In this document: positions 1 through 64,000 of the stretch, piece after piece | How the letters are laid out: each line of letters begins with the position of its first letter | Position numbering within the stretch: position 1 is the first letter of the stretch | Made by a program: the position numbers and the translations under genes | The notes under the pieces: model-generated | What the model was told of the DNA's origin: nothing | What the model saw: only the letters and a program-made list of their open reading frames with translations | Databases searched by the model: none | DNA from: Chryseobacterium mulctrae | GTDB taxonomy: Bacteria > Bacteroidota > Bacteroidia > Flavobacteriales > Weeksellaceae | Assembly (NCBI RefSeq): GCF_006175945.1 | Contig: NZ_VAJL01000001.1 | Location: 4,225,001-4,289,000, forward strand | Reading direction: 5' to 3' | DNA: 64,000 nt

Positions 1-750
1 ATCCAGTTTTCCTTTTTCTCCAGTGTAAGAATCTTTAAAATTTACATATTTTCCGATATTCGGAATAATAGAATAGGCATTGATCGGGTTTTTGACTTCC
101 CAGGTGAAAATATTTTTATTGTTCTCTGTCTTTTTGCTGATTAATCTTCCGTTTCCAACTCCAACTAAATTTTTTGGAGTAATAATTTTCATAATGATTC
201 CGTTATCGGGTTCGTCACTCCAAATATCTTTTGTAGGAAGCCAGACTGAAGCACCAATTCCTTCATCGGCAACGCTCATCCACGGATTTCCTTTTTCATC
301 TTTTGTAAAAATCCAGCCTCCGTCCCAAGGTGCTCTTTTTGCAATCGTCGGATTTCCGGAATAGCCAATATCAATGGTGTATTTTTCTCCCTTTTTAAAG
401 TTTTTATGAGAGGAAATAAAAATAAAATCACCTTCTCTTTTAAATGGTTTAGAAGTAGGGAAGCTACATTGTACAACATCAGCTTTCATTGGCTGTTGCA
501 GATCAATCTGAAAAACAGGATTTGAAATATCTTTGGTAATCTCAAAACTTATTTTATTATTTCCCGCAATACTTTTTTGCTGAAAATCAGCTTCTACAGA
601 AAGTTCATACTTTTTTACATCCCAGAAATTTCTGAATTCGGTATTAGAACCTTTTAAGGTGTCCTGTTTTGTAAATGTTTTACCTTTTTCGAAAAACTGA
701 CCGAAAGCTAAACCTGAAACTAATAAAATTGAGTAAGATATTTTTTTCAT
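1..750 (-). CDS. M1 family metallo-aminopeptidase, N-terminal part (truncated by window edge)
   Basis: The reading frame is open from ATG at 750 to the window edge (250 codons) and continues outside. It begins with a signal peptide (MKKISYSILLVSGLAFGQ), so the product is exported. The region APWDGGWIF, then GASVWLPTKD and DEPDNG, matches the N-terminal beta domain of M1 (aminopeptidase N / LTA4 hydrolase type) peptidases, which trim N-terminal residues from peptides. The catalytic GxMEN and HExxH motifs would lie beyond the edge and cannot be checked. Family assignment is good; substrate is unknown. Confidence 0.85.
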   Translation of the reverse strand, partial: MKKISYSILLVSGLAFGQFFEKGKTFTKQDTLKGSNTEFRNFWDVKKYELSVEADFQQKSIAGNNKISFEITKDISNPVFQIDLQQPMKADVVQCSFPTSKPFKREGDFIFISSHKNFKKGEKYTIDIGYSGNPTIAKRAPWDGGWIFTKDEKGNPWMSVADEGIGASVWLPTKDIWSDEPDNGIIMKIITPKNLVGVGNGRLISKKTENNKNIFTWEVKNPINAYSIIPNIGKYVNFKDSYTGEKGKLD

Positions 751-798
751 TAAGATGAAATTTGACTAAGGTCAAAATTAAAGAATATTGATTGGAAT

Positions 799-1449
799 CT
801 ATTCATAAAAAGATATAAATCTCTTGAGTAAAGGTATATTTTTTTCTCCGTAAACATATCTTGAATAAGGATGGTAGTAGGGATTGTCAATTATATCTTT
901 ATAACTGAAATAATTAAATTTTGAATTTTTCACATAATCAAAAATTCCTCTTGCTGTCTTTTGTAAATATTCAGAATGCTTTGTTTTACGATAAGTGTAA
1001 AAATGAAAAAAACCTAAATAGACGGGTTTGTTTTTAAATTCACTAATCACTTTGTGTAAATCAATATATAATAAATCCTGATTAGCATTTTCAGCCTTTT
1101 GATAAGCAAGGTTTATTTTTGGTTCACAGATGTTATATAGATTGTAAATTTGAATTATACCATTAAGTTTTAAATCTTTGTCTACATGGTTACCATTAAA
1201 AATTGTAGCAATCTTTCTTATGGTAGGATCATTACTAGATACTGACCAGGTTGCGCTATTTATTTTTTCTCCTAAAAAATTTGAAATGTTTTGGTAAGTC
1301 GAATCGTCTAATGCAATTCCGGGCTTTGCGCTCCCCGGATTTTTCATTACTATAGAACCAATTAAGTCCCAAGAATCTCCGAATTGTAAAAGTGTTTTTG
1401 TACGAAATTGTAATCCATTATGTTCTATAAACTCTGCGAAAACTTTCAT
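799..1449 (-). CDS. Hypothetical protein, about 216 aa
   Basis: I do not recognise the family. ATG at 1449 is preferred: the longer frame to 1539 begins with TTG inside a terminator-like hairpin and would add 30 residues of unlikely sequence. The protein is soluble, without signal peptide or membrane segment. The segment MKNPGSAKPG (about residues 31-40 from the ATG) recalls the NPS/NPG loop of DUF1643-like and uracil-DNA-glycosylase-like proteins, but this is only a resemblance. It lies downstream of tatC, separated by a hairpin, so it is probably transcribed separately. Confidence 0.6.
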   Translation of the reverse strand: MKVFAEFIEHNGLQFRTKTLLQFGDSWDLIGSIVMKNPGSAKPGIALDDSTYQNISNFLGEKINSATWSVSSNDPTIRKIATIFNGNHVDKDLKLNGIIQIYNLYNICEPKINLAYQKAENANQDLLYIDLHKVISEFKNKPVYLGFFHFYTYRKTKHSEYLQKTARGIFDYVKNSKFNYFSYKDIIDNPYYHPYSRYVYGEKNIPLLKRFISFYE

Positions 1450-1538
1450 GTTTTTTTCATATTTAATATTTATCAAATATATAATCTGAAATGCAAAATC
1501 TATATCATTTCTACTAATTAATTGATAGCAAGAAAACA

Positions 1539-1571
1539 AGCGGCGCGAAAATCTTTGATTTTCGCGCCGCT
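1539..1571 (-). terminator. Intrinsic terminator downstream of tatC
   Basis: A perfect 14-bp inverted repeat (agcggcgcgaaaat / attttcgcgccgct) with a 5-nt loop lies 20 bp beyond the tatC stop. On the minus strand it is followed by a T-rich run (ttgttttctt). The GC-rich stem is exceptional in this AT-rich DNA. Its core gaaaatc-loop-gattttc also occurs in the repeat near 21067. Confidence 0.8.
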
Positions 1572-1590
1572 ACTATTTATATTAATTTTT

Positions 1591-2421
1591 TTAAGATTTT
1601 TGAACCGTTTTTAAAGCGACATCACGTTTTTGTACCTTTTTATAAGTGTAACCACACATTACAATACTGAACTCATACAATAATAAAAGCGGTAAAGCAG
1701 CCATAATCATACTCAAAACATCAGCAGGAGTAATAATTGCGGCAACCACCATAATCAAAACAATAGCGTGTCTTCTGTACGTTTTCATAAACTTAGGATT
1801 CAGAATTCCGATATTGGTAAGGAAATAAATTAAAACCGGAAATAAAAAGACAACGCCCATTCCTAAAACAACCTGTAAAAATAGAGTAGTGTAATCACTA
1901 AGGTCATATAACGGAATAATAATGTCTGAAATTTTAAAAATAACTCCAAAATTTACCGCAAAAGGTAAAATCAGGAAATATCCGCATAAAACTCCGGTCA
2001 TAAATAAAATCCAAACTGAATTGATAATGAAAAGCGAATTTTTTCTTTCATTAGGATGCAAAGCCGGACTGATGAATCGCCACAATTCCCAAACGATATA
2101 AGGAAAAGCTACCACAACTCCACCAAAAATAGAAACTGCCATCATCACATTAAATTGCTGATACAGTCTCTGAACTCGCACCGGAAATTCATCAGGTAAA
2201 GTAATGCTGTCTTCACCCAAAATCCATTGTGAAAACTCATTCACCAGTTTAAACGTAGGGAAATCATTTCGGGTAGGACCAAAAAAGATATGATCCATGA
2301 TCCAGTTGATATTAAAACCGACAACAACTGCCGCGATAACAATAGCAAGAATAGAGCGGATTAAATGCCCTCTCAATTCCCCAATATGTCCGAAAAAGGA
2401 CATGTCTTTATCTTCTGCCAT
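1591..2421 (-). CDS. tatC: Sec-independent protein translocase TatC
   Basis: TatC is the multi-spanning inner-membrane receptor of the twin-arginine pathway, which exports folded proteins. The 276-aa product starts with a short acidic cytoplasmic segment and MSFFGHIGELRGHLIRS, the typical TatC N-terminus with a conserved Glu before the first helix, followed by six hydrophobic segments. It is somewhat longer than E. coli TatC because of a loop near residues 50-75. No tatA/B is visible in the window. It lies downstream of kdsD and an exported protein on the same strand, an arrangement I recall from other flavobacteria, and ends at a strong terminator. Confidence 0.95.
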   Translation of the reverse strand: MAEDKDMSFFGHIGELRGHLIRSILAIVIAAVVVGFNINWIMDHIFFGPTRNDFPTFKLVNEFSQWILGEDSITLPDEFPVRVQRLYQQFNVMMAVSIFGGVVVAFPYIVWELWRFISPALHPNERKNSLFIINSVWILFMTGVLCGYFLILPFAVNFGVIFKISDIIIPLYDLSDYTTLFLQVVLGMGVVFLFPVLIYFLTNIGILNPKFMKTYRRHAIVLIMVVAAIITPADVLSMIMAALPLLLLYEFSIVMCGYTYKKVQKRDVALKTVQKS

Positions 2422-2475
2422 AAATATATGTTATGAATTCTGAGATTCGATTTGCAATGATAATAATTATTTTAG

Positions 2476-3126
2476 TTAATTATTGTTCTGATAAGCTAAT
2501 TCTTTATCTAATAAAGTTTTTAATTCGGAGTCAGGAGAAAATTTCACATGAAATGTAAATGGAATTTTGTACCAAATCTCTTCTTTAATAGTATATACGC
2601 TTAATTCTTTTAAAATGGATTTTAAAACTTCAAATTGTGGTTGAGCATTGGCTACAGAAATTTCATAAACTTCATACTGATCTCCGCCATCATTTTCTGT
2701 TTTTATATTTCCATGAATTAAAAATGAACCTAATAAATAAGATAATAATTGGTTTTTTGTTCCTTTTAAAACTTTGTCACGATTTAATCTCCCACGATAA
2801 TTTTCTGTACCTTTTGTTTTAGAGAAAGAATAAAATTGATTGATTTCTTTTTCGTAAACATCAGAATTAAGAGAAACCCAATTTGCTAAAGTTTCAGAAT
2901 TGAAGTTTGAAAATTTTAAACCGGAAACTTCTTGAAACCTTTTAATTTTATTGGTTTCATCTTTATTGACCATTAAAACATAGCCTTTATAATCACTATT
3001 TTTTAGTTCATAATTTCTACCTGAATAATTATCAACTGCTCCTAATAAATAATACGTTTTATCAATTTCCTGAGCATTTAGATTAAAAGATAAAAATGCA
3101 AAACAAAATATGATGAAATTTTTCAC
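2476..3126 (-). CDS. Exported hypothetical protein
   Basis: I do not recognise this protein of about 216 aa. It has a clear signal peptide ending NLNAQ, so it is probably periplasmic or outer-surface. There is no ATG: the frame opens with GTG at 3138, and a second GTG at 3126 gives a standard signal peptide (VKNFIIFCFAFLSFNLNAQ read with Met), which I prefer. The rest is mixed alpha/beta and Lys/Asn-rich, without motifs. It lies between kdsD (20 bp) and tatC (54 bp) on the same strand and is probably co-transcribed. Confidence 0.7.
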   Translation of the reverse strand: MKNFIIFCFAFLSFNLNAQEIDKTYYLLGAVDNYSGRNYELKNSDYKGYVLMVNKDETNKIKRFQEVSGLKFSNFNSETLANWVSLNSDVYEKEINQFYSFSKTKGTENYRGRLNRDKVLKGTKNQLLSYLLGSFLIHGNIKTENDGGDQYEVYEISVANAQPQFEVLKSILKELSVYTIKEEIWYKIPFTFHVKFSPDSELKTLLDKELAYQNNN

Positions 3127-3145
3127 TTTAATAATCACTGAAAAA

Positions 3146-4105
3146 TTAATTAATTCCTTCGTCTAATAATGTGTGAAGATCAATAATTCCAAAGTATTGT
3201 CCGTTTTCTGTTACAATTAATTGTCCGATGTTGTTGTCTTTTAAAATTTTCATGGCTTCTTTCGCCAAAACATCTTTCTCGATTGTTTTAGGATTTGCAG
3301 ACATAATATCTTTTGCCAAAACTTTAGAAATATCATCTCCTTTCAATAACATTCTTCGCAAATCTCCGTCGGTAACAACTCCGATGATTTTTTCGTTATC
3401 TGTTACTACCGTGATTCCATGACTTGATGCACTGATAGAAATAATGACATCTCTGATTGAAGAATCTTCTGAAATCTGAGGTTTTTGTGAAGAAAGGAAC
3501 TGCTCAACTCTCGCTGTTAAGTTTTTACCTAAACTTCCACCGGGATGAAATTTAGCGAAATCATTTTCTTTAAAGTCATTCATTTCCATAAGACATACGG
3601 CCAAAGCATCGCCTAAAGCCATTTGATTGGTTGTAGAACTTGTTGGAGCCAGCTTATTTGGGCATGCTTCCAAATCTACATGAGTATCTAAGATAACATC
3701 AGAAAATTCTGCAAGTTTACTTTTTCTGTTTCCTGTCATTCCAATGAGTGCAGAAGAATAATCTTTTAAATAAGAAACAAGATTGGTAATTTCAGGTGAA
3801 TTTCCAGAATTGGAAATACATAAAACCACATCTTGTTTTTGAATAACCCCTAAATCTCCGTGAATTGCTTCCGAAGCATGTAAAAACTGAGAAGGAGTTC
3901 CTGTAGAATTTAGAGTTGCAACAATTTTATTGCCCACATGAGCCGATTTTCCGATACCAACTACGATAAGTTTTCCGGTAGCAGAATGAATCAGTTCTAC
4001 TGCTTTTACAAATTCGTCTCCAATTCTTTCTTTTAATTTTTCCAGTTCGGAAATTTCTATGGTCAATGTGCTTTTTGCTATTGAGATAATATTGTCTCTT
4101 TCCAT
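3146..4105 (-). CDS. kdsD: Arabinose-5-phosphate isomerase, KpsF/GutQ family
   Basis: The enzyme converts ribulose-5-phosphate to arabinose-5-phosphate, the first step towards Kdo of lipopolysaccharide. The 319-aa protein (ATG at 4105, MERDNIISIAKSTL) has an N-terminal SIS sugar-isomerase domain with GIGKSAHVGNKIVATLNSTG and the SGNSPEI loop, then two CBS domains with GVVTDGDLRRMLL and a C-terminal FGIIDLHTLL, the full family length. An upstream start at 4147 would add 14 residues and is less likely. It is divergent from recQ. Confidence 0.92.
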   Translation of the reverse strand: MERDNIISIAKSTLTIEISELEKLKERIGDEFVKAVELIHSATGKLIVVGIGKSAHVGNKIVATLNSTGTPSQFLHASEAIHGDLGVIQKQDVVLCISNSGNSPEITNLVSYLKDYSSALIGMTGNRKSKLAEFSDVILDTHVDLEACPNKLAPTSSTTNQMALGDALAVCLMEMNDFKENDFAKFHPGGSLGKNLTARVEQFLSSQKPQISEDSSIRDVIISISASSHGITVVTDNEKIIGVVTDGDLRRMLLKGDDISKVLAKDIMSANPKTIEKDVLAKEAMKILKDNNIGQLIVTENGQYFGIIDLHTLLDEGIN

Positions 4106-4212
4106 TTTTATAACGAAATTAGTATGTAGATTTACCAATGATTTCAATTTATACTTAATATAAATTTGGTTACTAAAAAATTCTATTACTTTTATTTTAA
4201 GTAAAAATTTTA

Positions 4213-4220
4213 TAACTTTG
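4213..4220 (+). promoter_or_regulatory. Probable -7 element of recQ promoter
   Basis: TAACTTTG matches the Bacteroidota sigma-A -7 consensus TAnnTTTG and lies 33 bp before the recQ ATG. I see no clear TTTG -33 partner at the usual distance. Confidence 0.45.
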
Positions 4221-4252
4221 GATTGGATGCAAATTTAGCAATACAAAATTAG

Positions 4253-6457
4253 ATGAGCGCAAAAAAAGCCAATTTATCAGGCGAATTAAAAAAATACTTC
4301 GGATTTTCTACCTTTAAAGGACAGCAGGAAGAGATCATTAATAATCTCTTAAATGGAAAAGATATTTTTGTTCTTATGCCTACAGGAGGCGGTAAATCAC
4401 TGTGTTACCAACTTCCGGCTCTTATTTCTGAGGGGACGGCAATTGTTGTTTCACCGCTTATTGCTCTTATGAAAAATCAGGTAGATGCAGTAAACGGACT
4501 TTCTTCTGAAACGGGTGTAGCCCATGTTCTTAATTCTTCTCTTAACAAAACTCAGACCAAACAGGTCTTTGATGATATAAAAAGTGGTAAAACAAAACTA
4601 CTTTATGTAGCTCCGGAATCTTTAATTAAAGAAGATTATCTGGAATTTTTGAAAGATGTTAAAATATCTTTCGTTGCAATTGATGAAGCGCACTGTATTT
4701 CAGAATGGGGTCATGATTTCAGACCTGAATACAGAAATTTAAAACAAATCATCGATAAAATTGCAGATGTTCCTGTCATCGCTTTAACTGCGACAGCAAC
4801 CCCTAAAGTACAGGATGATATCCAGAAAACTTTAGGAATGAGCAATGCTTTGGTGTTTAAAGAAAGTTTTAACAGAGCCAATTTGTTTTACGAAGTCACT
4901 CCAAAAGTTAATATTGATAAAGAAATTGTAAAATTTATCAATAAAAATAAAGGGAAATCAGGAATTGTTTATTGTTTAAGTCGAAGAAAAGTGGAAGAAT
5001 TTGCCCAGCTTCTTCAGGTAAACGGTATCAATGCGCTTCCTTATCATGCAGGGCTCGATCAGAAAGTGAGAGTTGCCAATCAGGATAAGTTTCTGATGGA
5101 AGAAGCAGATGTAATTGTGGCAACGATTGCATTTGGAATGGGAATCGATAAACCGGATGTACGTTTTGTGATTCATTACGATTTTCCAAAATCTCTGGAA
5201 AGTTATTATCAGGAAACCGGTCGTGCGGGTCGTGATGGAGGAGAAGGGTATTGCCTTGCTTTCTACGATCCTAAAGATATTGAAAAACTGGAAAAATTCT
5301 TGGCTCAAAAACCTGTTTCTGAAAGAGAAATCGGCTTGCAGCTTTTAAATGAAGTAGTAGGTTACGCTGAAACTTCGATGAGCCGAAGACAGTATATTTT
5401 ATATTATTTTGGTGAAACTTTTGATCCTATAAATGGTGACGGAGCCAAAATGTGTGACAATGCATCAAATCCGCCGAAGCTGAAAGATGCTACGGCTGAT
5501 TTAAAGAAAACCTTAGAATTAATTAACGAAACGAAAGAGAAATTTAAATCTAAAGATTTGATTTCTGTAATTGTTGGAAAAGAAACAGCGGTTACAAAGT
5601 CGTACAAATTAGAGCAAAGCTCATTCTTTGGTTTTGGAAAATCTGAAAAAGATAATTACTGGAAAACAATTCTAAGACAGGCAACTGTACAGAATTTTTT
5701 ACAGAAAGATATTGAAACATACGGTGTTTTAAAAATTGCCGAAAAAGGGCAAAAAGTCTTATCTGGTGATTTTAAAGAACCATTTTTGATTGCTGAAGAC
5801 CGTGAATTTGATCTTTCACAGACAAAAGCAGAAAGCGATCAGGTGCAATTGCAGTCAAGTGGAGGTTTAGACCAAAACCTATTTACTCTTTTAAAAGAAC
5901 TTAGAAAAAAAGTAGCCAAAAAACATGGGATTCCACCTTACACGGTTTTCATGGATCCTAGTTTGGAAGATATGACCGTTCAGTACCCTATTTCTGTTGA
6001 AGAAATTGCCAAAATCTACGGAGTCGGAGAAGGAAAAGCTAAAAAGTACGGAAAAGAATTTGCAGATTTTATAGCAAAATATGTTGAAGACAACAACATA
6101 GAACGTACTCAGGATATGGTTTTGAAGCAGGTTGCAAACAAATCTAGCCATAAAGTTTTTATCATTCAGAGTACCGATAAAAAAATTGACCTTGAAGATA
6201 TTGCAAGAGCCAAAAATCTTTCGATGAACGATCTTTTGAAAGAGATGGAACGTATTGTTTATCAGGGTACAAAATTGAATATCGATTACTATATTGAAGA
6301 CAATTTTGATGAAGATGTAGTAGATGATTTTATGGAATTTATGAACGAATCTGAAAGCGACAGTATGAAAGTTTTGCTTGATGAATTCGGAGATGAGCTT
6401 TCGGACGAAGAAGTAAGAATGCTGAGAATAAAATTTATCAGCGACGTAGCCAATTAA
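4253..6457 (+). CDS. recQ: ATP-dependent DNA helicase RecQ
   Basis: RecQ unwinds DNA 3' to 5' in recombination and replication repair. The 734-aa protein has Walker A PTGGGKS (43-49), DEAH box (144-147), the RecQ helicase core to about residue 340 with [10 protein letters not shown], an RQC winged-helix region and an HRDC domain (about 545-625). The zinc-binding subdomain is altered: the usual Cys-rich segment reads [11 protein letters not shown] with SRRQYIL upstream, leaving only one of the expected cysteines. I believe this is common in Bacteroidota RecQ. The C-terminal 100 residues are an acidic extension. A short gap separates it from the downstream toxin-antitoxin-like pair. Confidence 0.95.
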
Positions 6458-6474
6458 TTTTTGATAAAATTAAA

Positions 6475-6726
6475 ATGGAAAATCCAATATTAGAAGCAAA
6501 AAAGGAACTCATTCAGTGGATAAAAGAAATGGATGAGCTTGATGATATTGCAGAATTACTTGAGATTAAGAATAGAAAAACTTCAGTTCATCAAGTTGCA
6601 GAATCTCAAGCTGAATACGCTGTGAAAGATGACTTTGATGAACGATTTGCGAAAGGTATAACTGGCGAAGAGTTGATGAGAAAAGTTTATGCACATATTG
6701 AATCTTTACCTTGGAAAGAGAAATAA
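6475..6726 (+). CDS. Probable antitoxin of a type II toxin-antitoxin pair
   Basis: A small acidic 83-aa protein (MENPILEAKKELIQWIKEMD...) predicted to be largely helical. Its 3' end overlaps the next gene by 16 bp, typical of antitoxin-toxin gene pairs. I do not see a recognisable DNA-binding motif, so the assignment rests on size, acidity and the neighbour. The C-terminal half (DDFDERFAKGITGEEL) would be the candidate toxin-binding part. It starts 18 bp after recQ and may be read from the recQ promoter. Confidence 0.6.
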   Translation: MENPILEAKKELIQWIKEMDELDDIAELLEIKNRKTSVHQVAESQAEYAVKDDFDERFAKGITGEELMRKVYAHIESLPWKEK

Positions 6727-7034
6727 TTTTTTCTAATGATGTTAAGGTATTCCTTACAGATTTAGTAGATATTTTATATTCAAAAAACTATTTTGGTTTT
6801 GAAGAAGATGCTAAATCTTATGTACAGGAAATTGTTTTCTATATAATGAATTTTGATTTTCAGGTTAATATTTATGAAACTCCTGAGAGTTTTAAAAAGT
6901 TTGGAAGAAAATTTTTTAGATACAAAGCAAACAACAATACGTCTTGGTATATATTTTTTGATCAGAAAGAGCATAAATTTTTAATAAATCATATTACAAA
7001 TAATCATTCTCAGGATTTTCAAGACCTATTGTGA
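6711..7034 (+). CDS. Probable RelE/ParE-like toxin
   Basis: The 107-aa protein has the size and ending of RelE/ParE-superfamily toxins: a helical N-terminal half followed by a beta-rich segment with KFFRYKANNNTSWYIFFD and a final LINHITNNHSQD, resembling the strand-rich C-terminal half of that fold. Such proteins inhibit gyrase or cleave mRNA on the ribosome; which applies here cannot be told. No in-frame ATG is available near the start. Initiation at TTG 6711, inside the antitoxin gene, gives the full fold and suggests translational coupling. Confidence 0.6.
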   Translation: MEREIIFSNDVKVFLTDLVDILYSKNYFGFEEDAKSYVQEIVFYIMNFDFQVNIYETPESFKKFGRKFFRYKANNNTSWYIFFDQKEHKFLINHITNNHSQDFQDLL

Positions 7035-7073
7035 GACTAAATTCCTTTGAAAATATTTTAAAAAAATCTTAGG

Positions 7074-8159
7074 ATGAATAAGAAAATTTCTGTCATGTTT
7101 ATTCTGCCGGATCTTGAAACCGGAGGTGCAGAAAGAATCGTTACCACCATTGCAAATCATCTTTCCAGAGATCGTTTTGAGCCTATGATTTTGCTTTTAC
7201 GGAAAGAAGGTGGTTACTTACATTTTCTAAAAAAAGATGTAGAAATTATTGACATCGATACCGAAAGAATCAGACATTCTTTAAAGCCTATTCTTTCACA
7301 AATTTACCGCAGAAAACCCGATATTGTTTTTTCGGGTTTTGGAGAAGTAAATGCATATTTGTCTGTATTTATTAAGCTTTTTCCGAAAATTAAATTTATT
7401 GCAAGAGAAACCAATGTTGTTTCGGAGCATGTTACACGAAAAGAAATAAAATTTTTCTATCATTTTTACAACAATTATCAGCAGATTATTGCGCAAAGCG
7501 ACGATATGATGAATGATTTGGTGAATAATTTCAATATTAAACGAAATAAAATCACAAAAATCAATAATCCTGTAGATTTTGAGTTTATTAATGAAAAACT
7601 TCTGATTTCTACAAAACCCGAAAGCTTTAAATACAATTATAAAAATGTAGTTGCCATCGGCAATTTGTCTGCGCGAAAAGGATTTGATAATCTGTTAAAA
7701 GTTTTTTCAAGACTTAAAAATGAGAATATTATTCTCCATATTTTAGGAGATGGCAGAGATCGGGAGATTCTTCATCAGATGAAAGATTTTTTAGGTTTAA
7801 AAAAAGTTATTTTTCATGGAAGACAGGAAAATCCGTATCAGTTTCTGAAGTTTGCTGATCTGTTTATTCTTTCTTCGCGTTATGAAGGCTTTCCGAATGT
7901 TTTGTTGGAAGCCGGAGCTTGCGGAACATATTCTTTGGCGAATAATTGCAGAGGCGGAATCAACGAAATTATTCAGCACAACATCAACGGTGAAATTGCA
8001 GATATTGAAAATCACGAAGATTTTTCACAAAAAATTATGCAGATTTTGCATCAGTCATATGATCAGGATGCAATAAAAAATTCTATAAAATCTAGATTTT
8101 CCAAAGAAATTATTTTAGATAGATATGAAAAAATTTTATTAGATCTAATAAAAAAATAG
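7074..8159 (+). CDS. Glycosyltransferase family 4 protein
   Basis: A 361-aa GT-B fold retaining glycosyltransferase, probably acting on cell-surface polysaccharide or glycolipid at the inner face of the membrane. Evidence is the N-terminal loop LPDLETGGAER (11-21), the C-terminal GNLSARKGFDNLLKVF segment, HILGDGRDRE and the donor-binding SSRYEGFPNVLLEAGACG with the E-x7-E pattern. Length is normal. There is no other polysaccharide gene beside it, so the sugar and acceptor cannot be inferred. Confidence 0.88.
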   Translation: MNKKISVMFILPDLETGGAERIVTTIANHLSRDRFEPMILLLRKEGGYLHFLKKDVEIIDIDTERIRHSLKPILSQIYRRKPDIVFSGFGEVNAYLSVFIKLFPKIKFIARETNVVSEHVTRKEIKFFYHFYNNYQQIIAQSDDMMNDLVNNFNIKRNKITKINNPVDFEFINEKLLISTKPESFKYNYKNVVAIGNLSARKGFDNLLKVFSRLKNENIILHILGDGRDREILHQMKDFLGLKKVIFHGRQENPYQFLKFADLFILSSRYEGFPNVLLEAGACGTYSLANNCRGGINEIIQHNINGEIADIENHEDFSQKIMQILHQSYDQDAIKNSIKSRFSKEIILDRYEKILLDLIKK

Positions 8160-8183
8160 GTTCTACAATCTCAAAAATCTTAA

Positions 8184-8807
8184 ATGCAAAAACTTGTTTC
8201 TTTAATATTTCTACTGCTCCTATTTTCCTGTAAAAAACAGGAAGCTATAGTAATTAAAGAAAGTAAAGATATGATCGAATACGAATCCACAAATTGGCAG
8301 GAAGGTTTTGGTCTAACTTATTCAATTGATCTTGATTCTGTTTGGGGGAAACCTATGAGATATTACATTACAAATAAAAACTGTGATCCTGTTGCAAGAG
8401 ATTTTTATTTGGGCATTTACAGACCCAAAGATGAACATAAAACAGAAAGACTATTAAATTTAGTTACAACGGATAATGATTCTTTAAGACCTTTTTATCG
8501 ATGAATTTTAAATAAAACGATACTTATTCAGGATGGAGCTTTAGGGGAATACACCGGACTTCCTGCTAGAAAATATGCAGAAAAATATCCAAAAGAATTT
8601 TTTGAGTACATGGATTTTGATGAATCTGGAAAAAAGTATTCTGATTGGTGTAATTCTGTTTTATACAGTGGTTTTAATGATTTTGAAAATTCTGATAACA
8701 CAGAAGAAATTAAACAGAGTCTTATTAAAACAATGATCCAGAATTGTAACAATTATAATGCAAATTATGAAAAAAGAATAGTGAAATTTGCTGATGATTG
8801 TTTTTAA
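8184..8807 (+). pseudogene. Lipoprotein gene interrupted by an in-frame TGA
   Basis: The first 106 codons encode a lipoprotein (MQKLVSLIFLLLLFSCKK, lipobox Cys at 16) of unknown function. A TGA at 8502-8504 ends it, but the same frame stays open for 100 further codons to TAA at 8805-8807 and keeps protein-like composition (GALGEYTGLPARKYAEKYPKE..., ending FADDCF). No start with a convincing context precedes the second half. The simplest reading is one gene of about 207 codons with a nonsense mutation (for example TGG to TGA) or a sequence error. I do not recognise the family. Confidence 0.7.
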
Positions 8808-8833
8808 AATAAATGAAAGCTTTTATATTTCCT

Positions 8834-8841
8834 TAAATTTG
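8834..8841 (+). promoter_or_regulatory. Probable -7 promoter element
   Basis: TAAATTTG matches TAnnTTTG and lies 34 bp before the ATG at 8876. No clear -33 TTTG is seen. Confidence 0.4.
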
Positions 8842-8875
8842 CGGTTCAATTTTATTTAAAATCAATATTTCATTC

Positions 8876-9220
8876 ATGAAAAAACTTCCGAAACTGGGTT
8901 GTGCCTGCGAAAAACATGACTTAAGTGTATCTGAATATAGAACATCAATAGTTGGTACAGATTTTACCAGTGATAAAAATGCAGAAGTAAGTATAATTCA
9001 ATGTAGACTTTGTCAAAGAATTTGGCTTAATTATGCTATAGAATTTCCTAATTCCCAAGAATCCGGAAGATGGTTCAAAGGAATTATCGCCAAAAAAGAA
9101 GTTGCAGAAATGAAACCAGAAAACGCAATAGAATATCTGGAAAACCTTCCATGGTACATTTGCGGCGGTTCTTATTTTGGAAATAAAAAAGTTTTTGGAG
9201 AGGGAAAATTGAATTTGTAA
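8876..9220 (+). CDS. Hypothetical Cys-containing protein
   Basis: A 114-aa soluble protein I do not recognise. It has two cysteine pairs, CAC near residues 9-11 and CRLC near 43-46, and a further Cys in WYICGGSYFG, so it may bind a metal such as zinc. It has no signal peptide. A TAnnTTTG element upstream suggests its own promoter. It is followed by a 229-bp gap before lpd. Confidence 0.65.
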   Translation: MKKLPKLGCACEKHDLSVSEYRTSIVGTDFTSDKNAEVSIIQCRLCQRIWLNYAIEFPNSQESGRWFKGIIAKKEVAEMKPENAIEYLENLPWYICGGSYFGNKKVFGEGKLNL

Positions 9221-9376
9221 ATTAGGTTAGATGTCAGATGTCAGAAGCTTTAAAAATATTCTCAATCATTTAAACATCCATCATCCCGCTTCAGACTTCC
9301 TACTTAAAAAAAATCAATTAAACCTCCATCATCTAACATCCATCACCCCGCACAAAAAAAACTTGACAAAACTCAC
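9221..9376. other. Intergenic region with short direct repeats
   Basis: This non-coding stretch carries two near-identical copies of acatccatcatcccgc / acatccatcaccccgc (about 9275-9289 and 9336-9351), a related cctccatcatct between them, and agatgtcagatgtcag at its left end. It has no ORF and looks like a decayed repeat unit rather than a regulatory site. Confidence 0.4.
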
Positions 9377-9407
9377 TTTGTGGCGTGGTAATTAATCATT
9401 AAATTTG
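9377..9407 (+). promoter_or_regulatory. lpd promoter
   Basis: A TTTG (9377-9380) and TAAATTTG (9400-9407) are separated by 19 bp, a very good match to the Bacteroidota -33/-7 promoter. It lies 42 bp before the lpd ATG. Confidence 0.75.
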
Positions 9408-9449
9408 TAAGAATTAATCATTTCAGATAATAATAAATAAAAATATAAA

Positions 9450-10853
9450 ATGAGTCAATTTGATGTTACCGTAATCGGTTCCGGTCCTGGAGGTTATGTA
9501 GCTGCAATTCGCGCTGCACAATTAGGTTTCAAAGTAGCAATTATCGAAAAATATTCAACTTTGGGTGGAACATGCCTTAATGTTGGATGTATTCCTTCAA
9601 AAGCGCTTTTAGACAGCTCTGAGCATTTCGAAAATGCAAAGCACAATTTCGAAAACCACGGAATTATCATTAACGAGCCAAAAGCTGATATCGCAAGAAT
9701 GATTGCGAGAAAAAACGAAGTGGTAGAGCAAACTACAAAAGGAATCAACTTCTTGATGGACAAAAACAAAATCACTGTTTTTGAAGGTCTCGGAAGCTTT
9801 GAATCTGCTACTCAAATTAAAGTGACTAAAAACGACGGTTCTTCGGAAACGATCGATTCTAAATATACAATCATTGCAACAGGTTCTAAACCTTCATCTT
9901 TACCTTTCATCACTTTAGATAAAGAAAGAGTGATTACTTCTACGGAAGCTTTAAATTTAAAAGAAATTCCTAAGCATTTGGTTGTAATCGGAGGTGGTGT
10001 AATTGGTCTTGAATTAGGTTCTGTTTACTTAAGATTAGGAGCTCAGGTTACTGTTGTTGAGTTTATGGACAAAATCATTCCTACAATGGATGGCGCTTTA
10101 AGCAAAGAATTGACTAAAGTTCTTAAAAAACAAGGAATGAAGTTTATGCTTTCTACAGCAGTTTCTGCGGTTGAAAGAAACGGAGATTCTGTAAAGATTA
10201 CTGCAAAAGATAAAAAAGGAGAGGAAGTTACTGTTGAAGGAGATTACTGTTTGGTTTCTGTAGGAAGAAGACCTTTCACAGACGGACTTGGATTGGAAAA
10301 AGCGGGTGTTGAGCTTGACGAAAGAGGAAGAGTAAAAACAAACGACCATTTACAGACAAATGTTGCCAATATTTATGCAATCGGAGATGTAATTAAAGGA
10401 GCGATGTTGGCTCACAAAGCTGAAGAAGAAGGAGTTTTTGTTGCTGAAACTTTAGCTGGACAAAAACCTCACATCAATTATAACTTAATTCCTGGAGTTG
10501 TTTATACTTGGCCTGAAGTTGCAGGAGTTGGTAAAACTGAAGAGCAATTGAAAGAAGAAGGTGTAGCTTACAAAATCGGAACTTTCCCAATGAGAGCTTT
10601 AGGAAGAAGCCGTGCAAGTGGTGATATCGATGGTTTGGTGAAAATTATCGCTGACGAAAAAACGGATGAGGTTCTTGGTTTCCACATGATCGGAGCGAGA
10701 GCTGCAGATTTGGTTGCTGAAGGAGTAATCGCAATGGAATTCCGTGCAAGTGCAGAAGATATTGCAAGAAGTTCTCATGCTCACCCTACTTACGCTGAAG
10801 CGGTGAAAGAAGCTGCTTTGGATGCTACAGGAAAAAGAGCATTGCATATGTAA
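9450..10853 (+). CDS. lpdA: Dihydrolipoyl dehydrogenase (E3)
   Basis: This FAD flavoprotein reoxidises dihydrolipoamide in pyruvate and 2-oxoacid dehydrogenase complexes and the glycine cleavage system. The 467-aa product has the FAD-binding GSGPGGY loop (10-16), the redox-active pair C42/C47 in GGTCLNVGCIPSK, an NAD-binding GGGVIGLELGSVY segment, FAD-contacting YAIGDV, and the C-terminal HAHPTYAEAVKEA with the catalytic His-Glu pair. Length is exactly typical. It stands alone between its own promoter and terminator, so it is probably a shared E3 rather than part of one complex operon. Confidence 0.97.
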   Translation: MSQFDVTVIGSGPGGYVAAIRAAQLGFKVAIIEKYSTLGGTCLNVGCIPSKALLDSSEHFENAKHNFENHGIIINEPKADIARMIARKNEVVEQTTKGINFLMDKNKITVFEGLGSFESATQIKVTKNDGSSETIDSKYTIIATGSKPSSLPFITLDKERVITSTEALNLKEIPKHLVVIGGGVIGLELGSVYLRLGAQVTVVEFMDKIIPTMDGALSKELTKVLKKQGMKFMLSTAVSAVERNGDSVKITAKDKKGEEVTVEGDYCLVSVGRRPFTDGLGLEKAGVELDERGRVKTNDHLQTNVANIYAIGDVIKGAMLAHKAEEEGVFVAETLAGQKPHINYNLIPGVVYTWPEVAGVGKTEEQLKEEGVAYKIGTFPMRALGRSRASGDIDGLVKIIADEKTDEVLGFHMIGARAADLVAEGVIAMEFRASAEDIARSSHAHPTYAEAVKEAALDATGKRALHM

Positions 10854-10886
10854 TGATTTGATTAAAAATTTAATCACTTAAATATT

Positions 10887-10918
10887 AAGACTGCCTCAAT
10901 TTGATGGCAGTCTTTTTG
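10887..10918 (+). terminator. Intrinsic terminator of lpd
   Basis: The stem aagactgcc / ggcagtctt with a 10-nt loop is followed by ttttg, 34 bp after the stop codon. Confidence 0.85.
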
Positions 10919-10983
10919 TTTGTTAAAATATTGTTTATAAATTAGTTAAAGAATTAATCTGGAAAAACCATAAAAAACAAATT

Positions 10984-11595
10984 TTGAAAAAAATATTTTA
11001 TCTGAATATTATTTTAATCATCTTAATACTTGTTGCAAGTGTTGCGATATTTTATGGTTATAATTTCCCAATGCCTTTTGATTTTATCAGAAATTTTAAA
11101 GATTACGGAATACAATATGTTTTAATTATTTTACTGATAATTGGACTTTTAGCTTCTCTAATTGCATCAGTTAAAATCAAAAAATATAATTTTAAAAATA
11201 GATTTCTGTGTGTTTTTTTAATACTGAATTGTCTGTTTTTTTGTTTTCTTGTTTTTAAAGGGAGCTCAGAATATATGAAAAGAACAAAAGCACTTACACT
11301 GCTTGAAAAGGAATACATACAGCAAGCTAAAAAAGACATTGAAAAAGATCATGTGAAGTATAAATTTGCAGGTGGATTTACTGAGGCTGATTATAATGAA
11401 AAGACAGAAAATAAAATTGACAGTATTTACAAAAACTATGGGATAACCTATTTTAATACAGGGTGTATTGTAGATTTTATGGATATTAAAGCCCAGGAAA
11501 AATATGAGGAGACTGTAAAGCCATATTTAATAAAAAGAAATGGGAAGAACTGGGAACTGAAAATGAAATCTGAAATAGACAAAATAAAAAACTGA
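10984..11595 (+). CDS. Hypothetical membrane protein
   Basis: A 203-aa protein of unknown family with three hydrophobic helices in its first 100 residues (about 8-26, 45-66 and 76-95), followed by a charged, lysine-rich soluble region of about 105 residues. The start is TTG at 10984, which gives the common beginning MKKIFYLN; no in-frame ATG lies before the first helix. It is a single gene between the lpd terminator and an exported DUF4476-like protein. Confidence 0.6.
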   Translation: MKKIFYLNIILIILILVASVAIFYGYNFPMPFDFIRNFKDYGIQYVLIILLIIGLLASLIASVKIKKYNFKNRFLCVFLILNCLFFCFLVFKGSSEYMKRTKALTLLEKEYIQQAKKDIEKDHVKYKFAGGFTEADYNEKTENKIDSIYKNYGITYFNTGCIVDFMDIKAQEKYEETVKPYLIKRNGKNWELKMKSEIDKIKN

Positions 11596-11744
11596 TTTTT
11601 GATTCTTCTTTCTTGGTCTGAATTTCGCTTGGATTCGATATTTTGAACAAGGTTAAAACAAATGATTTTAAATTTTATTTTAATTGAAATTGTTCATTTT
11701 TGGCATGAAAATAGAACGCGAATTCACTATAGAATGAAATCATT

Positions 11745-12620
11745 ATGAAAAAAATATTTACAGTTTGTTCAATCTTATCCAGTCTATTGTTTTTTGCACA
11801 GGAAGCAGGAAAAGCGGGTGAACTTTTAAAAAACGAAGTATCTAAAAGAGAGATTGAATCTACAACCTCCAAAAGGCAAGATTCTCGAAATAATAATTCA
11901 GATAATTCTTCAGGATTCAGAAATTCAAATAATCAGAATAGCACCAAAATAAGACCCTCCAATCCCAATTATCAATGGAATAATAATTACGGATATGCGG
12001 AAGTTTTTCTGAGAATTCCGGAGCAGGGAAATTTTAGTGTGGAATTGGCGGATCAGTTGATTTCAAACAACTCAGGTAAATATAGATTCTTTGATTTGCC
12101 ATCGGGAAGAATTCCTATTTCAATTTACGAAAACGGATTTCTGATGTACAGAACGACTTTGAATGTTAGAAATAACAGCAGATTGGTTCTCGATTTTTTC
12201 ACGAATAAAGGCTTGTATCTTTTAGATTCTTATCCGCTCCAAAATGGTTATTATGGTTTTAATAACTGGAATGATATTTGGAATAATCCTTACGGAAATT
12301 CAGGAAACATGGGAAACATAAATTATCCTAATGTAATGGATAATCAAACTTTCCAGCAATTTTTCAGTAAGATGAAAGAAGATGCTTGGTTTGATGATAA
12401 AAAAATTATTTTCATTAATCAGCAAGGTCGTCATGCAATGTTTACATCCGACCAAATAAGTATTTTGGTAAAAGATCTGAGTTTTGATAAAAATAAAATC
12501 GCTTTGGCTAAATCTTTATTCTCGAAATGTGTTGACAAGCAGAAATATTTTGTTGTTGGAGATGCATTAGATTTTGAAAGCAGCAGAAGAGATTTGATGG
12601 ATTTTGTATCTAACTATTAA
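11745..12620 (+). CDS. Exported DUF4476-like protein
   Basis: A 291-aa protein with a signal peptide (MKKIFTVCSILSSLLFFAQ), an Asn/Ser-rich low-complexity linker (about 45-80), a small beta domain (YAEVFLRIPEQGNFSVEL) and a C-terminal helical domain containing FSKMKEDAWFDDKKI, DLSFDKNKIALAKSLFSKCVD and DALDFESSRRDLMDFV. The last part matches my knowledge of DUF4476, a domain of unknown function frequent in secreted Bacteroidota proteins. It is followed after 9 bp by another exported protein, so the two are probably an operon. Confidence 0.75.
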   Translation: MKKIFTVCSILSSLLFFAQEAGKAGELLKNEVSKREIESTTSKRQDSRNNNSDNSSGFRNSNNQNSTKIRPSNPNYQWNNNYGYAEVFLRIPEQGNFSVELADQLISNNSGKYRFFDLPSGRIPISIYENGFLMYRTTLNVRNNSRLVLDFFTNKGLYLLDSYPLQNGYYGFNNWNDIWNNPYGNSGNMGNINYPNVMDNQTFQQFFSKMKEDAWFDDKKIIFINQQGRHAMFTSDQISILVKDLSFDKNKIALAKSLFSKCVDKQKYFVVGDALDFESSRRDLMDFVSNY

Positions 12621-12629
12621 GATTTTTCA

Positions 12630-13112
12630 ATGAAAAAATTGATTCCGTTTTTGCTCATTGTTTTATCAGGATTGATTTCTGGTCAGAATATTGAGCCTGT
12701 AAGAAAAACTGTTCAAAAAATTAATCAGACAAAAGATTTTAAAATTAAAACAGTTCCCTATTCTTACTTTATGGATAAATCTGAGGTAACAGATAACGGA
12801 ATTGAATTAAAAGGATTTTATAAAAACGGTGCGCTTAAAAAGATGGAGCATTTTGTTGGTTTATCAGCCTGGAACATTGTAACCGAATATTTTTTTTCGG
12901 AAAATCATCAATTGGTTTTTGTACATTCAACAAAATATCAAACGGTTGACGAAAACGGATATTTAGAAAAACCTAAAAAGTTGTCTGAATTGAGATATTA
13001 TTATGAAAATGATAAGCTGATAAAATCTGTCGGAACATTTAATACTGATGAAAGAACAGATTATCTGAAAGAATCCCAAAATCTTATCAGTGATTTGAAA
13101 ACATACAGATAA
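12630..13112 (+). CDS. Exported hypothetical protein
   Basis: A 160-aa protein with a signal peptide ending near LISGQ. The middle (KGFYKNGALKKMEHFVG... RYYYENDKLIKSVGTF) resembles the short beta-strand pattern of MORN-like or toxin-immunity-like repeats common in Bacteroidota surface proteins, but I cannot name a family. It starts 9 bp after the DUF4476-like gene and is probably co-expressed. Confidence 0.65.
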   Translation: MKKLIPFLLIVLSGLISGQNIEPVRKTVQKINQTKDFKIKTVPYSYFMDKSEVTDNGIELKGFYKNGALKKMEHFVGLSAWNIVTEYFFSENHQLVFVHSTKYQTVDENGYLEKPKKLSELRYYYENDKLIKSVGTFNTDERTDYLKESQNLISDLKTYR

Positions 13113-13143
13113 AGAGACTGAAAAGTTTTAATACGGCGTGTTG

Positions 13144-13286
13144 TTTTTAACCGCAAAAGCAACAAAAGACTTTATGGTAATTTAAGTTGTTCAAAAGCTG
13201 GCAAAAATAAATGAACATTTACATTTTGTGAACTTTTGTAATTCTTTTTTTCCAATCATATCTTTTGTTGCTTTTGCGGTAAAAAT
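13144..13286. repeat. Intergenic inverted-repeat element (copy F)
   Basis: Perfect 20-bp inverted arms accgcaaaagcaacaaaaga (13150-13169) and its complement (13261-13280) are extended by ttttta/taaaaa flanks and enclose about 90 bp without an ORF. The ends recall the cgcaaag-type ends of the other intergenic elements listed here, but the interior differs. It could also act as a bidirectional stem. Confidence 0.7.
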
Positions 13287-13376
13287 CTATACAATACTTT
13301 TTTCATAAAGATAAAACTCATTAATTCTAAAACTCTCCGACTCAAAAACACTTAAAACTCTCCAACTTATTTTCCT

Positions 13377-13384
13377 TACCTTTG
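13377..13384 (+). promoter_or_regulatory. Probable -7 promoter element of cvfB
   Basis: TACCTTTG matches TAnnTTTG and lies 19 bp before the cvfB ATG. No convincing -33 TTTG is seen. Confidence 0.5.
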
Positions 13385-13403
13385 CAGACTAAATTTATCA
13401 TTA

Positions 13404-14228
13404 ATGCAACTCGGAAAAACCCAGACCTTAAAAATTTCAGAAAAAAACAATTCAGGATGGATGCTTGAATCAGAAACAGGCGAAACGGCTTTTATGTCTA
13501 AAGTTTTCATTCGTGAAGAAAAAGAAATTGGTGATGAGATTGAAGTTTTTGTGTATCAGGATGATAATAAACTGAAAGCTACAACTGAAATTCCTTTGGC
13601 TGAAGTAGGCGAGTTTGCAGTAATGACTTGTGTGCAAAGTCTTCCAACCGGTGCATTTATGGATTGGGGAATCATTAAAGATGTCTTCATTCCTTACAAA
13701 CAACAGAAGGCAAAGATTATTGAAGGTAAAAGATATCTTGTGCATTTATATGTTGATAATGATTTGAAATTGATTACCGGAACAACAAAATTTAAAAGAA
13801 ATCCACAGTACGAAAATCTTCCTTTCAAACAAGGGGATAAAGTAGATTTGCTGATGATGAATGAAAGTGAACTGGGCTGGAATGTAGTAGTCAACAAAAA
13901 GTATATTGGCTTAATCTACACTTCGGATGTTTATAAAAAACTGTATCCACTTTCAGAAGAAGAAGGTTTTATCAAAGATATCCGTGAAGACGGGAAAATT
14001 GATGTTTCGCTACAGCCTGTAGGTTTTGAGAATATCGATGAATTCAAACAAAAGATTCTTAATAAGTTAGAAGAGAATTTTGGATTACTTCACCTTTCAG
14101 ACAAATCTTCACCAGAAGAAATTAAAGATGAATTGCAGATGAGCAAAAAGAACTTCAAAAAAGCTTTAGGCGGATTGTATAAAGATAAAATCGTAGATAT
14201 TTTAGAAGATAAAATTAAGTTAGTTTAA
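13404..14228 (+). CDS. CvfB-like S1 RNA-binding protein
   Basis: A 274-aa protein with the architecture of the CvfB/YitL family: tandem S1-like beta-barrel domains and a C-terminal winged helix (PEEIKDELQMSKKNFKKALGGLYKDKIV, about 238-265). Recognisable pieces are GAFMDWGIIKDVFIPYKQQ (S1 domain) and LGWNVVVNKKYIGLIYTSDVY. Proteins of this family bind RNA and affect virulence or gene expression in Gram-positive bacteria; the role in Bacteroidota is not known. It is flanked by its own promoter element and terminator. Confidence 0.88.
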   Translation: MQLGKTQTLKISEKNNSGWMLESETGETAFMSKVFIREEKEIGDEIEVFVYQDDNKLKATTEIPLAEVGEFAVMTCVQSLPTGAFMDWGIIKDVFIPYKQQKAKIIEGKRYLVHLYVDNDLKLITGTTKFKRNPQYENLPFKQGDKVDLLMMNESELGWNVVVNKKYIGLIYTSDVYKKLYPLSEEEGFIKDIREDGKIDVSLQPVGFENIDEFKQKILNKLEENFGLLHLSDKSSPEEIKDELQMSKKNFKKALGGLYKDKIVDILEDKIKLV

Positions 14229-14250
14229 ACAAAATTAATTGACCAAAATA

Positions 14251-14284
14251 AAAAAAACGAGCAGAAATTTCTGCTCGTTTTTTT
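14251..14284 (+). terminator. Intrinsic terminator of cvfB
   Basis: A perfect 22-bp palindrome (acgagcagaaa / tttctgctcgt) is flanked by A- and T-runs. It follows the cvfB stop by about 25 bp and could work in both directions. Confidence 0.88.
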
Positions 14285-14416
14285 GTTGTTTTTACTGCTA
14301 AATCCTTATGGTTTTTGTTTGTTTAGAGGCTTCAAACAATGAATTTAGACAGAATTAATAAATAGATAATCTGTGATTTTCAGTCAAAAAATATGATGCA
14401 AATCATATTAATTATT

Positions 14417-14491
14417 TTGTTTAACAATTTTGTCAAAACAAATGATTGATATATATTTGCACAAAATTGTTTAACAAAAATGTCAAAACAA
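14417..14491 (+). promoter_or_regulatory. tetR promoter with two operator-like repeats
   Basis: Two 25-bp direct repeats (14417-14441 and 14467-14491) are identical at both 11-bp ends (ttgtttaacaa and tgtcaaaacaa) and differ only in three central bases. Each is also an imperfect palindrome, as expected for a TetR dimer site. Between and within them is a promoter: TTTG at 14429-14432, 19 bp, TATATTTG at 14452-14459. The left repeat covers the -33 element; the right one covers the expected transcription start and the ATG at 14480. Autoregulation is the natural inference. Confidence 0.75.
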
Positions 14492-15073
14492 GAAAAAAAA
14501 GATCAAACCCAAGAGTTAATCAAGCAAACCGCAAAGAATTTATTCTTTGTACAAGGTAAGTTTGATGCCACAACACAGGAAATAGCGGATGAAGCAGGTG
14601 TTAATAGAACACTTATCAATTATTATTTCAGATCCAGAGATAACCTGATCCAGATTATTTTTGATGAAGCTCACCGAGTAGAAAAAGAAAAGTCTGAATT
14701 GATTATGAATTCAGATCTGCCTTTCAAAGAGAAGATTGCCAATTTTATCGATGGCAGTTTACAGACAAGCCTTCAATATCCTTATTTGGAGACTTATATT
14801 GTTTCACAGATCAATAAAGGAAGCTGTCATAAAAGAGATGTGGAAGAAGACGAACTGAAAAAATTATATGCAGATATTGAAAAAGAAATGGAATTAGGGA
14901 ACATCGAAAAGATGGCACCTGTACAATTTGTACTCAATATGATTTCGCTTTTAGTGTTTCCAAGTGCGGTGCGTCCTCTCTTTTTAGAGAATATGATGAT
15001 TGATGATAAAGAGTTCGACGCGTTAATCGCAGACCGAAAAGATATCATTCTTAACATGCTTTTTAAAAATTAA
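14480..15073 (+). CDS. TetR family transcriptional regulator
   Basis: A 197-aa regulator with an N-terminal TetR helix-turn-helix (KQTAKNLFFVQGKFDATTQEIADEAGVNRTLINYYFRSRDNLIQIIFDEA, about 14-65) and a helical ligand-binding domain. It precedes the RND efflux genes by 92 bp on the same strand, so it very probably represses them and itself. Its first codons lie inside the second operator repeat, giving an almost leaderless transcript. The ligand is unknown. Confidence 0.92.
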   Translation: MSKQEKKDQTQELIKQTAKNLFFVQGKFDATTQEIADEAGVNRTLINYYFRSRDNLIQIIFDEAHRVEKEKSELIMNSDLPFKEKIANFIDGSLQTSLQYPYLETYIVSQINKGSCHKRDVEEDELKKLYADIEKEMELGNIEKMAPVQFVLNMISLLVFPSAVRPLFLENMMIDDKEFDALIADRKDIILNMLFKN

Positions 15074-15165
15074 TTAAAAACTGTTAAAGTAATTTAAGAA
15101 TTAAATCGTCCTTTAGGAATAAAGATTTTAACAAAGACAACAAAAAATAAACGAAGTATAAAATT

Positions 15166-16518
15166 ATGAACAGAAAACGTATAACTGCTAAAAAGCTCAA
15201 AATTGGTGTAGCTGCAGCATTTATGATGTTGGCCTCTTCATCAGCTTATGCGCAACAGCAGATTTCTCTGCAGGAAGCTATTAAACAGGCGTTGCAAAAT
15301 AAAGCTGAAGCTAAAAAAGCGGCTTTACAGATTAAAAAAGCAGAGTACAAAATCAATGAGGCCAGATCTGGAGCTTTACCTCAGATCGGAGCTACTGCAG
15401 GGGTAACTTACAATCCGGTGATCCAAGAATCATTGCTTGAATTTGGAGGCGAAAGAATTCGTGCACAATTGGGGCAGGCTTGGCAATCACAAGCGGTAGT
15501 AACTCTAAATCAGACTATCTTTGATCAGAGAGTTTTTACAGGTCTTAAAGCAGCAAAATCTACAAGAGAATTTTATGTTTTAAATGCTCAGTTGACGAAC
15601 GAACAGATTATTGAAAATGTAGCAACAGCTTATTATCAGGTTTTTGTACAGGAAGAAAATCTTAAAACTTTAAATGTAAGTTACACCAATACTGAAAAAG
15701 TAAGAAATGTAATTAAAAGTTTGGTAGATAATGGTTTGGCAAAAGGAATCGATTTAGATCGTACGAATGTTCAGTTGACGAATATTAGCTCAAGCAGACA
15801 ACAGTTGGTCAATGCAGTAGAACTTTCAAAAAACTCTTTGAAGTTTTATATGGGAGTTCCTATTGATACTGATATTGAGCTTGAAGAAAAAACGATTGAA
15901 CCTCAACCTCAGCTTTTGGCAGATGCTGTAAATCTTGAAGGTCGTTCTGAATTGAAAGTTCTTCAGAAAAACAGAGAGCTTTTAGTATATAACAAAAAAG
16001 CTACTGAAGCCTATCTTTATCCTACTGTTGGGTTGCAGGCAAACTACGGTTGGGCTGGAATGGGTAAAAAATTCCCTTTAACAAACGGATTGAATAACGG
16101 AGTTCTTTGGAGTGACTATTCTGCGATCGGTTTAAATATAAACATTCCGATTTTTACGGGTGGTTCTACAAAATCAAAAATTCAGCAGGCTGAAATTGAT
16201 ATCTTAGATCTTGATCAGGATATTCAGAATACTCAGCTTCAGCTAAGCCTTGAATATAAAAATGCAGTAACGAATATTGAAAATTCATTAATCAATATTG
16301 AAAGCATGAAAAACAACGTAACACTTGCCGAAAAAGTACAGAAAGATACGCAATCAAATTATCAGTACGGTTTAGCGACATTGACGGAAGTTTTAGATTC
16401 TGAAAACGCATTAACAGATGCAAAACAGAATTATACAACTGCTTTATTAGACTACAAACAGGCTGAAATTAAATTAATAAAAGCTAAAGGCGAGCTTAAT
16501 ACTTTACAAAACCCATAA
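15166..16518 (+). CDS. TolC family outer-membrane efflux protein
   Basis: A 450-aa outer-membrane factor with a signal peptide (ending SSAYAQ) and two copies of the long helical OEP repeat (about 30-225 and 240-445), rich in Gln/Asn/Ala coiled helices. In this family three subunits form the channel through the outer membrane for an RND or ABC pump. It is the first structural gene after the TetR regulator and lies upstream of the fusion protein and pump, so the three encode one tripartite exporter. Confidence 0.93.
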   Translation: MNRKRITAKKLKIGVAAAFMMLASSSAYAQQQISLQEAIKQALQNKAEAKKAALQIKKAEYKINEARSGALPQIGATAGVTYNPVIQESLLEFGGERIRAQLGQAWQSQAVVTLNQTIFDQRVFTGLKAAKSTREFYVLNAQLTNEQIIENVATAYYQVFVQEENLKTLNVSYTNTEKVRNVIKSLVDNGLAKGIDLDRTNVQLTNISSSRQQLVNAVELSKNSLKFYMGVPIDTDIELEEKTIEPQPQLLADAVNLEGRSELKVLQKNRELLVYNKKATEAYLYPTVGLQANYGWAGMGKKFPLTNGLNNGVLWSDYSAIGLNINIPIFTGGSTKSKIQQAEIDILDLDQDIQNTQLQLSLEYKNAVTNIENSLINIESMKNNVTLAEKVQKDTQSNYQYGLATLTEVLDSENALTDAKQNYTTALLDYKQAEIKLIKAKGELNTLQNP

Positions 16519-16607
16519 GAACATGTAATCGCTATGAATTGCAGTACAAAAAAAAATACTAAATATTTGGCGATTGCATTTGACCTTTAAATAATAAATA
16601 ACTTCAA

Positions 16608-17669
16608 ATGAAAAAAACTTTAATATATATCATCGTAGCAGCTGTACTTGTTGGTTTGGCAGCTTGGAAAATTGCTGACAACAAAAAGAAGCAGGATACT
16701 GAAGTAAAAGAGGTGGCAAGGCAGGTTGACAAGATCAACGTGAACGTGATCACTGCTTCAAGAGAAAATATTGATACCGACTACAGCGCAAACGGAACTT
16801 TCCTTCCTAAGCAGGAAATGCAGCAGTCTTCTGAGATTTCAGGACGTATTGTGAGCGTTTTGGTAAAAGAAGGTTCAAAAGTTGGAGCTGGACAGACTTT
16901 GGCAACTATTAAAAGAGATGCAATCGAAGTTGATGTTACTCAGGCTCAAAATAATTTACAGAACGCAATTATCGATAACCAACGTTACGAAAATGCGTAT
17001 AAAACGGGTGGTGTTACTAAACAACAGCTTGATAACTCAAGATTACAGTTGAAAAACATGCAGGCTGCAGTAAGAGCTCAAGGAGTTAAAATTAACGATA
17101 CAAGCATCAGAGCCGGAATCAGCGGTACCATCAACAAGAAAATGGTTGAACCTGGAACTGTAGTTTCTCCGGGAACAGCTTTATTCGAAATTGTAAATAT
17201 CAATTCATTGAAACTTTCAGTTTTGGTTGACGAAAGCCAAATCGGAAGAATTCAGTTGGGTCAGGAAGTTCCAATTAATGTAAATGTTTTACCAAACGAT
17301 TCTTTCAGCGGAAGAATTACATTTATCGCTCCTAAAAGTGATGCTTCTTTAAATTTCCCAGTAGAAATTGAAGTTCAAAACAGAGGGAATTTGAAAGCGG
17401 GTATGTATGCAACTGCGACTTTCAAAACCAATCACGGTGCTGAAACTCAAAATATGTTGACTGTTCCTGCGGAAGCTTTCGTAAACGGTGTAAGTTCAGG
17501 ACAATTATTTATTGTAAGCAATGGAACTGCTAAATTAATTAAAGTTCAAACCGGAAAAGTGTACGGCGACAAAGTTCAGATCTTAAATGGATTGAATGGG
17601 GGTGAACAAGTAATTACCAGTGGACAAATTAACCTAGATAACGGTTCAAAAATCAATATCGTAAAGTAA
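16608..17669 (+). CDS. RND efflux membrane fusion protein (HlyD/AcrA type)
   Basis: A 353-aa periplasmic adaptor with a single N-terminal membrane anchor (LIYIIVAAVLVGLAAWKIA). It contains the biotinyl-lipoyl-like barrel halves (ISGRIVSVLVKEGSKVGAGQTLATI and IRAGISGTINKKMVEPGTVVSPG), a short helical hairpin between them and a beta-barrel domain (LSVLVDESQIGRIQLGQEV). It connects the RND pump to TolC. The gene starts 89 bp after tolC and is followed after 6 bp by the pump gene. Confidence 0.93.
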   Translation: MKKTLIYIIVAAVLVGLAAWKIADNKKKQDTEVKEVARQVDKINVNVITASRENIDTDYSANGTFLPKQEMQQSSEISGRIVSVLVKEGSKVGAGQTLATIKRDAIEVDVTQAQNNLQNAIIDNQRYENAYKTGGVTKQQLDNSRLQLKNMQAAVRAQGVKINDTSIRAGISGTINKKMVEPGTVVSPGTALFEIVNINSLKLSVLVDESQIGRIQLGQEVPINVNVLPNDSFSGRITFIAPKSDASLNFPVEIEVQNRGNLKAGMYATATFKTNHGAETQNMLTVPAEAFVNGVSSGQLFIVSNGTAKLIKVQTGKVYGDKVQILNGLNGGEQVITSGQINLDNGSKINIVK

Positions 17670-17675
17670 CAGCAG

Positions 17676-20600
17676 ATGAAGTTAGCAGAAATATCCATTA
17701 AAAGGCCATCCCTCGTTATCGTATTGTTTACGATTCTTACGTTGGGAGGTTTATTAAGCTACTCCATGATGGGGTACGAGTTGATTCCGAAATTTGAAAC
17801 CAATATGGTAACTATTTCTACGGTTTATCCGGGGGCTTCACCTTCTGAGGTAGAAACTTCGGTGACCCGAAAGATCGAAGATGCTGTAGGTTCTTTGGAA
17901 AACGTAAAAAAGGTAGAATCATCTTCATACGAAAGTTTATCAGTGATCATGGTTCAGTTGAACACAGGTGCTGATGTAAACTATGCTTTGAATGATGCTC
18001 AAAGAAAGGTAAATGCTATTTTGGCAGACCTTCCGGAAGATGCAGATCCTCCTTCTTTGCAGAAGTTCTCATTGGATGATCTACCGATCATGACTTTGAG
18101 TATTACCAGTAACAAGCTGAATAATAAAGAGCTTTACGACCTTTTAGATAAAAAGATAGAGCCTATTTTTTCCCGTGTAAACGGTGTTGCTCAGGTTGAC
18201 CTTGTTGGTGGACAGGAAAGAGAAATTCAGGTGAATTTAGATGAAAAGAAATTGCAGGGTTACGGTCTTTCTATTGGAGACGTGCAGCAGGCAATTCTTT
18301 CTTCTAACTTAGATTTCCCTACAGGTGCTTTGAAGACCAGAACTTCAAGATCTACCATCAGACTTTCTGGAAAGTATAGAGATGTCAATGAAATGAATAA
18401 CCTTGTTGTTTCTAATAAAAATGGAGCACAGGTGCGTCTTTCAGATATCGCTACTGTTTTTGACAGCCAAAAAGATGTAGAAAAAGTGGCAAGATTCAAT
18501 CAGAATTCTACCATTTTGATGCAGGTGAAAAAACAATCTGATGCCAATGCGGTAGCGGTTTCAGAATTGGTTCAGAAAACTATTGCTCAGGTTCAGACAG
18601 ATTATAAAGTTCAGGCGATCAAAGTAAGTATCGTAGATGACTCTACAGATTTTACGCTTGAAGCAGCAGATCACGTAATTTTCGATTTATTTTTAGCGAT
18701 TATTTTGGTGGCTATTGTAATGTTGTTATTCCTTCACAATATCAGAAACGCATTTATTGTAATGGTTTCTATTCCGTTGTCTTTGATTGCTACAGTGATC
18801 GGAATGTATTTGATGGGATATACTCTAAACTTAATGAGTTTATTAGGACTTTCATTGGTGGTAGGTATTCTTGTGGATGACGCGATCGTAGTTCTAGAAA
18901 ACGTTTACCGTCACATGGAAATGGGGAAAAGCAGAATTCGTGCAGCGTACGATGGAGCTTCAGAGATTGGATTTACGGTAACAGCGATCACGATGGTAAT
19001 TGTGGTGGTATTCTTACCTATTGCAATGAGCTCGGGCTTGGTATCTGATATCTTAACTCAGTTCTGTATAACGGTCGTTATTGCAACATTGTTTTCATTA
19101 TTGGCTTCATTTACTATTATTCCTTGGTTATCTTCAAGATATGGTAAATTGGTTCATTTATCAGGTAAAAATCCTTTTGAGAAATTTATCCTTTGGTTTG
19201 AAAAGCAATTGGAGAAATTCACACACTGGATCACAGGAATCTTGGAGTGGGCTTTAAAATCAACTTTAAGAAGAATAATGACCGTAATTGTTACTTTCAT
19301 TATCCTAATTGCTTCATTTATGTTGGTGGCATTCGGATTTATCGGAGGTGAATTCTTCCCTAAAATGGATAGAGGACAGTTCCTTGTTCAGATGGAATTA
19401 CCTAAAGATGCTTCTGTAGAAAAAACCAATCAAATAACTCTTGAGGTTGAAAAATATCTTAGAGCAGATAAAGATGTTGTGGATATGATTACAACGGTTG
19501 GTCAACAATCGTCAGGTTTTGGTGGTGCACAGGCAACTTTGTATCAGTCAGAAATTCAGGTAATTTTAGTTGATAAATCTGAACGTAATGAAAGTACAGA
19601 TATTAAATCTGCTAAAATTAAAAGAGCTTTAGAAGAAAAATTCACTGGAGTTGAATTTAAAACAGCGCCAATCGGATTAATGGGAGCAGACAATGCACCA
19701 ATCGAAATGGTAGTAACGGCTCAGGATAACGAAACAGCAAATAAAGAAGCCAACAGAATTCTAGAATTACTTAAGAAAGTTCCTGGTTCTGTAGATGCTG
19801 AATTGTCAACTGACTCAGGAAACCCAGAAGTTCAGGTGAATATCGACAGAGATAAAATGGCTTCTTTAGGTTTAAATCTTTCGAGTGTAGGACAAACGAT
19901 GCAGACTGCATTTAATGGAAATACAGACGGGAAATTCAGAGCTGGAGAATATGAATATGATATCAACATCCGTTTTGGTGATGCCAACAGACAGTCGATC
20001 GAAGATGTAAGAAACTTGATGTTTACAAATCCTCAAGGTGAACAGATCAGATTAAGTCAGTTTGCAGAAGTGAAAATGGGTTCAGGACCAAGTTTGCTAG
20101 AACGTAGAGATAAAGCGCCTTCTGTAAAGGTGAAATCTAAAGTTGTGGGTCGTCCTGTAGGAGATGTTGCCAACGAATGGGCAGCGAAGTTTATGGATAA
20201 CGAAAAAACAAAACCTGCAGGTGTTTCTTATATCTGGAGTGGTGATATGGAAAACCAGACTGAAGGTTTCGGTACTTTAGGAATTGCTTTATTAGCAGCT
20301 ATTGTATTGGTTTATTTGGTAATGGTTTCATTGTACGACTCGTTTGTATATCCGTTTGTGGTATTGTTCTCAATTCCTTTGGCATTGATCGGAGTAATGG
20401 TTATTTTGGCCATCACCGGAAATTCAATTAACATCTTTACGATGTTGGGGATGATTATGTTGATTGGTTTAGTTGCGAAAAACGCGATCATGATCGTCGA
20501 TTTTGCCAATATGAGAAAAGCTGCAGGAGCAACTACGCATGATGCTTTGATTCAGGCAAACCACGCTCGTCTTCGTCCGATCTTGATGACAACCATTGCG

Positions 20601-20864
20601 ATGATCTTCGGTATGATCCCGATTGCAATTGCAAAAGGAGCAGGAGCGGAGATGAACAATGGTCTTGCTTGGGTAATCATCGGTGGTTTGACATCATCAT
20701 TATTCCTTACTTTGATCATTGTACCGGTAGTATATTCACTATTCGACTCAATGTTAAGAAGAATGGGTAAACATGAAAAGCCAGACTATGAAGCTGAAAT
20801 GAAAGCTGATTACGAACATAGAGAACTAAGTGAAGACGGGTTTACCGCAAAACACGTAGATTAA
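17676..20864 (+). CDS. RND efflux pump, AcrB-like permease
   Basis: A 1062-aa inner-membrane proton antiporter of the hydrophobe/amphiphile RND family. It begins with KLAEISIKRPSLVIVLFTILTLGG (first helix), has two large periplasmic loops, twelve predicted helices and the proton-relay motif GILVDDAIVVLENVYRHME near residue 400. The second half repeats the topology, with GLVAKNAIMIVDFANMRKA. Length is typical. Gene order (regulator, outer-membrane factor, adaptor, pump) defines a complete multidrug-type exporter; substrates are unknown. Confidence 0.95.
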   Translation: MKLAEISIKRPSLVIVLFTILTLGGLLSYSMMGYELIPKFETNMVTISTVYPGASPSEVETSVTRKIEDAVGSLENVKKVESSSYESLSVIMVQLNTGADVNYALNDAQRKVNAILADLPEDADPPSLQKFSLDDLPIMTLSITSNKLNNKELYDLLDKKIEPIFSRVNGVAQVDLVGGQEREIQVNLDEKKLQGYGLSIGDVQQAILSSNLDFPTGALKTRTSRSTIRLSGKYRDVNEMNNLVVSNKNGAQVRLSDIATVFDSQKDVEKVARFNQNSTILMQVKKQSDANAVAVSELVQKTIAQVQTDYKVQAIKVSIVDDSTDFTLEAADHVIFDLFLAIILVAIVMLLFLHNIRNAFIVMVSIPLSLIATVIGMYLMGYTLNLMSLLGLSLVVGILVDDAIVVLENVYRHMEMGKSRIRAAYDGASEIGFTVTAITMVIVVVFLPIAMSSGLVSDILTQFCITVVIATLFSLLASFTIIPWLSSRYGKLVHLSGKNPFEKFILWFEKQLEKFTHWITGILEWALKSTLRRIMTVIVTFIILIASFMLVAFGFIGGEFFPKMDRGQFLVQMELPKDASVEKTNQITLEVEKYLRADKDVVDMITTVGQQSSGFGGAQATLYQSEIQVILVDKSERNESTDIKSAKIKRALEEKFTGVEFKTAPIGLMGADNAPIEMVVTAQDNETANKEANRILELLKKVPGSVDAELSTDSGNPEVQVNIDRDKMASLGLNLSSVGQTMQTAFNGNTDGKFRAGEYEYDINIRFGDANRQSIEDVRNLMFTNPQGEQIRLSQFAEVKMGSGPSLLERRDKAPSVKVKSKVVGRPVGDVANEWAAKFMDNEKTKPAGVSYIWSGDMENQTEGFGTLGIALLAAIVLVYLVMVSLYDSFVYPFVVLFSIPLALIGVMVILAITGNSINIFTMLGMIMLIGLVAKNAIMIVDFANMRKAAGATTHDALIQANHARLRPILMTTIAMIFGMIPIAIAKGAGAEMNNGLAWVIIGGLTSSLFLTLIIVPVVYSLFDSMLRRMGKHEKPDYEAEMKADYEHRELSEDGFTAKHVD

Positions 20865-20886
20865 TATAACAACCTTTAATTAACCT

Positions 20887-20919
20887 AAAAGCGCATCAAT
20901 TTTATTGATGCGCTTTTTT
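20887..20919 (+). terminator. Intrinsic terminator of the RND efflux operon
   Basis: The stem aaagcgcatcaat / attgatgcgcttt with a short loop is followed by tttt, 23 bp after the pump stop. Confidence 0.88.
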
Positions 20920-20921
20920 AT

Positions 20922-20955
20922 GTCATTGCGATGAGCGAAGCGAAGAGGCAATCTC
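20922..20955. repeat. Dispersed palindromic repeat fragment (GTCATTGCGA type)
   Basis: The stretch gtcattgcgatgagcgaag, continuing cgaagaggcaatctc, is a form of the GTCATTGCGA...GCGAAGCGA...GCAATCTC intergenic repeat that I recall from many bacterial genomes. A related GTCATTCCGA copy is at 33336-33413. Confidence 0.6.
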
Positions 20956-21014
20956 AAAAAACTAATCAGAGTATTTGTATTTAAGTAGCAATCTAGGCAA
21001 TGCTTTATAAAAGT

Positions 21015-21180
21015 TGGTTCACGCAAAGGCGCAAAATTTTTAATATCAAACCGTTTTAAGGCGCAAGAAAATCGAAGATTTTCGGTAACTTTTTGTAGAT
21101 TGAATTTTTATCGTAGATAAAATCTTTGCGTCTTAAAAACATTACCTAAATCAAATGCTTTGCGCCTTTGCTATTAACCA
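21015..21180. repeat. Intergenic nested inverted-repeat element (copy D)
   Basis: Outer arms gcaaaggcgcaaa (21022-21034) and tttgcgcctttgc (21160-21172) are perfectly complementary. An inner pair (ttttaaggcgcaag near 21053 and ctttgcgtcttaaaa near 21125) is nearly complementary. At the left inner arm a hairpin gaaaatc-gaa-gattttc occupies 21067-21083. The same architecture, with different sequence, is seen in copies A, B and C. There is no ORF inside. Confidence 0.7.
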
Positions 21181-21189
21181 AAAACCATA

Positions 21190-21221
21190 AAAAAGACTTC
21201 CGGAATGAACCGAAAGTCTTC
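21190..21221 (-). terminator. Intrinsic terminator of the J-KTSC gene
   Basis: On the minus strand the stem aagactttcgg / ccggaagtctt (one mismatch) is followed by a T-run, about 25 bp after the stop codon. Confidence 0.75.
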
Positions 21222-21246
21222 ATTTATTTTAAAATAACAGATATTA

Positions 21247-21693
21247 TTAATCCACCATTACTTCACCAGACTTTCTAAAGGTAAAATTCCCATAGATATG
21301 TCTTCTTGCGAAACGACTTGGCGAATCTGCATTCACCATTTTGATATAGGTATTTCTAGGAACACCAATGTATTCAAACATTTTACCATTCAAGTGCTGA
21401 ACTTTTAGAATAGATTTCTCCAAATAAAAATCAGTAATGATTGAAGTGGTAATTGTTTCTGTGTATTCTTCTTTGTATTTTTCCTGCGTTTCAGGGTTGA
21501 TGCTTACCAAAAAATGATAGGCTTCAATCACAGATTTGCTTTTTTCTTCTGCAGCCAGTTTCCCTTCTTCATCATTCACAAATTTATCAGGATGCGTATC
21601 TTTCATCACATTTCTGTAAATTGTTTTTAAATCTTTCAAAGTAGCGGTATTGTCTACCTCAAGAAGTTTTCTGTAATCACCTATTTTTTTCAT
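21247..21693 (-). CDS. J-domain protein with C-terminal KTSC domain
   Basis: The 148-aa protein (ATG 21693, MKKIGDYRKLLEVD; the TTG at 21702 is less likely) has an N-terminal J domain with the HPD signature in THPDKF, which in DnaJ proteins stimulates DnaK ATPase. The C-terminus (LNGKMFEYIGVPRNTYIKMVNADSPSRFARRHIYGNFTFRK) matches a KTSC domain, a small domain of uncertain, possibly nucleic-acid-related function. The glycine/zinc regions of true DnaJ are absent, so this is a specialised co-chaperone. Confidence 0.85.
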   Translation of the reverse strand: MKKIGDYRKLLEVDNTATLKDLKTIYRNVMKDTHPDKFVNDEEGKLAAEEKSKSVIEAYHFLVSINPETQEKYKEEYTETITTSIITDFYLEKSILKVQHLNGKMFEYIGVPRNTYIKMVNADSPSRFARRHIYGNFTFRKSGEVMVD

Positions 21694-21809
21694 AACGTAC
21701 AATCCTTATTTCGGGGTGCAAAATTAAGAATTTAAATTGAGAAAACCGTAAGTTTTTGATTATTAATTTGTTTTGTGATAGAAAATAATTTACACTGAAT
21801 ATTTTACAT

Positions 21810-22226
21810 CTACAAAACCTCCCTCTTCAACTCCTCAATTTTCTCCTCAATAAACCCAGTTTTATCCTTCTTCACCTCATTCAAAATTATCTTTTGACTT
21901 TCAGGAATTTCAGAATATTTTTCAGCCCAAAGATTAATTTCTATCAATAGTGGTAGTAGATTAATGCCTTTTTCGGTAAGTTTATATAAGACTTTTGCTT
22001 TACTGTCAGGATGATCTTGTTTGCTGATGATGCCATTTTCTTCAAGCATCAAAAGACGTGAAGCTAAAATATTTGTCGCTATTTTTTCGTCAGATTTTAG
22101 AAATTCTCCGTAAGTACACTGTTTTGCAAACATTAAATCTCTCACAATCAACAACGACCATTTGTCACCCCATACGTCTAATGAGCTGCTGATAGGGCAA
22201 TCTGATCTCTTTTTTGAATTGGACAT
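21810..22226 (-). CDS. HxlR family transcriptional regulator
   Basis: A 138-aa winged-helix regulator with the family-typical N-terminal Cys (RSDCPISSSLDVWGDKWSLLIVRDLMF) and the wing GIISKQDHPDSKAKVLYKLTEKG. Some members sense electrophiles or redox state through that cysteine. It is divergent from the Old Yellow Enzyme gene with about 107 bp between them and probably controls the ene-reductase / SDR / MDR genes downstream, as such pairs often do. Confidence 0.92.
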   Translation of the reverse strand: MSNSKKRSDCPISSSLDVWGDKWSLLIVRDLMFAKQCTYGEFLKSDEKIATNILASRLLMLEENGIISKQDHPDSKAKVLYKLTEKGINLLPLLIEINLWAEKYSEIPESQKIILNEVKKDKTGFIEEKIEELKREVL

Positions 22227-22333
22227 AAAATTATTTTTAAATAATTAAATAAAATAACTTGCATTTTGAAAGTAATTTGTAGATTTGTACTTGCAAAACG
22301 CAAGCAAATTTATCGAATTAAATTTAAAATACA

Positions 22334-23425
22334 ATGGAAAACATTCTTTTTGATGCTTACAAGAGCAAAAACTTAGATTTTAAAAACCGTATTGTAATGG
22401 CTCCAATGACCAGAAGCCGTTCAGATAATCGGGAGAATAAAGCAACTGAACTAACTGCAAAATATTACCAACAAAGAGCTACTGCAGGTTTAATTATTAC
22501 AGAAGGTACTTTCATCAGTCCCGAAGCGGTCGGTGTAATCAATGTTCCCGCAATCTATAGCCCAGAACAAATCGAAGGTTGGAAACTCACCACAGAAGCA
22601 GTTCACAAAGAAGGCTGAAAGATTTTCGCACAGCTTTGGCATACAGGCGCTTATTCTCATCCAGATTTGCATAATGGTAAAAAACCTTTGGCTCCGTCAA
22701 ACGTAAATCCTCAACAACAAGTTTTTACAGCTAAAGGTTTTCAGCCGAGCGAAGAGCCTCAACCAATGACTACAGAAGACATTAAACAAACCGTAAATGA
22801 TTTCAAACAGGCAGTTCTTAATGCTTTCGAGGCTGGTTTTGATGGAGTAGAGCTTCATGGTGCAAACGGTTATTTGCTTCAACAGTTTTTTAGCAAAAAT
22901 TCCAATCTCCGCAGCGATGAATATGGTGGTTCGATAGAAAACAGGGCAAGAATTCTTTTCGAAATTCTCGATACCATTAAAGAAGTAGGAGGTTTAGAAA
23001 AAGTAGCAGTTCGTCTAAATCCTTCTCTCAACGGTATCATGGGGATTTTAGTCGACGATGAAACCATTGAACTTTACAACTACATCGTCACTCGTCTCAA
23101 TGATTACGATTTGGCATATTTGCATTTAATAGAGCCTTTTACAGATGTTTCAGATAATTCTTATGCTATTCAGGAAGTCGCAAAACATTTCCGCAAAATC
23201 TACAACGGAACGATCATTATCAACCGTGGTTTCAACAAAGAAACTGCCACAAAAGTCTTACAAGATGGCGACGCAGATTTGGTTTCTTTCGGAACTCCTT
23301 TTATTGCCAATCCCGATTTGGTAGAGCGTTTCAAGACCAATGCACCACTCAATCAACCGGATCAGACGACTTTTTACACGCCTGGCGAAAAGGGGTATAC
23401 AGATTACCCGACTCTTAACAATTAA
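22334..23425 (+). pseudogene. Old Yellow Enzyme family alkene reductase, interrupted by TGA
   Basis: FMN-dependent ene-reductases of this type reduce electrophilic alkenes using NADPH. Codons 1-94 give the N-terminal part (FKNRIVMAPMTRSRSDN) and end AVHKEG followed by TGA at 22616-22618. The same frame continues KIFAQLWHTGAYSHPDLHNG and the rest of the barrel (VELHGANGYLLQQFFSKNSN, RIDEYGG-like SDEYGGSIENR) to TAA. Family members usually have GG at this place (KGGKIF), so a GGA-to-TGA change is the likely lesion. The rest, 363 codons in all, is intact. Either a recent nonsense mutation or a sequence error. Confidence 0.88.
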
Positions 23426-23430
23426 AAATA

Positions 23431-23507
23431 TTTGGGCGAACGGGCGGGCTTTCCGCTATATCTTTTGTTTCACAAAAGGATGCCGCTGCAATCCCTGTCG
23501 CAAACCA
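23431..23507. repeat. Dispersed intergenic repeat (gggcgggctttccgct type)
   Basis: The stretch contains cgggcgggctttccgctat, then a T/A stem, then aaaggatgccgctgcaatcc. I recall this composition from a repeat scattered through flavobacterial genomes. It is much richer in GC than its surroundings and non-coding. It lies between the broken alkene reductase gene and the first SDR. Confidence 0.55.
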
Positions 23508-23544
23508 AGTCATAACAACATACAACATTTAAAACAAACAAAAA

Positions 23545-24249
23545 ATGAAAACAACAGGTAATACAATATTCATCAGTGGCGGAAGTGCCGGAATTGGTTT
23601 AGCTATCGCTAAAAAACTAAACGCAGAAGGCAACAAAATAATCATTAATGGCAGAAACGAAGAACGTCTTCAAAATGCTTTACAACAACTTGATGCCGCT
23701 GTAGCAATTCAAGGTGATCTTTCTTTAGAAGCAGATAGATTAAGAATTGTAGAAGATCTAAAAAACAATCATCCTGAAGTAAACATAATTATCAATAATG
23801 CAGGAGCTGCATTTGCTTATCTATTAAACGAAACTCAAAACGCACATGAAAAAGCAGCGATTGAAATGAACACCAATTATTTCAGCGTCATTCATTTCAC
23901 AGAACTTTTGCTCCCTCATTTAGTTCAAAAAACGGAAGCAGCGGTAATCAATATTTCATCAATTGCAGTTTTTGGAAGCCACAAAATGTTGCCGACTTAT
24001 GGTGCAACAAAAGCAGCTTTACATAGCTACACACTTGCTTTGAGACAAACTTATGAAGAGCAACAGAATGTTCAGATTTACGAAGTGTATCCACCATTAG
24101 TAAACACAGATTTCTCAGCAGAAATAGGTGGAGCCAACGGAATTACTCCTTCTGAAGTTGCTGACGAATTGTTTTTGGCACTCGCAAAAAATCAATTTGA
24201 TGTTCCGGTAGGAGACTCTAAACAGTTTTTTGCAAAAGAATTAGTTTAA
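23545..24249 (+). CDS. Short-chain dehydrogenase/reductase (DltE-like)
   Basis: A 234-aa Rossmann-fold NAD(P)-dependent oxidoreductase. It has the cofactor motif SGGSAGIGLAIA (11-22), NNAG, catalytic Ser in NISSIAVFGS, and YGATK with the active Tyr and Lys. Substrate is not evident. It follows the alkene reductase on the same strand and is the first of two SDRs; both probably belong to the HxlR-controlled redox group. Confidence 0.9.
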   Translation: MKTTGNTIFISGGSAGIGLAIAKKLNAEGNKIIINGRNEERLQNALQQLDAAVAIQGDLSLEADRLRIVEDLKNNHPEVNIIINNAGAAFAYLLNETQNAHEKAAIEMNTNYFSVIHFTELLLPHLVQKTEAAVINISSIAVFGSHKMLPTYGATKAALHSYTLALRQTYEEQQNVQIYEVYPPLVNTDFSAEIGGANGITPSEVADELFLALAKNQFDVPVGDSKQFFAKELV

Positions 24250-24316
24250 AACAAACTAAAAAAAATTCTATATTAGAGATAATAATTAATGTGAAATGTT
24301 TGAAAGTCAACTTTTC

Positions 24317-24334
24317 ATCCCAAAGCTTTGGGAT
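24317..24334. terminator. Possible terminator hairpin
   Basis: The perfect palindrome atcccaaagctttgggat is followed by tttattt, 68 bp after the first SDR stop. The stem is short and without a proper loop, so the call is tentative. Confidence 0.4.
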
Positions 24335-24481
24335 TTTATTTCTCATTCTTAAAGTGAAAAAAATACCTTTAAAATTTCATAAAATCACTCCCTTTAGGGG
24401 CGGGGGAAATTAATTTTTATGAAATTTTTTAAACACAATTTAAATGTACCAACAGAGAATTTTAACTTTTAAAATATAATC

Positions 24482-25246
24482 ATGGAATTAAAAGGAAAAA
24501 CAATTCTGATAACAGGCGGAGCTTCAGGAATCGGACTGGAAGCTGCTAAACAGTTTTTAGAAATTGGAGCCAAAGTTATTATTACAGGTAGAAATCAAGT
24601 TAAACTTGAGGCAGCAAAAAAACAGTTTCCAACTCTTATTGTCATAAAAAGCGATGTTTCTGTAGCAGAAGATGCAGTATTGCTTTTTGATAAAGTCCTA
24701 GTAATAGGTGGAATCGATATTCTATACAATAATGCAGGAGTTGGTGTTCCGGCAATTAACTTAAGAGTTCCAAACGAAAAACATTTTGAAAATGCGGTTT
24801 ACGAAATGGAAGTCAATTATCTCGGCGTAATTCGTTTAAATAATCTTTTTCTCGAAATGCTTACTTCAAGAAAAGAAAGTGCAATTATCAATACAACTTC
24901 AATTCTAAGCTACGTTCCGTCACTTCTCGAAGCAACGTATTCAGCTTCCAAAACGGCATTGGCATTTTACACAAAATCGCTCAGAGAACATCTGCGGATT
25001 ATCAATAGCAAAGTTAAAATATTTGAGCTGCTTCCTCCAGTAGTTGATACTGAAATGACAGTTTCCAGAACAGACAAAAAAATGACAACGGAAGAGTTGG
25101 TAAAAGGTTTGATTTTCGGTTTAAAGAATGATAATTATACAATTCGAGTGGGAGATACAAAATTGGTATACTTTCTCAACAGGTTTTTCCCTAAATTAAC
25201 ATTTGGATTGGTAAATCCTAAGAAATCAGAGCAGTATCTTAAATAA
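24482..25246 (+). CDS. Short-chain dehydrogenase/reductase (DltE-like)
   Basis: A 254-aa SDR with [11 protein letters not shown] (cofactor loop), LYNNAGVG, catalytic Ser in [11 protein letters not shown] and YSASK. It differs from the preceding SDR enough not to be a recent duplication. It is followed after 11 bp by an MDR-type oxidoreductase, so these two are an operon. Substrate unknown. Confidence 0.9.
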
Positions 25247-25257
25247 AAATTGAAATT

Positions 25258-26259
25258 ATGAAAGCATTTAGCATCAGTCATTACAATAAAAACAGTGAGC
25301 TCCAGCTTGCAGATATGCCCGAACCGATTGTGAGAGAAGATGAGGTTTTAGTTGAAATTTATGCAGCGAGTGTTAATCTTTTAGATTCAAAAATAAAAAG
25401 CGGAGAATTTAAACTGATTTTACCTTACAAAATGCCACTTATTTTAGGTCACGATGTTGCTGGAGTGATTATAAAAGTAGGTTCCAGAGTTAAGAACTTC
25501 AAAGTTGGAGACGAGATTTATGCAAGACCATCAGATTTTCATATAGGAACTTTTGCCGAATTTATTTCTATCAATGAAAAAGATGTTGCCTTAAAACCTA
25601 AAAACTTGACGATGGAAGAAGCAGCCTCAATTCCTTTGGTTGGTTTAACGGCTTGGCAGGCTTTAGTTGAAAAATCGAAGGTTCAAAAAGGTCAGAAAGT
25701 TTTTATTCAGGCAGGCTCTGGTGGAGTTGGAACTTTTGCAATACAGTTGGCAAAACATCTCGGTGCAACGGTGGCAACAACAGCCAGTGAAAAAAGTTTT
25801 AATTTTTTGAAAAACCTCGGTGCAGATGTACTGATTGATTATAAAACACAAAATTTTGAAGATGTATTAATCGATTATGATGTTGTACTAAACAGCCAAG
25901 ATTCTAAAACACTTGAAAAATCTTTTGAAGTAGTAAAGTCTCAGGGTAAAATTATCTCGATTTCCGGACCGCCAACTCCTGTTTTTGCAGAAGAATTTAA
26001 TCTGCCGTGGTATGTGAAATTTGCTACAAAATTATTGAGTAGTAAGGTCAGAAAAATCGCTAAAAAACAAAATATTAATTATTCATTTCTTTTCATGAAA
26101 GCCAATGGAAAGCAGTTAGCAGAAATTACAAAAGTGATAGAATCCGGAAAAATAAAACCTGTAATTGATAAAGTTTTTCCTTTCGAAAATACAAATGCAG
26201 CGGTAAAATATGTAGAAAGTGGTCGTGCAAAAGGAAAAGTAGTTATCAAAAGGAAATAA
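25258..26259 (+). CDS. NADPH:quinone oxidoreductase-like MDR protein
   Basis: A 333-aa medium-chain dehydrogenase/reductase of the zinc-independent quinone oxidoreductase type. It has an N-terminal GroES-like domain with LGHDVAGVI and the coenzyme domain loop AGSGGVGTFAIQLAKHLGA, and no zinc-ligand cysteines, as expected. It probably reduces quinones or reactive carbonyls. The adjoining reductases and the HxlR regulator suggest a role in electrophile or redox stress. Confidence 0.9.
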   Translation: MKAFSISHYNKNSELQLADMPEPIVREDEVLVEIYAASVNLLDSKIKSGEFKLILPYKMPLILGHDVAGVIIKVGSRVKNFKVGDEIYARPSDFHIGTFAEFISINEKDVALKPKNLTMEEAASIPLVGLTAWQALVEKSKVQKGQKVFIQAGSGGVGTFAIQLAKHLGATVATTASEKSFNFLKNLGADVLIDYKTQNFEDVLIDYDVVLNSQDSKTLEKSFEVVKSQGKIISISGPPTPVFAEEFNLPWYVKFATKLLSSKVRKIAKKQNINYSFLFMKANGKQLAEITKVIESGKIKPVIDKVFPFENTNAAVKYVESGRAKGKVVIKRK

Positions 26260-26263
26260 TATT

Positions 26264-26293
26264 AAAAAAAGCAGGAGCTTTACAACTCCTGCC
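26264..26293 (-). terminator. Intrinsic terminator of metE
   Basis: The stem gcaggag / ctcctgc with an 8-nt loop lies between two converging genes. The A-run on the plus strand side becomes a T-tract for minus-strand transcription, so it best serves metE. Confidence 0.8.
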
Positions 26294-26301
26294 TAAATAA
26301 T

Positions 26302-28626
26302 TTATTGAACTAAATTTTGTTTATTTTTAAATGTTTCAGCGACTTCTTTTGATGCCTCCACCATCGCAATCAGCGCTTTTTCCGTTTCATCCCAATGACG
26401 GGTTTTCAAACCACAATCAGGATTTACCCAAAGTTGCTGTGCAGGAATCACGGCTTGTGCTTTTTTCAGCAATTCTACCATTTCTTCTTTGGATGGAACT
26501 CTCGGTGAATGAATATCATAAACTCCCGGTCCGATCTCGTTCGGATATTTGAAATCAGCAAAAGCATTCAACAATTCCATCTGACTTCTGGAGCATTCGA
26601 TTGTGATGACATCAGCGTCCATATCGGCGATATTTTGGATGATATCATTAAATTCAGAGTAGCACATATGCGTATGAATTTGTGTTGCATCTTCCACACC
26701 ACTTGCCGAAATTCTAAAAGCTTCAACCGCCCATTTCAGGTAATTTTGCCAGTCAGATCTTCTCAACGGAAGACCTTCACGAATTGCCGGTTCATCAATC
26801 TGTATAATTCTGATTCCCGCTTTTTCCAAATCATTGACCTCATCACGAATCGCCAAAGCAATTTGTTTACAAGTCGTTGAACGAGGCTGATCGTCACGTA
26901 CGAAAGACCATTGAAGAATCGTTACAGGTCCAGTCAACATTCCTTTTACCCATTTTTGAGTTAAAGACTGCGCATATTCCGACCAATAAATCGTCATCGG
27001 ATTCGGTCTGTGAACATCTCCAAAAATTACCGGAGGTTTCACGCAACGGCTTCCGTAACTTTGAACCCAACCATTTTGTGTAAATGCAAATCCGGCCAAC
27101 TGTTCGCCGAAATATTCCACCATATCGTTTCTTTCGTATTCTCCGTGTACCAACACATCGATCCCTATTTCTTCCTGCCAACGAATCGTTCTTTCGGTTT
27201 CCTGTTTCAATAAAGTATCGTATTGTTCGGCATTCAATTCTCCTTTTTTGAATTTTGAACGCCAGTTTCTCACTTCTTTCGTCTGCGGAAATGAACCAAT
27301 TGTTGTTGTCGGAAACAAAGGAAGTTGCAACACTTCCTGCTGCGTTTCTTTTCTGATATTGAACGGCGAATTTCTTTGCGCGTCTTCTTTAGTTGTCACA
27401 TCGACACGGTTTTTCACGCCCTGATTGTGAATTAAGGTTGAGGTTTTACGGTTCTCAATTGCTTTTTTATTTTCAGCTAAAACCTGTAAAGCATTGTAAT
27501 CCGGATTTTCTGAAGCTAATTTTTTTAAATGAACAATTTCATAGACTTTTTGTTTAGCAAAAGCCAACCATTGCTTGATCTCAGGAGATAAAATTTCTTC
27601 GTTTTTTTCAGAATCAAGGTCGAAAGGAGAGTGGAGTAATGAACAAGAGGGAGCAATAAAGATTCTTTCCGAACCAATTTTTTCAACAGCTTTTTTTATA
27701 AAACTTAAAGACTGGCTGAGATCATTTTTCCAGATATTTCTTCCGTCAACAATTCCTAATGAAAGACTTAAAGTTTCAGGAATTGTGTTTAAAACTTCAT
27801 CCAATTGTTCAGGATGACGAACCAGATCAATATGCAAAACATCGATCGGAAGGGTAGTTGCTAATGAAAGATTGTCTTTTAACCCTTCAAAATAAGTCGC
27901 AACAATAAACTTTAGTTTTGGGAATTGTTTCCTGATATCAGCATAAATAAACTGATAGGTTTCTTTCGCTTTCTCATTTATATCTAACGCCAAAAATGGC
28001 TCATCAAACTGAATATATTCTGCACCGTGATTTTCAAGTTCTTTTAAAATCTGAATATAAACCGGAAGTAAGTTTTGCGCTAGATCTAGTTTATCAAAAC
28101 CTTCTTCTTTTTCTTTTCCTAATAATAAATAGGTCAGCAAACCGATGATCACAGGTTTTGCATTAATTCCCGCTTGTTTTGCGCTGATGAATTCTTTAAT
28201 AATTTTATTGGAGAATAATTTAAAATCCTGATTTTTCTGAAATTCAGGAACGATGTAGTGGTAATTGGTATCAAACCATTTCGTCATTTCCATTGCGGTA
28301 ATATCCAAACCATCTTTCTGAAATCCTCTTGCCATCGCAAAATATAGATCGAGTTCTGATTTTTTGAAAGCAATTTCCTGATAACGTTCCGGAATCGCTC
28401 CAACCATTAAAGTCATATCTAAAACCTGATCATAATATGAAAAATCGTTGCAAGGAATAAGGTCAATTCCTGCTTTCTGCTGCAGTTTCCAGTTGCTTTG
28501 AGTGATGGTTTTTCCGGCTTCTAATAATTCGTCTAAAACAATTTTGCCTGACCAATATTGCTCGCAGGCTTTTTTGAGTTCTCTGTTGCTACCAATTCGC
28601 GGATAGCCAAGAAGGTGTGTTTGCAT
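26302..28626 (-). CDS. metE: Cobalamin-independent methionine synthase
   Basis: MetE transfers the methyl group of 5-methyltetrahydrofolate polyglutamate to homocysteine, the last step of methionine synthesis, without B12. The 774-aa protein has the duplicated barrel typical of the family: N-terminal LGYPRIGSNRELKKA and C-terminal LPLFPTTTIGSFPQT. Zinc ligands are visible in IHTHMCYSEF (His, Cys), ITIECSRS (Glu) and NPDCGLKTR (Cys). A cobalamin riboswitch lies upstream on the same strand, fitting B12 repression in a cell that can also use a B12-dependent route. Confidence 0.97.
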   Translation of the reverse strand: MQTHLLGYPRIGSNRELKKACEQYWSGKIVLDELLEAGKTITQSNWKLQQKAGIDLIPCNDFSYYDQVLDMTLMVGAIPERYQEIAFKKSELDLYFAMARGFQKDGLDITAMEMTKWFDTNYHYIVPEFQKNQDFKLFSNKIIKEFISAKQAGINAKPVIIGLLTYLLLGKEKEEGFDKLDLAQNLLPVYIQILKELENHGAEYIQFDEPFLALDINEKAKETYQFIYADIRKQFPKLKFIVATYFEGLKDNLSLATTLPIDVLHIDLVRHPEQLDEVLNTIPETLSLSLGIVDGRNIWKNDLSQSLSFIKKAVEKIGSERIFIAPSCSLLHSPFDLDSEKNEEILSPEIKQWLAFAKQKVYEIVHLKKLASENPDYNALQVLAENKKAIENRKTSTLIHNQGVKNRVDVTTKEDAQRNSPFNIRKETQQEVLQLPLFPTTTIGSFPQTKEVRNWRSKFKKGELNAEQYDTLLKQETERTIRWQEEIGIDVLVHGEYERNDMVEYFGEQLAGFAFTQNGWVQSYGSRCVKPPVIFGDVHRPNPMTIYWSEYAQSLTQKWVKGMLTGPVTILQWSFVRDDQPRSTTCKQIALAIRDEVNDLEKAGIRIIQIDEPAIREGLPLRRSDWQNYLKWAVEAFRISASGVEDATQIHTHMCYSEFNDIIQNIADMDADVITIECSRSQMELLNAFADFKYPNEIGPGVYDIHSPRVPSKEEMVELLKKAQAVIPAQQLWVNPDCGLKTRHWDETEKALIAMVEASKEVAETFKNKQNLVQ

Positions 28627-28781
28627 TTCTTTAAAACTTTTAAATTAAATAATGATTTTAAAAGTTCTTCAGATGCTTCGTAATGCTCTCTTAGAAAGAA
28701 ATTTTAAGGAATAGAGTAGATACAATAATGACGTAATTTATTCCTTTAATAAAAGGATTGGCTTAAACTTTTTTATTTTTT

Positions 28782-28945
28782 GACGCAAAGTTTTAATTCA
28801 ATATTCTTTATATATTAAGAAAGCAAAGAGTTAATCAATAAATTGATTTTATGAAGCTAACGTTAACAATAAGCTTCATCAGCGATTCATCGCTATTCTT
28901 TGCTCCTTAAAATAATGCGTTTACAAAAGAAAATCTTTGCGTTTA
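28782..28945 (-). repeat. Intergenic nested inverted-repeat element (copy A), in the metE leader
   Basis: Read on the minus strand: aaacgcaaag ... ttttaaggagcaaagaat, a hairpin agcgat-ga-atcgct, then gatgaagctt ... tcaatttattgatt ... ctttgc, ending ctttgcgtc. Outer (cgcaaag/ctttgcg) and inner (aagcaaag-type) arms are inverted. The order and sequence match copies B and C. It lies between the cobalamin riboswitch and metE, so it would be part of the metE leader RNA. Confidence 0.8.
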
Positions 28946-29037
28946 AAAATTAAAAAAATTAAAATTTAAACCCAAAATACATTCAAAAGTATCATCTGTT
29001 GATCCAAAAACTCCAATTCGCGAGAGCATTGATCATT

Positions 29038-29200
29038 CGGAACAGGCAGGTCTCCTGACTTGTAACAGTTTTTGTCATCCTTCCCGTTTTCACAGTGGAT
29101 ATTCTCGGACAAAAACTTTTGGTGTGTTACTTACAGTTGCGCGACAGTTCGTGATTTTCACACGATTCCCTATTAATTTACTTGAGTAAAACCTTTTCCG
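29038..29200 (-). promoter_or_regulatory. Cobalamin (B12) riboswitch upstream of metE
   Basis: On the minus strand the hallmark elements occur in order: cggaaaaggtt (P1 side), aatagggaatcgtgtgaaaa, cgcgcaactgtaa, the B12-box-like tccactgtgaaaacggga, aggatgac, and the 3' signature agtcaggagacctgcctg followed by ttccg, which pairs with the 5' cggaa. Binding of adenosyl- or methylcobalamin in this RNA class represses the downstream gene, here metE about 410 nt away. Confidence 0.92.
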
Positions 29201-29325
29201 TTTGATGAAGTATGTGAAAGAACAATTTCTTTGGTAAAGATAGCGTTAAAGTGAATTGATTGGTTTTAATTTGAAAATAAAGGATATTGTTCTTTTTATT
29301 TTAATTATAAAAAATATTTATTCTT

Positions 29326-29333
29326 TAAATTTG
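29326..29333 (+). promoter_or_regulatory. Probable -7 element of the Lrp-type gene
   Basis: TAAATTTG matches TAnnTTTG and lies 31 bp before the GTG start. No clear -33 partner is visible. Confidence 0.45.
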
Positions 29334-29364
29334 AAAATTATAATCAAAAAAAAAATATTATTCT

Positions 29365-29826
29365 GTGGAAAGACTCGACGAAAAGGATTTACAAATACTA
29401 AGGATCCTCCAAAAAAATGCAAAACTGACCGTAAAAGAGTTAGCTAAAGAAGTAAATCTTTCAACATCACCTGTTTTTGAACGTGTGAAAAGATTAGAAC
29501 AAGAAGGATATATTAAGCATTATGCAGCCGTTTTGGAAGCTGAAAAACTTAATCGTGGATTTACCGTTTTTTGCCAAATTAAACTCAAAATTCATGACCG
29601 TTCCGTAGGAAACCAATTTGTGGAAGATATTCTGCAGATTGATGAGGTGGCAGAATGTTATAATATTTCAGGCGATTTTGATTTCTTACTGAAGGTTCAG
29701 GTAAGAGATATGAAGCATTATCAGAATTTTGTTTTTAATAAATTAGGAAGTGTAGATTCTATCGGAAGTACACACAGTACTTTTGTGATGGCGGAAGTGA
29801 AGAATATTCATGGAGTGAGTATTTAG
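29365..29826 (+). CDS. Lrp/AsnC family transcriptional regulator
   Basis: A 153-aa regulator with an N-terminal helix-turn-helix (LDEKDLQILRILQKNAKLTVKELAKEVNLSTSPVFERVKRLEQEGYI) and a C-terminal RAM effector domain (ECYNISGDFDFLLKVQVRDMKHY). Initiation is at GTG 29365, which gives the standard family N-terminus. It is divergent from the metE leader, and members often respond to amino acids, so control of methionine or another amino-acid gene is plausible but not shown. Confidence 0.92.
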   Translation: MERLDEKDLQILRILQKNAKLTVKELAKEVNLSTSPVFERVKRLEQEGYIKHYAAVLEAEKLNRGFTVFCQIKLKIHDRSVGNQFVEDILQIDEVAECYNISGDFDFLLKVQVRDMKHYQNFVFNKLGSVDSIGSTHSTFVMAEVKNIHGVSI

Positions 29827-29834
29827 AAAGAGGA

Positions 29835-30344
29835 CTATTTACTTTTATTTACATAAATGATTTCCGGTTTTTTACCATCTAAATCTCTTTTTGATCTCCC
29901 CAATAATCCAATTTCCATATCATTAGCAGATTCATTTTGAATCTCAGAAGGAGAAACATAAGTATACATTCCATATCCGTGACCTGAAACAATCCAACCT
30001 TCAGTTTTTGTTAGATGAATTGTATTAAAATCTCCTGCAGGACCACCGGCGAAAACTGGTCCAAATTCTTTCATCATCACCATAGCTTCATCATTGATAT
30101 TTTTAACTTTAGTTATATCATCAAATATGATATAAGTTCCGTTTTTAAAAAGAACCCAATCCTGAAATTTAGGGTTTATTGCTAATTTCACATTTTCTAT
30201 CAATTCTTTATCATTCATTTGTTTTGATTGGCTTTGTTTAGGCTGATTAGTTTTAAAAACAGTTTGATTAATCTCATTATTCCCATTTTTCGGGTTACAA
30301 GAAGATATTAAGATTAAAATAGGAATGAAATAAGTGATTTTCAT
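29835..30344 (-). CDS. Hypothetical lipoprotein
   Basis: A 169-aa lipoprotein (MKITYFIPILILISSCNPK, lipobox Cys at 16) with a Gln/Asn/Lys-rich linker and a globular part (WVLFKNGTYIIFDD ... GGPAGDFNTIHLTKTEGWIVSGHGYGMYTYV). I do not recognise a named family. It converges with the Lrp gene and is the first of a run of minus-strand genes to 35.3 kb. Confidence 0.65.
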   Translation of the reverse strand: MKITYFIPILILISSCNPKNGNNEINQTVFKTNQPKQSQSKQMNDKELIENVKLAINPKFQDWVLFKNGTYIIFDDITKVKNINDEAMVMMKEFGPVFAGGPAGDFNTIHLTKTEGWIVSGHGYGMYTYVSPSEIQNESANDMEIGLLGRSKRDLDGKKPEIIYVNKSK

Positions 30345-30415
30345 GATTAATTTTTCGTAAAAATAGAACTTAATTTAGAAACAAATAATGAATAATTATT
30401 AAAAAAATATTCATT

Positions 30416-30796
30416 TCAATAATAATTACTCACCTCTATCAAATTCAAATCAGGATCTCTGAAATAAACCGATTTAATCTTTCCGGTTGCCCCAGTTCTT
30501 TCTACAATTCCTTCGATGATTTCTATATTTTTCTGTTTTAGTTCTTCTAAAACATCCTCAATATTGGTTTCTGCGATAAAACATAGATCGGCTGAACCTG
30601 AAGTTGGGTATTCAGCTTTCGGTTCGAATTCTTTTCCTTTTTGATGAAGATTTATTTTCTGATTTCCGAAGGTCAGTGCTTTTCTGTTGTCTCCAAATAT
30701 TACAACTTCAAAACCTAAAATGTTGGTGTAGAAATCTATCGTTTTATCAATGTCTGCAACGGTTAAGACAAGATGGTCTATGTTATTTATTTTCAT
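30416..30796 (-). CDS. VOC (glyoxalase/bleomycin-resistance) family protein
   Basis: A 126-aa single-unit VOC fold: MKINNIDHLVLTVADIDKTIDFYTNILGFEVV at the start and VYFRDPDLNLIEVSNYY at the end. The His near residue 8 and the Glu in LIEV are the usual metal ligands. Members include glyoxalases, dioxygenases and resistance proteins; the substrate cannot be deduced. Its ATG overlaps the TGA of the upstream lipoprotein gene by 4 bp (ATGA), so the two are translationally coupled. Confidence 0.9.
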   Translation of the reverse strand: MKINNIDHLVLTVADIDKTIDFYTNILGFEVVIFGDNRKALTFGNQKINLHQKGKEFEPKAEYPTSGSADLCFIAETNIEDVLEELKQKNIEIIEGIVERTGATGKIKSVYFRDPDLNLIEVSNYY

Positions 30797-31482
30797 TTTT
30801 TAAATTTTAAAACTCCCTTTTCATAAATATATTCAGTATCATTATTTTTAATCTTAATGTCTTCATTTCCGGGTTTTAGCAAAAGAGAATCAGAATCAAA
30901 CTTAAAATGAATAGCGTTTTTCTTTTCGTAAATTTTAAGAACTTCAGTCATTGAGGTCTCCATATCAAAAGGCTCTAGATCAATGTTTCCAACGTATTTT
31001 ACAGAATTTTTTTCAAGCAGAAAAACTTCGCCACCGAAAAAATATTCAAAAGCTAATTGACAGACGATGAGTATTTTGTTGTCAGACTTGTTCTTGTAAA
31101 AATGAGGTTGGTACAGATATGTATCTCCGCCACCTTGTCCTTTAAAAATGATCTCATTTTTATTATTCAACACCAAAAGTCTTTGTCCGTTATCTTTTTC
31201 TGTATCGGGAGCAACGGTTTTGCCATCTACAGGATTATAATATCCCGTTACAAATTTGGTCTGATTGTAAGAATAAGAGCTTATCACCTCAAATCCTTTT
31301 ATCTTCACATTAGAAATACTATCTGGTTTAAATTCTAAGTAATCAATTTCTGAATCTGAAATTTTCACATCAATATTTACATTTTCTGGTTTAGAACTTT
31401 GAACTGATGATGGTTTCTCAGATTCTTTAGTGCAATGAACTAAAGCTAATGAACATAATGAAATTAAGAAGTATCTTTTCAT
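30793..31482 (-). CDS. Hypothetical lipoprotein
   Basis: A 229-aa lipoprotein (MKRYFLISLCSLALVHCTKESEKP, Cys at 17) without a family I can name. The mature part is beta-rich (INVDVKISDSEIDYLEFKPDS..., GKTVAPDTEKDNGQRLLVLNNKNEIIFKGQGGGDTYLYQPHFY). It overlaps the VOC gene by 4 bp and starts 2 bp after the next upstream gene, so it is part of a compact operon. Confidence 0.65.
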   Translation of the reverse strand: MKRYFLISLCSLALVHCTKESEKPSSVQSSKPENVNIDVKISDSEIDYLEFKPDSISNVKIKGFEVISSYSYNQTKFVTGYYNPVDGKTVAPDTEKDNGQRLLVLNNKNEIIFKGQGGGDTYLYQPHFYKNKSDNKILIVCQLAFEYFFGGEVFLLEKNSVKYVGNIDLEPFDMETSMTEVLKIYEKKNAIHFKFDSDSLLLKPGNEDIKIKNNDTEYIYEKGVLKFKK

Positions 31483-31484
31483 TT

Positions 31485-32057
31485 TTATTTAATCAATTTT
31501 TGTGTTTTTGCAATTTTAAAAGCTGAAAAAATAATTAAAACTGTGTTGGAAAACACTAAATAAAATCCAACTTTAAGCTGATTAAAATCTTCAAGAATGT
31601 CAGAACTATAAAAGAGAATCATTGAGGTTATCAAAAATAATATATTCAAGATTCCTAAAATCTTAATCAGTCGAACTCGTTTAAAAAGGGAAAAAACAAG
31701 CATGCAAATTGTTGAAATAAAAATAAACAAAAGACTTAACAAGGCATAAAATGATTGATCAGAAAATACCGAAGAATCTAATTTTGTATCCTTATTTACA
31801 AAACCTAGATCTAGTAATCCATAAAAACTGTAAGTGAATTTTTCTTTACTTTCCTTAATATTTTCTTTTCGGTCCTCAAGCGATTTTTGCAAAAGTTTTT
31901 CGTTGCTATCTTTAGATACATTATTTTGTGGTAAAACGTCTGAAATTACGGGATTCAATTTTTCAATAGATGAGTTTGAACAGGTGCGTAAAAAGGGAAG
32001 GCAAAACAATAAAAAGCTTAGTAAAATTAGGGTTCTTAGAGTAAAGATGTTTTTCAT
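31485..32057 (-). CDS. Hypothetical membrane protein
   Basis: A 190-aa protein with an N-terminal hydrophobic segment (LILLSFLLFCLPFLRTC), a charged extracytoplasmic loop (about 30-100) and three further hydrophobic helices (about 104-124, 131-151 and 160-182). Unknown family. It is tightly linked to the lipoprotein gene downstream. Confidence 0.6.
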   Translation of the reverse strand: MKNIFTLRTLILLSFLLFCLPFLRTCSNSSIEKLNPVISDVLPQNNVSKDSNEKLLQKSLEDRKENIKESKEKFTYSFYGLLDLGFVNKDTKLDSSVFSDQSFYALLSLLFIFISTICMLVFSLFKRVRLIKILGILNILFLITSMILFYSSDILEDFNQLKVGFYLVFSNTVLIIFSAFKIAKTQKLIK

Positions 32058-32071
32058 TGAGGTTATTTGAT

Positions 32072-32644
32072 CTATTCAGTATCAATATACGTCAGTTTCG
32101 CTCCTTTAATAAACTCTTCCAAAGAAATATCTTTCGTAGATTTATCGTTCATCAATTCAAAAAGATAGGTTGAGGTTGTATTTAATCGAATGTCTTTTAG
32201 TGAAACTTTAAATCTCTTTGTTTTTATGTTTGAATTAAAAAAAGTCAGTTCAGAAGTATTGCTCAGCTTGATATTATTCACATCAAAAGAAGCTTTCGGG
32301 TCTTTCTGAAGCTTCAAAAACCTTTTCTGTGTTTTATCAGTTGACTCATCTAAAAACTTCTGCATTTGATAATCGGTTAAAAGCTGCGGATAAATCAGAC
32401 CTTCTTTTAAAATTGTAGCCGTGATCTTATCGCCTTTATCATAATAAACTGTCTTATTATCAAACTGTATTACATTATCTTTTACAAGAATTTTACCTAC
32501 AAATTTTTTATAATTTTTCTTTTTATAATCGGTTTTAAAATGCTCAACGATGGCAGCATCTTTCGTGCTCAATTTTTCATTTTTCTGGGCAAAAAAATTG
32601 GAAGAAAGCAATAGTGAAAGACCAATTGTGAATATAAATTTCAT
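32072..32644 (-). CDS. Exported hypothetical protein
   Basis: ATG at 32644 gives a clean signal peptide (MKFIFTIGLSLLLSSNFFAQ) and a 190-aa product; the frame extends to 32725 but that part overlaps the Nudix gene and has no signal-like character. The mature protein is Lys-rich, without motifs I can name. It lies between the NudK-like gene (28 bp) and a membrane protein gene. Confidence 0.65.
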   Translation of the reverse strand: MKFIFTIGLSLLLSSNFFAQKNEKLSTKDAAIVEHFKTDYKKKNYKKFVGKILVKDNVIQFDNKTVYYDKGDKITATILKEGLIYPQLLTDYQMQKFLDESTDKTQKRFLKLQKDPKASFDVNNIKLSNTSELTFFNSNIKTKRFKVSLKDIRLNTTSTYLFELMNDKSTKDISLEEFIKGAKLTYIDTE

Positions 32645-32672
32645 AATACTTTTGATTTTTGGATTTAAATAT

Positions 32673-33254
32673 TTAAAGAATATTTTTAAGACGAAGATGC
32701 TGTAAAAGCATAATGGTTTTGGCATCTTTTATTTCACCATTATCAATCATAGAAAGGGTTTCATCAAACTGAAGCTGCAAAACTTCGATGTTTTCCCCTT
32801 CCTCTTCCAATCCGCCACCTTCGTTTATTTTCATATCATCAGAATATTCGGCGATAAAAAAATGCAGAATTTCTGTAACCGAACCGGGCGACATATAAGC
32901 TTCAAATATTTTTTCGACTTTCGAAATTTTATAACCGGTCTCTTCTTCAGTTTCTCTTTTGATGCAGTCCTCGGGATTATCGTTGTCTAAAAGTCCGGCA
33001 CAAGCTTCAATCAACATTCCGTCCGGATTTCCGTTGATGTACGTAGGAAGACGGAATTGTCTCGTTAAAATTACATTTTTAGTATGCGTGTTGTACAGTA
33101 AAATAACGGCTCCGTTTCCTCTGTCATAAGCTTCCCGGCTTTGAGTTTCGGTGTTTCCGTTTTCTTTTTTTATATTGAAAGTTACTTTTTTTAAAGTATA
33201 CCAGTTATCAGATAAGATCTCTGTTTTCTCGATACTTACATTCGTCTCTTGCAT
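32673..33254 (-). CDS. nudK: NudK-like Nudix hydrolase (GDP-mannose pyrophosphatase type)
   Basis: A 193-aa hydrolase. The segments [47 protein letters not shown] and RETEEETGY (100-108) are those of the NudK subgroup, which cleaves GDP-mannose and related nucleotide sugars. [18 protein letters not shown] is also typical. Length matches the family. The biological role is usually taken to be control of nucleotide-sugar levels. Confidence 0.88.
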
Positions 33255-33335
33255 TCTATATTGTATATCTTTTTATTTATTAAATTAATTCTTTCAATGT
33301 ATTATTGGTTGTCAAGGTTTTGTCTTTTTATTAAT

Positions 33336-33413
33336 TTGTCATTCCGACGAAGGAGGAATCTATTAACTATTAAAAAGATTCTTCATTCCACTTCGTTTCA
33401 TTCAGAATGACAA
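33336..33413. repeat. Dispersed palindromic repeat (GTCATTCCGA type)
   Basis: The element runs from ttgtcattccgacgaaggag, via aggaatcta and agattcttcattcc, to cttcgtttcattcagaatgacaa. Its ends gtcattc and gaatgac are inverted, and aggaatct and agattctt also pair. I recall such elements in many Bacteroidota genomes. It is non-coding and lies between the Nudix gene and the epimerase gene. Confidence 0.7.
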
Positions 33414-33444
33414 GTAATTTATACCAATTAGTATTGAAAATCAT

Positions 33445-34350
33445 TTACTTTTTCAGCAAATCTTCCAAAGCCATTTTCAAATCAGGAAATTGAAATTCAA
33501 AACCTGCTTTTATTATTTTTTCTGAAGAAGCTCTAGAACCTTCCAGCAAAGCGTCTGCCAATTCACCAAATATCAATTTTAAAATAAAGGTTGGAACATT
33601 CGGCATGAACAAAGGCTTGTTTAAAACATTCGCAATTAATTTCGTCAAACTTTCATTTGTTGTATGTTGTGGCGCTGAAGCATTGTAAGAACCTTCAACT
33701 TCTGGATTTTTTAAAGCAAACTCATACATCCTGCAAATATCATCAATATGAATCCACGGCATATATTGTTTTCCGCTTCCAAGTGGCGACCCAATTCCGA
33801 ATTGTATTGGAATTTTCATTTTTGCTAAAGCACCTTCATTTTTAGAAAGAACAACGGCAGTTCTTATTTTTACCACTCGTTCTGCTACATTTTGTTCTTT
33901 AAATTCATCAGCAGCTTTTTCCCAAACCACGACAACTTCACTCAGAAAGTCATTTCCGGGAGCATCGTTTTCAGTGAAAATTTTATCCGTAGTTTTTGTT
34001 CCGTAAAAATTAATTCCAGAAGCTGAAATAAAAGATTTTAGCTTTAAATTTTTCTTTTTGAGTGTGTTTAAAATCAATTTTGCAGAATCTACACGACTAG
34101 AGATCAATTCTTTTTTTCGGTCTTCTGTCCAGCGTTTTTCAGAAATATTAGCTCCTGCAAGATGAATGATATGGCTTACGTTTTCAAAAGCATTTTCGTC
34201 AACAATCTGGTTTTCAAGATCCCATTCAAATTCGTTTTCAGCTTCTTTCTTGCGGGTTAAAAACCGTATAGAATATTGGTTTTCCAGTTTTTTTGAAAGC
34301 ACTCTTGCAATGGCTCCGCTTGCACCGGTGATTAATACAATTTCTTTCAT
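33445..34350 (-). CDS. TIGR01777 family epimerase
   Basis: A 301-aa atypical SDR (SDR39U1 type). The N-terminus (KEIVLITGASGAIARVLSKKL) is the dinucleotide loop, followed by HLAGANISEKRWTEDRKKELISSR, the most characteristic signature of this family, and the DUF1731-like C-terminus (VPTFILKLIFGELADALLEGSRASSEKI). The function is unknown despite the epimerase name; related proteins affect cell division or chloroplast processes in other lineages. Usual length. Confidence 0.92.
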   Translation of the reverse strand: MKEIVLITGASGAIARVLSKKLENQYSIRFLTRKKEAENEFEWDLENQIVDENAFENVSHIIHLAGANISEKRWTEDRKKELISSRVDSAKLILNTLKKKNLKLKSFISASGINFYGTKTTDKIFTENDAPGNDFLSEVVVVWEKAADEFKEQNVAERVVKIRTAVVLSKNEGALAKMKIPIQFGIGSPLGSGKQYMPWIHIDDICRMYEFALKNPEVEGSYNASAPQHTTNESLTKLIANVLNKPLFMPNVPTFILKLIFGELADALLEGSRASSEKIIKAGFEFQFPDLKMALEDLLKK

Positions 34351-34364
34351 TACAGTTTTTTAGA

Positions 34365-34703
34365 TTAATTTTTTACAATGAGAACGTAATCTTCTTCAAG
34401 AATTTTATAGCCGTGATCGTAAATAAATTTGTATTTCGAACCGTTTTTATACACTTTTATATTGGTAAAATAATTAAAATCAAAACCTAAGCCATCGAGT
34501 TTAGATTTTGGAATTTTAGTTTTCCCGTCGATATTTATTTCATTCAGAATGCGGTAGTTTTTACGGAGTTTATTATTCACATTCCGCATCAGGTTGCTCG
34601 AATCTTTATTTTGCTTATTGTTGTAAGCATTTCTACAGGCATCATCGCAGAACTTTTTATCAGATCTTCCAATGATTTTTTCGCCGCATTCTATACATTC
34701 CAT
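34365..34703 (-). CDS. Small zinc-ribbon protein
   Basis: A 112-aa protein whose N-terminus MECIECGEKIIGRSDKKFCDDAC carries four cysteines (residues 3, 6, 19 and 23) spaced as a zinc ribbon, followed by RNAYNNKQ and an 80-residue part without motifs. This pattern (DUF2116-like) is common in small bacterial proteins; the role is unknown. It lies 14 bp downstream of HPP-gene direction neighbours and may be co-transcribed with the TIGR01777 gene. Confidence 0.75.
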   Translation of the reverse strand: MECIECGEKIIGRSDKKFCDDACRNAYNNKQNKDSSNLMRNVNNKLRKNYRILNEINIDGKTKIPKSKLDGLGFDFNYFTNIKVYKNGSKYKFIYDHGYKILEEDYVLIVKN

Positions 34704-34708
34704 ATTTA

Positions 34709-35305
34709 TTAATTTTTCAAATTGTGTCTGTGTCTTTTATGTAAAAGTTGCTTCCATTTTGTACTGTTGGGATAGCTTCTGTGTTTGGTCATATTATTAA
34801 AAACCAAAGCCACCAAAAGTAAAATTAAGCAACCCGAAAGAACCGGAGAAAGTACATACCAATATCCCAGTTCAGGAATTTTACCCGTTGAGCTTACTGC
34901 AATTAACGCCGTTGCTCCACCGGGTGGATGAAGCGTTTTGGTGTATTGCATAGCAACAATTGAAAAAGCAACAGCAAGTGGTGCAGAAAGCCAGATAATA
35001 TCAGGAACAATTTTAAAAACGGTAACTCCGATTAATGCTGAAATAACATGACCGCCAACAAGATTTCTAGGCTGAGCGAGCGGACTTTGAATGGCTCCGT
35101 AAATTAATACACAAGAGGCTCCGAATGAACCGATTAAAAAGATATTCTCTTGTTTGAATAGATATTGAGACTGCAGAAAAGCGATCAATCCAATTCCGAA
35201 AAACGCACCCAGAAAAGACCAAAAATGTTCTTTATAATCAACAAGCGTTTCTTTATAAATGACATATTTTGAAACTCTGAACGTTCTTTTGAAAGTTTTT
35301 TTCAC
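34709..35305 (-). CDS. HPP family membrane protein
   Basis: A 198-aa inner-membrane protein with four hydrophobic helices and the family-defining HPP motif in KTLHPPGGATALIA. Members of the HPP family transport nitrite in cyanobacteria and plastids; substrate here is not known. Start is GTG 35305 (MKKTFKRTFRVSKYVIYK). It is followed 5 bp downstream by the zinc-ribbon gene. Confidence 0.88.
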   Translation of the reverse strand: MKKTFKRTFRVSKYVIYKETLVDYKEHFWSFLGAFFGIGLIAFLQSQYLFKQENIFLIGSFGASCVLIYGAIQSPLAQPRNLVGGHVISALIGVTVFKIVPDIIWLSAPLAVAFSIVAMQYTKTLHPPGGATALIAVSSTGKIPELGYWYVLSPVLSGCLILLLVALVFNNMTKHRSYPNSTKWKQLLHKRHRHNLKN

Positions 35306-35490
35306 AATAAATTTATTTGAGATTTAAAGGTACGAAATATCCGTTTGTAAACGGGTATGAAAATAGGTTGATTGAATTTCTTTAAATGTTATCTTTTGTA
35401 TTTAGTGAAACCTATTTTCTAGTTTCCCTTTTAATTTCTCAGATTTATCTAATTAACCTGAGTTCAGGAAAAGAAATTCAACAAAATCTT

Positions 35491-35656
35491 CCACGCAAAG
35501 ATTTTAATTTTTAAACTTATTATTTTAAGGAGCAAAGAATTGCGACAAAGTCGCTGATGAAGCTTGAATAAAGAGAGTGCTTAATAAAAATCAATTTATT
35601 GATTCATCTTTGCTCCTTAAAAATTAGATTTGAGAAAATCAAACTTTGCGTTAAAC
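35491..35656 (+). repeat. Intergenic nested inverted-repeat element (copy B)
   Basis: Order on the plus strand: cacgcaaagatttt ... ttttaaggagcaaagaat, hairpin gcgac-aaa-gtcgc, tgatgaagctt, ... atcaatttattgatt, ctttgctccttaaa, ... aaactttgcgtt. Outer arms (cgcaaag/ctttgcg) and inner arms (tttaaggagcaaag / ctttgctccttaaa) are inverted, so the whole unit can fold into one long stem. It has no ORF. Confidence 0.85.
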
Positions 35657-35873
35657 AAACAACAAATTAAAAATCAGAAGTTCATAGCTATCGCTTAATT
35701 CGCATTTAAGTTAATTAGACATTTTTTTTAACATTTCTCATCTGAAAATTTGCGATATCAGTGAGAAAATTATTTTTAAACAGATTTCTAATTTCAATTA
35801 TTTCTTTTGTCTCTTTTGTAATAAAAAAGACCAAATATTTTTTAATGTCATTTAAAAACATCAATTTTGCGCC

Positions 35874-35958
35874 ATCAATGGGGTGCTGCAAATTGCGGCT
35901 GAGATGATACCCGGGAAAATTTTCCACACCTGATTCGGATAATGCCGACGTAGGGATT
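35874..35958 (+). promoter_or_regulatory. TPP (thiamine pyrophosphate) riboswitch
   Basis: The THI-box is complete: ggggtgc, ggctgagatgatacccg, then a short stem, acctgattcggataatgc and cgacgtagggatt. This RNA binds TPP and represses downstream genes. It lies 45 bp before a PnuC-type transporter gene and thereby identifies that gene as thiamine-related. Confidence 0.95.
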
Positions 35959-36002
35959 TTTTGATTTATCATCTCATCATTTAATTTATATAAGTTAATT
36001 TG

Positions 36003-36593
36003 ATGCAGGACATTTTACAACAGACAACATGGCAAGAATGGCTTGGTGTCTTCTTTTCAGTTTTTCAGGTTTTATTGGCAAGAAAAAATAATTCGAATAA
36101 TTATCTTTTCGGTATTGCGGGGATTTCACTAACGCTTTATGTGATGATTCAGTCTAAACTCTACGCAGAGTTTACGCTTAATCTTTACTATTTGGTAATG
36201 AGCATTTACGGATGGTTGTACTGGAAATTTGGAAAAAGAAAATCTGAAACAACAATTTCTGAAACGACAAATAATGAAAAATTAATTACCGTAGGAATTG
36301 TGATTGGAACCTTTAGTATTTTCTATTTTTTCCTGACGAATTTTACGGATTCTGATGTTCCGATCTTGGATTCTTTAGTCAGTGCTTTTGCATGGGCTGG
36401 AATGTGGTTGATGGCTCGTAGAAAAATTGAAAACTGGATTTTGCTTAACATCAGCAACATAATCGCAATTCCGTTATTGATTCACAAAGGACTTTATTTA
36501 TATGCAGTTTTGACAGCTTTTTTGTTCATCGTTGCAATTTCCGGTTATTTGGAATGGAGGAAAATTATTAAATCTAAATCGGTTGTTATTTAA
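36003..36593 (+). CDS. pnuT: PnuC-family transporter, probably thiamine transporter PnuT
   Basis: A 196-aa integral membrane protein of the PnuC family with about seven helices and the family pattern WQEWLGVFFSVFQVLLARKNN and YWKFGKRK. PnuC proteins import vitamin precursors by facilitated diffusion, and those under TPP control are thiamine transporters (PnuT). The riboswitch directly upstream supports PnuT rather than the nicotinamide riboside type. The ATG at 36003 is preferred over the TTG at 36000 next to it. No thiamine kinase gene follows. Confidence 0.88.
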   Translation: MQDILQQTTWQEWLGVFFSVFQVLLARKNNSNNYLFGIAGISLTLYVMIQSKLYAEFTLNLYYLVMSIYGWLYWKFGKRKSETTISETTNNEKLITVGIVIGTFSIFYFFLTNFTDSDVPILDSLVSAFAWAGMWLMARRKIENWILLNISNIIAIPLLIHKGLYLYAVLTAFLFIVAISGYLEWRKIIKSKSVVI

Positions 36594-36651
36594 TTAAAAT
36601 GCTTAAACGAATCGAGAATCTGCTTAATCTGTTAAATCAACGAGAAATAAT

Positions 36652-36795
36652 TAAACGCAAAGTTTTATATTAAAAACACATATTTTAAAGGAGCAAAGAT
36701 GGCAACTTCGTTGCTGATGAAGCTTGAAAACATACGCTTAGAATCAATTTTAGTGATTATTCTTTGCCTCTTAAATAAATAAAACTTTGCGTTGA
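36652..36795 (+). repeat. Intergenic nested inverted-repeat element (copy C)
   Basis: Order: aaacgcaaag ... ttttaaaggagcaaagat, hairpin gcaac-ttc-gttgc, tgatgaagctt, ... tcaattttagtgatt, ctttgcctctta, ... aaactttgcgttgac. It is 20 bp shorter than copies A and B in the middle. The hairpin bases differ from B and A at two places on both sides of the stem, keeping all pairs. Confidence 0.85.
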
Positions 36796-36870
36796 CAAAA
36801 TAAGAATTATAAAGTCCCATTTAGATTAAGGAAATTAATCTGTTTAAATATTCAGAAATAGATAAAAGGT

Positions 36871-37893
36871 ATGTTTACACCTAAAGAAATAAGAGAAAAA
36901 ATGCATGGAGCTTCTGAAGTTCCACAATCAATCATGACTCAGATTCATCATGAAAGATTGCTTCAAATTTGGGTCCCGAAAAGGTATGGCGGATTGGGAT
37001 TACGATTAAAGGAAGGTTTGCAACTACTTCTTGATTGGTCAAAAATAGATGGAAGTTTAGGTTGGATGCTCACTTTATGTTCGGGTGCTAATTTTTTTTC
37101 AAGAAATTTAAAACCCAATATAGCTAAAGAACTTTTTTCCAATTCAAAAACCTGTTTTGGAGGAAGCGGAATGATTGGTGGAACAGCCGAAAAACAAAAC
37201 GACGGAACTTTTCTTATTAACGGACTTTGGCATTTTGCAACGGGCGCTCCCCATTTAAGTCATTTTACCTTAAACGCAAAATTGACCGAAAACGGAAATC
37301 CTTTGCTTGATGAATCGGGAAATGAACTCATCATATCTTTTGTTATTTCTAAAAACCAGGTTGAAATTATTCCGAACTGGAAATCGATGGGAATGAAAGC
37401 AACCGGAACGTATTCTTTTAAAGTTGAAAATGTAAAAGTTTCTGAGGATCATAGTTTTATTTATGACGAGTTTTTTACGGATGATGTTTTAGATAAAATT
37501 CCGTTTAGGATTTTTGCAGATTTGACATTGTTGGTTAATTATCTTGGAATGGCTTCTCATTTTGTTGAAGAAGCAATTAAAATCCGTCCTCATCTTGATT
37601 TAAACTTTTTCGATAAAAAAATAGAAGATGCGCTGGTAAAAGTGATTGAATTTGCCAATGAAATTGAAGGTTTATTAAAAGAATCTGAAACGATAACTCA
37701 GGAAAAGCAATCTGAAATTCATGATTATTCTTCAGATTTAGTTGAAAATTTATCACATCAGATTTTGCAGATCTACATTCAGTTAGGAATTAAGGCGAGT
37801 CGTACCGATTCTGCGGTCTATCAGGTTTTCTGTGATTATTTTACGTCGACGCAGCATTCTAATTTTAGAAGGGAGTTTGATTATTTTATTTAA
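36871..37893 (+). CDS. Acyl-CoA-dehydrogenase-like flavoprotein
   Basis: A 340-aa protein of the acyl-CoA dehydrogenase / flavin-dependent monooxygenase superfamily: PKRYGGLGLRLKEGLQLLLDW in the N-terminal helical domain, FLINGLWHFATGAPHLSHFTLNA and PNWKSMGMKATGTYSFKVENVKV in the central beta domain, and a C-terminal helical domain. It is shorter than the usual 380-400 residues. The sequence is closer in style to the HpaB/DszC-like monooxygenase branch than to beta-oxidation enzymes. Function unknown; no neighbour explains it. Confidence 0.78.
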   Translation: MFTPKEIREKMHGASEVPQSIMTQIHHERLLQIWVPKRYGGLGLRLKEGLQLLLDWSKIDGSLGWMLTLCSGANFFSRNLKPNIAKELFSNSKTCFGGSGMIGGTAEKQNDGTFLINGLWHFATGAPHLSHFTLNAKLTENGNPLLDESGNELIISFVISKNQVEIIPNWKSMGMKATGTYSFKVENVKVSEDHSFIYDEFFTDDVLDKIPFRIFADLTLLVNYLGMASHFVEEAIKIRPHLDLNFFDKKIEDALVKVIEFANEIEGLLKESETITQEKQSEIHDYSSDLVENLSHQILQIYIQLGIKASRTDSAVYQVFCDYFTSTQHSNFRREFDYFI

Positions 37894-37962
37894 AATTCAA
37901 ACCTTTTTTCTTTAATTATTTTATCAAATTTATGTTCATGGAAGCTTTTTATCTTTATCAGT

Positions 37963-38737
37963 TTACAATGGATTTTTGTAATTATTTTCTTTAAGCCAAT
38001 CTTTATATATATTTATATTGGGATCGTTAAGAAATATTGAATATTCCATTCCTAATATGATACAAACAAAAATTAAATATTTTTCTTCAATGTATATAAA
38101 ATCATACTCATTTAGTATTTGGTAAGGTTTTTCTTCTTTTGAAAAATTTGTGAACATATCTGTTTCTTCATAAACTTTTCTGACATGGTATTCCCAATAT
38201 TTACCTTTTCCAAAACGAACATAATTTATGATATTTTTAAGCCTTCATTAGTAATAAATTCATAATTCCAATTCTCTATATTTTTAACCTTTTGAGCTAA
38301 GGCTTCTATTGCAATCTTTCCTAATAATCTTGATAAAAGTGGATGTTTAGTTGGCGGTTTATTATAAATGGGTATTTTAAAACTAGTAAATTCACCATTT
38401 AATATTTTGTTGAAAATTTCTTTTTTTTCAATAACAATTTCTAAATTTTTACCTTTACTTCCAATAATTTCAACTTTACCATTATTTAAGTCTCCAAAAA
38501 ACCAATTTCATTTGGAATTTTCTTCTTTTTAGTCAAAATGTTATTTCTATTTCTTAAACTTCTAAAGTATGGTAAGTCTAATACGTCCTTTTCTATTTTT
38601 GTAGAGAAATAGTTATTACAAGAGTCACATACTATTCCTTTATCGAGAACATTTTTCGTATTACCTAACGATTGGGGAATTATGTGTTCAATGCTTCTCG
38701 AATTATCTGAATTTTTATTACAAAATATACAATTCAT
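37963..38737 (-). pseudogene. HNH endonuclease-like gene broken by two frameshifts
   Basis: Intact pieces read MNCIFCNKNSDNSRSIEHIIPQS with CDSCNNYFSTKIEKDV (two CxxC pairs and the HIIP of an HNH nuclease), ending at 38486; then in a second frame GDLNNGKVEIIGSKGKN ... NYEFITNEGLK; then in the third frame INYVRFGKGKYWEYHVRKVYEE ... DWLKENNYKNPL. The shifts lie at a run of six T (coding strand, near 38497-38505) and a run of five A (near 38235), each needing one added base. Restored length is about 257 aa. Gene decay or homopolymer sequence errors are both possible. Confidence 0.8.
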
Positions 38738-38962
38738 TTATAGTCATTTTAAATTACTATTAGCATCAAATATAATAAATCAATTACTCAAAAAATGATT
38801 TATAAATATATTTCATTCTTACCCGTTTTCAAACGACTACAAATGAATTTAAATAGTTTATAACCGACTAAAGTTTCCAATCTGATGAATCTTTGCAACA
38901 GAGATTTGAGAAAATAAGTGAACGTCTCTTATCTAAATTGCTAATCTTAAAAATATAAAGTT

Positions 38963-39295
38963 ATGTCACTAAGAAACAAAGTAACCTTGATCGGTTTCAC
39001 AGGAAAAGAAGTTGAAACAGTAAACTTCGAAAACGGAGGAATGAAAATTTCAGTTTCATTGGCTACAAATGACCATTACACCAATGCAAAAGGTGAGAAA
39101 GTAGAAGAAACACAATGGCACAATCTGGTTGCTTTCGGGAAAACGGCTGAGATTTTTCAGAAATATGTTCCAAAAGGAAAAGAGATTGCCATTGAAGGGA
39201 AATTAACGTACAGATCGTACGATGATAAAGATGGTGTGAAAAGATATACTACCGAAATCAGAGTAGATGAACTTCTGCTTTTAGGAGGTAAATAA
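38963..39295 (+). CDS. ssb: Single-stranded DNA-binding protein
   Basis: A 110-aa OB-fold protein: MSLRNKVTLIGFTGKEVETVNFENGGMKISVSLATNDHY, then EETQWHNLVAFGKTAEIFQKYVPKGKEIAIEGKLTYRSYDDKDGVKRYTTEIRVDELLLLG. This is a typical SSB core for binding single-stranded DNA. It lacks the acidic C-terminal tail (DDDIPF-like) that recruits partners, so it may be an auxiliary SSB rather than the main replication protein. Confidence 0.93.
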   Translation: MSLRNKVTLIGFTGKEVETVNFENGGMKISVSLATNDHYTNAKGEKVEETQWHNLVAFGKTAEIFQKYVPKGKEIAIEGKLTYRSYDDKDGVKRYTTEIRVDELLLLGGK

Positions 39296-39329
39296 CTTCC
39301 GTTTATCAACCTACATTTTGTTTAAGTTC

Positions 39330-39405
39330 TTTGCTAAGTTTACGCCTTTGCGACCTTAAAAGCAGTGAGTTGTCAAAAAAACTTTGCGCACTTTGCGTTA
39401 AAATA
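39330..39405. repeat. Degenerate intergenic repeat ends
   Basis: Two right-end-like segments, cgcctttgcgaccttaaaa (39343-39361) and ctttgcgcactttgcgtta (39382-39400), occur in the same orientation. They resemble the right ends of the nested inverted-repeat elements (ctttgcg...ttaaaa), without a matching left end. I read it as a solo or decayed copy. Confidence 0.5.
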
Positions 39406-39461
39406 ATTGTAGGATTAAAACGGAAAAATTAGATAATTGCTAAACTTTAAAATCACAAATA

Positions 39462-39920
39462 ATGAAAATAAAAGTTTTAAAAATCAGAATAGCAGATGAA
39501 TTTCTGCGTGAAGACCAGAAAGTAATTGATCATTTTCTTGAAAACCATGAAATTATTAAAACCGAAACGGTATTTGTTCATGACGAACAGTTTTGGTCGG
39601 TGGTATTGTATTTTAATGATGTAGAATCTGCCATTACTAAGACGATTGTAAAAGATTCTAAAGCTGTAAAATATTCTGCAGAAGACGAAGTTCTAAACAG
39701 TGATGAAATAAAAATTCTGGATGCGCTGAAATTGTGGCGTTCCGAGAAAGCAAGAGAGCAAAATCTTCCAACCTATTTTATTGCAACCAATAAAGAACTC
39801 GTGTCTGTTGCTAAATATAAACCAGCTAAAAAAGAAGAGTTGCTCGACATCAAAGGTTTCGGCAAACATAAGATTGAAAACTACGGCGAAGAGATTTTAG
39901 AAATCTTAGAAAGCGTTTAA
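39462..39920 (+). CDS. HRDC domain protein
   Basis: A 152-aa protein whose C-terminal half is an HRDC helical domain (DALKLWRSEKAREQNLPTYFIATNKELVSVAKYKPAKKEELLDIKGFGKHKIENYGEEILEIL, about 82-148), as found in RecQ helicases and RNase D, where it helps bind nucleic acid. The N-terminal half is a mixed alpha/beta region I do not recognise. It is a free-standing HRDC protein of unknown partner, near ssb. Confidence 0.85.
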   Translation: MKIKVLKIRIADEFLREDQKVIDHFLENHEIIKTETVFVHDEQFWSVVLYFNDVESAITKTIVKDSKAVKYSAEDEVLNSDEIKILDALKLWRSEKAREQNLPTYFIATNKELVSVAKYKPAKKEELLDIKGFGKHKIENYGEEILEILESV

Positions 39921-39951
39921 AATCAAAAACTAAAACACAAATGATTAAATG

Positions 39952-39984
39952 AAGGCCGGAGAAATAAAATCTACGGCTTTTTTT
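39952..39984 (+). terminator. Possible terminator after the HRDC gene
   Basis: aaggccgg and ctacggcttt can form a short imperfect stem followed by a long T-run, 32 bp after the stop codon. Weak. Confidence 0.4.
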
Positions 39985-40011
39985 ATTGATTTAAAAGTCC
40001 TTTCAATTCCT

Positions 40012-40019
40012 TATTTTTG
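40012..40019 (+). promoter_or_regulatory. Probable -7 element of the hisS promoter
   Basis: TATTTTTG matches TAnnTTTG and lies 43 bp before the hisS ATG. A TTG at 39986-39988 is 23 bp further upstream, at the long end of the usual spacing. Confidence 0.5.
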
Positions 40020-40061
40020 CAATCTAGATTATTTATCAATCATCAATTATCATTTATAATA

Positions 40062-41432
40062 ATGAAGCCAAGCTTAGCAAAAGGAACGAGAGATTTTACA
40101 TCGCTGGAAGTTTCAAGAAGAAAATACATCATCAATATATTACAAAAGAATTTCGAATTATTCGGATTTCAACCTTTAGAAACCCCAAGTTTTGAAAATC
40201 TTTCAACATTGACCGGAAAATACGGAGAAGAAGGAGATCGTCTGATTTTTAAAATTTTAAATTCAAGCATCAACGAAGCTAAAGAGGATAAGAAAACTCA
40301 GATGTTGACTGATTTTCAGAAAGCTTTAGATAAACCTTTCAGTGCAGAAAGTCTTACAGATAAAGCGCTTCGTTATGATTTAACGGTACCTTTTGCGAGA
40401 TTTGTAGCGATGAATCATGGGAAACTGACATTCCCTTACAAACGTTACCAAATTCAGCCGGTTTGGAGAGCAGACCGTCCGCAAAAAGGAAGATTCAGAG
40501 AGTTTTATCAGTGTGATGCCGATGTTGTGGGAAGCGAAAGTCTTTGGCAGGAAGTTGATCTGGTTCAATTGTATTTAAAATCTTTTGCTCAGTTAAAAGT
40601 TTCAGTAACCATTCATATCAACAACCGAAAGATTCTTTCAGGTTTGGCAGAATATGCCGGAATTACAGATAAGCTGATCGATTTTACCGTTGCTTTAGAT
40701 AAGCTAGACAAAATCGGGAAGGATGGAGTAGTGAAGGAGCTTTTAGAAAGAAATATTTCTCAGGAATCAATTGATAAATTAGATTTCCTTTTCAATCAGT
40801 CGAATGATGCTTTAGAAAATCTTCTTCAGCTGAAAGAAAAATTTGTAGGTAATGAAATCGGTTTGAAAGGTGTTGAAGAACTAGAATTTGTGATCACACA
40901 ATCTCTAAATTTAGGTGTCGATATTCAGAATCTTGTTTTTGATATTACTTTGGCGCGTGGTTTAGATTATTACACAGGAGCAATTTTTGAAGTGAAAGCA
41001 GATGAAGCGCAAATGGGTTCCATCGGTGGTGGTGGAAGATATGATAACCTAACCGAAGTTTTTGGGGTGAAAAATGTTCCCGGAATCGGAATTTCTTTTG
41101 GCTTAGACCGAATTTATCTGGTAATGGAAGAGCTTAATCTTTTCCCAGAAGAAGCAGCATCAAATGTTGAATATCTGTTTGCCAACTTTGGTAGAGAAGA
41201 AACTTCAGAAGCTTTAAAATTAATCATCCAATTAAGAGAAAAAGGAATTTCCGCAGAGCTGTATCCTGAAAATGCAAAAATCAATAAGCAGTTTACTTAC
41301 GCTGAAAAGAAAGGAATTAAAAATCTTGTTTTCTTAGGGGAAGAAGAATTGAAAAACAATACGGTTACTTTTAAAAATTTAGAAGCAGGAGAACAGAAAA
41401 CGGTTTCTTTGGAAGAGTTTCTTAATTCTTAA
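40062..41432 (+). CDS. hisS: Histidine-tRNA ligase
   Basis: HisRS charges tRNA-His with histidine. The 456-aa class II enzyme (ATG 40062, [12 protein letters not shown]) has motif 2 in [24 protein letters not shown], the histidine-specific [15 protein letters not shown], motif 3 in [14 protein letters not shown] and the C-terminal anticodon-binding domain. The longer frame from TTG 40017 begins inside the promoter element and is not used. It is followed after 11 bp by a DUF1835 gene. Confidence 0.96.
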
Positions 41433-41443
41433 ATTCTTTGCAG

Positions 41444-42130
41444 GTGAGTACTTTTCACATTTTGAATGGCGATTGTTTAGCCGAAAAATTTCCAAAAAAC
41501 TTGGAAGGTGAAAGTATTATCTGGAGAGAAGCTTTAATTGATGGACCTGTTTCGGACAATAATTTCTTTGAAAATCGTAAGAGATTTATCGCAGAAAATT
41601 ACGATTCAGAAAGCGATTATGATGAATTGGTCGTAAAAGAATTTCAGAAAATGCAAAATCTTCCAGAGGGTTCTGATATATTTTTCTGGTTTGAAGACGA
41701 CTTGTTTTGTCAGGTAAATTTTTGGTTTTTAATTTCGAACTTGAATTTAGGTAAAATAAATATTTTTAGAGTTTTCCCAAAAGACACAGAAAAAGGATTT
41801 GCGGAAAGTGAAGAAAATGATTTGCTGGAACTATTTTATTCTGCAAAAGAAATTAATGATACCGAAAGAAAATTAATTTCAAATCTTTGGGCAGATTTCC
41901 AACAAAATAAATTATCGAAAGAAGTTTCATCTGAAATTGTAAGAAACCTTGAAGAACTGATTACTGCAAACGAAAATAGGTTTAACGGAACTTTGGAAAA
42001 TCAAATAAAAGAAATTCAAAAAAATGCAGAAAGCTTTGAAGACGTTTTCAAAACTTTCACCCAAAAATATCCCATTTATGGTTTTGGAGACTTGCAGTTA
42101 AAGAAATGCATTGACAAGTTTTCTAGATGA
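41444..42130 (+). CDS. DUF1835 domain protein
   Basis: A protein of about 228 aa beginning STFHILNGDCLAEKFPKNLEGESIIWREALIDGPV, the DUF1835 signature, with a helical C-terminal part. DUF1835 is of unknown function. No ATG is present; GTG at 41444 (MSTFHILNGD) or TTG at 41438 are both possible and I prefer GTG. It follows hisS closely and is probably co-transcribed, ending at the shared terminator near 42201. Confidence 0.8.
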   Translation: MSTFHILNGDCLAEKFPKNLEGESIIWREALIDGPVSDNNFFENRKRFIAENYDSESDYDELVVKEFQKMQNLPEGSDIFFWFEDDLFCQVNFWFLISNLNLGKINIFRVFPKDTEKGFAESEENDLLELFYSAKEINDTERKLISNLWADFQQNKLSKEVSSEIVRNLEELITANENRFNGTLENQIKEIQKNAESFEDVFKTFTQKYPIYGFGDLQLKKCIDKFSR

Positions 42131-42200
42131 TTTTTTAAAAGAAATATTAAGATTATAGTTTTTAGAAAAATAAAGTATAATTCTTGTAGATAAAATATAA

Positions 42201-42230
42201 AATTCCGGCTCGAAGAACCGGAATTTTTTC
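42201..42230. terminator. Bidirectional intrinsic terminator
   Basis: The stem aattccgg / ccggaatt with a 9-nt loop is followed by tttttc. It lies between the converging DUF1835 and nuclease genes. Confidence 0.8.
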
Positions 42231-42232
42231 TA

Positions 42233-42739
42233 TTATTTATTTATAATAACTGTAGATAAGGAAGGTTTCGAAGATTTTTTTCGTGATTTCCTCCATTCCC
42301 AAGGTGCGGTTGGGCTTTTGTCATTCCATAATCCTAATTTCAGATTTCTTGCCTGCTTTTCCAAATCATCATAGCTGTTGTCTTTAGAATATTTTTTGTA
42401 ATGCCAAGCAAAACCATTTTTTACTAGTTCTTTATTAAGATTTTTTCCGTTTGATAATATAATCTCGGCAAGCAATCTTTTATTGCGATCTTTTTTCCAG
42501 CCTGTAGAAAGTTTAACTTTTTTTCCAAAGCATAAATCAGATGCAAACTGTTTTGCATTGTTTCCGAAAGGCTGTTTTTTTTCCGGACAATCAATATGTG
42601 AAAGTCTCACTACCTGCGGTTTTCCATCCATTAATATCTCTACAGTATCGCCGTCTTTTACTCCGATTACTTTGTAAGATTTATTTTGTGAAAGTATAAT
42701 AATTGGAAAGAGAAAGAGAAGAAAAGTTTTATAAATCAT
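42233..42739 (-). CDS. Staphylococcal-nuclease-like thermonuclease
   Basis: A 168-aa secreted SNase-fold nuclease with a signal peptide (MIYKTFLLFLFPIIILSQ). The active-site regions are visible: VKDGDTVEIL (calcium-binding Asp), VRLSHIDCPE (Arg, Asp and the catalytic Glu) and DRNKRLLAEI (second Arg). Such enzymes degrade DNA and RNA outside the cell or in the periplasm. Length is normal. It converges with DUF1835 at the terminator. Confidence 0.88.
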   Translation of the reverse strand: MIYKTFLLFLFPIIILSQNKSYKVIGVKDGDTVEILMDGKPQVVRLSHIDCPEKKQPFGNNAKQFASDLCFGKKVKLSTGWKKDRNKRLLAEIILSNGKNLNKELVKNGFAWHYKKYSKDNSYDDLEKQARNLKLGLWNDKSPTAPWEWRKSRKKSSKPSLSTVIINK

Positions 42740-43118
42740 TTAAATATAATTACATTATCATTGTTATTCGCTTTCAATAATACCAAAATCTACAGATGAG
42801 ATTTCTTAAAAAGTATGATCGATTACGATTGCCTCTACATTATTCTTAGTACACGACAGAAAAGCTTAAGTATCTTTTTTGCTGCAAAAGTATCAAAAGA
42901 AATGATAAAAAAATCTATTCAAATGGGATGTATTCCATTAATATATTTTACCCATTTTTAAAACACTTACTCTCAGTATTTTGACAACCTGAGAGTAAAA
43001 TTATCGTACTGAAAATTTTATTTTCAATGATCTGCGCTTTGATAAGTATTTATTTCGGGTACATTTTTATCAGAAGGTTTTAAGAAGAATGGTATTTTTA
43101 GTAATAAATCTTTCCTTA
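42740..43118. other. Gene-free region of about 380 bp with a hairpin
   Basis: No ORF of interest is visible. A hairpin actctcag / ctgagagt (42969-42996, 12-nt loop) lies about 120 bp beyond the end of the three-gene operon on the minus strand and could act as a weak terminator. The rest appears to be unstructured AT-rich DNA. Confidence 0.45.
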
Positions 43119-44621
43119 TTAAACTTTTTTTGAGTCGAATGCATCAATATTTTCTTTAATTAAATCATCTGCATAATCGTTCTTTTGAAATTGATAAACA
43201 TCCTTGATTATCTTATTTTTTTCAAAGATTAAATCTACAATCTCGTCAACATGTGTTGTGCTGTCCGTAAGTTTATTCAAATCAAGGTTTTTGTTTTCTG
43301 CATTCAAAGCCATTTTATTAGGCAAAGGATTAAGCTTACTTTTCCATAAGCTGTCTTTTTCTGAAGTTTCATTTTTAACTGTTTCTTGAGATACGGGAGA
43401 AACGTCTGGAATTACTTCCTGTTTTTTTTCTTTATCATAAAACATTGTGAAAAATATCAAGGCACCTATCAATAAAAGATTCAAAACAAAAGAAATAATG
43501 AGAAAGACTGCATTTTTACTTTGCTTTTCTTCAGTATGATGAGAAAATTCGGATAAAGACGGTCTTTGTAATGGAAAAGAACTCGTATTTCGATTATTGG
43601 TTAAAGATGAAATTTGGGTACGGTAATCTAATTTTCTTTTTTCTTCCTCAAAATTTTTCTTGCAATCGTTATAAAAACGAAGCACTTCATCAGGCTTTTT
43701 ATCAGATTTTAGTTGTTGAATAAATTCATCATATTTTTTCGAAAAATTAAAATAAAGATTACTGATTTTGTTTACATTGTTTTTTGACTCATCAATTTTT
43801 TTTGCATTTTCACTCTGTTTTTTCTCGTTTGATTCAATTTGTGTTTTTAAATCGTCCACAATTTTTTTCCTTTCAATCTCTAGTTTTTCCTTTTGATTTT
43901 CGAATGTAGAAATCGTATTGAGAACCTGTTGTTTTATTTCAGTTTGAAAGTTTTGAATTTCTTCTTCTAAAATATTGACGTCAATTAATCTGAAAAGCCT
44001 TTTTTGAGATACAAATTCAGCGATTTCTTTACTGTCTATAAAAAACAGAGTATCATATTTTGGTAAAATTTCTAACGCTTTTTTAAACAGATTCTGAATT
44101 GAATTATTGTCTAATTTATTGGTGAAAATAACCACGTTTTTATCTGAACTTTGCCAGTCTATAAAACCTATTTTTCTGCTGTTGTATTTAATTTTTTCAA
44201 AATCCTGATCAAAAATATTGGTGAGATTAAACTCTTTTGAATGATTAATATTCAAAATATTGTTGCTTACATTATTGTTTTTTAATTTCTGATGAATCTG
44301 ATGCAATGAGTTTAAAATTAAATTTTCATCAGCTATTTCATCAGAAAAAATCAAGCTTGTCCCAATAAAAGTACCTGTTCTGTTAGAATTTTTTTCTTTT
44401 GCATAGGTATAAACAGAGTAAGAGATCAAAAACTTATCGGCAATACCTTCTTTTCTAATCGAATAAATACGGTCATTGGCAGATAATAATTGTATAGCAT
44501 CTGTTTTTAAATCGAAAGTTTTTAGCGCTTTTTCTAAATTTTTATTTCCATAAATACAGGATTGTGTAAAACCATTCGGTGTCCCAAATGTTGCATAACC
44601 AAAGACATTTATATTTTTCAT
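43119..44621 (-). CDS. Coiled-coil membrane-anchored protein, third gene of the GTPase operon
   Basis: A 500-aa protein I do not recognise. Residues 1-200 form a globular domain starting INVFGYATFGTPNGFTQSCIYGN, reminiscent of N-terminal domains of GTPase-associated proteins, but unproven. About 205-330 are a long charged coiled coil (EEEIQNFQTEIKQQVLNTISTFENQKEKLEIERKK...). One transmembrane helix follows (about 373-394, AVFLIISFVLNLLLIGALIFF), then a charged tail. Its ATG (44619-44621) directly abuts the stop of the GTPase gene, indicating translational coupling. Confidence 0.75.
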   Translation of the reverse strand: MKNINVFGYATFGTPNGFTQSCIYGNKNLEKALKTFDLKTDAIQLLSANDRIYSIRKEGIADKFLISYSVYTYAKEKNSNRTGTFIGTSLIFSDEIADENLILNSLHQIHQKLKNNNVSNNILNINHSKEFNLTNIFDQDFEKIKYNSRKIGFIDWQSSDKNVVIFTNKLDNNSIQNLFKKALEILPKYDTLFFIDSKEIAEFVSQKRLFRLIDVNILEEEIQNFQTEIKQQVLNTISTFENQKEKLEIERKKIVDDLKTQIESNEKKQSENAKKIDESKNNVNKISNLYFNFSKKYDEFIQQLKSDKKPDEVLRFYNDCKKNFEEEKRKLDYRTQISSLTNNRNTSSFPLQRPSLSEFSHHTEEKQSKNAVFLIISFVLNLLLIGALIFFTMFYDKEKKQEVIPDVSPVSQETVKNETSEKDSLWKSKLNPLPNKMALNAENKNLDLNKLTDSTTHVDEIVDLIFEKNKIIKDVYQFQKNDYADDLIKENIDAFDSKKV

Positions 44622-45596
44622 TTATTTTGAAAAGCTAAATTTTATTTTTTCCCAGAAAGTCCCTTCGTAATCCAAATTGTAACCAACAATATTGTGATAG
44701 AGCCACTTTGCAATGACTTCTGCCGATTCCAGATTCAAAAGTGTTATTTTTTCAATTCCGGCCTGATTCTGTACATTTCCTATTGTAAAATAGGTTTTGC
44801 TGAGGTTGTAAGTGTCAATTCGATTATTGGTCATACTCAATCTTTCGCTGATGAAATTTTCAAGATGCTGCTCGTTATCTACGCCTGTATTTCCAGATTT
44901 ATCCCATTTAGAAATCACAAGAAGCACATTTACATTTTTCAGATTCTTTCCCTTTTTTTCCAGATAATCTAAAAATTCTACAATTTTAGAATCTTCATTG
45001 TGCGCTTTGTCATAGCTTGTTACAATCAGAAAGTTCAGCGGAATGTCTGAATTTAAGTACGCTTCAATGTCTGCGTGATATCTTCCGCCTCTTGAAATTT
45101 CGTTATGATTTTCTCCAGCCGTTTCTAAAAACGAAATATTAATGGAAGGAACTTTTTTCGATTGATTATTCGGGTCAAATACAAAATCTAATCTTGTCAC
45201 CTGATCTCTCGTACTTCTATTGGGTAGAATGCCCTTTTTTATATTTTCAAAAAAATCAGCCAATAAAATTTGCGCTTCTCTGGAATTTGGACTTCCCAAT
45301 TTTGGTCTTAAAACTCCGGCATAAGAGTTCAAATAATACAAAATTGCCGATAAAATAACAGATTTTCCTGAAGCTGAAGTTCCGTAGAAGAAGACGAAAT
45401 TACTGTCTTTATTTTTCACAGTGGTTGTACTGCCGTTTGAAGTGGGAACAAAACCGTCATCTTCTATTTCAGGATGTGCGTAAATGTTTTCATTCGTTAT
45501 AATCTCGTTTTGAGGCTCTGTAAAATCATCGAATTTTTTAAAATCGTTGTCATAATCATAGTTATCGAAAGAAAAAGGTTTGTCATTATTCATCAT
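44622..45596 (-). CDS. P-loop GTPase, second gene of the operon
   Basis: A 324-aa soluble protein with Walker A GTSASGKS (72-79), a switch/Walker B-like FLETAGE (156-162) in the place of DxxG, and SKWD (229-232) in the place of N/TKxD, so most probably a TRAFAC-class GTPase. The first 65 residues are acidic and Asp/Asn-rich, probably unstructured. The LETAGE motif is unlike Era, Obg or Der. It starts 5 bp after the membrane protein gene. Alternative starts at 45596 and 45593 differ by one Met. Confidence 0.82.
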   Translation of the reverse strand: MMNNDKPFSFDNYDYDNDFKKFDDFTEPQNEIITNENIYAHPEIEDDGFVPTSNGSTTTVKNKDSNFVFFYGTSASGKSVILSAILYYLNSYAGVLRPKLGSPNSREAQILLADFFENIKKGILPNRSTRDQVTRLDFVFDPNNQSKKVPSINISFLETAGENHNEISRGGRYHADIEAYLNSDIPLNFLIVTSYDKAHNEDSKIVEFLDYLEKKGKNLKNVNVLLVISKWDKSGNTGVDNEQHLENFISERLSMTNNRIDTYNLSKTYFTIGNVQNQAGIEKITLLNLESAEVIAKWLYHNIVGYNLDYEGTFWEKIKFSFSK

Positions 45597-45601
45597 GGTA
45601 A

Positions 45602-46624
45602 TTATTTATTTGGGATTAATGTTCTGCCTTTTTTTCTGTTTCCTAAAACGCTGTTATTGGTTCTATTATCCGGACTTGTCACCAATAAAATGATAATTAC
45701 AATCACAAAATCTAATAAAATACATCCTGCCAAAACAACAAATTGATACATTCCGAAGTTTTTAATCGCATGTTCAAAAGCATAACCAATTTTTCCAACA
45801 TCTTGTGTTTTAGAAAGTAAAGGTTCGAATTTGAATTTTTCTTCTCCCAAAACATTGCTGCCTCGGTTTCCAAGCTTGTTATAATCGGTTAAGGCATTGT
45901 CTATAAGGGCTTGTGCCAAAATATCTTTATCTTTTTTAGGCAACAACAAAAACTCCTGTATTCTTTTATTCCATTTCAGAACAGAATTATTAATGTCTGA
46001 TTTTAAATTTCTTTCATCAGGCGACAAATCCATCACCATATTATCGATTTGGCTTCCCATTCTTTGTGCTAAATCTTCATAATCATTTCCAATCGGAGTT
46101 AAAAGATCTACTTTTTGCCCCGTCATTTTTTCAATATCTCTGATTAATGACTGCGCTCTTGAGCCGATTCCCTGATTTGCAGGATCAATAATTTGAGCCA
46201 TTAATTGTTTTTTCTTAATCTCAATATTTCTTGTGGTTTCTTTCGGGTATTTATAATTTAATTTTGCTTCAATATTATTTTCCAGCGTATTAAAATCTTC
46301 ATTAATCGTTTTTAATTCGTTGGTGTAGATGTCGGTACGCATAAATCTTGTGTATAATGCGTTGAAATTGGCGATAAAGCAAAAGGATGCAATGAAGATG
46401 TAAATTCCCACCAAGCTTCCGGTAGATTTACCTTCAAGTTTTGCAGCACGAAGCATCCAGCAAAGGAATAATAATAGCAAAGAAAGCACGAGTGCTATTA
46501 CAAATGATGCGTTGCCGAAGATCTGCTCAAGCCCGACCCAGGTTTGATAAAAGCTCACGCTGATTAATAATATTGCGAGCACTCCTAAAAATAGATCTGA
46601 TGCTCCTAAAGAATTTTTACTCAT
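45602..46624 (-). CDS. Four-helix membrane protein with large soluble domain, first gene of the operon
   Basis: A 340-aa protein with three N-terminal transmembrane helices (about 10-30, 38-58 and 69-88), a soluble helical region of about 190 residues (NELKTINEDFNTLENNIEAKLNYKYP..., with MTGQKVDLLTPIGNDYEDLAQRMGSQID) and a fourth helix near the end (about 291-315). I do not recognise the family. The soluble part would lie on one side of the membrane and could interact with the GTPase or with the third protein. The operon starts here. Confidence 0.72.
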   Translation of the reverse strand: MSKNSLGASDLFLGVLAILLISVSFYQTWVGLEQIFGNASFVIALVLSLLLLFLCWMLRAAKLEGKSTGSLVGIYIFIASFCFIANFNALYTRFMRTDIYTNELKTINEDFNTLENNIEAKLNYKYPKETTRNIEIKKKQLMAQIIDPANQGIGSRAQSLIRDIEKMTGQKVDLLTPIGNDYEDLAQRMGSQIDNMVMDLSPDERNLKSDINNSVLKWNKRIQEFLLLPKKDKDILAQALIDNALTDYNKLGNRGSNVLGEEKFKFEPLLSKTQDVGKIGYAFEHAIKNFGMYQFVVLAGCILLDFVIVIIILLVTSPDNRTNNSVLGNRKKGRTLIPNK

Positions 46625-46784
46625 GGTTGGTATTTTATAATATTGTTTTTTTTCTTTTTTTAAAACAAGAAATTCAGTATTCTAATTTTCTCCAAAACTA
46701 CAGTGGCATTCTTATATTTTTTTACGGGAAACCATAAAGCATGAATGTTTCAGAGAAAAAATTATATTTACAGAAAAAAAAACA

Positions 46785-47582
46785 ATGGAAAATTATTTAG
46801 ACATCAACAGGAAATCCTGGAATGCCAAAGTAGAACCACATCTGAAATCGGATTTCTATTTTGTTGATGAATTTTTGAAAGGAAGAACATCATTAAATTC
46901 TATAGAGCTTGGGCTTGTAAGAGATGTAAAAGGTAAAAAAATTCTTCATCTGCAATGTCATTTTGGGCAGGATTCTATTTCGCTTTCGAGAATGGGAGCA
47001 AAGGTTACAGGAATTGATCTTTCAGATAAAGCAATTGAAGCGGGAAAAGATTTAGCGAAACAATGCAATACAGATACAGAATTTATTTGCTCTGATGTAT
47101 ATGATTTACCTACTATTTTAGACGAAAAATTTGATATAGTTTTTACAAGTTACGGCACAATTGGCTGGCTTCCCGATCTTGAAAAGTGGGCGGGTGTAAT
47201 TGATCATTTTTTAAAACCAAACGGAAAGTTTATCATGGCAGAATTTCATCCTGTAGTTTGGATGTTTGATGATGATTTTAAAGACATTGCGTATAATTAT
47301 TTCAATGAAAAACCTATTGCAGAAACTTATGAAGGAACCTATGCAGACTTTTCAGCCGAAATCGTTCAGGATTATGTAATGTGGAATCATTCGTTATCCG
47401 AAGTAATGCAAAATCTGATTAATAAAAACTTAGTAATAGAGCAGTTTCAGGAATTTGATTGGTCACCTTACCCGTGTTTTAAGCACATTGAAGAATTTGA
47501 AAAAGGAAAATGGCGCACAGAAAAATTTGGAAATAAAATACCTATGGTTTATGCCCTTTCAGCACAAAAAAAGTCATCGTAA
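46785..47582 (+). CDS. Class I SAM-dependent methyltransferase
   Basis: A 265-aa methyltransferase with motif I ILHLQCHFGQDSISLSRMGAKVTGIDLS, then AIEAGKDLAKQCNTDTEFICSDVYDLP (motif II/III) and FDIVFTSYGTIGWLPDLEKW. Similar proteins are often annotated as generic methyltransferase 11/25. Substrate cannot be inferred. Its TAA lies in the loop of the downstream terminator. Confidence 0.88.
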   Translation: MENYLDINRKSWNAKVEPHLKSDFYFVDEFLKGRTSLNSIELGLVRDVKGKKILHLQCHFGQDSISLSRMGAKVTGIDLSDKAIEAGKDLAKQCNTDTEFICSDVYDLPTILDEKFDIVFTSYGTIGWLPDLEKWAGVIDHFLKPNGKFIMAEFHPVVWMFDDDFKDIAYNYFNEKPIAETYEGTYADFSAEIVQDYVMWNHSLSEVMQNLINKNLVIEQFQEFDWSPYPCFKHIEEFEKGKWRTEKFGNKIPMVYALSAQKKSS

Positions 47583-47597
47583 TGATGACTTTTTTGT
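47567..47597 (+). terminator. Intrinsic terminator with the stop codon in its loop
   Basis: aagtcatc / gatgactt flanked by A- and T-runs; the TAA of the methyltransferase gene (47580-47582) is part of the loop. Confidence 0.85.
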
Positions 47598-47640
47598 ATA
47601 TGAATGTTAAAATGAATATCTAAGTTTATCGATTCTAATC

Positions 47641-47883
47641 TTATAATTTAGATGTAGAATCTTCTACTTTTGTTTTTGCTTCGTCAAATTTACTTTGAGC
47701 TTGGGAAGCCACTTCATTTGCTTTATCTTTCAAATCATTTCCCCATTTATTCAAATTATCTTTAGCAGAGTTAATTTTGTCTTTCACAGCTTGTTGCTGT
47801 TCCGGAGTAGATTTTTTGTATTTCCAATATGCTAAAGCACCTATTCCTAATAAAGCTAATAATCCATTTGTCTTATTTCCCAT
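47641..47883 (-). CDS. YtxH-like small stress protein
   Basis: An 80-aa protein with one short hydrophobic segment (GLLALLGIGALAYWKY) and an Ala/Lys/Asp-rich helical repeat tail (AVKDKINSAKDNLNKWGNDLKDKANEVASQAQSKFDEAKTK), like YtxH/CsbD/LEA-type stress proteins. The function is unknown in detail. It is a single gene on the minus strand. Confidence 0.72.
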   Translation of the reverse strand: MGNKTNGLLALLGIGALAYWKYKKSTPEQQQAVKDKINSAKDNLNKWGNDLKDKANEVASQAQSKFDEAKTKVEDSTSKL

Positions 47884-47984
47884 GATTTCTGATTTTTAAA
47901 AGTTATAATATTAAAATTTTGTTATTAATAACTATGTAAAATGTGTGCCAAAAAATTTATGGGAATAATAAAAATATGTTAAAA

Positions 47985-48827
47985 TTATTTAAAGATTTCA
48001 AATTGATTTCCATCAAAACTTGCAAAAACCATTGTAGGATAAGAGTCTTGATGATAAATATTTCCGTTTTTATCAATGGCGATAGCTCCTGCAAAGCCAT
48101 CGATAGTCTTTAGCTCAGCAAAAGTTTTGTCAAAAGCGTCTTTTAAGTTCATTCCATCTGTCACTCTGGTTACAATTTTGGCAGAAGTTGCATTGCTTAC
48201 AATATCTTCACCAACTCCGGTGCAGCTTACAGCACAAAATTCATTGGCGTAATTTCCAGCTACCGTTGCAGAGTCTGAAATTCTTCCCGGAATTTCAAAA
48301 CCTTTACCTCCGGTAGAAGTGGCAACAGCTAATTTTCCGTTTTTATCGATCGCAACACAACCAACAGTTCCTTTTCCCCCGTTTTTTAGTTTCGCTTCAT
48401 ATTCTTTTCTTCTTTGAGGAATTTCTGTTGAGAAATTTTCAAATCCGTTATTGTTAGCATAAATTTTAGCTCCGTTTCCACCTAAAACCCGGTCATCTTC
48501 TTTCATCAGTTCCTTTGCTACAAAAATCGGATTTTTCACATCCTGAATATTGATAACACCGCTCATTTTCTGAGTTTCACCATTCATTAATGCTGCACTC
48601 ATTCTGATAACGCCGTCACTTTGAATTTGCGAACCGATTCCTGCATTAAACAATTCATCATCTTCCAAAAGAGAAACCGCATAAGCAACGGTATCGACTG
48701 CAGAATGGGTTTCTAAATATTGATATGCCTTTTCAGCGATGTTTTTTAAAGAATTTTGTTTAGCAACTTTCACTTCATGGCTCTGGTCACTTTCAGAGAA
48801 AAAACCTCCGTGGATAATGATTTTCAT
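47985..48827 (-). CDS. iaaA: Isoaspartyl peptidase / plant-type L-asparaginase
   Basis: A 280-aa Ntn hydrolase precursor. The autocleavage and catalytic site is GTVGCVAIDKNGKLAVATSTGG with Thr at about residue 154; ASTGG and RISDSATVAGNYA lie in the expected places. These enzymes hydrolyse beta-aspartyl (isoaspartyl) dipeptides and asparagine. Beside cyanophycinase and cyanophycin synthetase, its likely job is to cleave the beta-Asp-Arg dipeptides released from cyanophycin. A terminator separates it from cyanophycinase. Confidence 0.92.
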   Translation of the reverse strand: MKIIIHGGFFSESDQSHEVKVAKQNSLKNIAEKAYQYLETHSAVDTVAYAVSLLEDDELFNAGIGSQIQSDGVIRMSAALMNGETQKMSGVINIQDVKNPIFVAKELMKEDDRVLGGNGAKIYANNNGFENFSTEIPQRRKEYEAKLKNGGKGTVGCVAIDKNGKLAVATSTGGKGFEIPGRISDSATVAGNYANEFCAVSCTGVGEDIVSNATSAKIVTRVTDGMNLKDAFDKTFAELKTIDGFAGAIAIDKNGNIYHQDSYPTMVFASFDGNQFEIFK

Positions 48828-48852
48828 ATTGATTATTTGATTTTAAATATAT

Positions 48853-48880
48853 AAAAAAAAGTGAAGAAATCTTCACTTTA
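48853..48880 (-). terminator. Intrinsic terminator of cyanophycinase
   Basis: On the minus strand aaagtgaaga / tcttcacttt is followed by a T-run, directly after the cyanophycinase stop. It separates cyanophycinase from the isoaspartyl peptidase gene. Confidence 0.8.
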
Positions 48881-48888
48881 ATGTATTG

Positions 48889-49773
48889 TTACGTTTGAGG
48901 TATCGGGTTAAACTGAGAGTTTTCTATCGTCAGTTTTCTTGTCGTCAAATCATAGTGATCGTTCATCGACATCACGTGAACGGTAAGATTATCTATTGAA
49001 ATAGGTTCACCTAAATTGATATTGGTAAGATTGGTGTCTTTAATGAATCTTCCATCAACAATAATTACTAAACCAGATCCTACAGCGGTCATGGTATCAT
49101 TATGAATGAAAAGTCCGGTGTCTTCACCTAAACCGATTCCTAAAGTTCTAGGATTGTTTACCACAGCTTGGAAAAGTCTTCCGATTCTTCCTCTTTGTAC
49201 GAAATGCGTATCAACAATTACGTTATCGATTAAACCTAAACCTTGAGTTGTTTTAATTTCACCCTTCAACAAAGCTTCAGAACTGCTTCCTTGGTAAATC
49301 ATATTCTCAGAAGCTGCTGCAGCTCCTGCAGAAGTTCCGGAGTAGATAAAATCCTGCTCCATATATTTCAGCAAAATAGTATCATGAAATCTTGTTCCAC
49401 CCAAAATAGAAGTCAGTCTTAACTGATCACCACCCGTAAACATTACAACATCGGCAGCATTTGCTCTTGCAACAATAGCATCCGAATTAGCTTCTTCACG
49501 ATTGTGAATATCAAGAATATTGACATTTTTGGCTCCTAAAAATTCAAAAGCTTTTTTATATTCAGCACCTACTATTTGAGGGATCTGCGAAGCCGTAGTA
49601 ATGACTTCGATAATTGAGTTTTCTTTATTCTTAGATTCAGTAATGATTTTTCTTAAGATTCCTCTCTCAAAAAAGTTAAGATTTTTTTCGACATTCTGAT
49701 CGTAATCGGTCTCAGAAAAACTGCCTTTATTAACAGCCCCACCGATAATAATTAATTTTCCAACAGGTTTCAT
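48889..49773 (-). CDS. cphB: Cyanophycinase
   Basis: A 294-aa S51-family serine peptidase that in cyanobacteria and other bacteria degrades cyanophycin to beta-Asp-Arg dipeptides. It has the N-terminal GKLIIIGGAV, the oxyanion region MFTGGDQLRLTSILGG and the nucleophile elbow YSGTSAGAAAAS with Ser near residue 148. Start is ATG at 49773; the TTG at 49782 overlaps a promoter-like TAAATTTG (49787-49780, minus strand), which would leave almost no leader. It is divergent from cphA. Confidence 0.93.
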   Translation of the reverse strand: MKPVGKLIIIGGAVNKGSFSETDYDQNVEKNLNFFERGILRKIITESKNKENSIIEVITTASQIPQIVGAEYKKAFEFLGAKNVNILDIHNREEANSDAIVARANAADVVMFTGGDQLRLTSILGGTRFHDTILLKYMEQDFIYSGTSAGAAAASENMIYQGSSSEALLKGEIKTTQGLGLIDNVIVDTHFVQRGRIGRLFQAVVNNPRTLGIGLGEDTGLFIHNDTMTAVGSGLVIIVDGRFIKDTNLTNINLGEPISIDNLTVHVMSMNDHYDLTTRKLTIENSQFNPIPQT

Positions 49774-49918
49774 AGCTTGCAAATTTAAAAAATAATAAAT
49801 TGTTAATGAAATGTAAACCGATTTTTAACGTATTTAGTTTGATTTCTAATTGATTAAAGAAATTGTATTTTTTTAATAAATCTTTAATAACGCTATGGTT
49901 TTGTTTCATGTTTTACAT

Positions 49919-49926
49919 TATCTTTG
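49919..49926 (+). promoter_or_regulatory. Probable -7 element of the cphA promoter
   Basis: TATCTTTG matches TAnnTTTG and lies 46 bp before the cphA ATG. A TTTTG at 49899-49903 is only 15 bp upstream, shorter than usual spacing. Confidence 0.4.
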
Positions 49927-49971
49927 ATTTAGAAAGATGTTTTTATTAATATAATAAGGTATAACTAAAGT

Positions 49972-52599
49972 ATGAAAATTGAGAAGATACAGGCTTTGCG
50001 TGGTCCAAATATTTGGAGTATAAGAAGAAAGAAGCTGATACAGATGCGTTTGGATCTGGAGGAAATGGAAGATTTTCCTACAAATAAAATCGAAGGTTTT
50101 CGTGAAAGAATAGAACATCTTATGCCTTCGCTCATTAGTCACCGTTGTTCTGAAGGAACGAGAGGAGGTTTTTTTCATAGAATAGAAACTGGTACCTGGA
50201 TGGGACATGTCATTGAGCATATCGCTTTAGAAATTCAAACTTTAGCGGGTATGGAAACAGGATTTGGAAGAACGCGCGAGACAAAATCTCCAGGAGTTTA
50301 CAACGTCGTGTTTGATTATATCGAAGAAAATGCAGGAATCTATGCAGCCGAACAGGCGGTAGAAATTGCTTTAGCTTTAATTGAAAATAAAGAATACGAT
50401 ATCAATGCCTGTATTCAAAAGTTAAAAGAAATCAGAGAGCGTGTAAGATTGGGACCTTCAACAGGAAGTATTGTTGAGGAAGCAGTTTCAAGAAAAATTC
50501 CGTGGATAAGATTGGGAAGCAACTCGCTGGTTCAGTTAGGTTACGGAGTTAATCAACAAAGATTCCAGGCGACAATTACCGGAAATACAAGCTCGATTGC
50601 TGTAGATATTGCATGCAATAAAGAGCTGACGAAAAGAATGCTTCATGATGCTGCAATTCCTGTTCCGATGGGAGATTTAATTGTGGATGAGGAAGAACTA
50701 CAAAGCGTTATCAAAAAAATTGGTTATCCTATCGTTATTAAACCTTTGGACGGAAATCACGGAAAAGGTTCTTCAATCAATGTTAATGATTGGGTTTCTT
50801 CTGTGACAGGTTTAGAATACGCTCAGAAATATTCAAAAAAAGTAATTGTTGAAAAATATATTACGGGATACGATTTCAGAGTTTTGGTAATCAATAATAA
50901 AATGGTTGCAGCAGCAAGAAGGGTTCCCGCTCATGTTGTTGGTGACGGTGAATCTAATCTTGAGCAATTAATTGAAAAAGAAAACAAAGATCCGAGAAGA
51001 GGATATGGTCACGAAAATGTTTTGACCGAAATCACAGTTGATAAAGACACTTTAGAATTACTTGAAAAACTCCAATATACTTTAGAAACAGTTCCTCAAA
51101 AAGGAGAAATAGTTTATCTAAAATCTACAGCTAATCTTTCTACAGGTGGTACTTCTATTGATGTTACCGATATGGTGCATCCGGAAAATATCACAATGGC
51201 TGAAAGAATTTCAAAAATCATCGGTTTAGATGTCTGCGGAATTGATATTATGGCAGAAAATCTTACACAGCCTTTGAAAGAAAGCGGCGGAGCAATCATT
51301 GAAGTAAATGCAGCTCCTGGTTTCAGAATGCATTTGGCTCCAAGTGAAGGTCTTCCGAGAAACGTTGCAGCTCCGGTTGTAGATATGTTGTATCCGCAAG
51401 GAAAACCTTTTACCATTCCGATTATTGCAGTTACAGGAACTAATGGAAAAACCACGACGACAAGATTAATTTCACATATCGTAAAAAGTAACGGTTATAG
51501 AGTAGGTTTCACCACATCAGACGGAATTTACATTCAGAATACGATGTTGACGAAAGGTGATACAACAGGTCCTATTTCAGCCGAATTTATTCTAAAAGAT
51601 CCAACTGTAGAATTTGCAGTTTTGGAAACCGCACGTGGCGGAATTCTTCGTTCCGGTTTAGGTTTCGGACAGTGTGACATCGGGGTTTTAACCAATATTA
51701 AAGAAGATCATTTAGGAATGAATGATATTCACAACCTGAAAGATTTAACCAAAGTAAAAAGAGTAGTACTCGACAGTGTAAAGAAAAGCGGATGGAGCGT
51801 TTTGAATGCTGAAGATGAATATTCTATGAGAATCATCAACGATTTGCCGAGTAATGTCGCTATTTTTAGTTTAGATGAAAATAATGAATACATCAAAAAA
51901 TTTGCTAAAGAAGGACGCACAACCTGTGTTTATGAAGAAGGCTATGTAACCATTAAAAAAGGCGATTGGAAAATAAGAATCGGAAAAGTAAAAGATTTCC
52001 CGATTACGATGGAAGGAAAGGCAAAATTCATGATAGATAATGTTTTGGCGGCGAGTTTGGCTTGTTATCTTTATGGTTTTGGGATTGAGGATATTTCAAA
52101 CTCACTTCGTACATTTATTCCAAGTGCACAGTTGACTCCGGGAAGACTGAATGTATTTAAATTTAAAAACTTTAAAGTTTTGATAGATTTTGCACACAAT
52201 CCTGCAGGTTATGAAGCGATTGAAGATTATCTTAAAAATGTAGAATCTACCAAGAAAATCGGAATTATTTCCGGTGTGGGAGACAGAAGAGATGAAGACA
52301 TCAGACTGTGTGGAAAAATTGCCGGAAGAATGTTTGATCATATTATCATCAGAAACGAAAAACATCTTCGAGGAAGAACAGAAGAAGAAATCAACGGTTT
52401 GATTATCGACGGAATGCAATCTTCGGGAAGAGATGTGAGCTACGAAACGATTCCTAAAGAAATTGATGCGCTGAAACACGCAATGGGAATGGCGGAAGAA
52501 GGAACTTTTATTACAGCTCTAAGTGATGTAATTTCTAATGCAATTGACCTTGTTCAGGATTATCAGGCGAGGGAATTGCTTGAAGACGATAAATTTTAA
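49972..52599 (+). CDS. cphA: Cyanophycin synthetase
   Basis: CphA builds cyanophycin, an aspartate backbone with arginine side chains, from Asp, Arg and ATP. The 875-aa protein has the N-terminal CphA domain, an ATP-grasp domain (about 215-480: LTKRMLHDAAIPVPMGD, KPLDGNHGKGSSI, EVNAAPGFRMHLAPSEG) and a Mur-ligase-like domain with P-loop GTNGKTTTTRL (about 488-498) and FAHNPAGYEAI. Full length. It is divergent from cyanophycinase and very probably stores nitrogen with it. Confidence 0.96.
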   Translation: MKIEKIQALRGPNIWSIRRKKLIQMRLDLEEMEDFPTNKIEGFRERIEHLMPSLISHRCSEGTRGGFFHRIETGTWMGHVIEHIALEIQTLAGMETGFGRTRETKSPGVYNVVFDYIEENAGIYAAEQAVEIALALIENKEYDINACIQKLKEIRERVRLGPSTGSIVEEAVSRKIPWIRLGSNSLVQLGYGVNQQRFQATITGNTSSIAVDIACNKELTKRMLHDAAIPVPMGDLIVDEEELQSVIKKIGYPIVIKPLDGNHGKGSSINVNDWVSSVTGLEYAQKYSKKVIVEKYITGYDFRVLVINNKMVAAARRVPAHVVGDGESNLEQLIEKENKDPRRGYGHENVLTEITVDKDTLELLEKLQYTLETVPQKGEIVYLKSTANLSTGGTSIDVTDMVHPENITMAERISKIIGLDVCGIDIMAENLTQPLKESGGAIIEVNAAPGFRMHLAPSEGLPRNVAAPVVDMLYPQGKPFTIPIIAVTGTNGKTTTTRLISHIVKSNGYRVGFTTSDGIYIQNTMLTKGDTTGPISAEFILKDPTVEFAVLETARGGILRSGLGFGQCDIGVLTNIKEDHLGMNDIHNLKDLTKVKRVVLDSVKKSGWSVLNAEDEYSMRIINDLPSNVAIFSLDENNEYIKKFAKEGRTTCVYEEGYVTIKKGDWKIRIGKVKDFPITMEGKAKFMIDNVLAASLACYLYGFGIEDISNSLRTFIPSAQLTPGRLNVFKFKNFKVLIDFAHNPAGYEAIEDYLKNVESTKKIGIISGVGDRRDEDIRLCGKIAGRMFDHIIIRNEKHLRGRTEEEINGLIIDGMQSSGRDVSYETIPKEIDALKHAMGMAEEGTFITALSDVISNAIDLVQDYQARELLEDDKF

Positions 52600-52602
52600 A
52601 AT

Positions 52603-52634
52603 AAAAAAAGGAGTAAAGTTAATTTACTCCTTTT
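52603..52634. terminator. Bidirectional terminator between converging genes
   Basis: A long stem of ggagtaaa / tttactcc with A- and T-runs on both sides lies between cphA and the minus-strand gene. The loop contains the stop codon of the minus gene (52619-52621). Confidence 0.9.
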
Positions 52635-53101
52635 TTTGTTTCCAGCTGCTCAGAATTAGCGTAAATCATACCTACAGTGAGGTTTTTGTAATTCTTTAAA
52701 ATCTGTTGATTAGATTTATTTTTTAAACTATCTCTATAAAATGCAATTCTTTTTTCCCCGGAAAGAAAAAGCTTATTAGTTTTAGCATCTCGTTCTTTAA
52801 TAAAAAGCGTTAACCTTGCGGGTTGTATTCCTTTTTGCTGAAGCTGATAATCATCTTTTCGATTATTAAATCTAAAAGTAATGAAACTTGTCTCTTCAGA
52901 CCAGCCACCTCCAACATAAGCTATCTCAAAATTTACTTTAAGGTCTCTTAAAACGTCTTTTACTTTTTTATTGAGGTAAAATTGTTCATTTTCTTTAAAT
53001 TTTCCGATTTCCTGTTTAGAATAAACTTTTTGTTGAGCATTCAGCTTAAAAGTAAAAACTAAAATAAACGGCAAAATGATTTTTAATACATATTTATTCA
53101 T
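52619..53101 (-). CDS. Exported hypothetical protein
   Basis: A 160-aa protein with a signal peptide (MNKYVLKIILPFILVFTFKLNAQ). The mature part contains VLRDLKVNFEIAYVGGGWSEETSFITFRF. No family known to me. It lies 9 bp after the ATP-grasp gene and is probably co-transcribed with it; whether it belongs to that pathway is unclear. Confidence 0.65.
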   Translation of the reverse strand: MNKYVLKIILPFILVFTFKLNAQQKVYSKQEIGKFKENEQFYLNKKVKDVLRDLKVNFEIAYVGGGWSEETSFITFRFNNRKDDYQLQQKGIQPARLTLFIKERDAKTNKLFLSGEKRIAFYRDSLKNKSNQQILKNYKNLTVGMIYANSEQLETKKGVN

Positions 53102-53109
53102 TCCATAAT

Positions 53110-54294
53110 CTATTCTTCTCCAAAAAACGCATGAGAACTGCCAATCCAGATTGCATCTTTTTTGTTGAAATCTACATTTACCATTGCAGCTTTTGTCATT
53201 CTTGAAAGATTTTGAAGTAAAATTGGTCTTTCTTCATTTTCTTTCCAGATATAAAGTAAACGGATTTCGGCTCTTGAAAAATCTCCGTTGATATCTTCAA
53301 AAATTGGTTCGTAGTTTACTTTTCGCTGCAAGATATAATTTTTTTTATCTAAAATAGCATCAGTAATCTCTTTTGTGGGATTTAGATTTACACCGCTACC
53401 TGCAAAAGAAAACAAAGGTTTTAAAACAAAATTTTCAAGGCTTTCATTTTCAGGAAACTCGTGCAGGAAATAGCTTTTCGGAACAAATTCATGTTTTAGC
53501 AAAGGCAGAAGATATTTAGAAATTTTAAAAAACCAATTCGGATGAGTAATCCATTCCACATCTACCTCTTCACGGAAATTAAATTCAGTTTTAAGGTCTG
53601 GAATTTTATCAAGCTCATCAAAAATGACGCGGTTATAAATTCTTTTGATTCTGATCAGTTCACCATTACGCTCATAAAATAATTGATTTCCCTGCTTTTT
53701 TACTTTAGTTAGACAAACAGTTTTTATTCCTAAAAGTTTTTCAGTTAAAGCAAAATCAATAGCCGTTTTCTGTTTTTCAGGATAAATTTCAAGCAAAACA
53801 ACATTTTCAGGATTTTCTTTACCAACAATCAATTCATATAAATGCTTCTGATAGTCTTCATCCGAAATATTATTTTTCAATTGATTTAAGAATGGATAAA
53901 CCTCACAAAAAGTATCTTCATAAACATTCTGAAACGCATACAACGAAGGAAAAGCTTGTAATTCTATCAGTTGAGGTTCTATTTTTCCGTTTTCACTTCT
54001 GCAAATCCCAAAATCTATGGTGAAAAAATGAGGTTGCTTTGTATCATTGGGAACTTTACAGTTTTCAGGAATCGAGTTTTCTAAAGTTCCTTCAGGGAAA
54101 TTTTTAATCTGATCAATAATACTTTCACTTGCTGAAACTAATTTTTCTTTGAATTCTTTGGTTAAAAAAATAGGACTTTCAGACAATCTGAATGTAGGTT
54201 GTATGCCGCTTTTTTCTTCTAAGATTGATTTTATCTGATCATACTTTTCGCGGGTGAATTCTTCGTTAAACTGTTTTCTGTATTTTTGGATCAT
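53110..54294 (-). CDS. ATP-grasp-like protein 1 of the amidoligase cluster
   Basis: A 394-aa cytoplasmic protein with an ATP-grasp-type C-terminal half: FVLKPLFSFAGSGVNLNPTKE (about 285-305, nucleotide-binding Lys and flexible loop), DKKNYILQRKV, and AEIRLLYIWKENEERPILLQNLSRMTKAA. Such enzymes join a carboxylate to an amine at the expense of ATP. The N-terminal half (about 1-200) includes DFGICRSENGKIEPQLIELQAFPSLY and is unlike D-Ala ligases. Substrate unknown. A terminator-like hairpin separates it from the upstream amidotransferase gene. Confidence 0.75.
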   Translation of the reverse strand: MIQKYRKQFNEEFTREKYDQIKSILEEKSGIQPTFRLSESPIFLTKEFKEKLVSASESIIDQIKNFPEGTLENSIPENCKVPNDTKQPHFFTIDFGICRSENGKIEPQLIELQAFPSLYAFQNVYEDTFCEVYPFLNQLKNNISDEDYQKHLYELIVGKENPENVVLLEIYPEKQKTAIDFALTEKLLGIKTVCLTKVKKQGNQLFYERNGELIRIKRIYNRVIFDELDKIPDLKTEFNFREEVDVEWITHPNWFFKISKYLLPLLKHEFVPKSYFLHEFPENESLENFVLKPLFSFAGSGVNLNPTKEITDAILDKKNYILQRKVNYEPIFEDINGDFSRAEIRLLYIWKENEERPILLQNLSRMTKAAMVNVDFNKKDAIWIGSSHAFFGEE

Positions 54295-54315
54295 AATTTT
54301 TTTCTTTTGTGATTT

Positions 54316-54343
54316 AAAAAATCGAGCAATAATGCTCGATTTT
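54316..54343 (-). terminator. Intergenic terminator or attenuator within the amidoligase cluster
   Basis: On the minus strand atcgagca / tgctcgat with a 4-nt loop is extended by A/T pairs and followed by a run of six T. It lies between the amidotransferase and the first ATP-grasp gene, so the last two genes may be expressed at a lower or separately set level. Confidence 0.75.
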
Positions 54344-54367
54344 AATTGTTTTTATTTGAATTTTTTA

Positions 54368-55201
54368 TCAGGCTGTTGCCGTATTTTGTTTCAAAATATT
54401 TTTCTTAGCATCGCTTAAAAAACGAGGTAGAATCTGAGATTGTGTAAGAACGATTTTGTCTTCGTCATTAATTCTGTCTACGGTTTCCAGATATTTTTCC
54501 ATACCGTAATTTTCAATCATAGCTTCTTTATTTTTCTCGTCTTTCAGATTTTCAATCATTCCGTCAGGATTAGCTTCAGGATGAAACTGTGTTCCGAAAA
54601 TTTCATCAGAAAAACGAACTGCCATAATTGCCCGCTCCAAATCGATATGAGGACGAGATTTTTCAATCGCTACCATTTTCATATCTAATTCTTCAAAACG
54701 CTCTACATTAGGTTCAATAAACTGATATGCTCTGGAATCTACAGCATAAAAAGGATCGGGTAGGTTTTTGAATAAAAATTCAGCTTCACCTTCTTCCGTT
54801 TTATGAATAGGCTGCACTCCAAAAGAATAAGATTTTCTTTTACAGATATTTCCTAAATCCCAATGAATACTTGCCAATTGGAAAGAATGACAAATCAGAA
54901 AAAGATATTTTTTTGCATCATTATGCTTGTTATATTCATAAACTGAATCTAAAAAATCTGCAAATTTCTGCTCCCATTCAAAGCCTTCACGGTGCGGATT
55001 TCCCGGTCCGCCGGAAGAAATAAATATATCAAAATCTTCAATGTTTGGAATTTCATTTTTATGTCTTACATCAAAACCTGTAATACTTATATTTTCTTCC
55101 GATTGCTTCTGGAAATTCTCAGAGATTTCTTTTATATTTTTAAATCCCTGATTCGCCTGATTGTTGTTCATATCCAGCAAAGCAATTCTTACATCTTTCA
55201 T
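54368..55201 (-). CDS. Class I glutamine amidotransferase-like protein
   Basis: A 277-aa protein (ATG 55201; the GTG at 55207 is less likely). It has a Rossmann-like N-terminus and SSGGPGNPHREGF, the nucleophile region FLICHSFQ with Cys near residue 104, and GTQFHPEANPDGM with the His-Glu pair near 207-209, the GATase1 triad. The elbow is unusual (CHSFQ rather than CxGxQ). In the cluster it could supply ammonia to a ligase or hydrolyse a glutamyl bond. It lies 33 bp after the YbdK-type ligase. Confidence 0.85.
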   Translation of the reverse strand: MKDVRIALLDMNNNQANQGFKNIKEISENFQKQSEENISITGFDVRHKNEIPNIEDFDIFISSGGPGNPHREGFEWEQKFADFLDSVYEYNKHNDAKKYLFLICHSFQLASIHWDLGNICKRKSYSFGVQPIHKTEEGEAEFLFKNLPDPFYAVDSRAYQFIEPNVERFEELDMKMVAIEKSRPHIDLERAIMAVRFSDEIFGTQFHPEANPDGMIENLKDEKNKEAMIENYGMEKYLETVDRINDEDKIVLTQSQILPRFLSDAKKNILKQNTATA

Positions 55202-55233
55202 AACCACATAATTTCTGCAAAGTTATGAAATTA

Positions 55234-56352
55234 TTATAAAGCAGTTTGGTTGTGCGTGATGCCGTATTCTGTCTCAGATATCATATAATCAACGACTTTC
55301 TTTAAGTCGCCTGTTTCTTTATAGACCGCTAATTGTCGGTCTGCGCCGGTTCCGTTTTCCAAAATTTTCCAGGCATATTCTACTTCTTTTCTGCATCCTA
55401 AATCATCTACAACATCATCGATAAACTCTAAAAGTTCTTTTAAAAGATCAGGATAAGGTACCGATTCTTCTTTACCAAAATCAATCAGTTTAGAATGAAC
55501 TCCATCTCTGGAAGCACGCCATTTATTTTCGTTAAGCAATAATCTTCTGTAACTTCTGAAGCTTAAATTCTGCTGGTGAAGCTTGTAAATTTTAGCCACT
55601 AAACTCTGCATAATTGCAGCCAGACAAACTGTTTCTTCAATTCTTAAAGGCATATCACAAATTCTGAACTCAATAGTTGGATAAAACGGATGAACACGCA
55701 GATCCCACCATATTTTTTTGGCATTGTCAATCGTTCCGGTTTTTACCAAAAGATCAACATAACTGTCAAATTCCGCCAACGAATTAAAGTAACTCGGAAT
55801 TCCGGTTCTTGGGAATTTGACGAAAATTTCTTGTCTGTAAGATTTAAAGCCTGTGCTTCTTCCAATCCAAAAAGGGGAGTTTACGGAAAGTGCATAAACA
55901 TGCGGAAGGAAATAACGCATTACATTCTGTATTCTCACGCCTTCTTCACGGTTGGGAATTCCAATGTGAACGTGTAATCCGAAAATAAGATTTCCACGGG
56001 CAACATCGCCCATATCGTCTACAATTTTGTTGTAACGTTCACCGTTTGTAATCGTGTTGTGTTCCCAGTTTGAAAAAGGATGAGTTCCACCTCCGGAAAC
56101 ACGAAGTCCCTGTTCGTGCGCTGTATTGATTAAATGTCTTCTAAGATTGGTGAGTTCAGCCTGAGCTTCCTGAATATTCTGGCAAATTCCGGTTTCCATT
56201 TCAATCATTGATTCGTGCATTTCGTGTTTTAAATTTTCACTTAAAACAGCTTTTCCACCTTCAATAATTTTTGAAACATGAGAAATTAAATCGCGGCTTT
56301 CAACATCGATAATCTGATATTCTTCTTCGATTCCTATTGTAAATTGATGCAT
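55234..56352 (-). CDS. Carboxylate-amine ligase, YbdK (GCS2) family
   Basis: A 372-aa member of the GCS2 glutamate-cysteine ligase superfamily, COG2170 type: N-terminal FTIGIEEEYQIIDVESRDLI, catalytic-fold segments GLHVHIGIPNREEGVRIQN, LSVNSPFWIGRSTGFKSYR and FYPTIEFRICDMPLRIEET. These enzymes make amide bonds between a carboxylate (often Glu) and an amine; YbdK itself has weak gamma-GCL activity. Here, without GshB nearby, a role in a dedicated metabolite is more likely than glutathione synthesis. Confidence 0.9.
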   Translation of the reverse strand: MHQFTIGIEEEYQIIDVESRDLISHVSKIIEGGKAVLSENLKHEMHESMIEMETGICQNIQEAQAELTNLRRHLINTAHEQGLRVSGGGTHPFSNWEHNTITNGERYNKIVDDMGDVARGNLIFGLHVHIGIPNREEGVRIQNVMRYFLPHVYALSVNSPFWIGRSTGFKSYRQEIFVKFPRTGIPSYFNSLAEFDSYVDLLVKTGTIDNAKKIWWDLRVHPFYPTIEFRICDMPLRIEETVCLAAIMQSLVAKIYKLHQQNLSFRSYRRLLLNENKWRASRDGVHSKLIDFGKEESVPYPDLLKELLEFIDDVVDDLGCRKEVEYAWKILENGTGADRQLAVYKETGDLKKVVDYMISETEYGITHNQTAL

Positions 56353-56378
56353 TTTTTTTTCAGTGTTTTTTTAGGTTT

Positions 56379-57332
56379 TTATTTTACAGAGTCTTTTACA
56401 AAAGTTCCCCACGAAATATTAGGTTTTCCGGGAACGTATTCTTTAGCTTTTTCAATGGCTAATTTTGCAGAATGTTCTACAATCCAGGCGAAATTTTCTT
56501 CTCCTACAGAATTTTTGTCTGCATCCGGAGCTGGGTTACAGAAATCAATAGCATAAGGAATTCCGTCTCTTACCGCAAATTCTACGGTGTTGAAATCATA
56601 TCCTAAAGCCTGATTCATTTTTATGGTATAATCATGAATTGTTTTCAATAATTTTTTCAAATCTTCACCTTCTGTTTGATGAGTAGTTTCATATCTCAAA
56701 TGAGGTGCATTTCTTGGCTCATATGGCATAATGTGAACGTATTTTTGTCCTAAACAATACACCCTGTAATAATCCTGGAAAACAATTTCTTCCTGCACCA
56801 TCATCACTAATTGTTCTGTTTCGCTCAGTTTATCCCAAAGATCCTGCGGATTTTCTACTCGGTAAACGCTTTTCCAGCCACCACCATCATGAGGTTTCAT
56901 ATAAGCCGGAAATCCTACGTAATCAAAAATATATTCCCAGTCGTGTGGAAACTTTAGGTTTCTGAATGAAGTTTCTGAAGTATCTGTAGGTCTTTCGTGT
57001 GAAGGAAGCAAAACGGTTTTAGGTAAAGGAATTCCAAGTTTAGTCATTAAAGCATTGTTGAAGAATTTTTCATCAGCACTCCACCAAAAAGGATTGTTGA
57101 TTACATAGGTTCCGTTTAAAGCTGCATTTTTAAGATAAGCTCTGTAGAAAGGAACATCCTGAGAAATTCTGTCAATAATCACGGCATACCCATAATCTGC
57201 ACCTTGCTCCAGTTTATCTATATTCACTGCTTCAGCGATTACTTCTCCGCCTCCAAGTTCGTTTACTTTATCAATAAATGCCCACGGAAATGTATCTTCC
57301 ATCCCGAATAAAATTCCTACTTTTTTTGCCAT
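56379..57332 (-). CDS. ATP-grasp protein 2 of the amidoligase cluster
   Basis: A 317-aa ATP-grasp enzyme: N-terminal VGILFGMEDTFPWAFIDKVNE, WSADEKFFNNALMTKLGIPLPKTVLLPS, the nucleotide-binding YMKPHDGGGWKSVYRV, MMVQEEIVFQDYYRV and the metal site FNTVEFAVRDGIPYAIDFCNPAPDAD. It is closest in style to D-Ala-D-Ala ligase/RimK-like enzymes, with an unknown carboxylate and amine pair. It lies 26 bp from the GCS2 gene. Confidence 0.87.
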   Translation of the reverse strand: MAKKVGILFGMEDTFPWAFIDKVNELGGGEVIAEAVNIDKLEQGADYGYAVIIDRISQDVPFYRAYLKNAALNGTYVINNPFWWSADEKFFNNALMTKLGIPLPKTVLLPSHERPTDTSETSFRNLKFPHDWEYIFDYVGFPAYMKPHDGGGWKSVYRVENPQDLWDKLSETEQLVMMVQEEIVFQDYYRVYCLGQKYVHIMPYEPRNAPHLRYETTHQTEGEDLKKLLKTIHDYTIKMNQALGYDFNTVEFAVRDGIPYAIDFCNPAPDADKNSVGEENFAWIVEHSAKLAIEKAKEYVPGKPNISWGTFVKDSVK

Positions 57333-57378
57333 AATTTGTTTTTTAATGATTTAATATTAATATTTGAGTTGTTTTAAT

Positions 57379-58089
57379 TTAAAAAAATGCCCCGATGTAC
57401 GTTGGAAAAGTCATTCTCCAAAGTGGCCAGTCGTGATTGATCCATTTTTTTTCGTCATACCAGAAATCAATTCCTTTTGAGGCTAAAATCCCTGCCATTT
57501 CCACATTTTTATCTTTGCATATATCTTCATCAGAAGTGCTTAAAACAATGTGCATATGCTTATATTTCCAGGCTTCATCGTTTTTTACAAATTCTCTCGG
57601 ACAGTTAAAATAAACCAGTTCACCATCATATCCATCCATGAAATTTCTAATGCTGAATGCTCCCGAAAGACAGAATAAATGCGAAATCACATCCGGAAAA
57701 CGAAACGCAAAATTAGCTGCATGATAACCTCCGAAACTCGCTCCTGCAATCGCAACACGATGGATCTGGTGAAGTTTTTGGATATAAGGAACAAACTCCT
57801 GAATCAGAAACTGTACATATTTTTCATAATTTTTTATTCTTTGTTGCGGCGAAATTTTTTCGTCATAAAAAGTCCACGCATCAATCGTTTGAACGTTGTA
57901 TAATTTTACTTTTCCCTGCTCAATAAAATAATTGATGCTGCTGTTCAGGTGAAAATCATGATTTTGAGTATATAAACCTTGTGAGGTCGGAAACATAATA
58001 ATCGGATAACCGTAATGTCCCGTAACTTCCACTTTAAGGCTTGTTCCTAAGATATTGGAATAATAATCTGTATGTTCTATATGTGGCAT
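57379..58089 (-). CDS. Putative esterase (alpha/beta hydrolase) of the cluster
   Basis: A 236-aa alpha/beta hydrolase of the esterase D/enterochelin-esterase type. It has the nucleophile elbow GASFGG (Ser at about 118), STSDED (acid) and the His in WINHDWPLW near the C-terminus, giving a plausible Ser-Asp-His triad. It has no signal peptide, so it acts in the cytoplasm, perhaps releasing or trimming the cluster product. It is followed after 46 bp by ATP-grasp 2. Confidence 0.85.
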   Translation of the reverse strand: MPHIEHTDYYSNILGTSLKVEVTGHYGYPIIMFPTSQGLYTQNHDFHLNSSINYFIEQGKVKLYNVQTIDAWTFYDEKISPQQRIKNYEKYVQFLIQEFVPYIQKLHQIHRVAIAGASFGGYHAANFAFRFPDVISHLFCLSGAFSIRNFMDGYDGELVYFNCPREFVKNDEAWKYKHMHIVLSTSDEDICKDKNVEMAGILASKGIDFWYDEKKWINHDWPLWRMTFPTYIGAFF

Positions 58090-58122
58090 ATTTTATTGTT
58101 TGAGCTTTTATTTGTGTTAATA

Positions 58123-58401
58123 TTATATGAACTTAATGAATTCAATTCCACCCAGTTGATCATCTTGAAGAATATCCAGAACAATTGTTTTATATTTTGG
58201 ATGTTCTAAAATAATATTTTCTTTAAACTGCCATTTTGATCCAGGTTTATTTGCATCTGTAGAATCAACAAATTTGTAATATGCTTTACTTTCCCATTTT
58301 CCAAATTTGATGGTGTTTAAATTAGTTTTTAAATTAGATTCTTTTGGTAAATTAAATGTTATAAAATCTATAATTTCTTGAATGTCAATTTTTCTATTCA
58401 T
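58123..58401 (-). CDS. Small hypothetical protein inside the cluster
   Basis: A 92-aa protein (MNRKIDIQEIIDFITFNLP...) of unknown family, without signal or membrane segment. It begins 5 bp after the third ATP-grasp gene, ends 33 bp before the esterase gene and is thus an integral part of the cluster. It contains KTIVLDILQDDQLGGIEFIKFI. Whether it is structural or regulatory is not evident. Confidence 0.65.
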   Translation of the reverse strand: MNRKIDIQEIIDFITFNLPKESNLKTNLNTIKFGKWESKAYYKFVDSTDANKPGSKWQFKENIILEHPKYKTIVLDILQDDQLGGIEFIKFI

Positions 58402-58406
58402 TAAAA

Positions 58407-59618
58407 TTAAGAACTCGGTTTATCTTTCGGGGGAAGTACATTCAACATCTCCGCATGAATCTTTTCAGCTGCAGAATCAAGCCTGTCCTGAACAATATCA
58501 GAATCTTTCGACTTATAAACAATTCCTACATGATAGTCGATTGGAAGAAATTTCACAACTTCTTCACATTCAAAATCTTTATAATTGGGAGCTAAATCTT
58601 TAATCAACGCTACGATCAATCCCGAATAATATCCAGTTGGTTTTGAAACTTCGTAATGATTTCCTCTTAGCAATGCATCTTCAATCTTTGCCCATTCACG
58701 CCAAATATTAATATTGCTAGAAGCTTCTACCAAATCTGGAATATGCGCACCTCCAACTCTTGAGGAAGTTTCCAGGAAATACCATTTTTTGTCTTCTTTA
58801 CCACGAATAAATTCTGTGTGAGTAGCACCATTAAGCAAGCCAAAGTTGTTTAAAACTTTTGCATTAGCTTCTTCCAAAGCTTTAAACTCTTCAGAATATC
58901 TTCCTAAAGTTTTGGTTCTGAAAACCCCGCCCTCATGAGAAACCTGCATCGGTGGAGCAAGGTATTTTGAAGCAGAAGTAAAAACAATCTCTTTATTGAA
59001 TGTTAAACTGTCTACATGGTAAACATCGCCTGGTTTAAAACTTTCGAGAAGAAATAAATGTCTCTCTTCACCCAGTTTTTCCAAAGCATTCCAAAGCTCT
59101 TCCTGAGTTTTTAATTTTTTAATTCCTGATGCTGAAGCTTCAGAACGTGGCTTCAAAACCCATGGCGGAGAAACTTTTTCGGTGAAATCTTTTACTTCCT
59201 GATCATTAAACACAGCAGTAAATTCAGGAACATTGATTCCGGAGTCTTTTGCTTTTTGACGCATGGCGAGTTTATCTCTGAAATAACGGTGCGTTGTCTG
59301 TCCCATTCCGGGAATACGGAATGTCTCACGAATCAGTGCAGCTTTTTCAACATCATAATCATCCAAAGCGATTACAGCATCTACTTTCCTGGTTTTCATC
59401 AAGTGAGAAAATCCCTGAATAAGATGATCAAGATTCCAGACCGAAGGCTTTATCTCCGGCATATAGAAAACTTCATCGACAGCGTGCCATGGCCAGTTTT
59501 TTTCTTTTAAATTTTCCGATGTTACGAGGATGATTTTATTACCGAGTTTTTTCATCTCGTCCATAAAATCGTAACCTTTATAATAGCACGAAATGCATAC
59601 GATGGTTTTCTCCTTCAT
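58407..59618 (-). CDS. ATP-grasp protein 3 (CarB-like)
   Basis: A 403-aa enzyme with a biotin-carboxylase/CarB-like ATP-grasp: N-terminal TIVCISCYYKGYDFMDEM, RYFRDKLAMRQKAKDSGINVPEF, WVLKPRSEASASGIKKL (nucleotide loop), GATHTEFIRGKEDKKWYFLETSSRVGGAHI (metal-binding residues). Its partners in this family include amino-acid ligases such as L-amino-acid alpha-ligases. Substrate unknown. It lies between the M17 peptidase and the small hypothetical gene. Confidence 0.87.
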   Translation of the reverse strand: MKEKTIVCISCYYKGYDFMDEMKKLGNKIILVTSENLKEKNWPWHAVDEVFYMPEIKPSVWNLDHLIQGFSHLMKTRKVDAVIALDDYDVEKAALIRETFRIPGMGQTTHRYFRDKLAMRQKAKDSGINVPEFTAVFNDQEVKDFTEKVSPPWVLKPRSEASASGIKKLKTQEELWNALEKLGEERHLFLLESFKPGDVYHVDSLTFNKEIVFTSASKYLAPPMQVSHEGGVFRTKTLGRYSEEFKALEEANAKVLNNFGLLNGATHTEFIRGKEDKKWYFLETSSRVGGAHIPDLVEASSNINIWREWAKIEDALLRGNHYEVSKPTGYYSGLIVALIKDLAPNYKDFECEEVVKFLPIDYHVGIVYKSKDSDIVQDRLDSAAEKIHAEMLNVLPPKDKPSS

Positions 59619-59758
59619 ATAATGATTTTTAATTTTTATTAAATTATAAAAAATAAAAGCTTATGATTGTTGATTATTTAATATTAAAAATTGATAATCG
59701 GTGTGCTTTTGAAAATTACTAATCAAGTATAAGAAGAAAAATTTTAAAAAACTAATTT

Positions 59759-61174
59759 TTAATGATAATTTTCGATTAAATCGGCCAGTAATTGCACTCC
59801 AAAGCCGGTTGCTGCTTTTTCTTTTGCATATCCTACACTTCCAAATGCAACTCCTGCAATGTCGAGATGTGCCCAATTTGGATGGTTTCCGATGAATTGT
59901 TCCAAGAATTTTGCAGCAATAATACAATCTCCGAGAGGTTTCATTGAAATATTTTTAAAATCGGCAACATCAGATTTAAAATCATCCAACCAAACATCCC
60001 ATAAAGGAAGATTCCATAATCTCTGATTAGTCTTATCACCGGTTTTAATTAAAAGATTTTTCAAATCCTCATTGTTAGAAAACATCGCTCCACAAGTGTC
60101 TCCAAACATTCTTACCGAACTTCCTGTAAGGGTTGCAAGATCAATTAAAATATCCGTTTTGTAATTTTTTGAAAGATAAGATAAGCCATCTGCAAGAGTC
60201 ATTCTGCCTTCTGCATCGGTGTTTAAAACTTCAATTGTTTTTCCGTTGTAAGCCGTAATGACATCGCTTGGTAAGTAGGCATTTTCAGAAATTGCATTGT
60301 CAGTAATCGGTAAAATTGCTGTAATGTTAACGGGAAGTTTCATTTGCGATGCGTAAATTAGTGCTCCAATCACTGCGGTTGCACCTCCCATGTCAGATTT
60401 CATATAGTGCATATTGTCTGAAGCTTTCAGGGAAATTCCCCCCGTGTCAAATAAAACGCATTTTCCTACAAGCCCAAAAGTTTTGGCGTTTTTCTCCGTT
60501 GTTTTATATTCCAAAATAGTAAAAGCGGCATCATAAGCACTTCCCTGATTAACAGAAAGAAAGGCTCCAAGACCTAATTCGGCACATTTTTTTCTATTAA
60601 AAACGGTGTGCTTTAACTGATTTTTCTTGGCTAAATTCTTTAGATAAGTATTGAAGATCTCAGGCTTTTTTAGATTGGCTGGTTTATTAAGCCAATCCTG
60701 ACAAGCTACTTGTCCTTGACAGATCGCATCTATTCTTGAAGAAATAGTATCTAATTTTTTCTGGCTTAAATTCCCAAAATGAAGCTCGAAAGATTTATTC
60801 CAAAAAGGATGGGTTTTATCAAATGGGTAAGTGTAAGTTCCTAATAGTAATCCTTTTGTGAACTCTTCAAATTGTTTTTGAATAATGAATTCAGAAATTA
60901 ATAACGTAGGTACGGTTTGTATATTTTTTTTTTGAGTCTGAGAGAATTTTACTCCAATTTGCTGAAATTCAAAATTCTGTAAAGTTTCTTTTCCAAGACC
61001 TATATAATAAGTGATGGTTTTTTCACTGGTTTCTATAAAAACTTCATGTTTTTTTCCTGAAAAAAGAAGGGCAATATTTTTGTTGAATTTTTTAGAGTTT
61101 AGAGTCCAGGATTCTTCTGTGAATAATTGAAAGATCTGAGCATATTGTTTATTTTTTTTATTGAATAATTGCAT
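59759..61174 (-). CDS. pepA: M17 leucyl aminopeptidase
   Basis: A 471-aa cytosolic zinc aminopeptidase. The active-site signature VLNTDAEGRMTLADGLSYL (about 316-334), the metal-binding GISLKASDNMHYMKSDMGGA and a C-terminal KFLEQFIG region are clear. M17 enzymes release N-terminal residues and also cleave Cys-Gly. The gene lies 140 bp before ATP-grasp 3 and 2 bp after the esterase gene, so it may process or recycle the cluster product. Confidence 0.92.
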   Translation of the reverse strand: MQLFNKKNKQYAQIFQLFTEESWTLNSKKFNKNIALLFSGKKHEVFIETSEKTITYYIGLGKETLQNFEFQQIGVKFSQTQKKNIQTVPTLLISEFIIQKQFEEFTKGLLLGTYTYPFDKTHPFWNKSFELHFGNLSQKKLDTISSRIDAICQGQVACQDWLNKPANLKKPEIFNTYLKNLAKKNQLKHTVFNRKKCAELGLGAFLSVNQGSAYDAAFTILEYKTTEKNAKTFGLVGKCVLFDTGGISLKASDNMHYMKSDMGGATAVIGALIYASQMKLPVNITAILPITDNAISENAYLPSDVITAYNGKTIEVLNTDAEGRMTLADGLSYLSKNYKTDILIDLATLTGSSVRMFGDTCGAMFSNNEDLKNLLIKTGDKTNQRLWNLPLWDVWLDDFKSDVADFKNISMKPLGDCIIAAKFLEQFIGNHPNWAHLDIAGVAFGSVGYAKEKAATGFGVQLLADLIENYH

Positions 61175-61176
61175 TT

Positions 61177-62307
61177 TTAAATCGTTTTATTTTTAATATT
61201 TTCCTGTTTTGGTGTTACTTCAACAGGGTTTTCTGTATTATTATAGAAAAGCCATTCAATTGCTCTAGGAAATTCCTGTGACCAATAAAATTCGCTATGT
61301 TCTCCGTCGGGATTGATATTGGTTTTAAATTCAAAATCAAAAAGGTTTTTCTTTTCCCACCGTTGTAAATAGTTTTCAAAAACCTGAATTCTTTTTACCA
61401 TTTTAGCTCCTTCCTGTTCGCCTCCATAAAGATAGATTTTAGTCTTAAAAGGAACTCTGAAACTCATCATCGGAAAGTTATTGTTGGGTTCTATCCAAAG
61501 GGAAGGTGAAAAAATAAGCAGTTTAGAATAAACTTCAGGGTAAAGAAAACCACTGTAAAGACTGATGAGCGCTCCTAAAGAGCTTCCGCCAATCCCTGTG
61601 TTTTCGCGGTCTTTTTTTGTACGATAATGTTCATCAACAAAAGGTTTTAAAGTGTCAGTAACGAATCTGATGTATTTTTTCCCTTCAGATCCGTTGGCAA
61701 CGTTATCATTATCGAAAATATATTCTTTAATCCGGTCTTCGCTTCCGTGTTCTACTGCGATTACGATAACATCTCCACGACCGTATTCCGCAAGAATCGA
61801 TAGTTTTTTGTCGATCTCCCAGTTTCCGTAGGCGCTGCCTTCATTGAATAAATTTTGAGCATCCTGAAGATAAAGCACAGGATATTTTTTATCTGAAATA
61901 TAATAATCGTAGGGTAAAAGTGCCCAAACTTTACGGTAACGGTCAAGCTGCGGAATGTAAAATTCTTCAGAGATCACCTCAACAATAGGGAAGAACTCAT
62001 CTTTAAATGGTCCCCAGTTGAATCTCCATTTTTCCACAAAATCATTGGTTGTTCCAGATTTTTTGTTGATTTTTCTGTTTGGCGTAATGTTTCCGTACTG
62101 ATCCAGTTCTACATTTTCCCAACCGCCTTTTGTGAATTTATATTCTATGTCATCACCTAGCAATTGGTCTTCAATGTCAATGCTGTAGATGTTTTCATCC
62201 AAAATTGTAAGTTGAAAATGGTAATCTTTAGGATTCCATTTATTAAAATTTCCGGTGATGAAAATAGGTCTGCTGTCTTTTTCTGCCGTATTGAGCGTAA
62301 ATTTCAT
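61177..62307 (-). CDS. Esterase with N-terminal CBM48-like domain
   Basis: A 376-aa protein. Residues 1-75 (RPIFITGNFNKWNPKDYHFQL...) resemble an early-set/CBM48 glycogen-binding domain. From about 110 on an esterase D domain follows, with YRKVWALLPYDYYIS, VLYLQDAQNLF and GIGGSSLGALISLY (nucleophile Ser243). The gene starts the minus-strand cluster and is divergent from glgB, the other CBM48-bearing enzyme, with 170 bp between them. A TAAATTTG element (62343-62336, minus strand) may be its promoter. Confidence 0.85.
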   Translation of the reverse strand: MKFTLNTAEKDSRPIFITGNFNKWNPKDYHFQLTILDENIYSIDIEDQLLGDDIEYKFTKGGWENVELDQYGNITPNRKINKKSGTTNDFVEKWRFNWGPFKDEFFPIVEVISEEFYIPQLDRYRKVWALLPYDYYISDKKYPVLYLQDAQNLFNEGSAYGNWEIDKKLSILAEYGRGDVIVIAVEHGSEDRIKEYIFDNDNVANGSEGKKYIRFVTDTLKPFVDEHYRTKKDRENTGIGGSSLGALISLYSGFLYPEVYSKLLIFSPSLWIEPNNNFPMMSFRVPFKTKIYLYGGEQEGAKMVKRIQVFENYLQRWEKKNLFDFEFKTNINPDGEHSEFYWSQEFPRAIEWLFYNNTENPVEVTPKQENIKNKTI

Positions 62308-62335
62308 TCTGTGTTTTTAACGGTTTTAAAACTTT

Positions 62336-62343
62336 CAAATTTA
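62336..62343 (-). promoter_or_regulatory. Probable -7 element of the amidoligase-cluster promoter
   Basis: On the minus strand TAAATTTG matches TAnnTTTG, 29 bp before the first gene of the cluster. No -33 TTTG at the usual distance. Confidence 0.45.
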
Positions 62344-62410
62344 TAAAAAATATTTTTATGAATTCTTTTTAATATTGATTAAAAATAGCTCCAGCCAAGG
62401 GAAAATTTTA

Positions 62411-62418
62411 TATATTTG
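62411..62418 (+). promoter_or_regulatory. Probable -7 element of glgB
   Basis: TATATTTG matches TAnnTTTG and lies 60 bp before the glgB ATG. No clear -33 partner. Confidence 0.4.
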
Positions 62419-62477
62419 GTAGTCATCGTAATTCTGTAAAAGATATATGTTTATGATGATGTAGACCAAAACCGATT

Positions 62478-64000
62478 ATGATGAATTTTGTAAAAACCTA
62501 CACCCTTTTTACGGAGCATGATGTCTATCTTTTTAAAGAAGGTAAACATTACAGACTCTACGAAAAGTTTGGTGCTCATTCTGTTGAAAAAGACGGAATA
62601 AAAGGGGTTTATTTTTCGGTTTGGGCTCCGAATGCCAAAAAAGTTTCCGTTATCGGGAATTTTAATAACTGGAATCACCGAGAACATATCCTTTTTCCGA
62701 GATGGGATCAATCCGGGATTTGGGAAGGTTTTATTCCTGCGCTTTCTTTGGGAATACTTTACAAGTATGCAATAGAAACGGCTCAAGGAAAAATTTTAGA
62801 AAAAAGTGATCCATATGCTTTAAGCTGGGAACAAAATCTCCAGGCTGCATCAATGGTCTCTACCAATTGGTATGAATGGAGCGATCAGGAATGGCTGGAA
62901 AAACGCTGGCAAAAAAACAGTTTAGAGGCTCCGATTTCCGTTTACGAATTACATTTAGGTTCGTGGCTACGAAACGAAAATAATCCTGAAAAATTTCTGA
63001 ATTACAGAGATATTGCCTCAAAACTGGTTCCTTATATTAATGAAATGGGTTTTACTCATGTAGAGTTTATGCCCGTGATGGAATATCCTTATGATCCGAG
63101 TTGGGGGTATCAGATTACCGGTTTTTTTGCAGCAACGTCTCGTTTTGGTTCTCCGCAGGATTTGATGTTTTTAATTAACGAACTTCATAAAAATGATATT
63201 GGCGTTATTTTAGATTGGGTTCCTTCGCATTTTCCGGGTGATGCAAATGGATTGCATCGTTTTGACGGTTCTTATTTATATGAACATGAAGATCCCAGAA
63301 AGGGGTTTCATCCCGATTGGAAATCTTATATTTTTAATTACGGACGAAATGAAGTGAAATCTTTTCTAATTTCAAATGCGGTATTCTGGCTCGATCGTTA
63401 TCACGCAGACGGACTTCGGGTTGATGCGGTAACTTCAATGCTTCATTTAGATTATTCAAGAAATGAAGGCGAATGGGAACCGAATATTTATGGAGAAAAT
63501 GTAAATCTTGAAGCAAAAGCTTTTCTTCAGGAATTTAATACAGCCGTTTATAAAGAATTTGGAAATAATATCATGACCATTGCTGAGGAAAGTTCAGACT
63601 TTCCAAAGCTGACAAAGCCTGTACATGAAGGCGGGGTAGGATTTGGTATGAAGTGGATGATGGGATGGATGCATGATACTTTATTTTATTTTAAAGAAGA
63701 TCCAATCAATAGAAAACATCATCATAACAAGCTGACTTTTTCTTCGATGTATATGTATAATGAAAATTATATGATTCCGCTTTCGCACGATGAAGTGGTA
63801 CACGGAAAAGCAAGTTTGATCTATAAAATGAAAGGTGATGAATGGCAGAAATTTGCCAATCTTAGAGCTTTGTATGTTTATATGTTTACGCATCCCGGAG
63901 CAAAATTATTGTTTATGGGTGATGAATTCGGGCAAACCAATGAATGGAATTTTAAGCAGAGCTTAGATTGGCATTTGTTGGAATATCCGGTTCATAAAGG
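62478..64000 (+). CDS. glgB: 1,4-alpha-glucan branching enzyme, partial at window edge
   Basis: The frame is open from ATG 62478 to the edge (more than 500 codons). It is a GH13 branching enzyme making alpha-1,6 branches in glycogen. The N-terminal CBM48 domain (GVYFSVWAPNAKKVSVIGNFNNWN) and GH13 regions are visible: region I DWVPSHF, region II ADGLRVDAV with the catalytic Asp, region III IAEESS with the acid Glu, region IV PLSHDEVVHGK. An in-frame stop lies seven codons upstream. A TATATTTG (62411-62418) is a likely -7 element. Confidence 0.96.
   Translation, partial: MMNFVKTYTLFTEHDVYLFKEGKHYRLYEKFGAHSVEKDGIKGVYFSVWAPNAKKVSVIGNFNNWNHREHILFPRWDQSGIWEGFIPALSLGILYKYAIETAQGKILEKSDPYALSWEQNLQAASMVSTNWYEWSDQEWLEKRWQKNSLEAPISVYELHLGSWLRNENNPEKFLNYRDIASKLVPYINEMGFTHVEFMPVMEYPYDPSWGYQITGFFAATSRFGSPQDLMFLINELHKNDIGVILDWVPSHFPGDANGLHRFDGSYLYEHEDPRKGFHPDWKSYIFNYGRNEVKSFLISNAVFWLDRYHADGLRVDAVTSMLHLDYSRNEGEWEPNIYGENVNLEAKAFLQEFNTAVYKEFGNNIMTIAEESSDFPKLTKPVHEGGVGFGMKWMMGWMHDTLFYFKEDPINRKHHHNKLTFSSMYMYNENYMIPLSHDEVVHGKASLIYKMKGDEWQKFANLRALYVYMFTHPGAKLLFMGDEFGQTNEWNFKQSLDWHLLEYPVHK

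Follow-up and report, generated by a model that had tools for sequence, protein, structure and literature searches.

The locus examined here, from the genome of Chryseobacterium mulctrae, raises the question of whether several amide-forming ligases, encoded beside esterases and a peptidase, serve one pathway, and what kind of compound such a pathway would make. The window, that is, the whole stretch of 64,000 nucleotides that was analysed, had been read from its sequence alone as carrying a cluster of nine minus-strand genes for a peptide-like metabolite, and all nine open reading frames (ORFs) are present (Table 1). The intergenic gaps from G9 down to G1 measure 2, 140, 5, 33, 46, 26, 26 and 73 bases, being compatible with a single putative transcription unit. 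The ORF of G2 as listed starts with GTG, with an ATG two codons further in. In addition, a tenth co-directional ORF lies 3' of G1, having matches only in its own genome and in locus L003 among 111 loci (E <= 1e-5), some of which are too short.

Table 1. Genes of the locus and adjoining features, in positions of the window.
Feature	Position	Strand	Assignment
G1	53110..54294	-	Predicted permuted ATP-grasp ligase, glutathione synthetase / glutathionylspermidine synthetase / YgiC fold
G2	54368..55207	-	Stand-alone class-I glutamine amidotransferase-fold protein, Cys-His-Glu intact; possibly gamma-glutamyl peptidase-like in role
G3	55234..56352	-	GCS2 / YbdK-family carboxylate-amine ligase; PF04107, PRK13515, TIGR02050
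G4	56379..57332	-	Putative RimK/LysX-like ATP-grasp ligase; most constant member
G5	57379..58089	-	Alpha/beta-hydrolase, PF00756 esterase family
G6	58123..58401	-	92-aa protein, co-directional passenger, outside the conserved system
G7	58407..59618	-	ATP-grasp ligase resembling L-amino-acid (dipeptide) ligases
G8	59759..61174	-	M17 leucyl aminopeptidase family; PF00883
G9	61177..62307	-	PF00756 esterase with an extra N-terminal region
Tenth ORF	52619-53101	-	
Cyanophycin system (cphA, cphB, isoaspartyl peptidase)	47985-52599		Adjoins the gene set in Chryseobacterium

The nine genes constitute two modules, a core of G5-G4-G3-G2-G1 and a second one of G9-G8-G7. G4 is found in 72 of 198 sampled Bacteroidota genomes and, in this sample, it is co-present in 58 of the 60 genomes with G1, 49 of the 50 with G2, 58 of the 62 with G3 and all 43 with G7 (matches at E <= 1e-50 for the latter), these being tree-blind counts whose hypergeometric values ignore shared ancestry. 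Four enzymes are thus nearly nested in the phyletic pattern of a fifth across the phylum and are often operonic, which points to a shared small molecule. As the gene set is kept together in about one third of the sampled phylum, its product likely matters to these bacteria. Core genes near G4 always share its strand, and G5 lies on the same strand at most 8 kb away in 78 of 80 loci. Scattering in close relatives, which the sequence-only reading had named as one of its refuters, was not seen for the core genes. The proposed cluster therefore stands as regards its core, but not as one unit of nine, since G6 drops out and G7-G8-G9 is separate. Regarding this second module, G7 is not linked to G4 in 33 of the 43 genomes, and the order G9-G8-G7 is kept in loci L108 and L111. 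Of 80 loci, 62 have a G9-type esterase no more than 8 kb from G4; it shares the strand of G4 in 29 of them and lies on the opposite one in 33. G6 is outside the conserved system, being matched by tblastn in only four of the 80 loci L032-L111 (L032, L039, L040 and L059).

The composition of the core varies with distance. It is split in several genomes (G245, for example), and in more distant genomes G2 is elsewhere or missing, its slot being occupied by a peptidase M29 in two loci, while in some distant operons one other permuted ATP-grasp protein replaces both G3 and G1. Among 39 diverse loci, 13 have G4 without any partner within 8 kb; the neighbours of ten of these were inspected and none was assignable to the pathway. 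None of the partners is present with the divergent G4 relatives of genomes G065, G142 and G215. Moreover, four genomes of one family (G092, G119, G213 and G233) possess G4, G1, G2 and G7 with no G3 match, and seven further genomes (G070, G085, G089, G151, G186, G190 and G238) have G4 and G2 without G3 and G1; the GCS2 step is therefore not universal.

In profile searches, no ligase of the set scores above the curated cut-off for any family whose pathway has been characterised, as G3 passes only families named 'carboxylate-amine ligase' and G7 only a general ATP-grasp domain. The GCS2/YbdK assignment that had been made for G3 is borne out by scores of 218.6 bits against PF04107 (cut-off 21), 535.8 against PRK13515 (371) and 305.3 against TIGR02050 (176.4). 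G3 is the sole GCS2 match in its own genome, and its solved relatives are 1tt4 and 1r8g (ybdK). For G1 and G4, there was no Pfam match at E <= 0.001. The structural model of G1, compared by fold, indicates a permuted ATP-grasp enzyme over the full length, matching YgiC, YjfC, glutathionylspermidine synthetase and eukaryotic glutathione synthetase along the whole chain. Its identity to YgiC, YjfC and Gss is nevertheless 10-15%, the sequence alignment with YgiC spans only about 80 residues, the SREG motif of YgiC reads SFAG, and the score against PF03738 is 17.6 bits, below the cut-off of 29.3; this domain is matched by 17 of 37 relatives at E <= 0.1. As modelled, G1 is a far branch of the glutathione synthetase fold.

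G4 reaches 37.1 bits (E 2e-9) against the RimK family TIGR00768, below the cut-off of 143.4. In the alignment, K146, E181, D263 and N266 are invariant in 19 of 19 sequences and E251 is nearly so, which we take to be the ATP-grasp lysine and the metal-binding acidic and asparagine residues. The weak TIGR00768 similarity and the conserved residues suggest an ATP-grasp protein that is RimK/LysX-like only. G7 scores 29.6 bits against PF13535 (cut-off 27), and its best solved relatives are the L-amino acid ligases 4wd3 (E 4.3e-18, over only about 250 residues) and 3vot (E 2.5e-8). Among the hydrolases, G8 matches PF00883 (M17) with 351.8 bits against a cut-off of 25, and both G5 and G9 exceed the PF00756 cut-off; in G5, the GxSxG serine S118 and H219 are kept in at least 95% of 85 aligned sequences.

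The amidotransferase-fold protein G2 passes PF00117 (35.5 bits, cut-off 22.8). The canonical nucleophile elbow is GxCxG, from which that of G2, ICHSxQ, differs; this non-standard elbow, already noticed from the sequence, is real, as Cys106, Ser108, Gln110, His209 and Glu211 are shared by all 30 aligned members. The model lies near Arabidopsis gamma-glutamyl peptidase 1 (GGP1), with 17% identity, and equally near plain amidotransferases and MetA: the structural Z of GGP1 is tied with those of DnfC and MetA and is 1.0 below that of TM1158, which leaves ammonia supply or acyl transfer as possible alternative functions of G2. An identity as MetA was rejected, with an hhalign probability of 5%, although MetA is near by fold, and so was a PuuD-like role (18%, versus 93% for GuaA). 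G2 is a far branch of the amidotransferase and gamma-glutamyl peptidase folds.

The metabolite pathway proposed from the sequence is well supported by gene order and by co-occurrence over 198 genomes, though not as nine genes in one unit, and one shared small-molecule amide pathway is very probable. That it follows a gamma-glutamyl, glutathione-like logic is more tentative, falling just short of an even chance. We give about even chances to a conserved Bacteroidota pathway in which a small, non-ribosomal gamma-glutamyl-type pseudopeptide would be built by stepwise ATP-dependent ligation and then trimmed or recycled. With enzyme families, catalytic residues, gene order and co-occurrence observed as above, we infer substrates, step order and product. 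G3 would join the side-chain carboxylate of glutamate, or of a similar acid, to an amine. The carboxylate thus obtained would be joined by G1 to a second amine, in the manner of glutathione synthetase with glycine and of GspS/YgiC with spermidine. A further residue would be added, or the substrate primed, by G4, and a dipeptide building block would be supplied by G7. The gamma-glutamyl group, which would have been either a protecting group or a constituent of the product, could be cut off by G2, and the product may be finished or degraded by the esterases G5 and G9 and the aminopeptidase G8, whose part in turnover we likewise infer.

A more specific form of this scheme, speculative and rather unlikely, is that a functional analogue of glutathione or trypanothione, so far unrecognised, is produced by about one third of Bacteroidota. 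It would be a gamma-glutamyl pseudopeptide, possibly with a polyamine or another amine attached, that is assembled by the GCS2, glutathione synthetase-fold, RimK/LysX-like and dipeptide ligases and recycled by a gamma-glutamyl peptidase. A glutathione-like compound would change the picture of Bacteroidota redox or polyamine chemistry. Moreover, a set of four ligases is of a size that permits reconstitution, making its product directly testable.

Regarding known systems, the amidoligase neighbourhoods reportedly predicted by Iyer et al. in 2009 are of the same class, combining ATP-grasp and GCS2 ligases with peptidases. The literature covered, to which that work does not belong, contains no source that names the small molecule, and no paper describing the gene set was recognised by title and opening of the abstract; nor was such a description recognised in passages of PMC8939145, PMC4431377, PMC12506659, PMC12568646, PMC11237479, PMC2922099 and PMC11036162. 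Passages of the last report the induction of a RimK-type ATP-grasp protein in Maribacter (PMC11036162). In the neighbourhoods of GspS-related ligases, as given in part of PMC11237479, DUF350, DUF1190 and a link to AdoMet decarboxylase are found, and the ten proteins scanned in this work include none of these partners. The eukaryotic glutathione or homoglutathione synthetase, together with GCS, resembles the set in placing a GCS-family ligase alongside a glutathione synthetase-fold ligase; unlike that pair, the set is a bacterial operon with two more ATP-grasp ligases, a gamma-glutamyl-peptidase-like protein and esterases.

The joint presence of a GCS2 ligase, an amidotransferase-fold hydrolase, an aminopeptidase and esterases would also suit amine or amino-acid salvage, where an amine would be tagged for breakdown by a gamma-glutamyl group and the adduct later hydrolysed by G2, as in the Puu pathway of E. 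coli. This is unlikely, as G2 is not close to PuuD by hhalign, no amine oxidase or aldehyde dehydrogenase recurs across families in the neighbour clusters with inspected examples, and three to four ligases exceed the need of a one-step activation. Peptide tagging, in which G4 and G1 would load residues onto a protein or LysW-like carrier and hydrolases would remove them, would amount to a new modification system; it appears distinctly unlikely, since no recurring small carrier gene was seen among the ORFs called (at least 90 aa), the small protein G6 is not conserved, the family of G3 is one of small-molecule ligases, and the full-length matches of G1 are glutathione-type enzymes. A diverged ordinary glutathione or glutathionylspermidine pathway would account for the GCS2 and glutathione synthetase-fold pair, but it is highly improbable, given that neither G4 nor G1 matches the GshB Pfam domain (E <= 0.001), that the PF03738 score of G1 is below threshold and that two additional ligases, G4 and G7, go with the set. 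Finally, the idea that the set is an accessory of the cyanophycin system is largely refuted and has next to no likelihood. In its favour, the two adjoin in Chryseobacterium, and PF01112 genes lie at most 10 kb from G4 in 5 of 69 searched genomes outside that genus (three genera: G127; G170; G070, G089 and G186). Against it, cphA co-occurs with G4 at about chance level (10 of 22 cphA genomes, 8.0 expected, p 0.24 in a tree-blind test), and is found in 9 of 71 G4 genomes other than its own. The adjacent cyanophycin genes are outside the conserved system, and the link of the isoaspartyl peptidase to the set is weak.

Other links were also rejected. As to riboswitch or RNA control, six core loci and this part of the window gave no Rfam match at the gathering threshold, and with PADLOC, eight of the nine proteins had no match to known anti-phage defence at E <= 0.01, G6 having a weak partial match only. 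On plasmids, no relatives were found for G4 (E <= 1e-5) or G2 (E <= 1e-3). GCS2 relatives occur on 72 plasmid records, every one below 60% identity, and no other core gene is annotated alongside in the two inspected. A G5-like esterase is present on 15 plasmid records, five of which were inspected: no ATP-grasp gene is annotated near it on the Thiodictyon and Rubrobacter plasmids, none was recognised by eye among the ORFs of an unannotated Rhizobium plasmid, and on the Peptoclostridium and Pararhizobium plasmids an ATP-grasp gene distantly like G7 lies just before the esterase.

The genes of this set very probably serve one shared small-molecule amide pathway. All nine lie on the minus strand, from 62307 down to 53110, separated by 2 to 140 bases, and are numbered from the downstream end (G1) to the upstream end (G9). 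On the opposite (+) strand, position 62478 is the start of a gene named by eye as a putative glycogen branching enzyme. Among the named relatives of G1, the best is a Chryseobacterium scophthalmum protein (99% identity). No recognised description of the gene set was found in the literature searched, a scope outside which lies Iyer et al. 2009, the study most likely to describe such a set.

Positions in the window of the nine genes and other features
Feature	Position	Strand	Remark
G1	53110-54294	-	permuted ATP-grasp
G2	54368-55207	-	gamma-glutamyl-peptidase-like
G3	55234-56352	-	GCS2
G4	56379-57332	-	RimK/LysX-like ATP-grasp
G5	57379-58089	-	PF00756 esterase
G6	58123-58401	-	passenger
G7	58407-59618	-	L-amino-acid-ligase-like ATP-grasp
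G8	59759-61174	-	M17 aminopeptidase
G9	61177-62307	-	PF00756 esterase
Cobalamin riboswitch	29028-29211	-	96.4 bits
Flavo-1 small RNA	23438-23503	-	46.7 bits
Three adjacent uncharacterised genes	43119-46624	-	read by eye
Cyanophycin set	47985-52599		

Partner counts in two locus sets indicate that the core (G5, G4, G3, G2 and G1) has stayed together as an operon in one part of the phylum and is scattered in the remainder. The first, the best 80 of at least 595 confirmed G4 relatives from named genomes, was picked by G4 similarity, so that near kin are over-represented; at most 8 kb from G4, and invariably on its strand, G3 and G5 each occur in 78 of the 80 loci and G1 and G2 each in 74, with G7 near G4 in 38 and G8 in 36. 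The second comprised 40 more diverse loci, 39 of them with G4, where G3 (16), G1 (15), G2 (15) and G5 (14) are all on the same strand, and 13 of the 39 have G4 without any partner within 8 kb. The order G5-G4-G3-G2-G1 is kept in many Flavobacteria and Cytophagales, as placed by organism name. G3 is absent from this order in two Saprospiraceae-type loci (L076, L102), locus L110 reads G4-G3-G2-G1-G7, and in genome G245 the core is split over contigs, G4 and G3 on one and G2 and G1 on another.

Co-occurrence was counted in separate searches, each of 198 Bacteroidota genomes, which are treated as one draw since they agree in size, genus count and handle numbers; the searches used profiles for G1, G2 and G3, single proteins for G4, G7 and the neighbouring cyanophycin synthetase gene cphA, and thresholds of our choosing (E 1e-3 for G4; 1e-30 for G1, G2 and G3; 1e-50 for G7; 1e-100 for cphA). 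G4 was found in 72 genomes, together with 58 of 60 carrying G1, 49 of 50 carrying G2, 58 of 62 carrying the G3 subfamily and 43 of 43 carrying G7 (hypergeometric 7e-34 to 2e-24, ignoring shared ancestry). The control, cphA, occurs in 22 genomes, 10 of them among the 72 compared to 8.0 expected (0.24, shared ancestry likewise ignored). As for the exceptions, genome G209 has G1, G2 and G3 and no G4 match, possibly through an assembly gap; G199 has only G1 and G3 of the set, and G062 and G222 only a more distant G3. Three genomes (G065, G142, G215) have G4 without any partner, and their matches, the most diverged (32 to 42% identity), probably belong to another family.

The set contains three to four separate amide ligases and resembles glutathione-type chemistry: a GCS2 ligase is accompanied by one with a glutathione synthetase fold, and a gamma-glutamyl-peptidase-like protein is also present. 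Glutathione-type gamma-glutamyl logic with inferred substrates is proposed as the likeliest mechanism, at a little under an even chance: a gamma-glutamyl amide would be formed first, its carboxylate would then be joined to another amine, and the gamma-glutamyl group might be removed afterwards. In one family, four genomes (G092, G119, G213, G233) have G4, G1, G2 and G7 and no GCS2 of the G3 subfamily, raising the question of which enzyme performs the first ligation; such genomes speak against this mechanism, unless another ligase does that step.

Operon variants bear on single components. The G2 slot between G3 and G1 is taken by a peptidase M29 protein at loci L157 and L181, and the G2 search found nothing at E <= 1e-30 in the two genomes concerned (G110, G148); this replacement, seen at two loci, suggests that G2 also acts as a hydrolase. 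At five loci (L144, L147, L156, L176, L177) G3 adjoins G1 directly, with G2 elsewhere in four of the genomes (G086, G171, G239, G125) and not found at E <= 1e-30 in the fifth (G059). In a further seven loci (L158, L159, L160, L163, L164, L165, L166), a single permuted ATP-grasp, about 451 aa long and with PF14403 below cut-off in the one protein scanned, replaces G3 and G1 between G4 and G2. At the 1e-30 threshold, G1 is absent from all seven genomes and G3 from six; the seventh (G167) carries a more distant G3, well away from the operon. A protein search started from the G4 at one of these loci retrieved Rhodothermales names and a single name from candidate division KSB1, so the G4 family extends beyond Bacteroidota. 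In one genus (L160, L163), this variant operon also has G7, plus an isoaspartyl peptidase-type gene on the opposite strand. At L152 and L155, an unlinked G4 follows an LpxH-like phosphoesterase gene and directly precedes a histidine ammonia-lyase-like gene (named by eye).

The second module, G9-G8-G7, keeps its order in L108, L111 and the window, being convergent to the core in both loci and upstream of it in the window. G7 is about 5 kb or less from the core in L098, L100, L105, L108, L110, L111, L160, L163, L180 and close relatives; more often it is unlinked, as 7 of the 43 G7 genomes have it within 4 kb of G4 and 10 within 35 kb, the other 33 carrying it elsewhere. In Peptoclostridium (L182, 4785-6750) and Pararhizobium (L184, 4825-6753), the gene immediately after an ATP-grasp gene encodes a G5-like esterase, a possible cross-phylum ligase-esterase pair; these ATP-grasp genes have 24% and 23% identity to G7, respectively, and 39% to each other.

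Regarding the small G6 product (92 aa), it is patchily distributed within Chryseobacterium and weakly matches the C-terminal end of the PADLOC candidate PDC-S06 (E 8e-4). Beside the nine-gene set in Chryseobacterium lies the cyanophycin set, with isoaspartyl peptidase-like, cyanophycinase-like and cyanophycin synthetase genes, named by eye from ORFs, cphA and iaaA being backed by genome searches. The three uncharacterised genes look like one unit: one product is rich in coiled coil, another has a P-loop-like GTSASGKS motif, and the third is a membrane protein.
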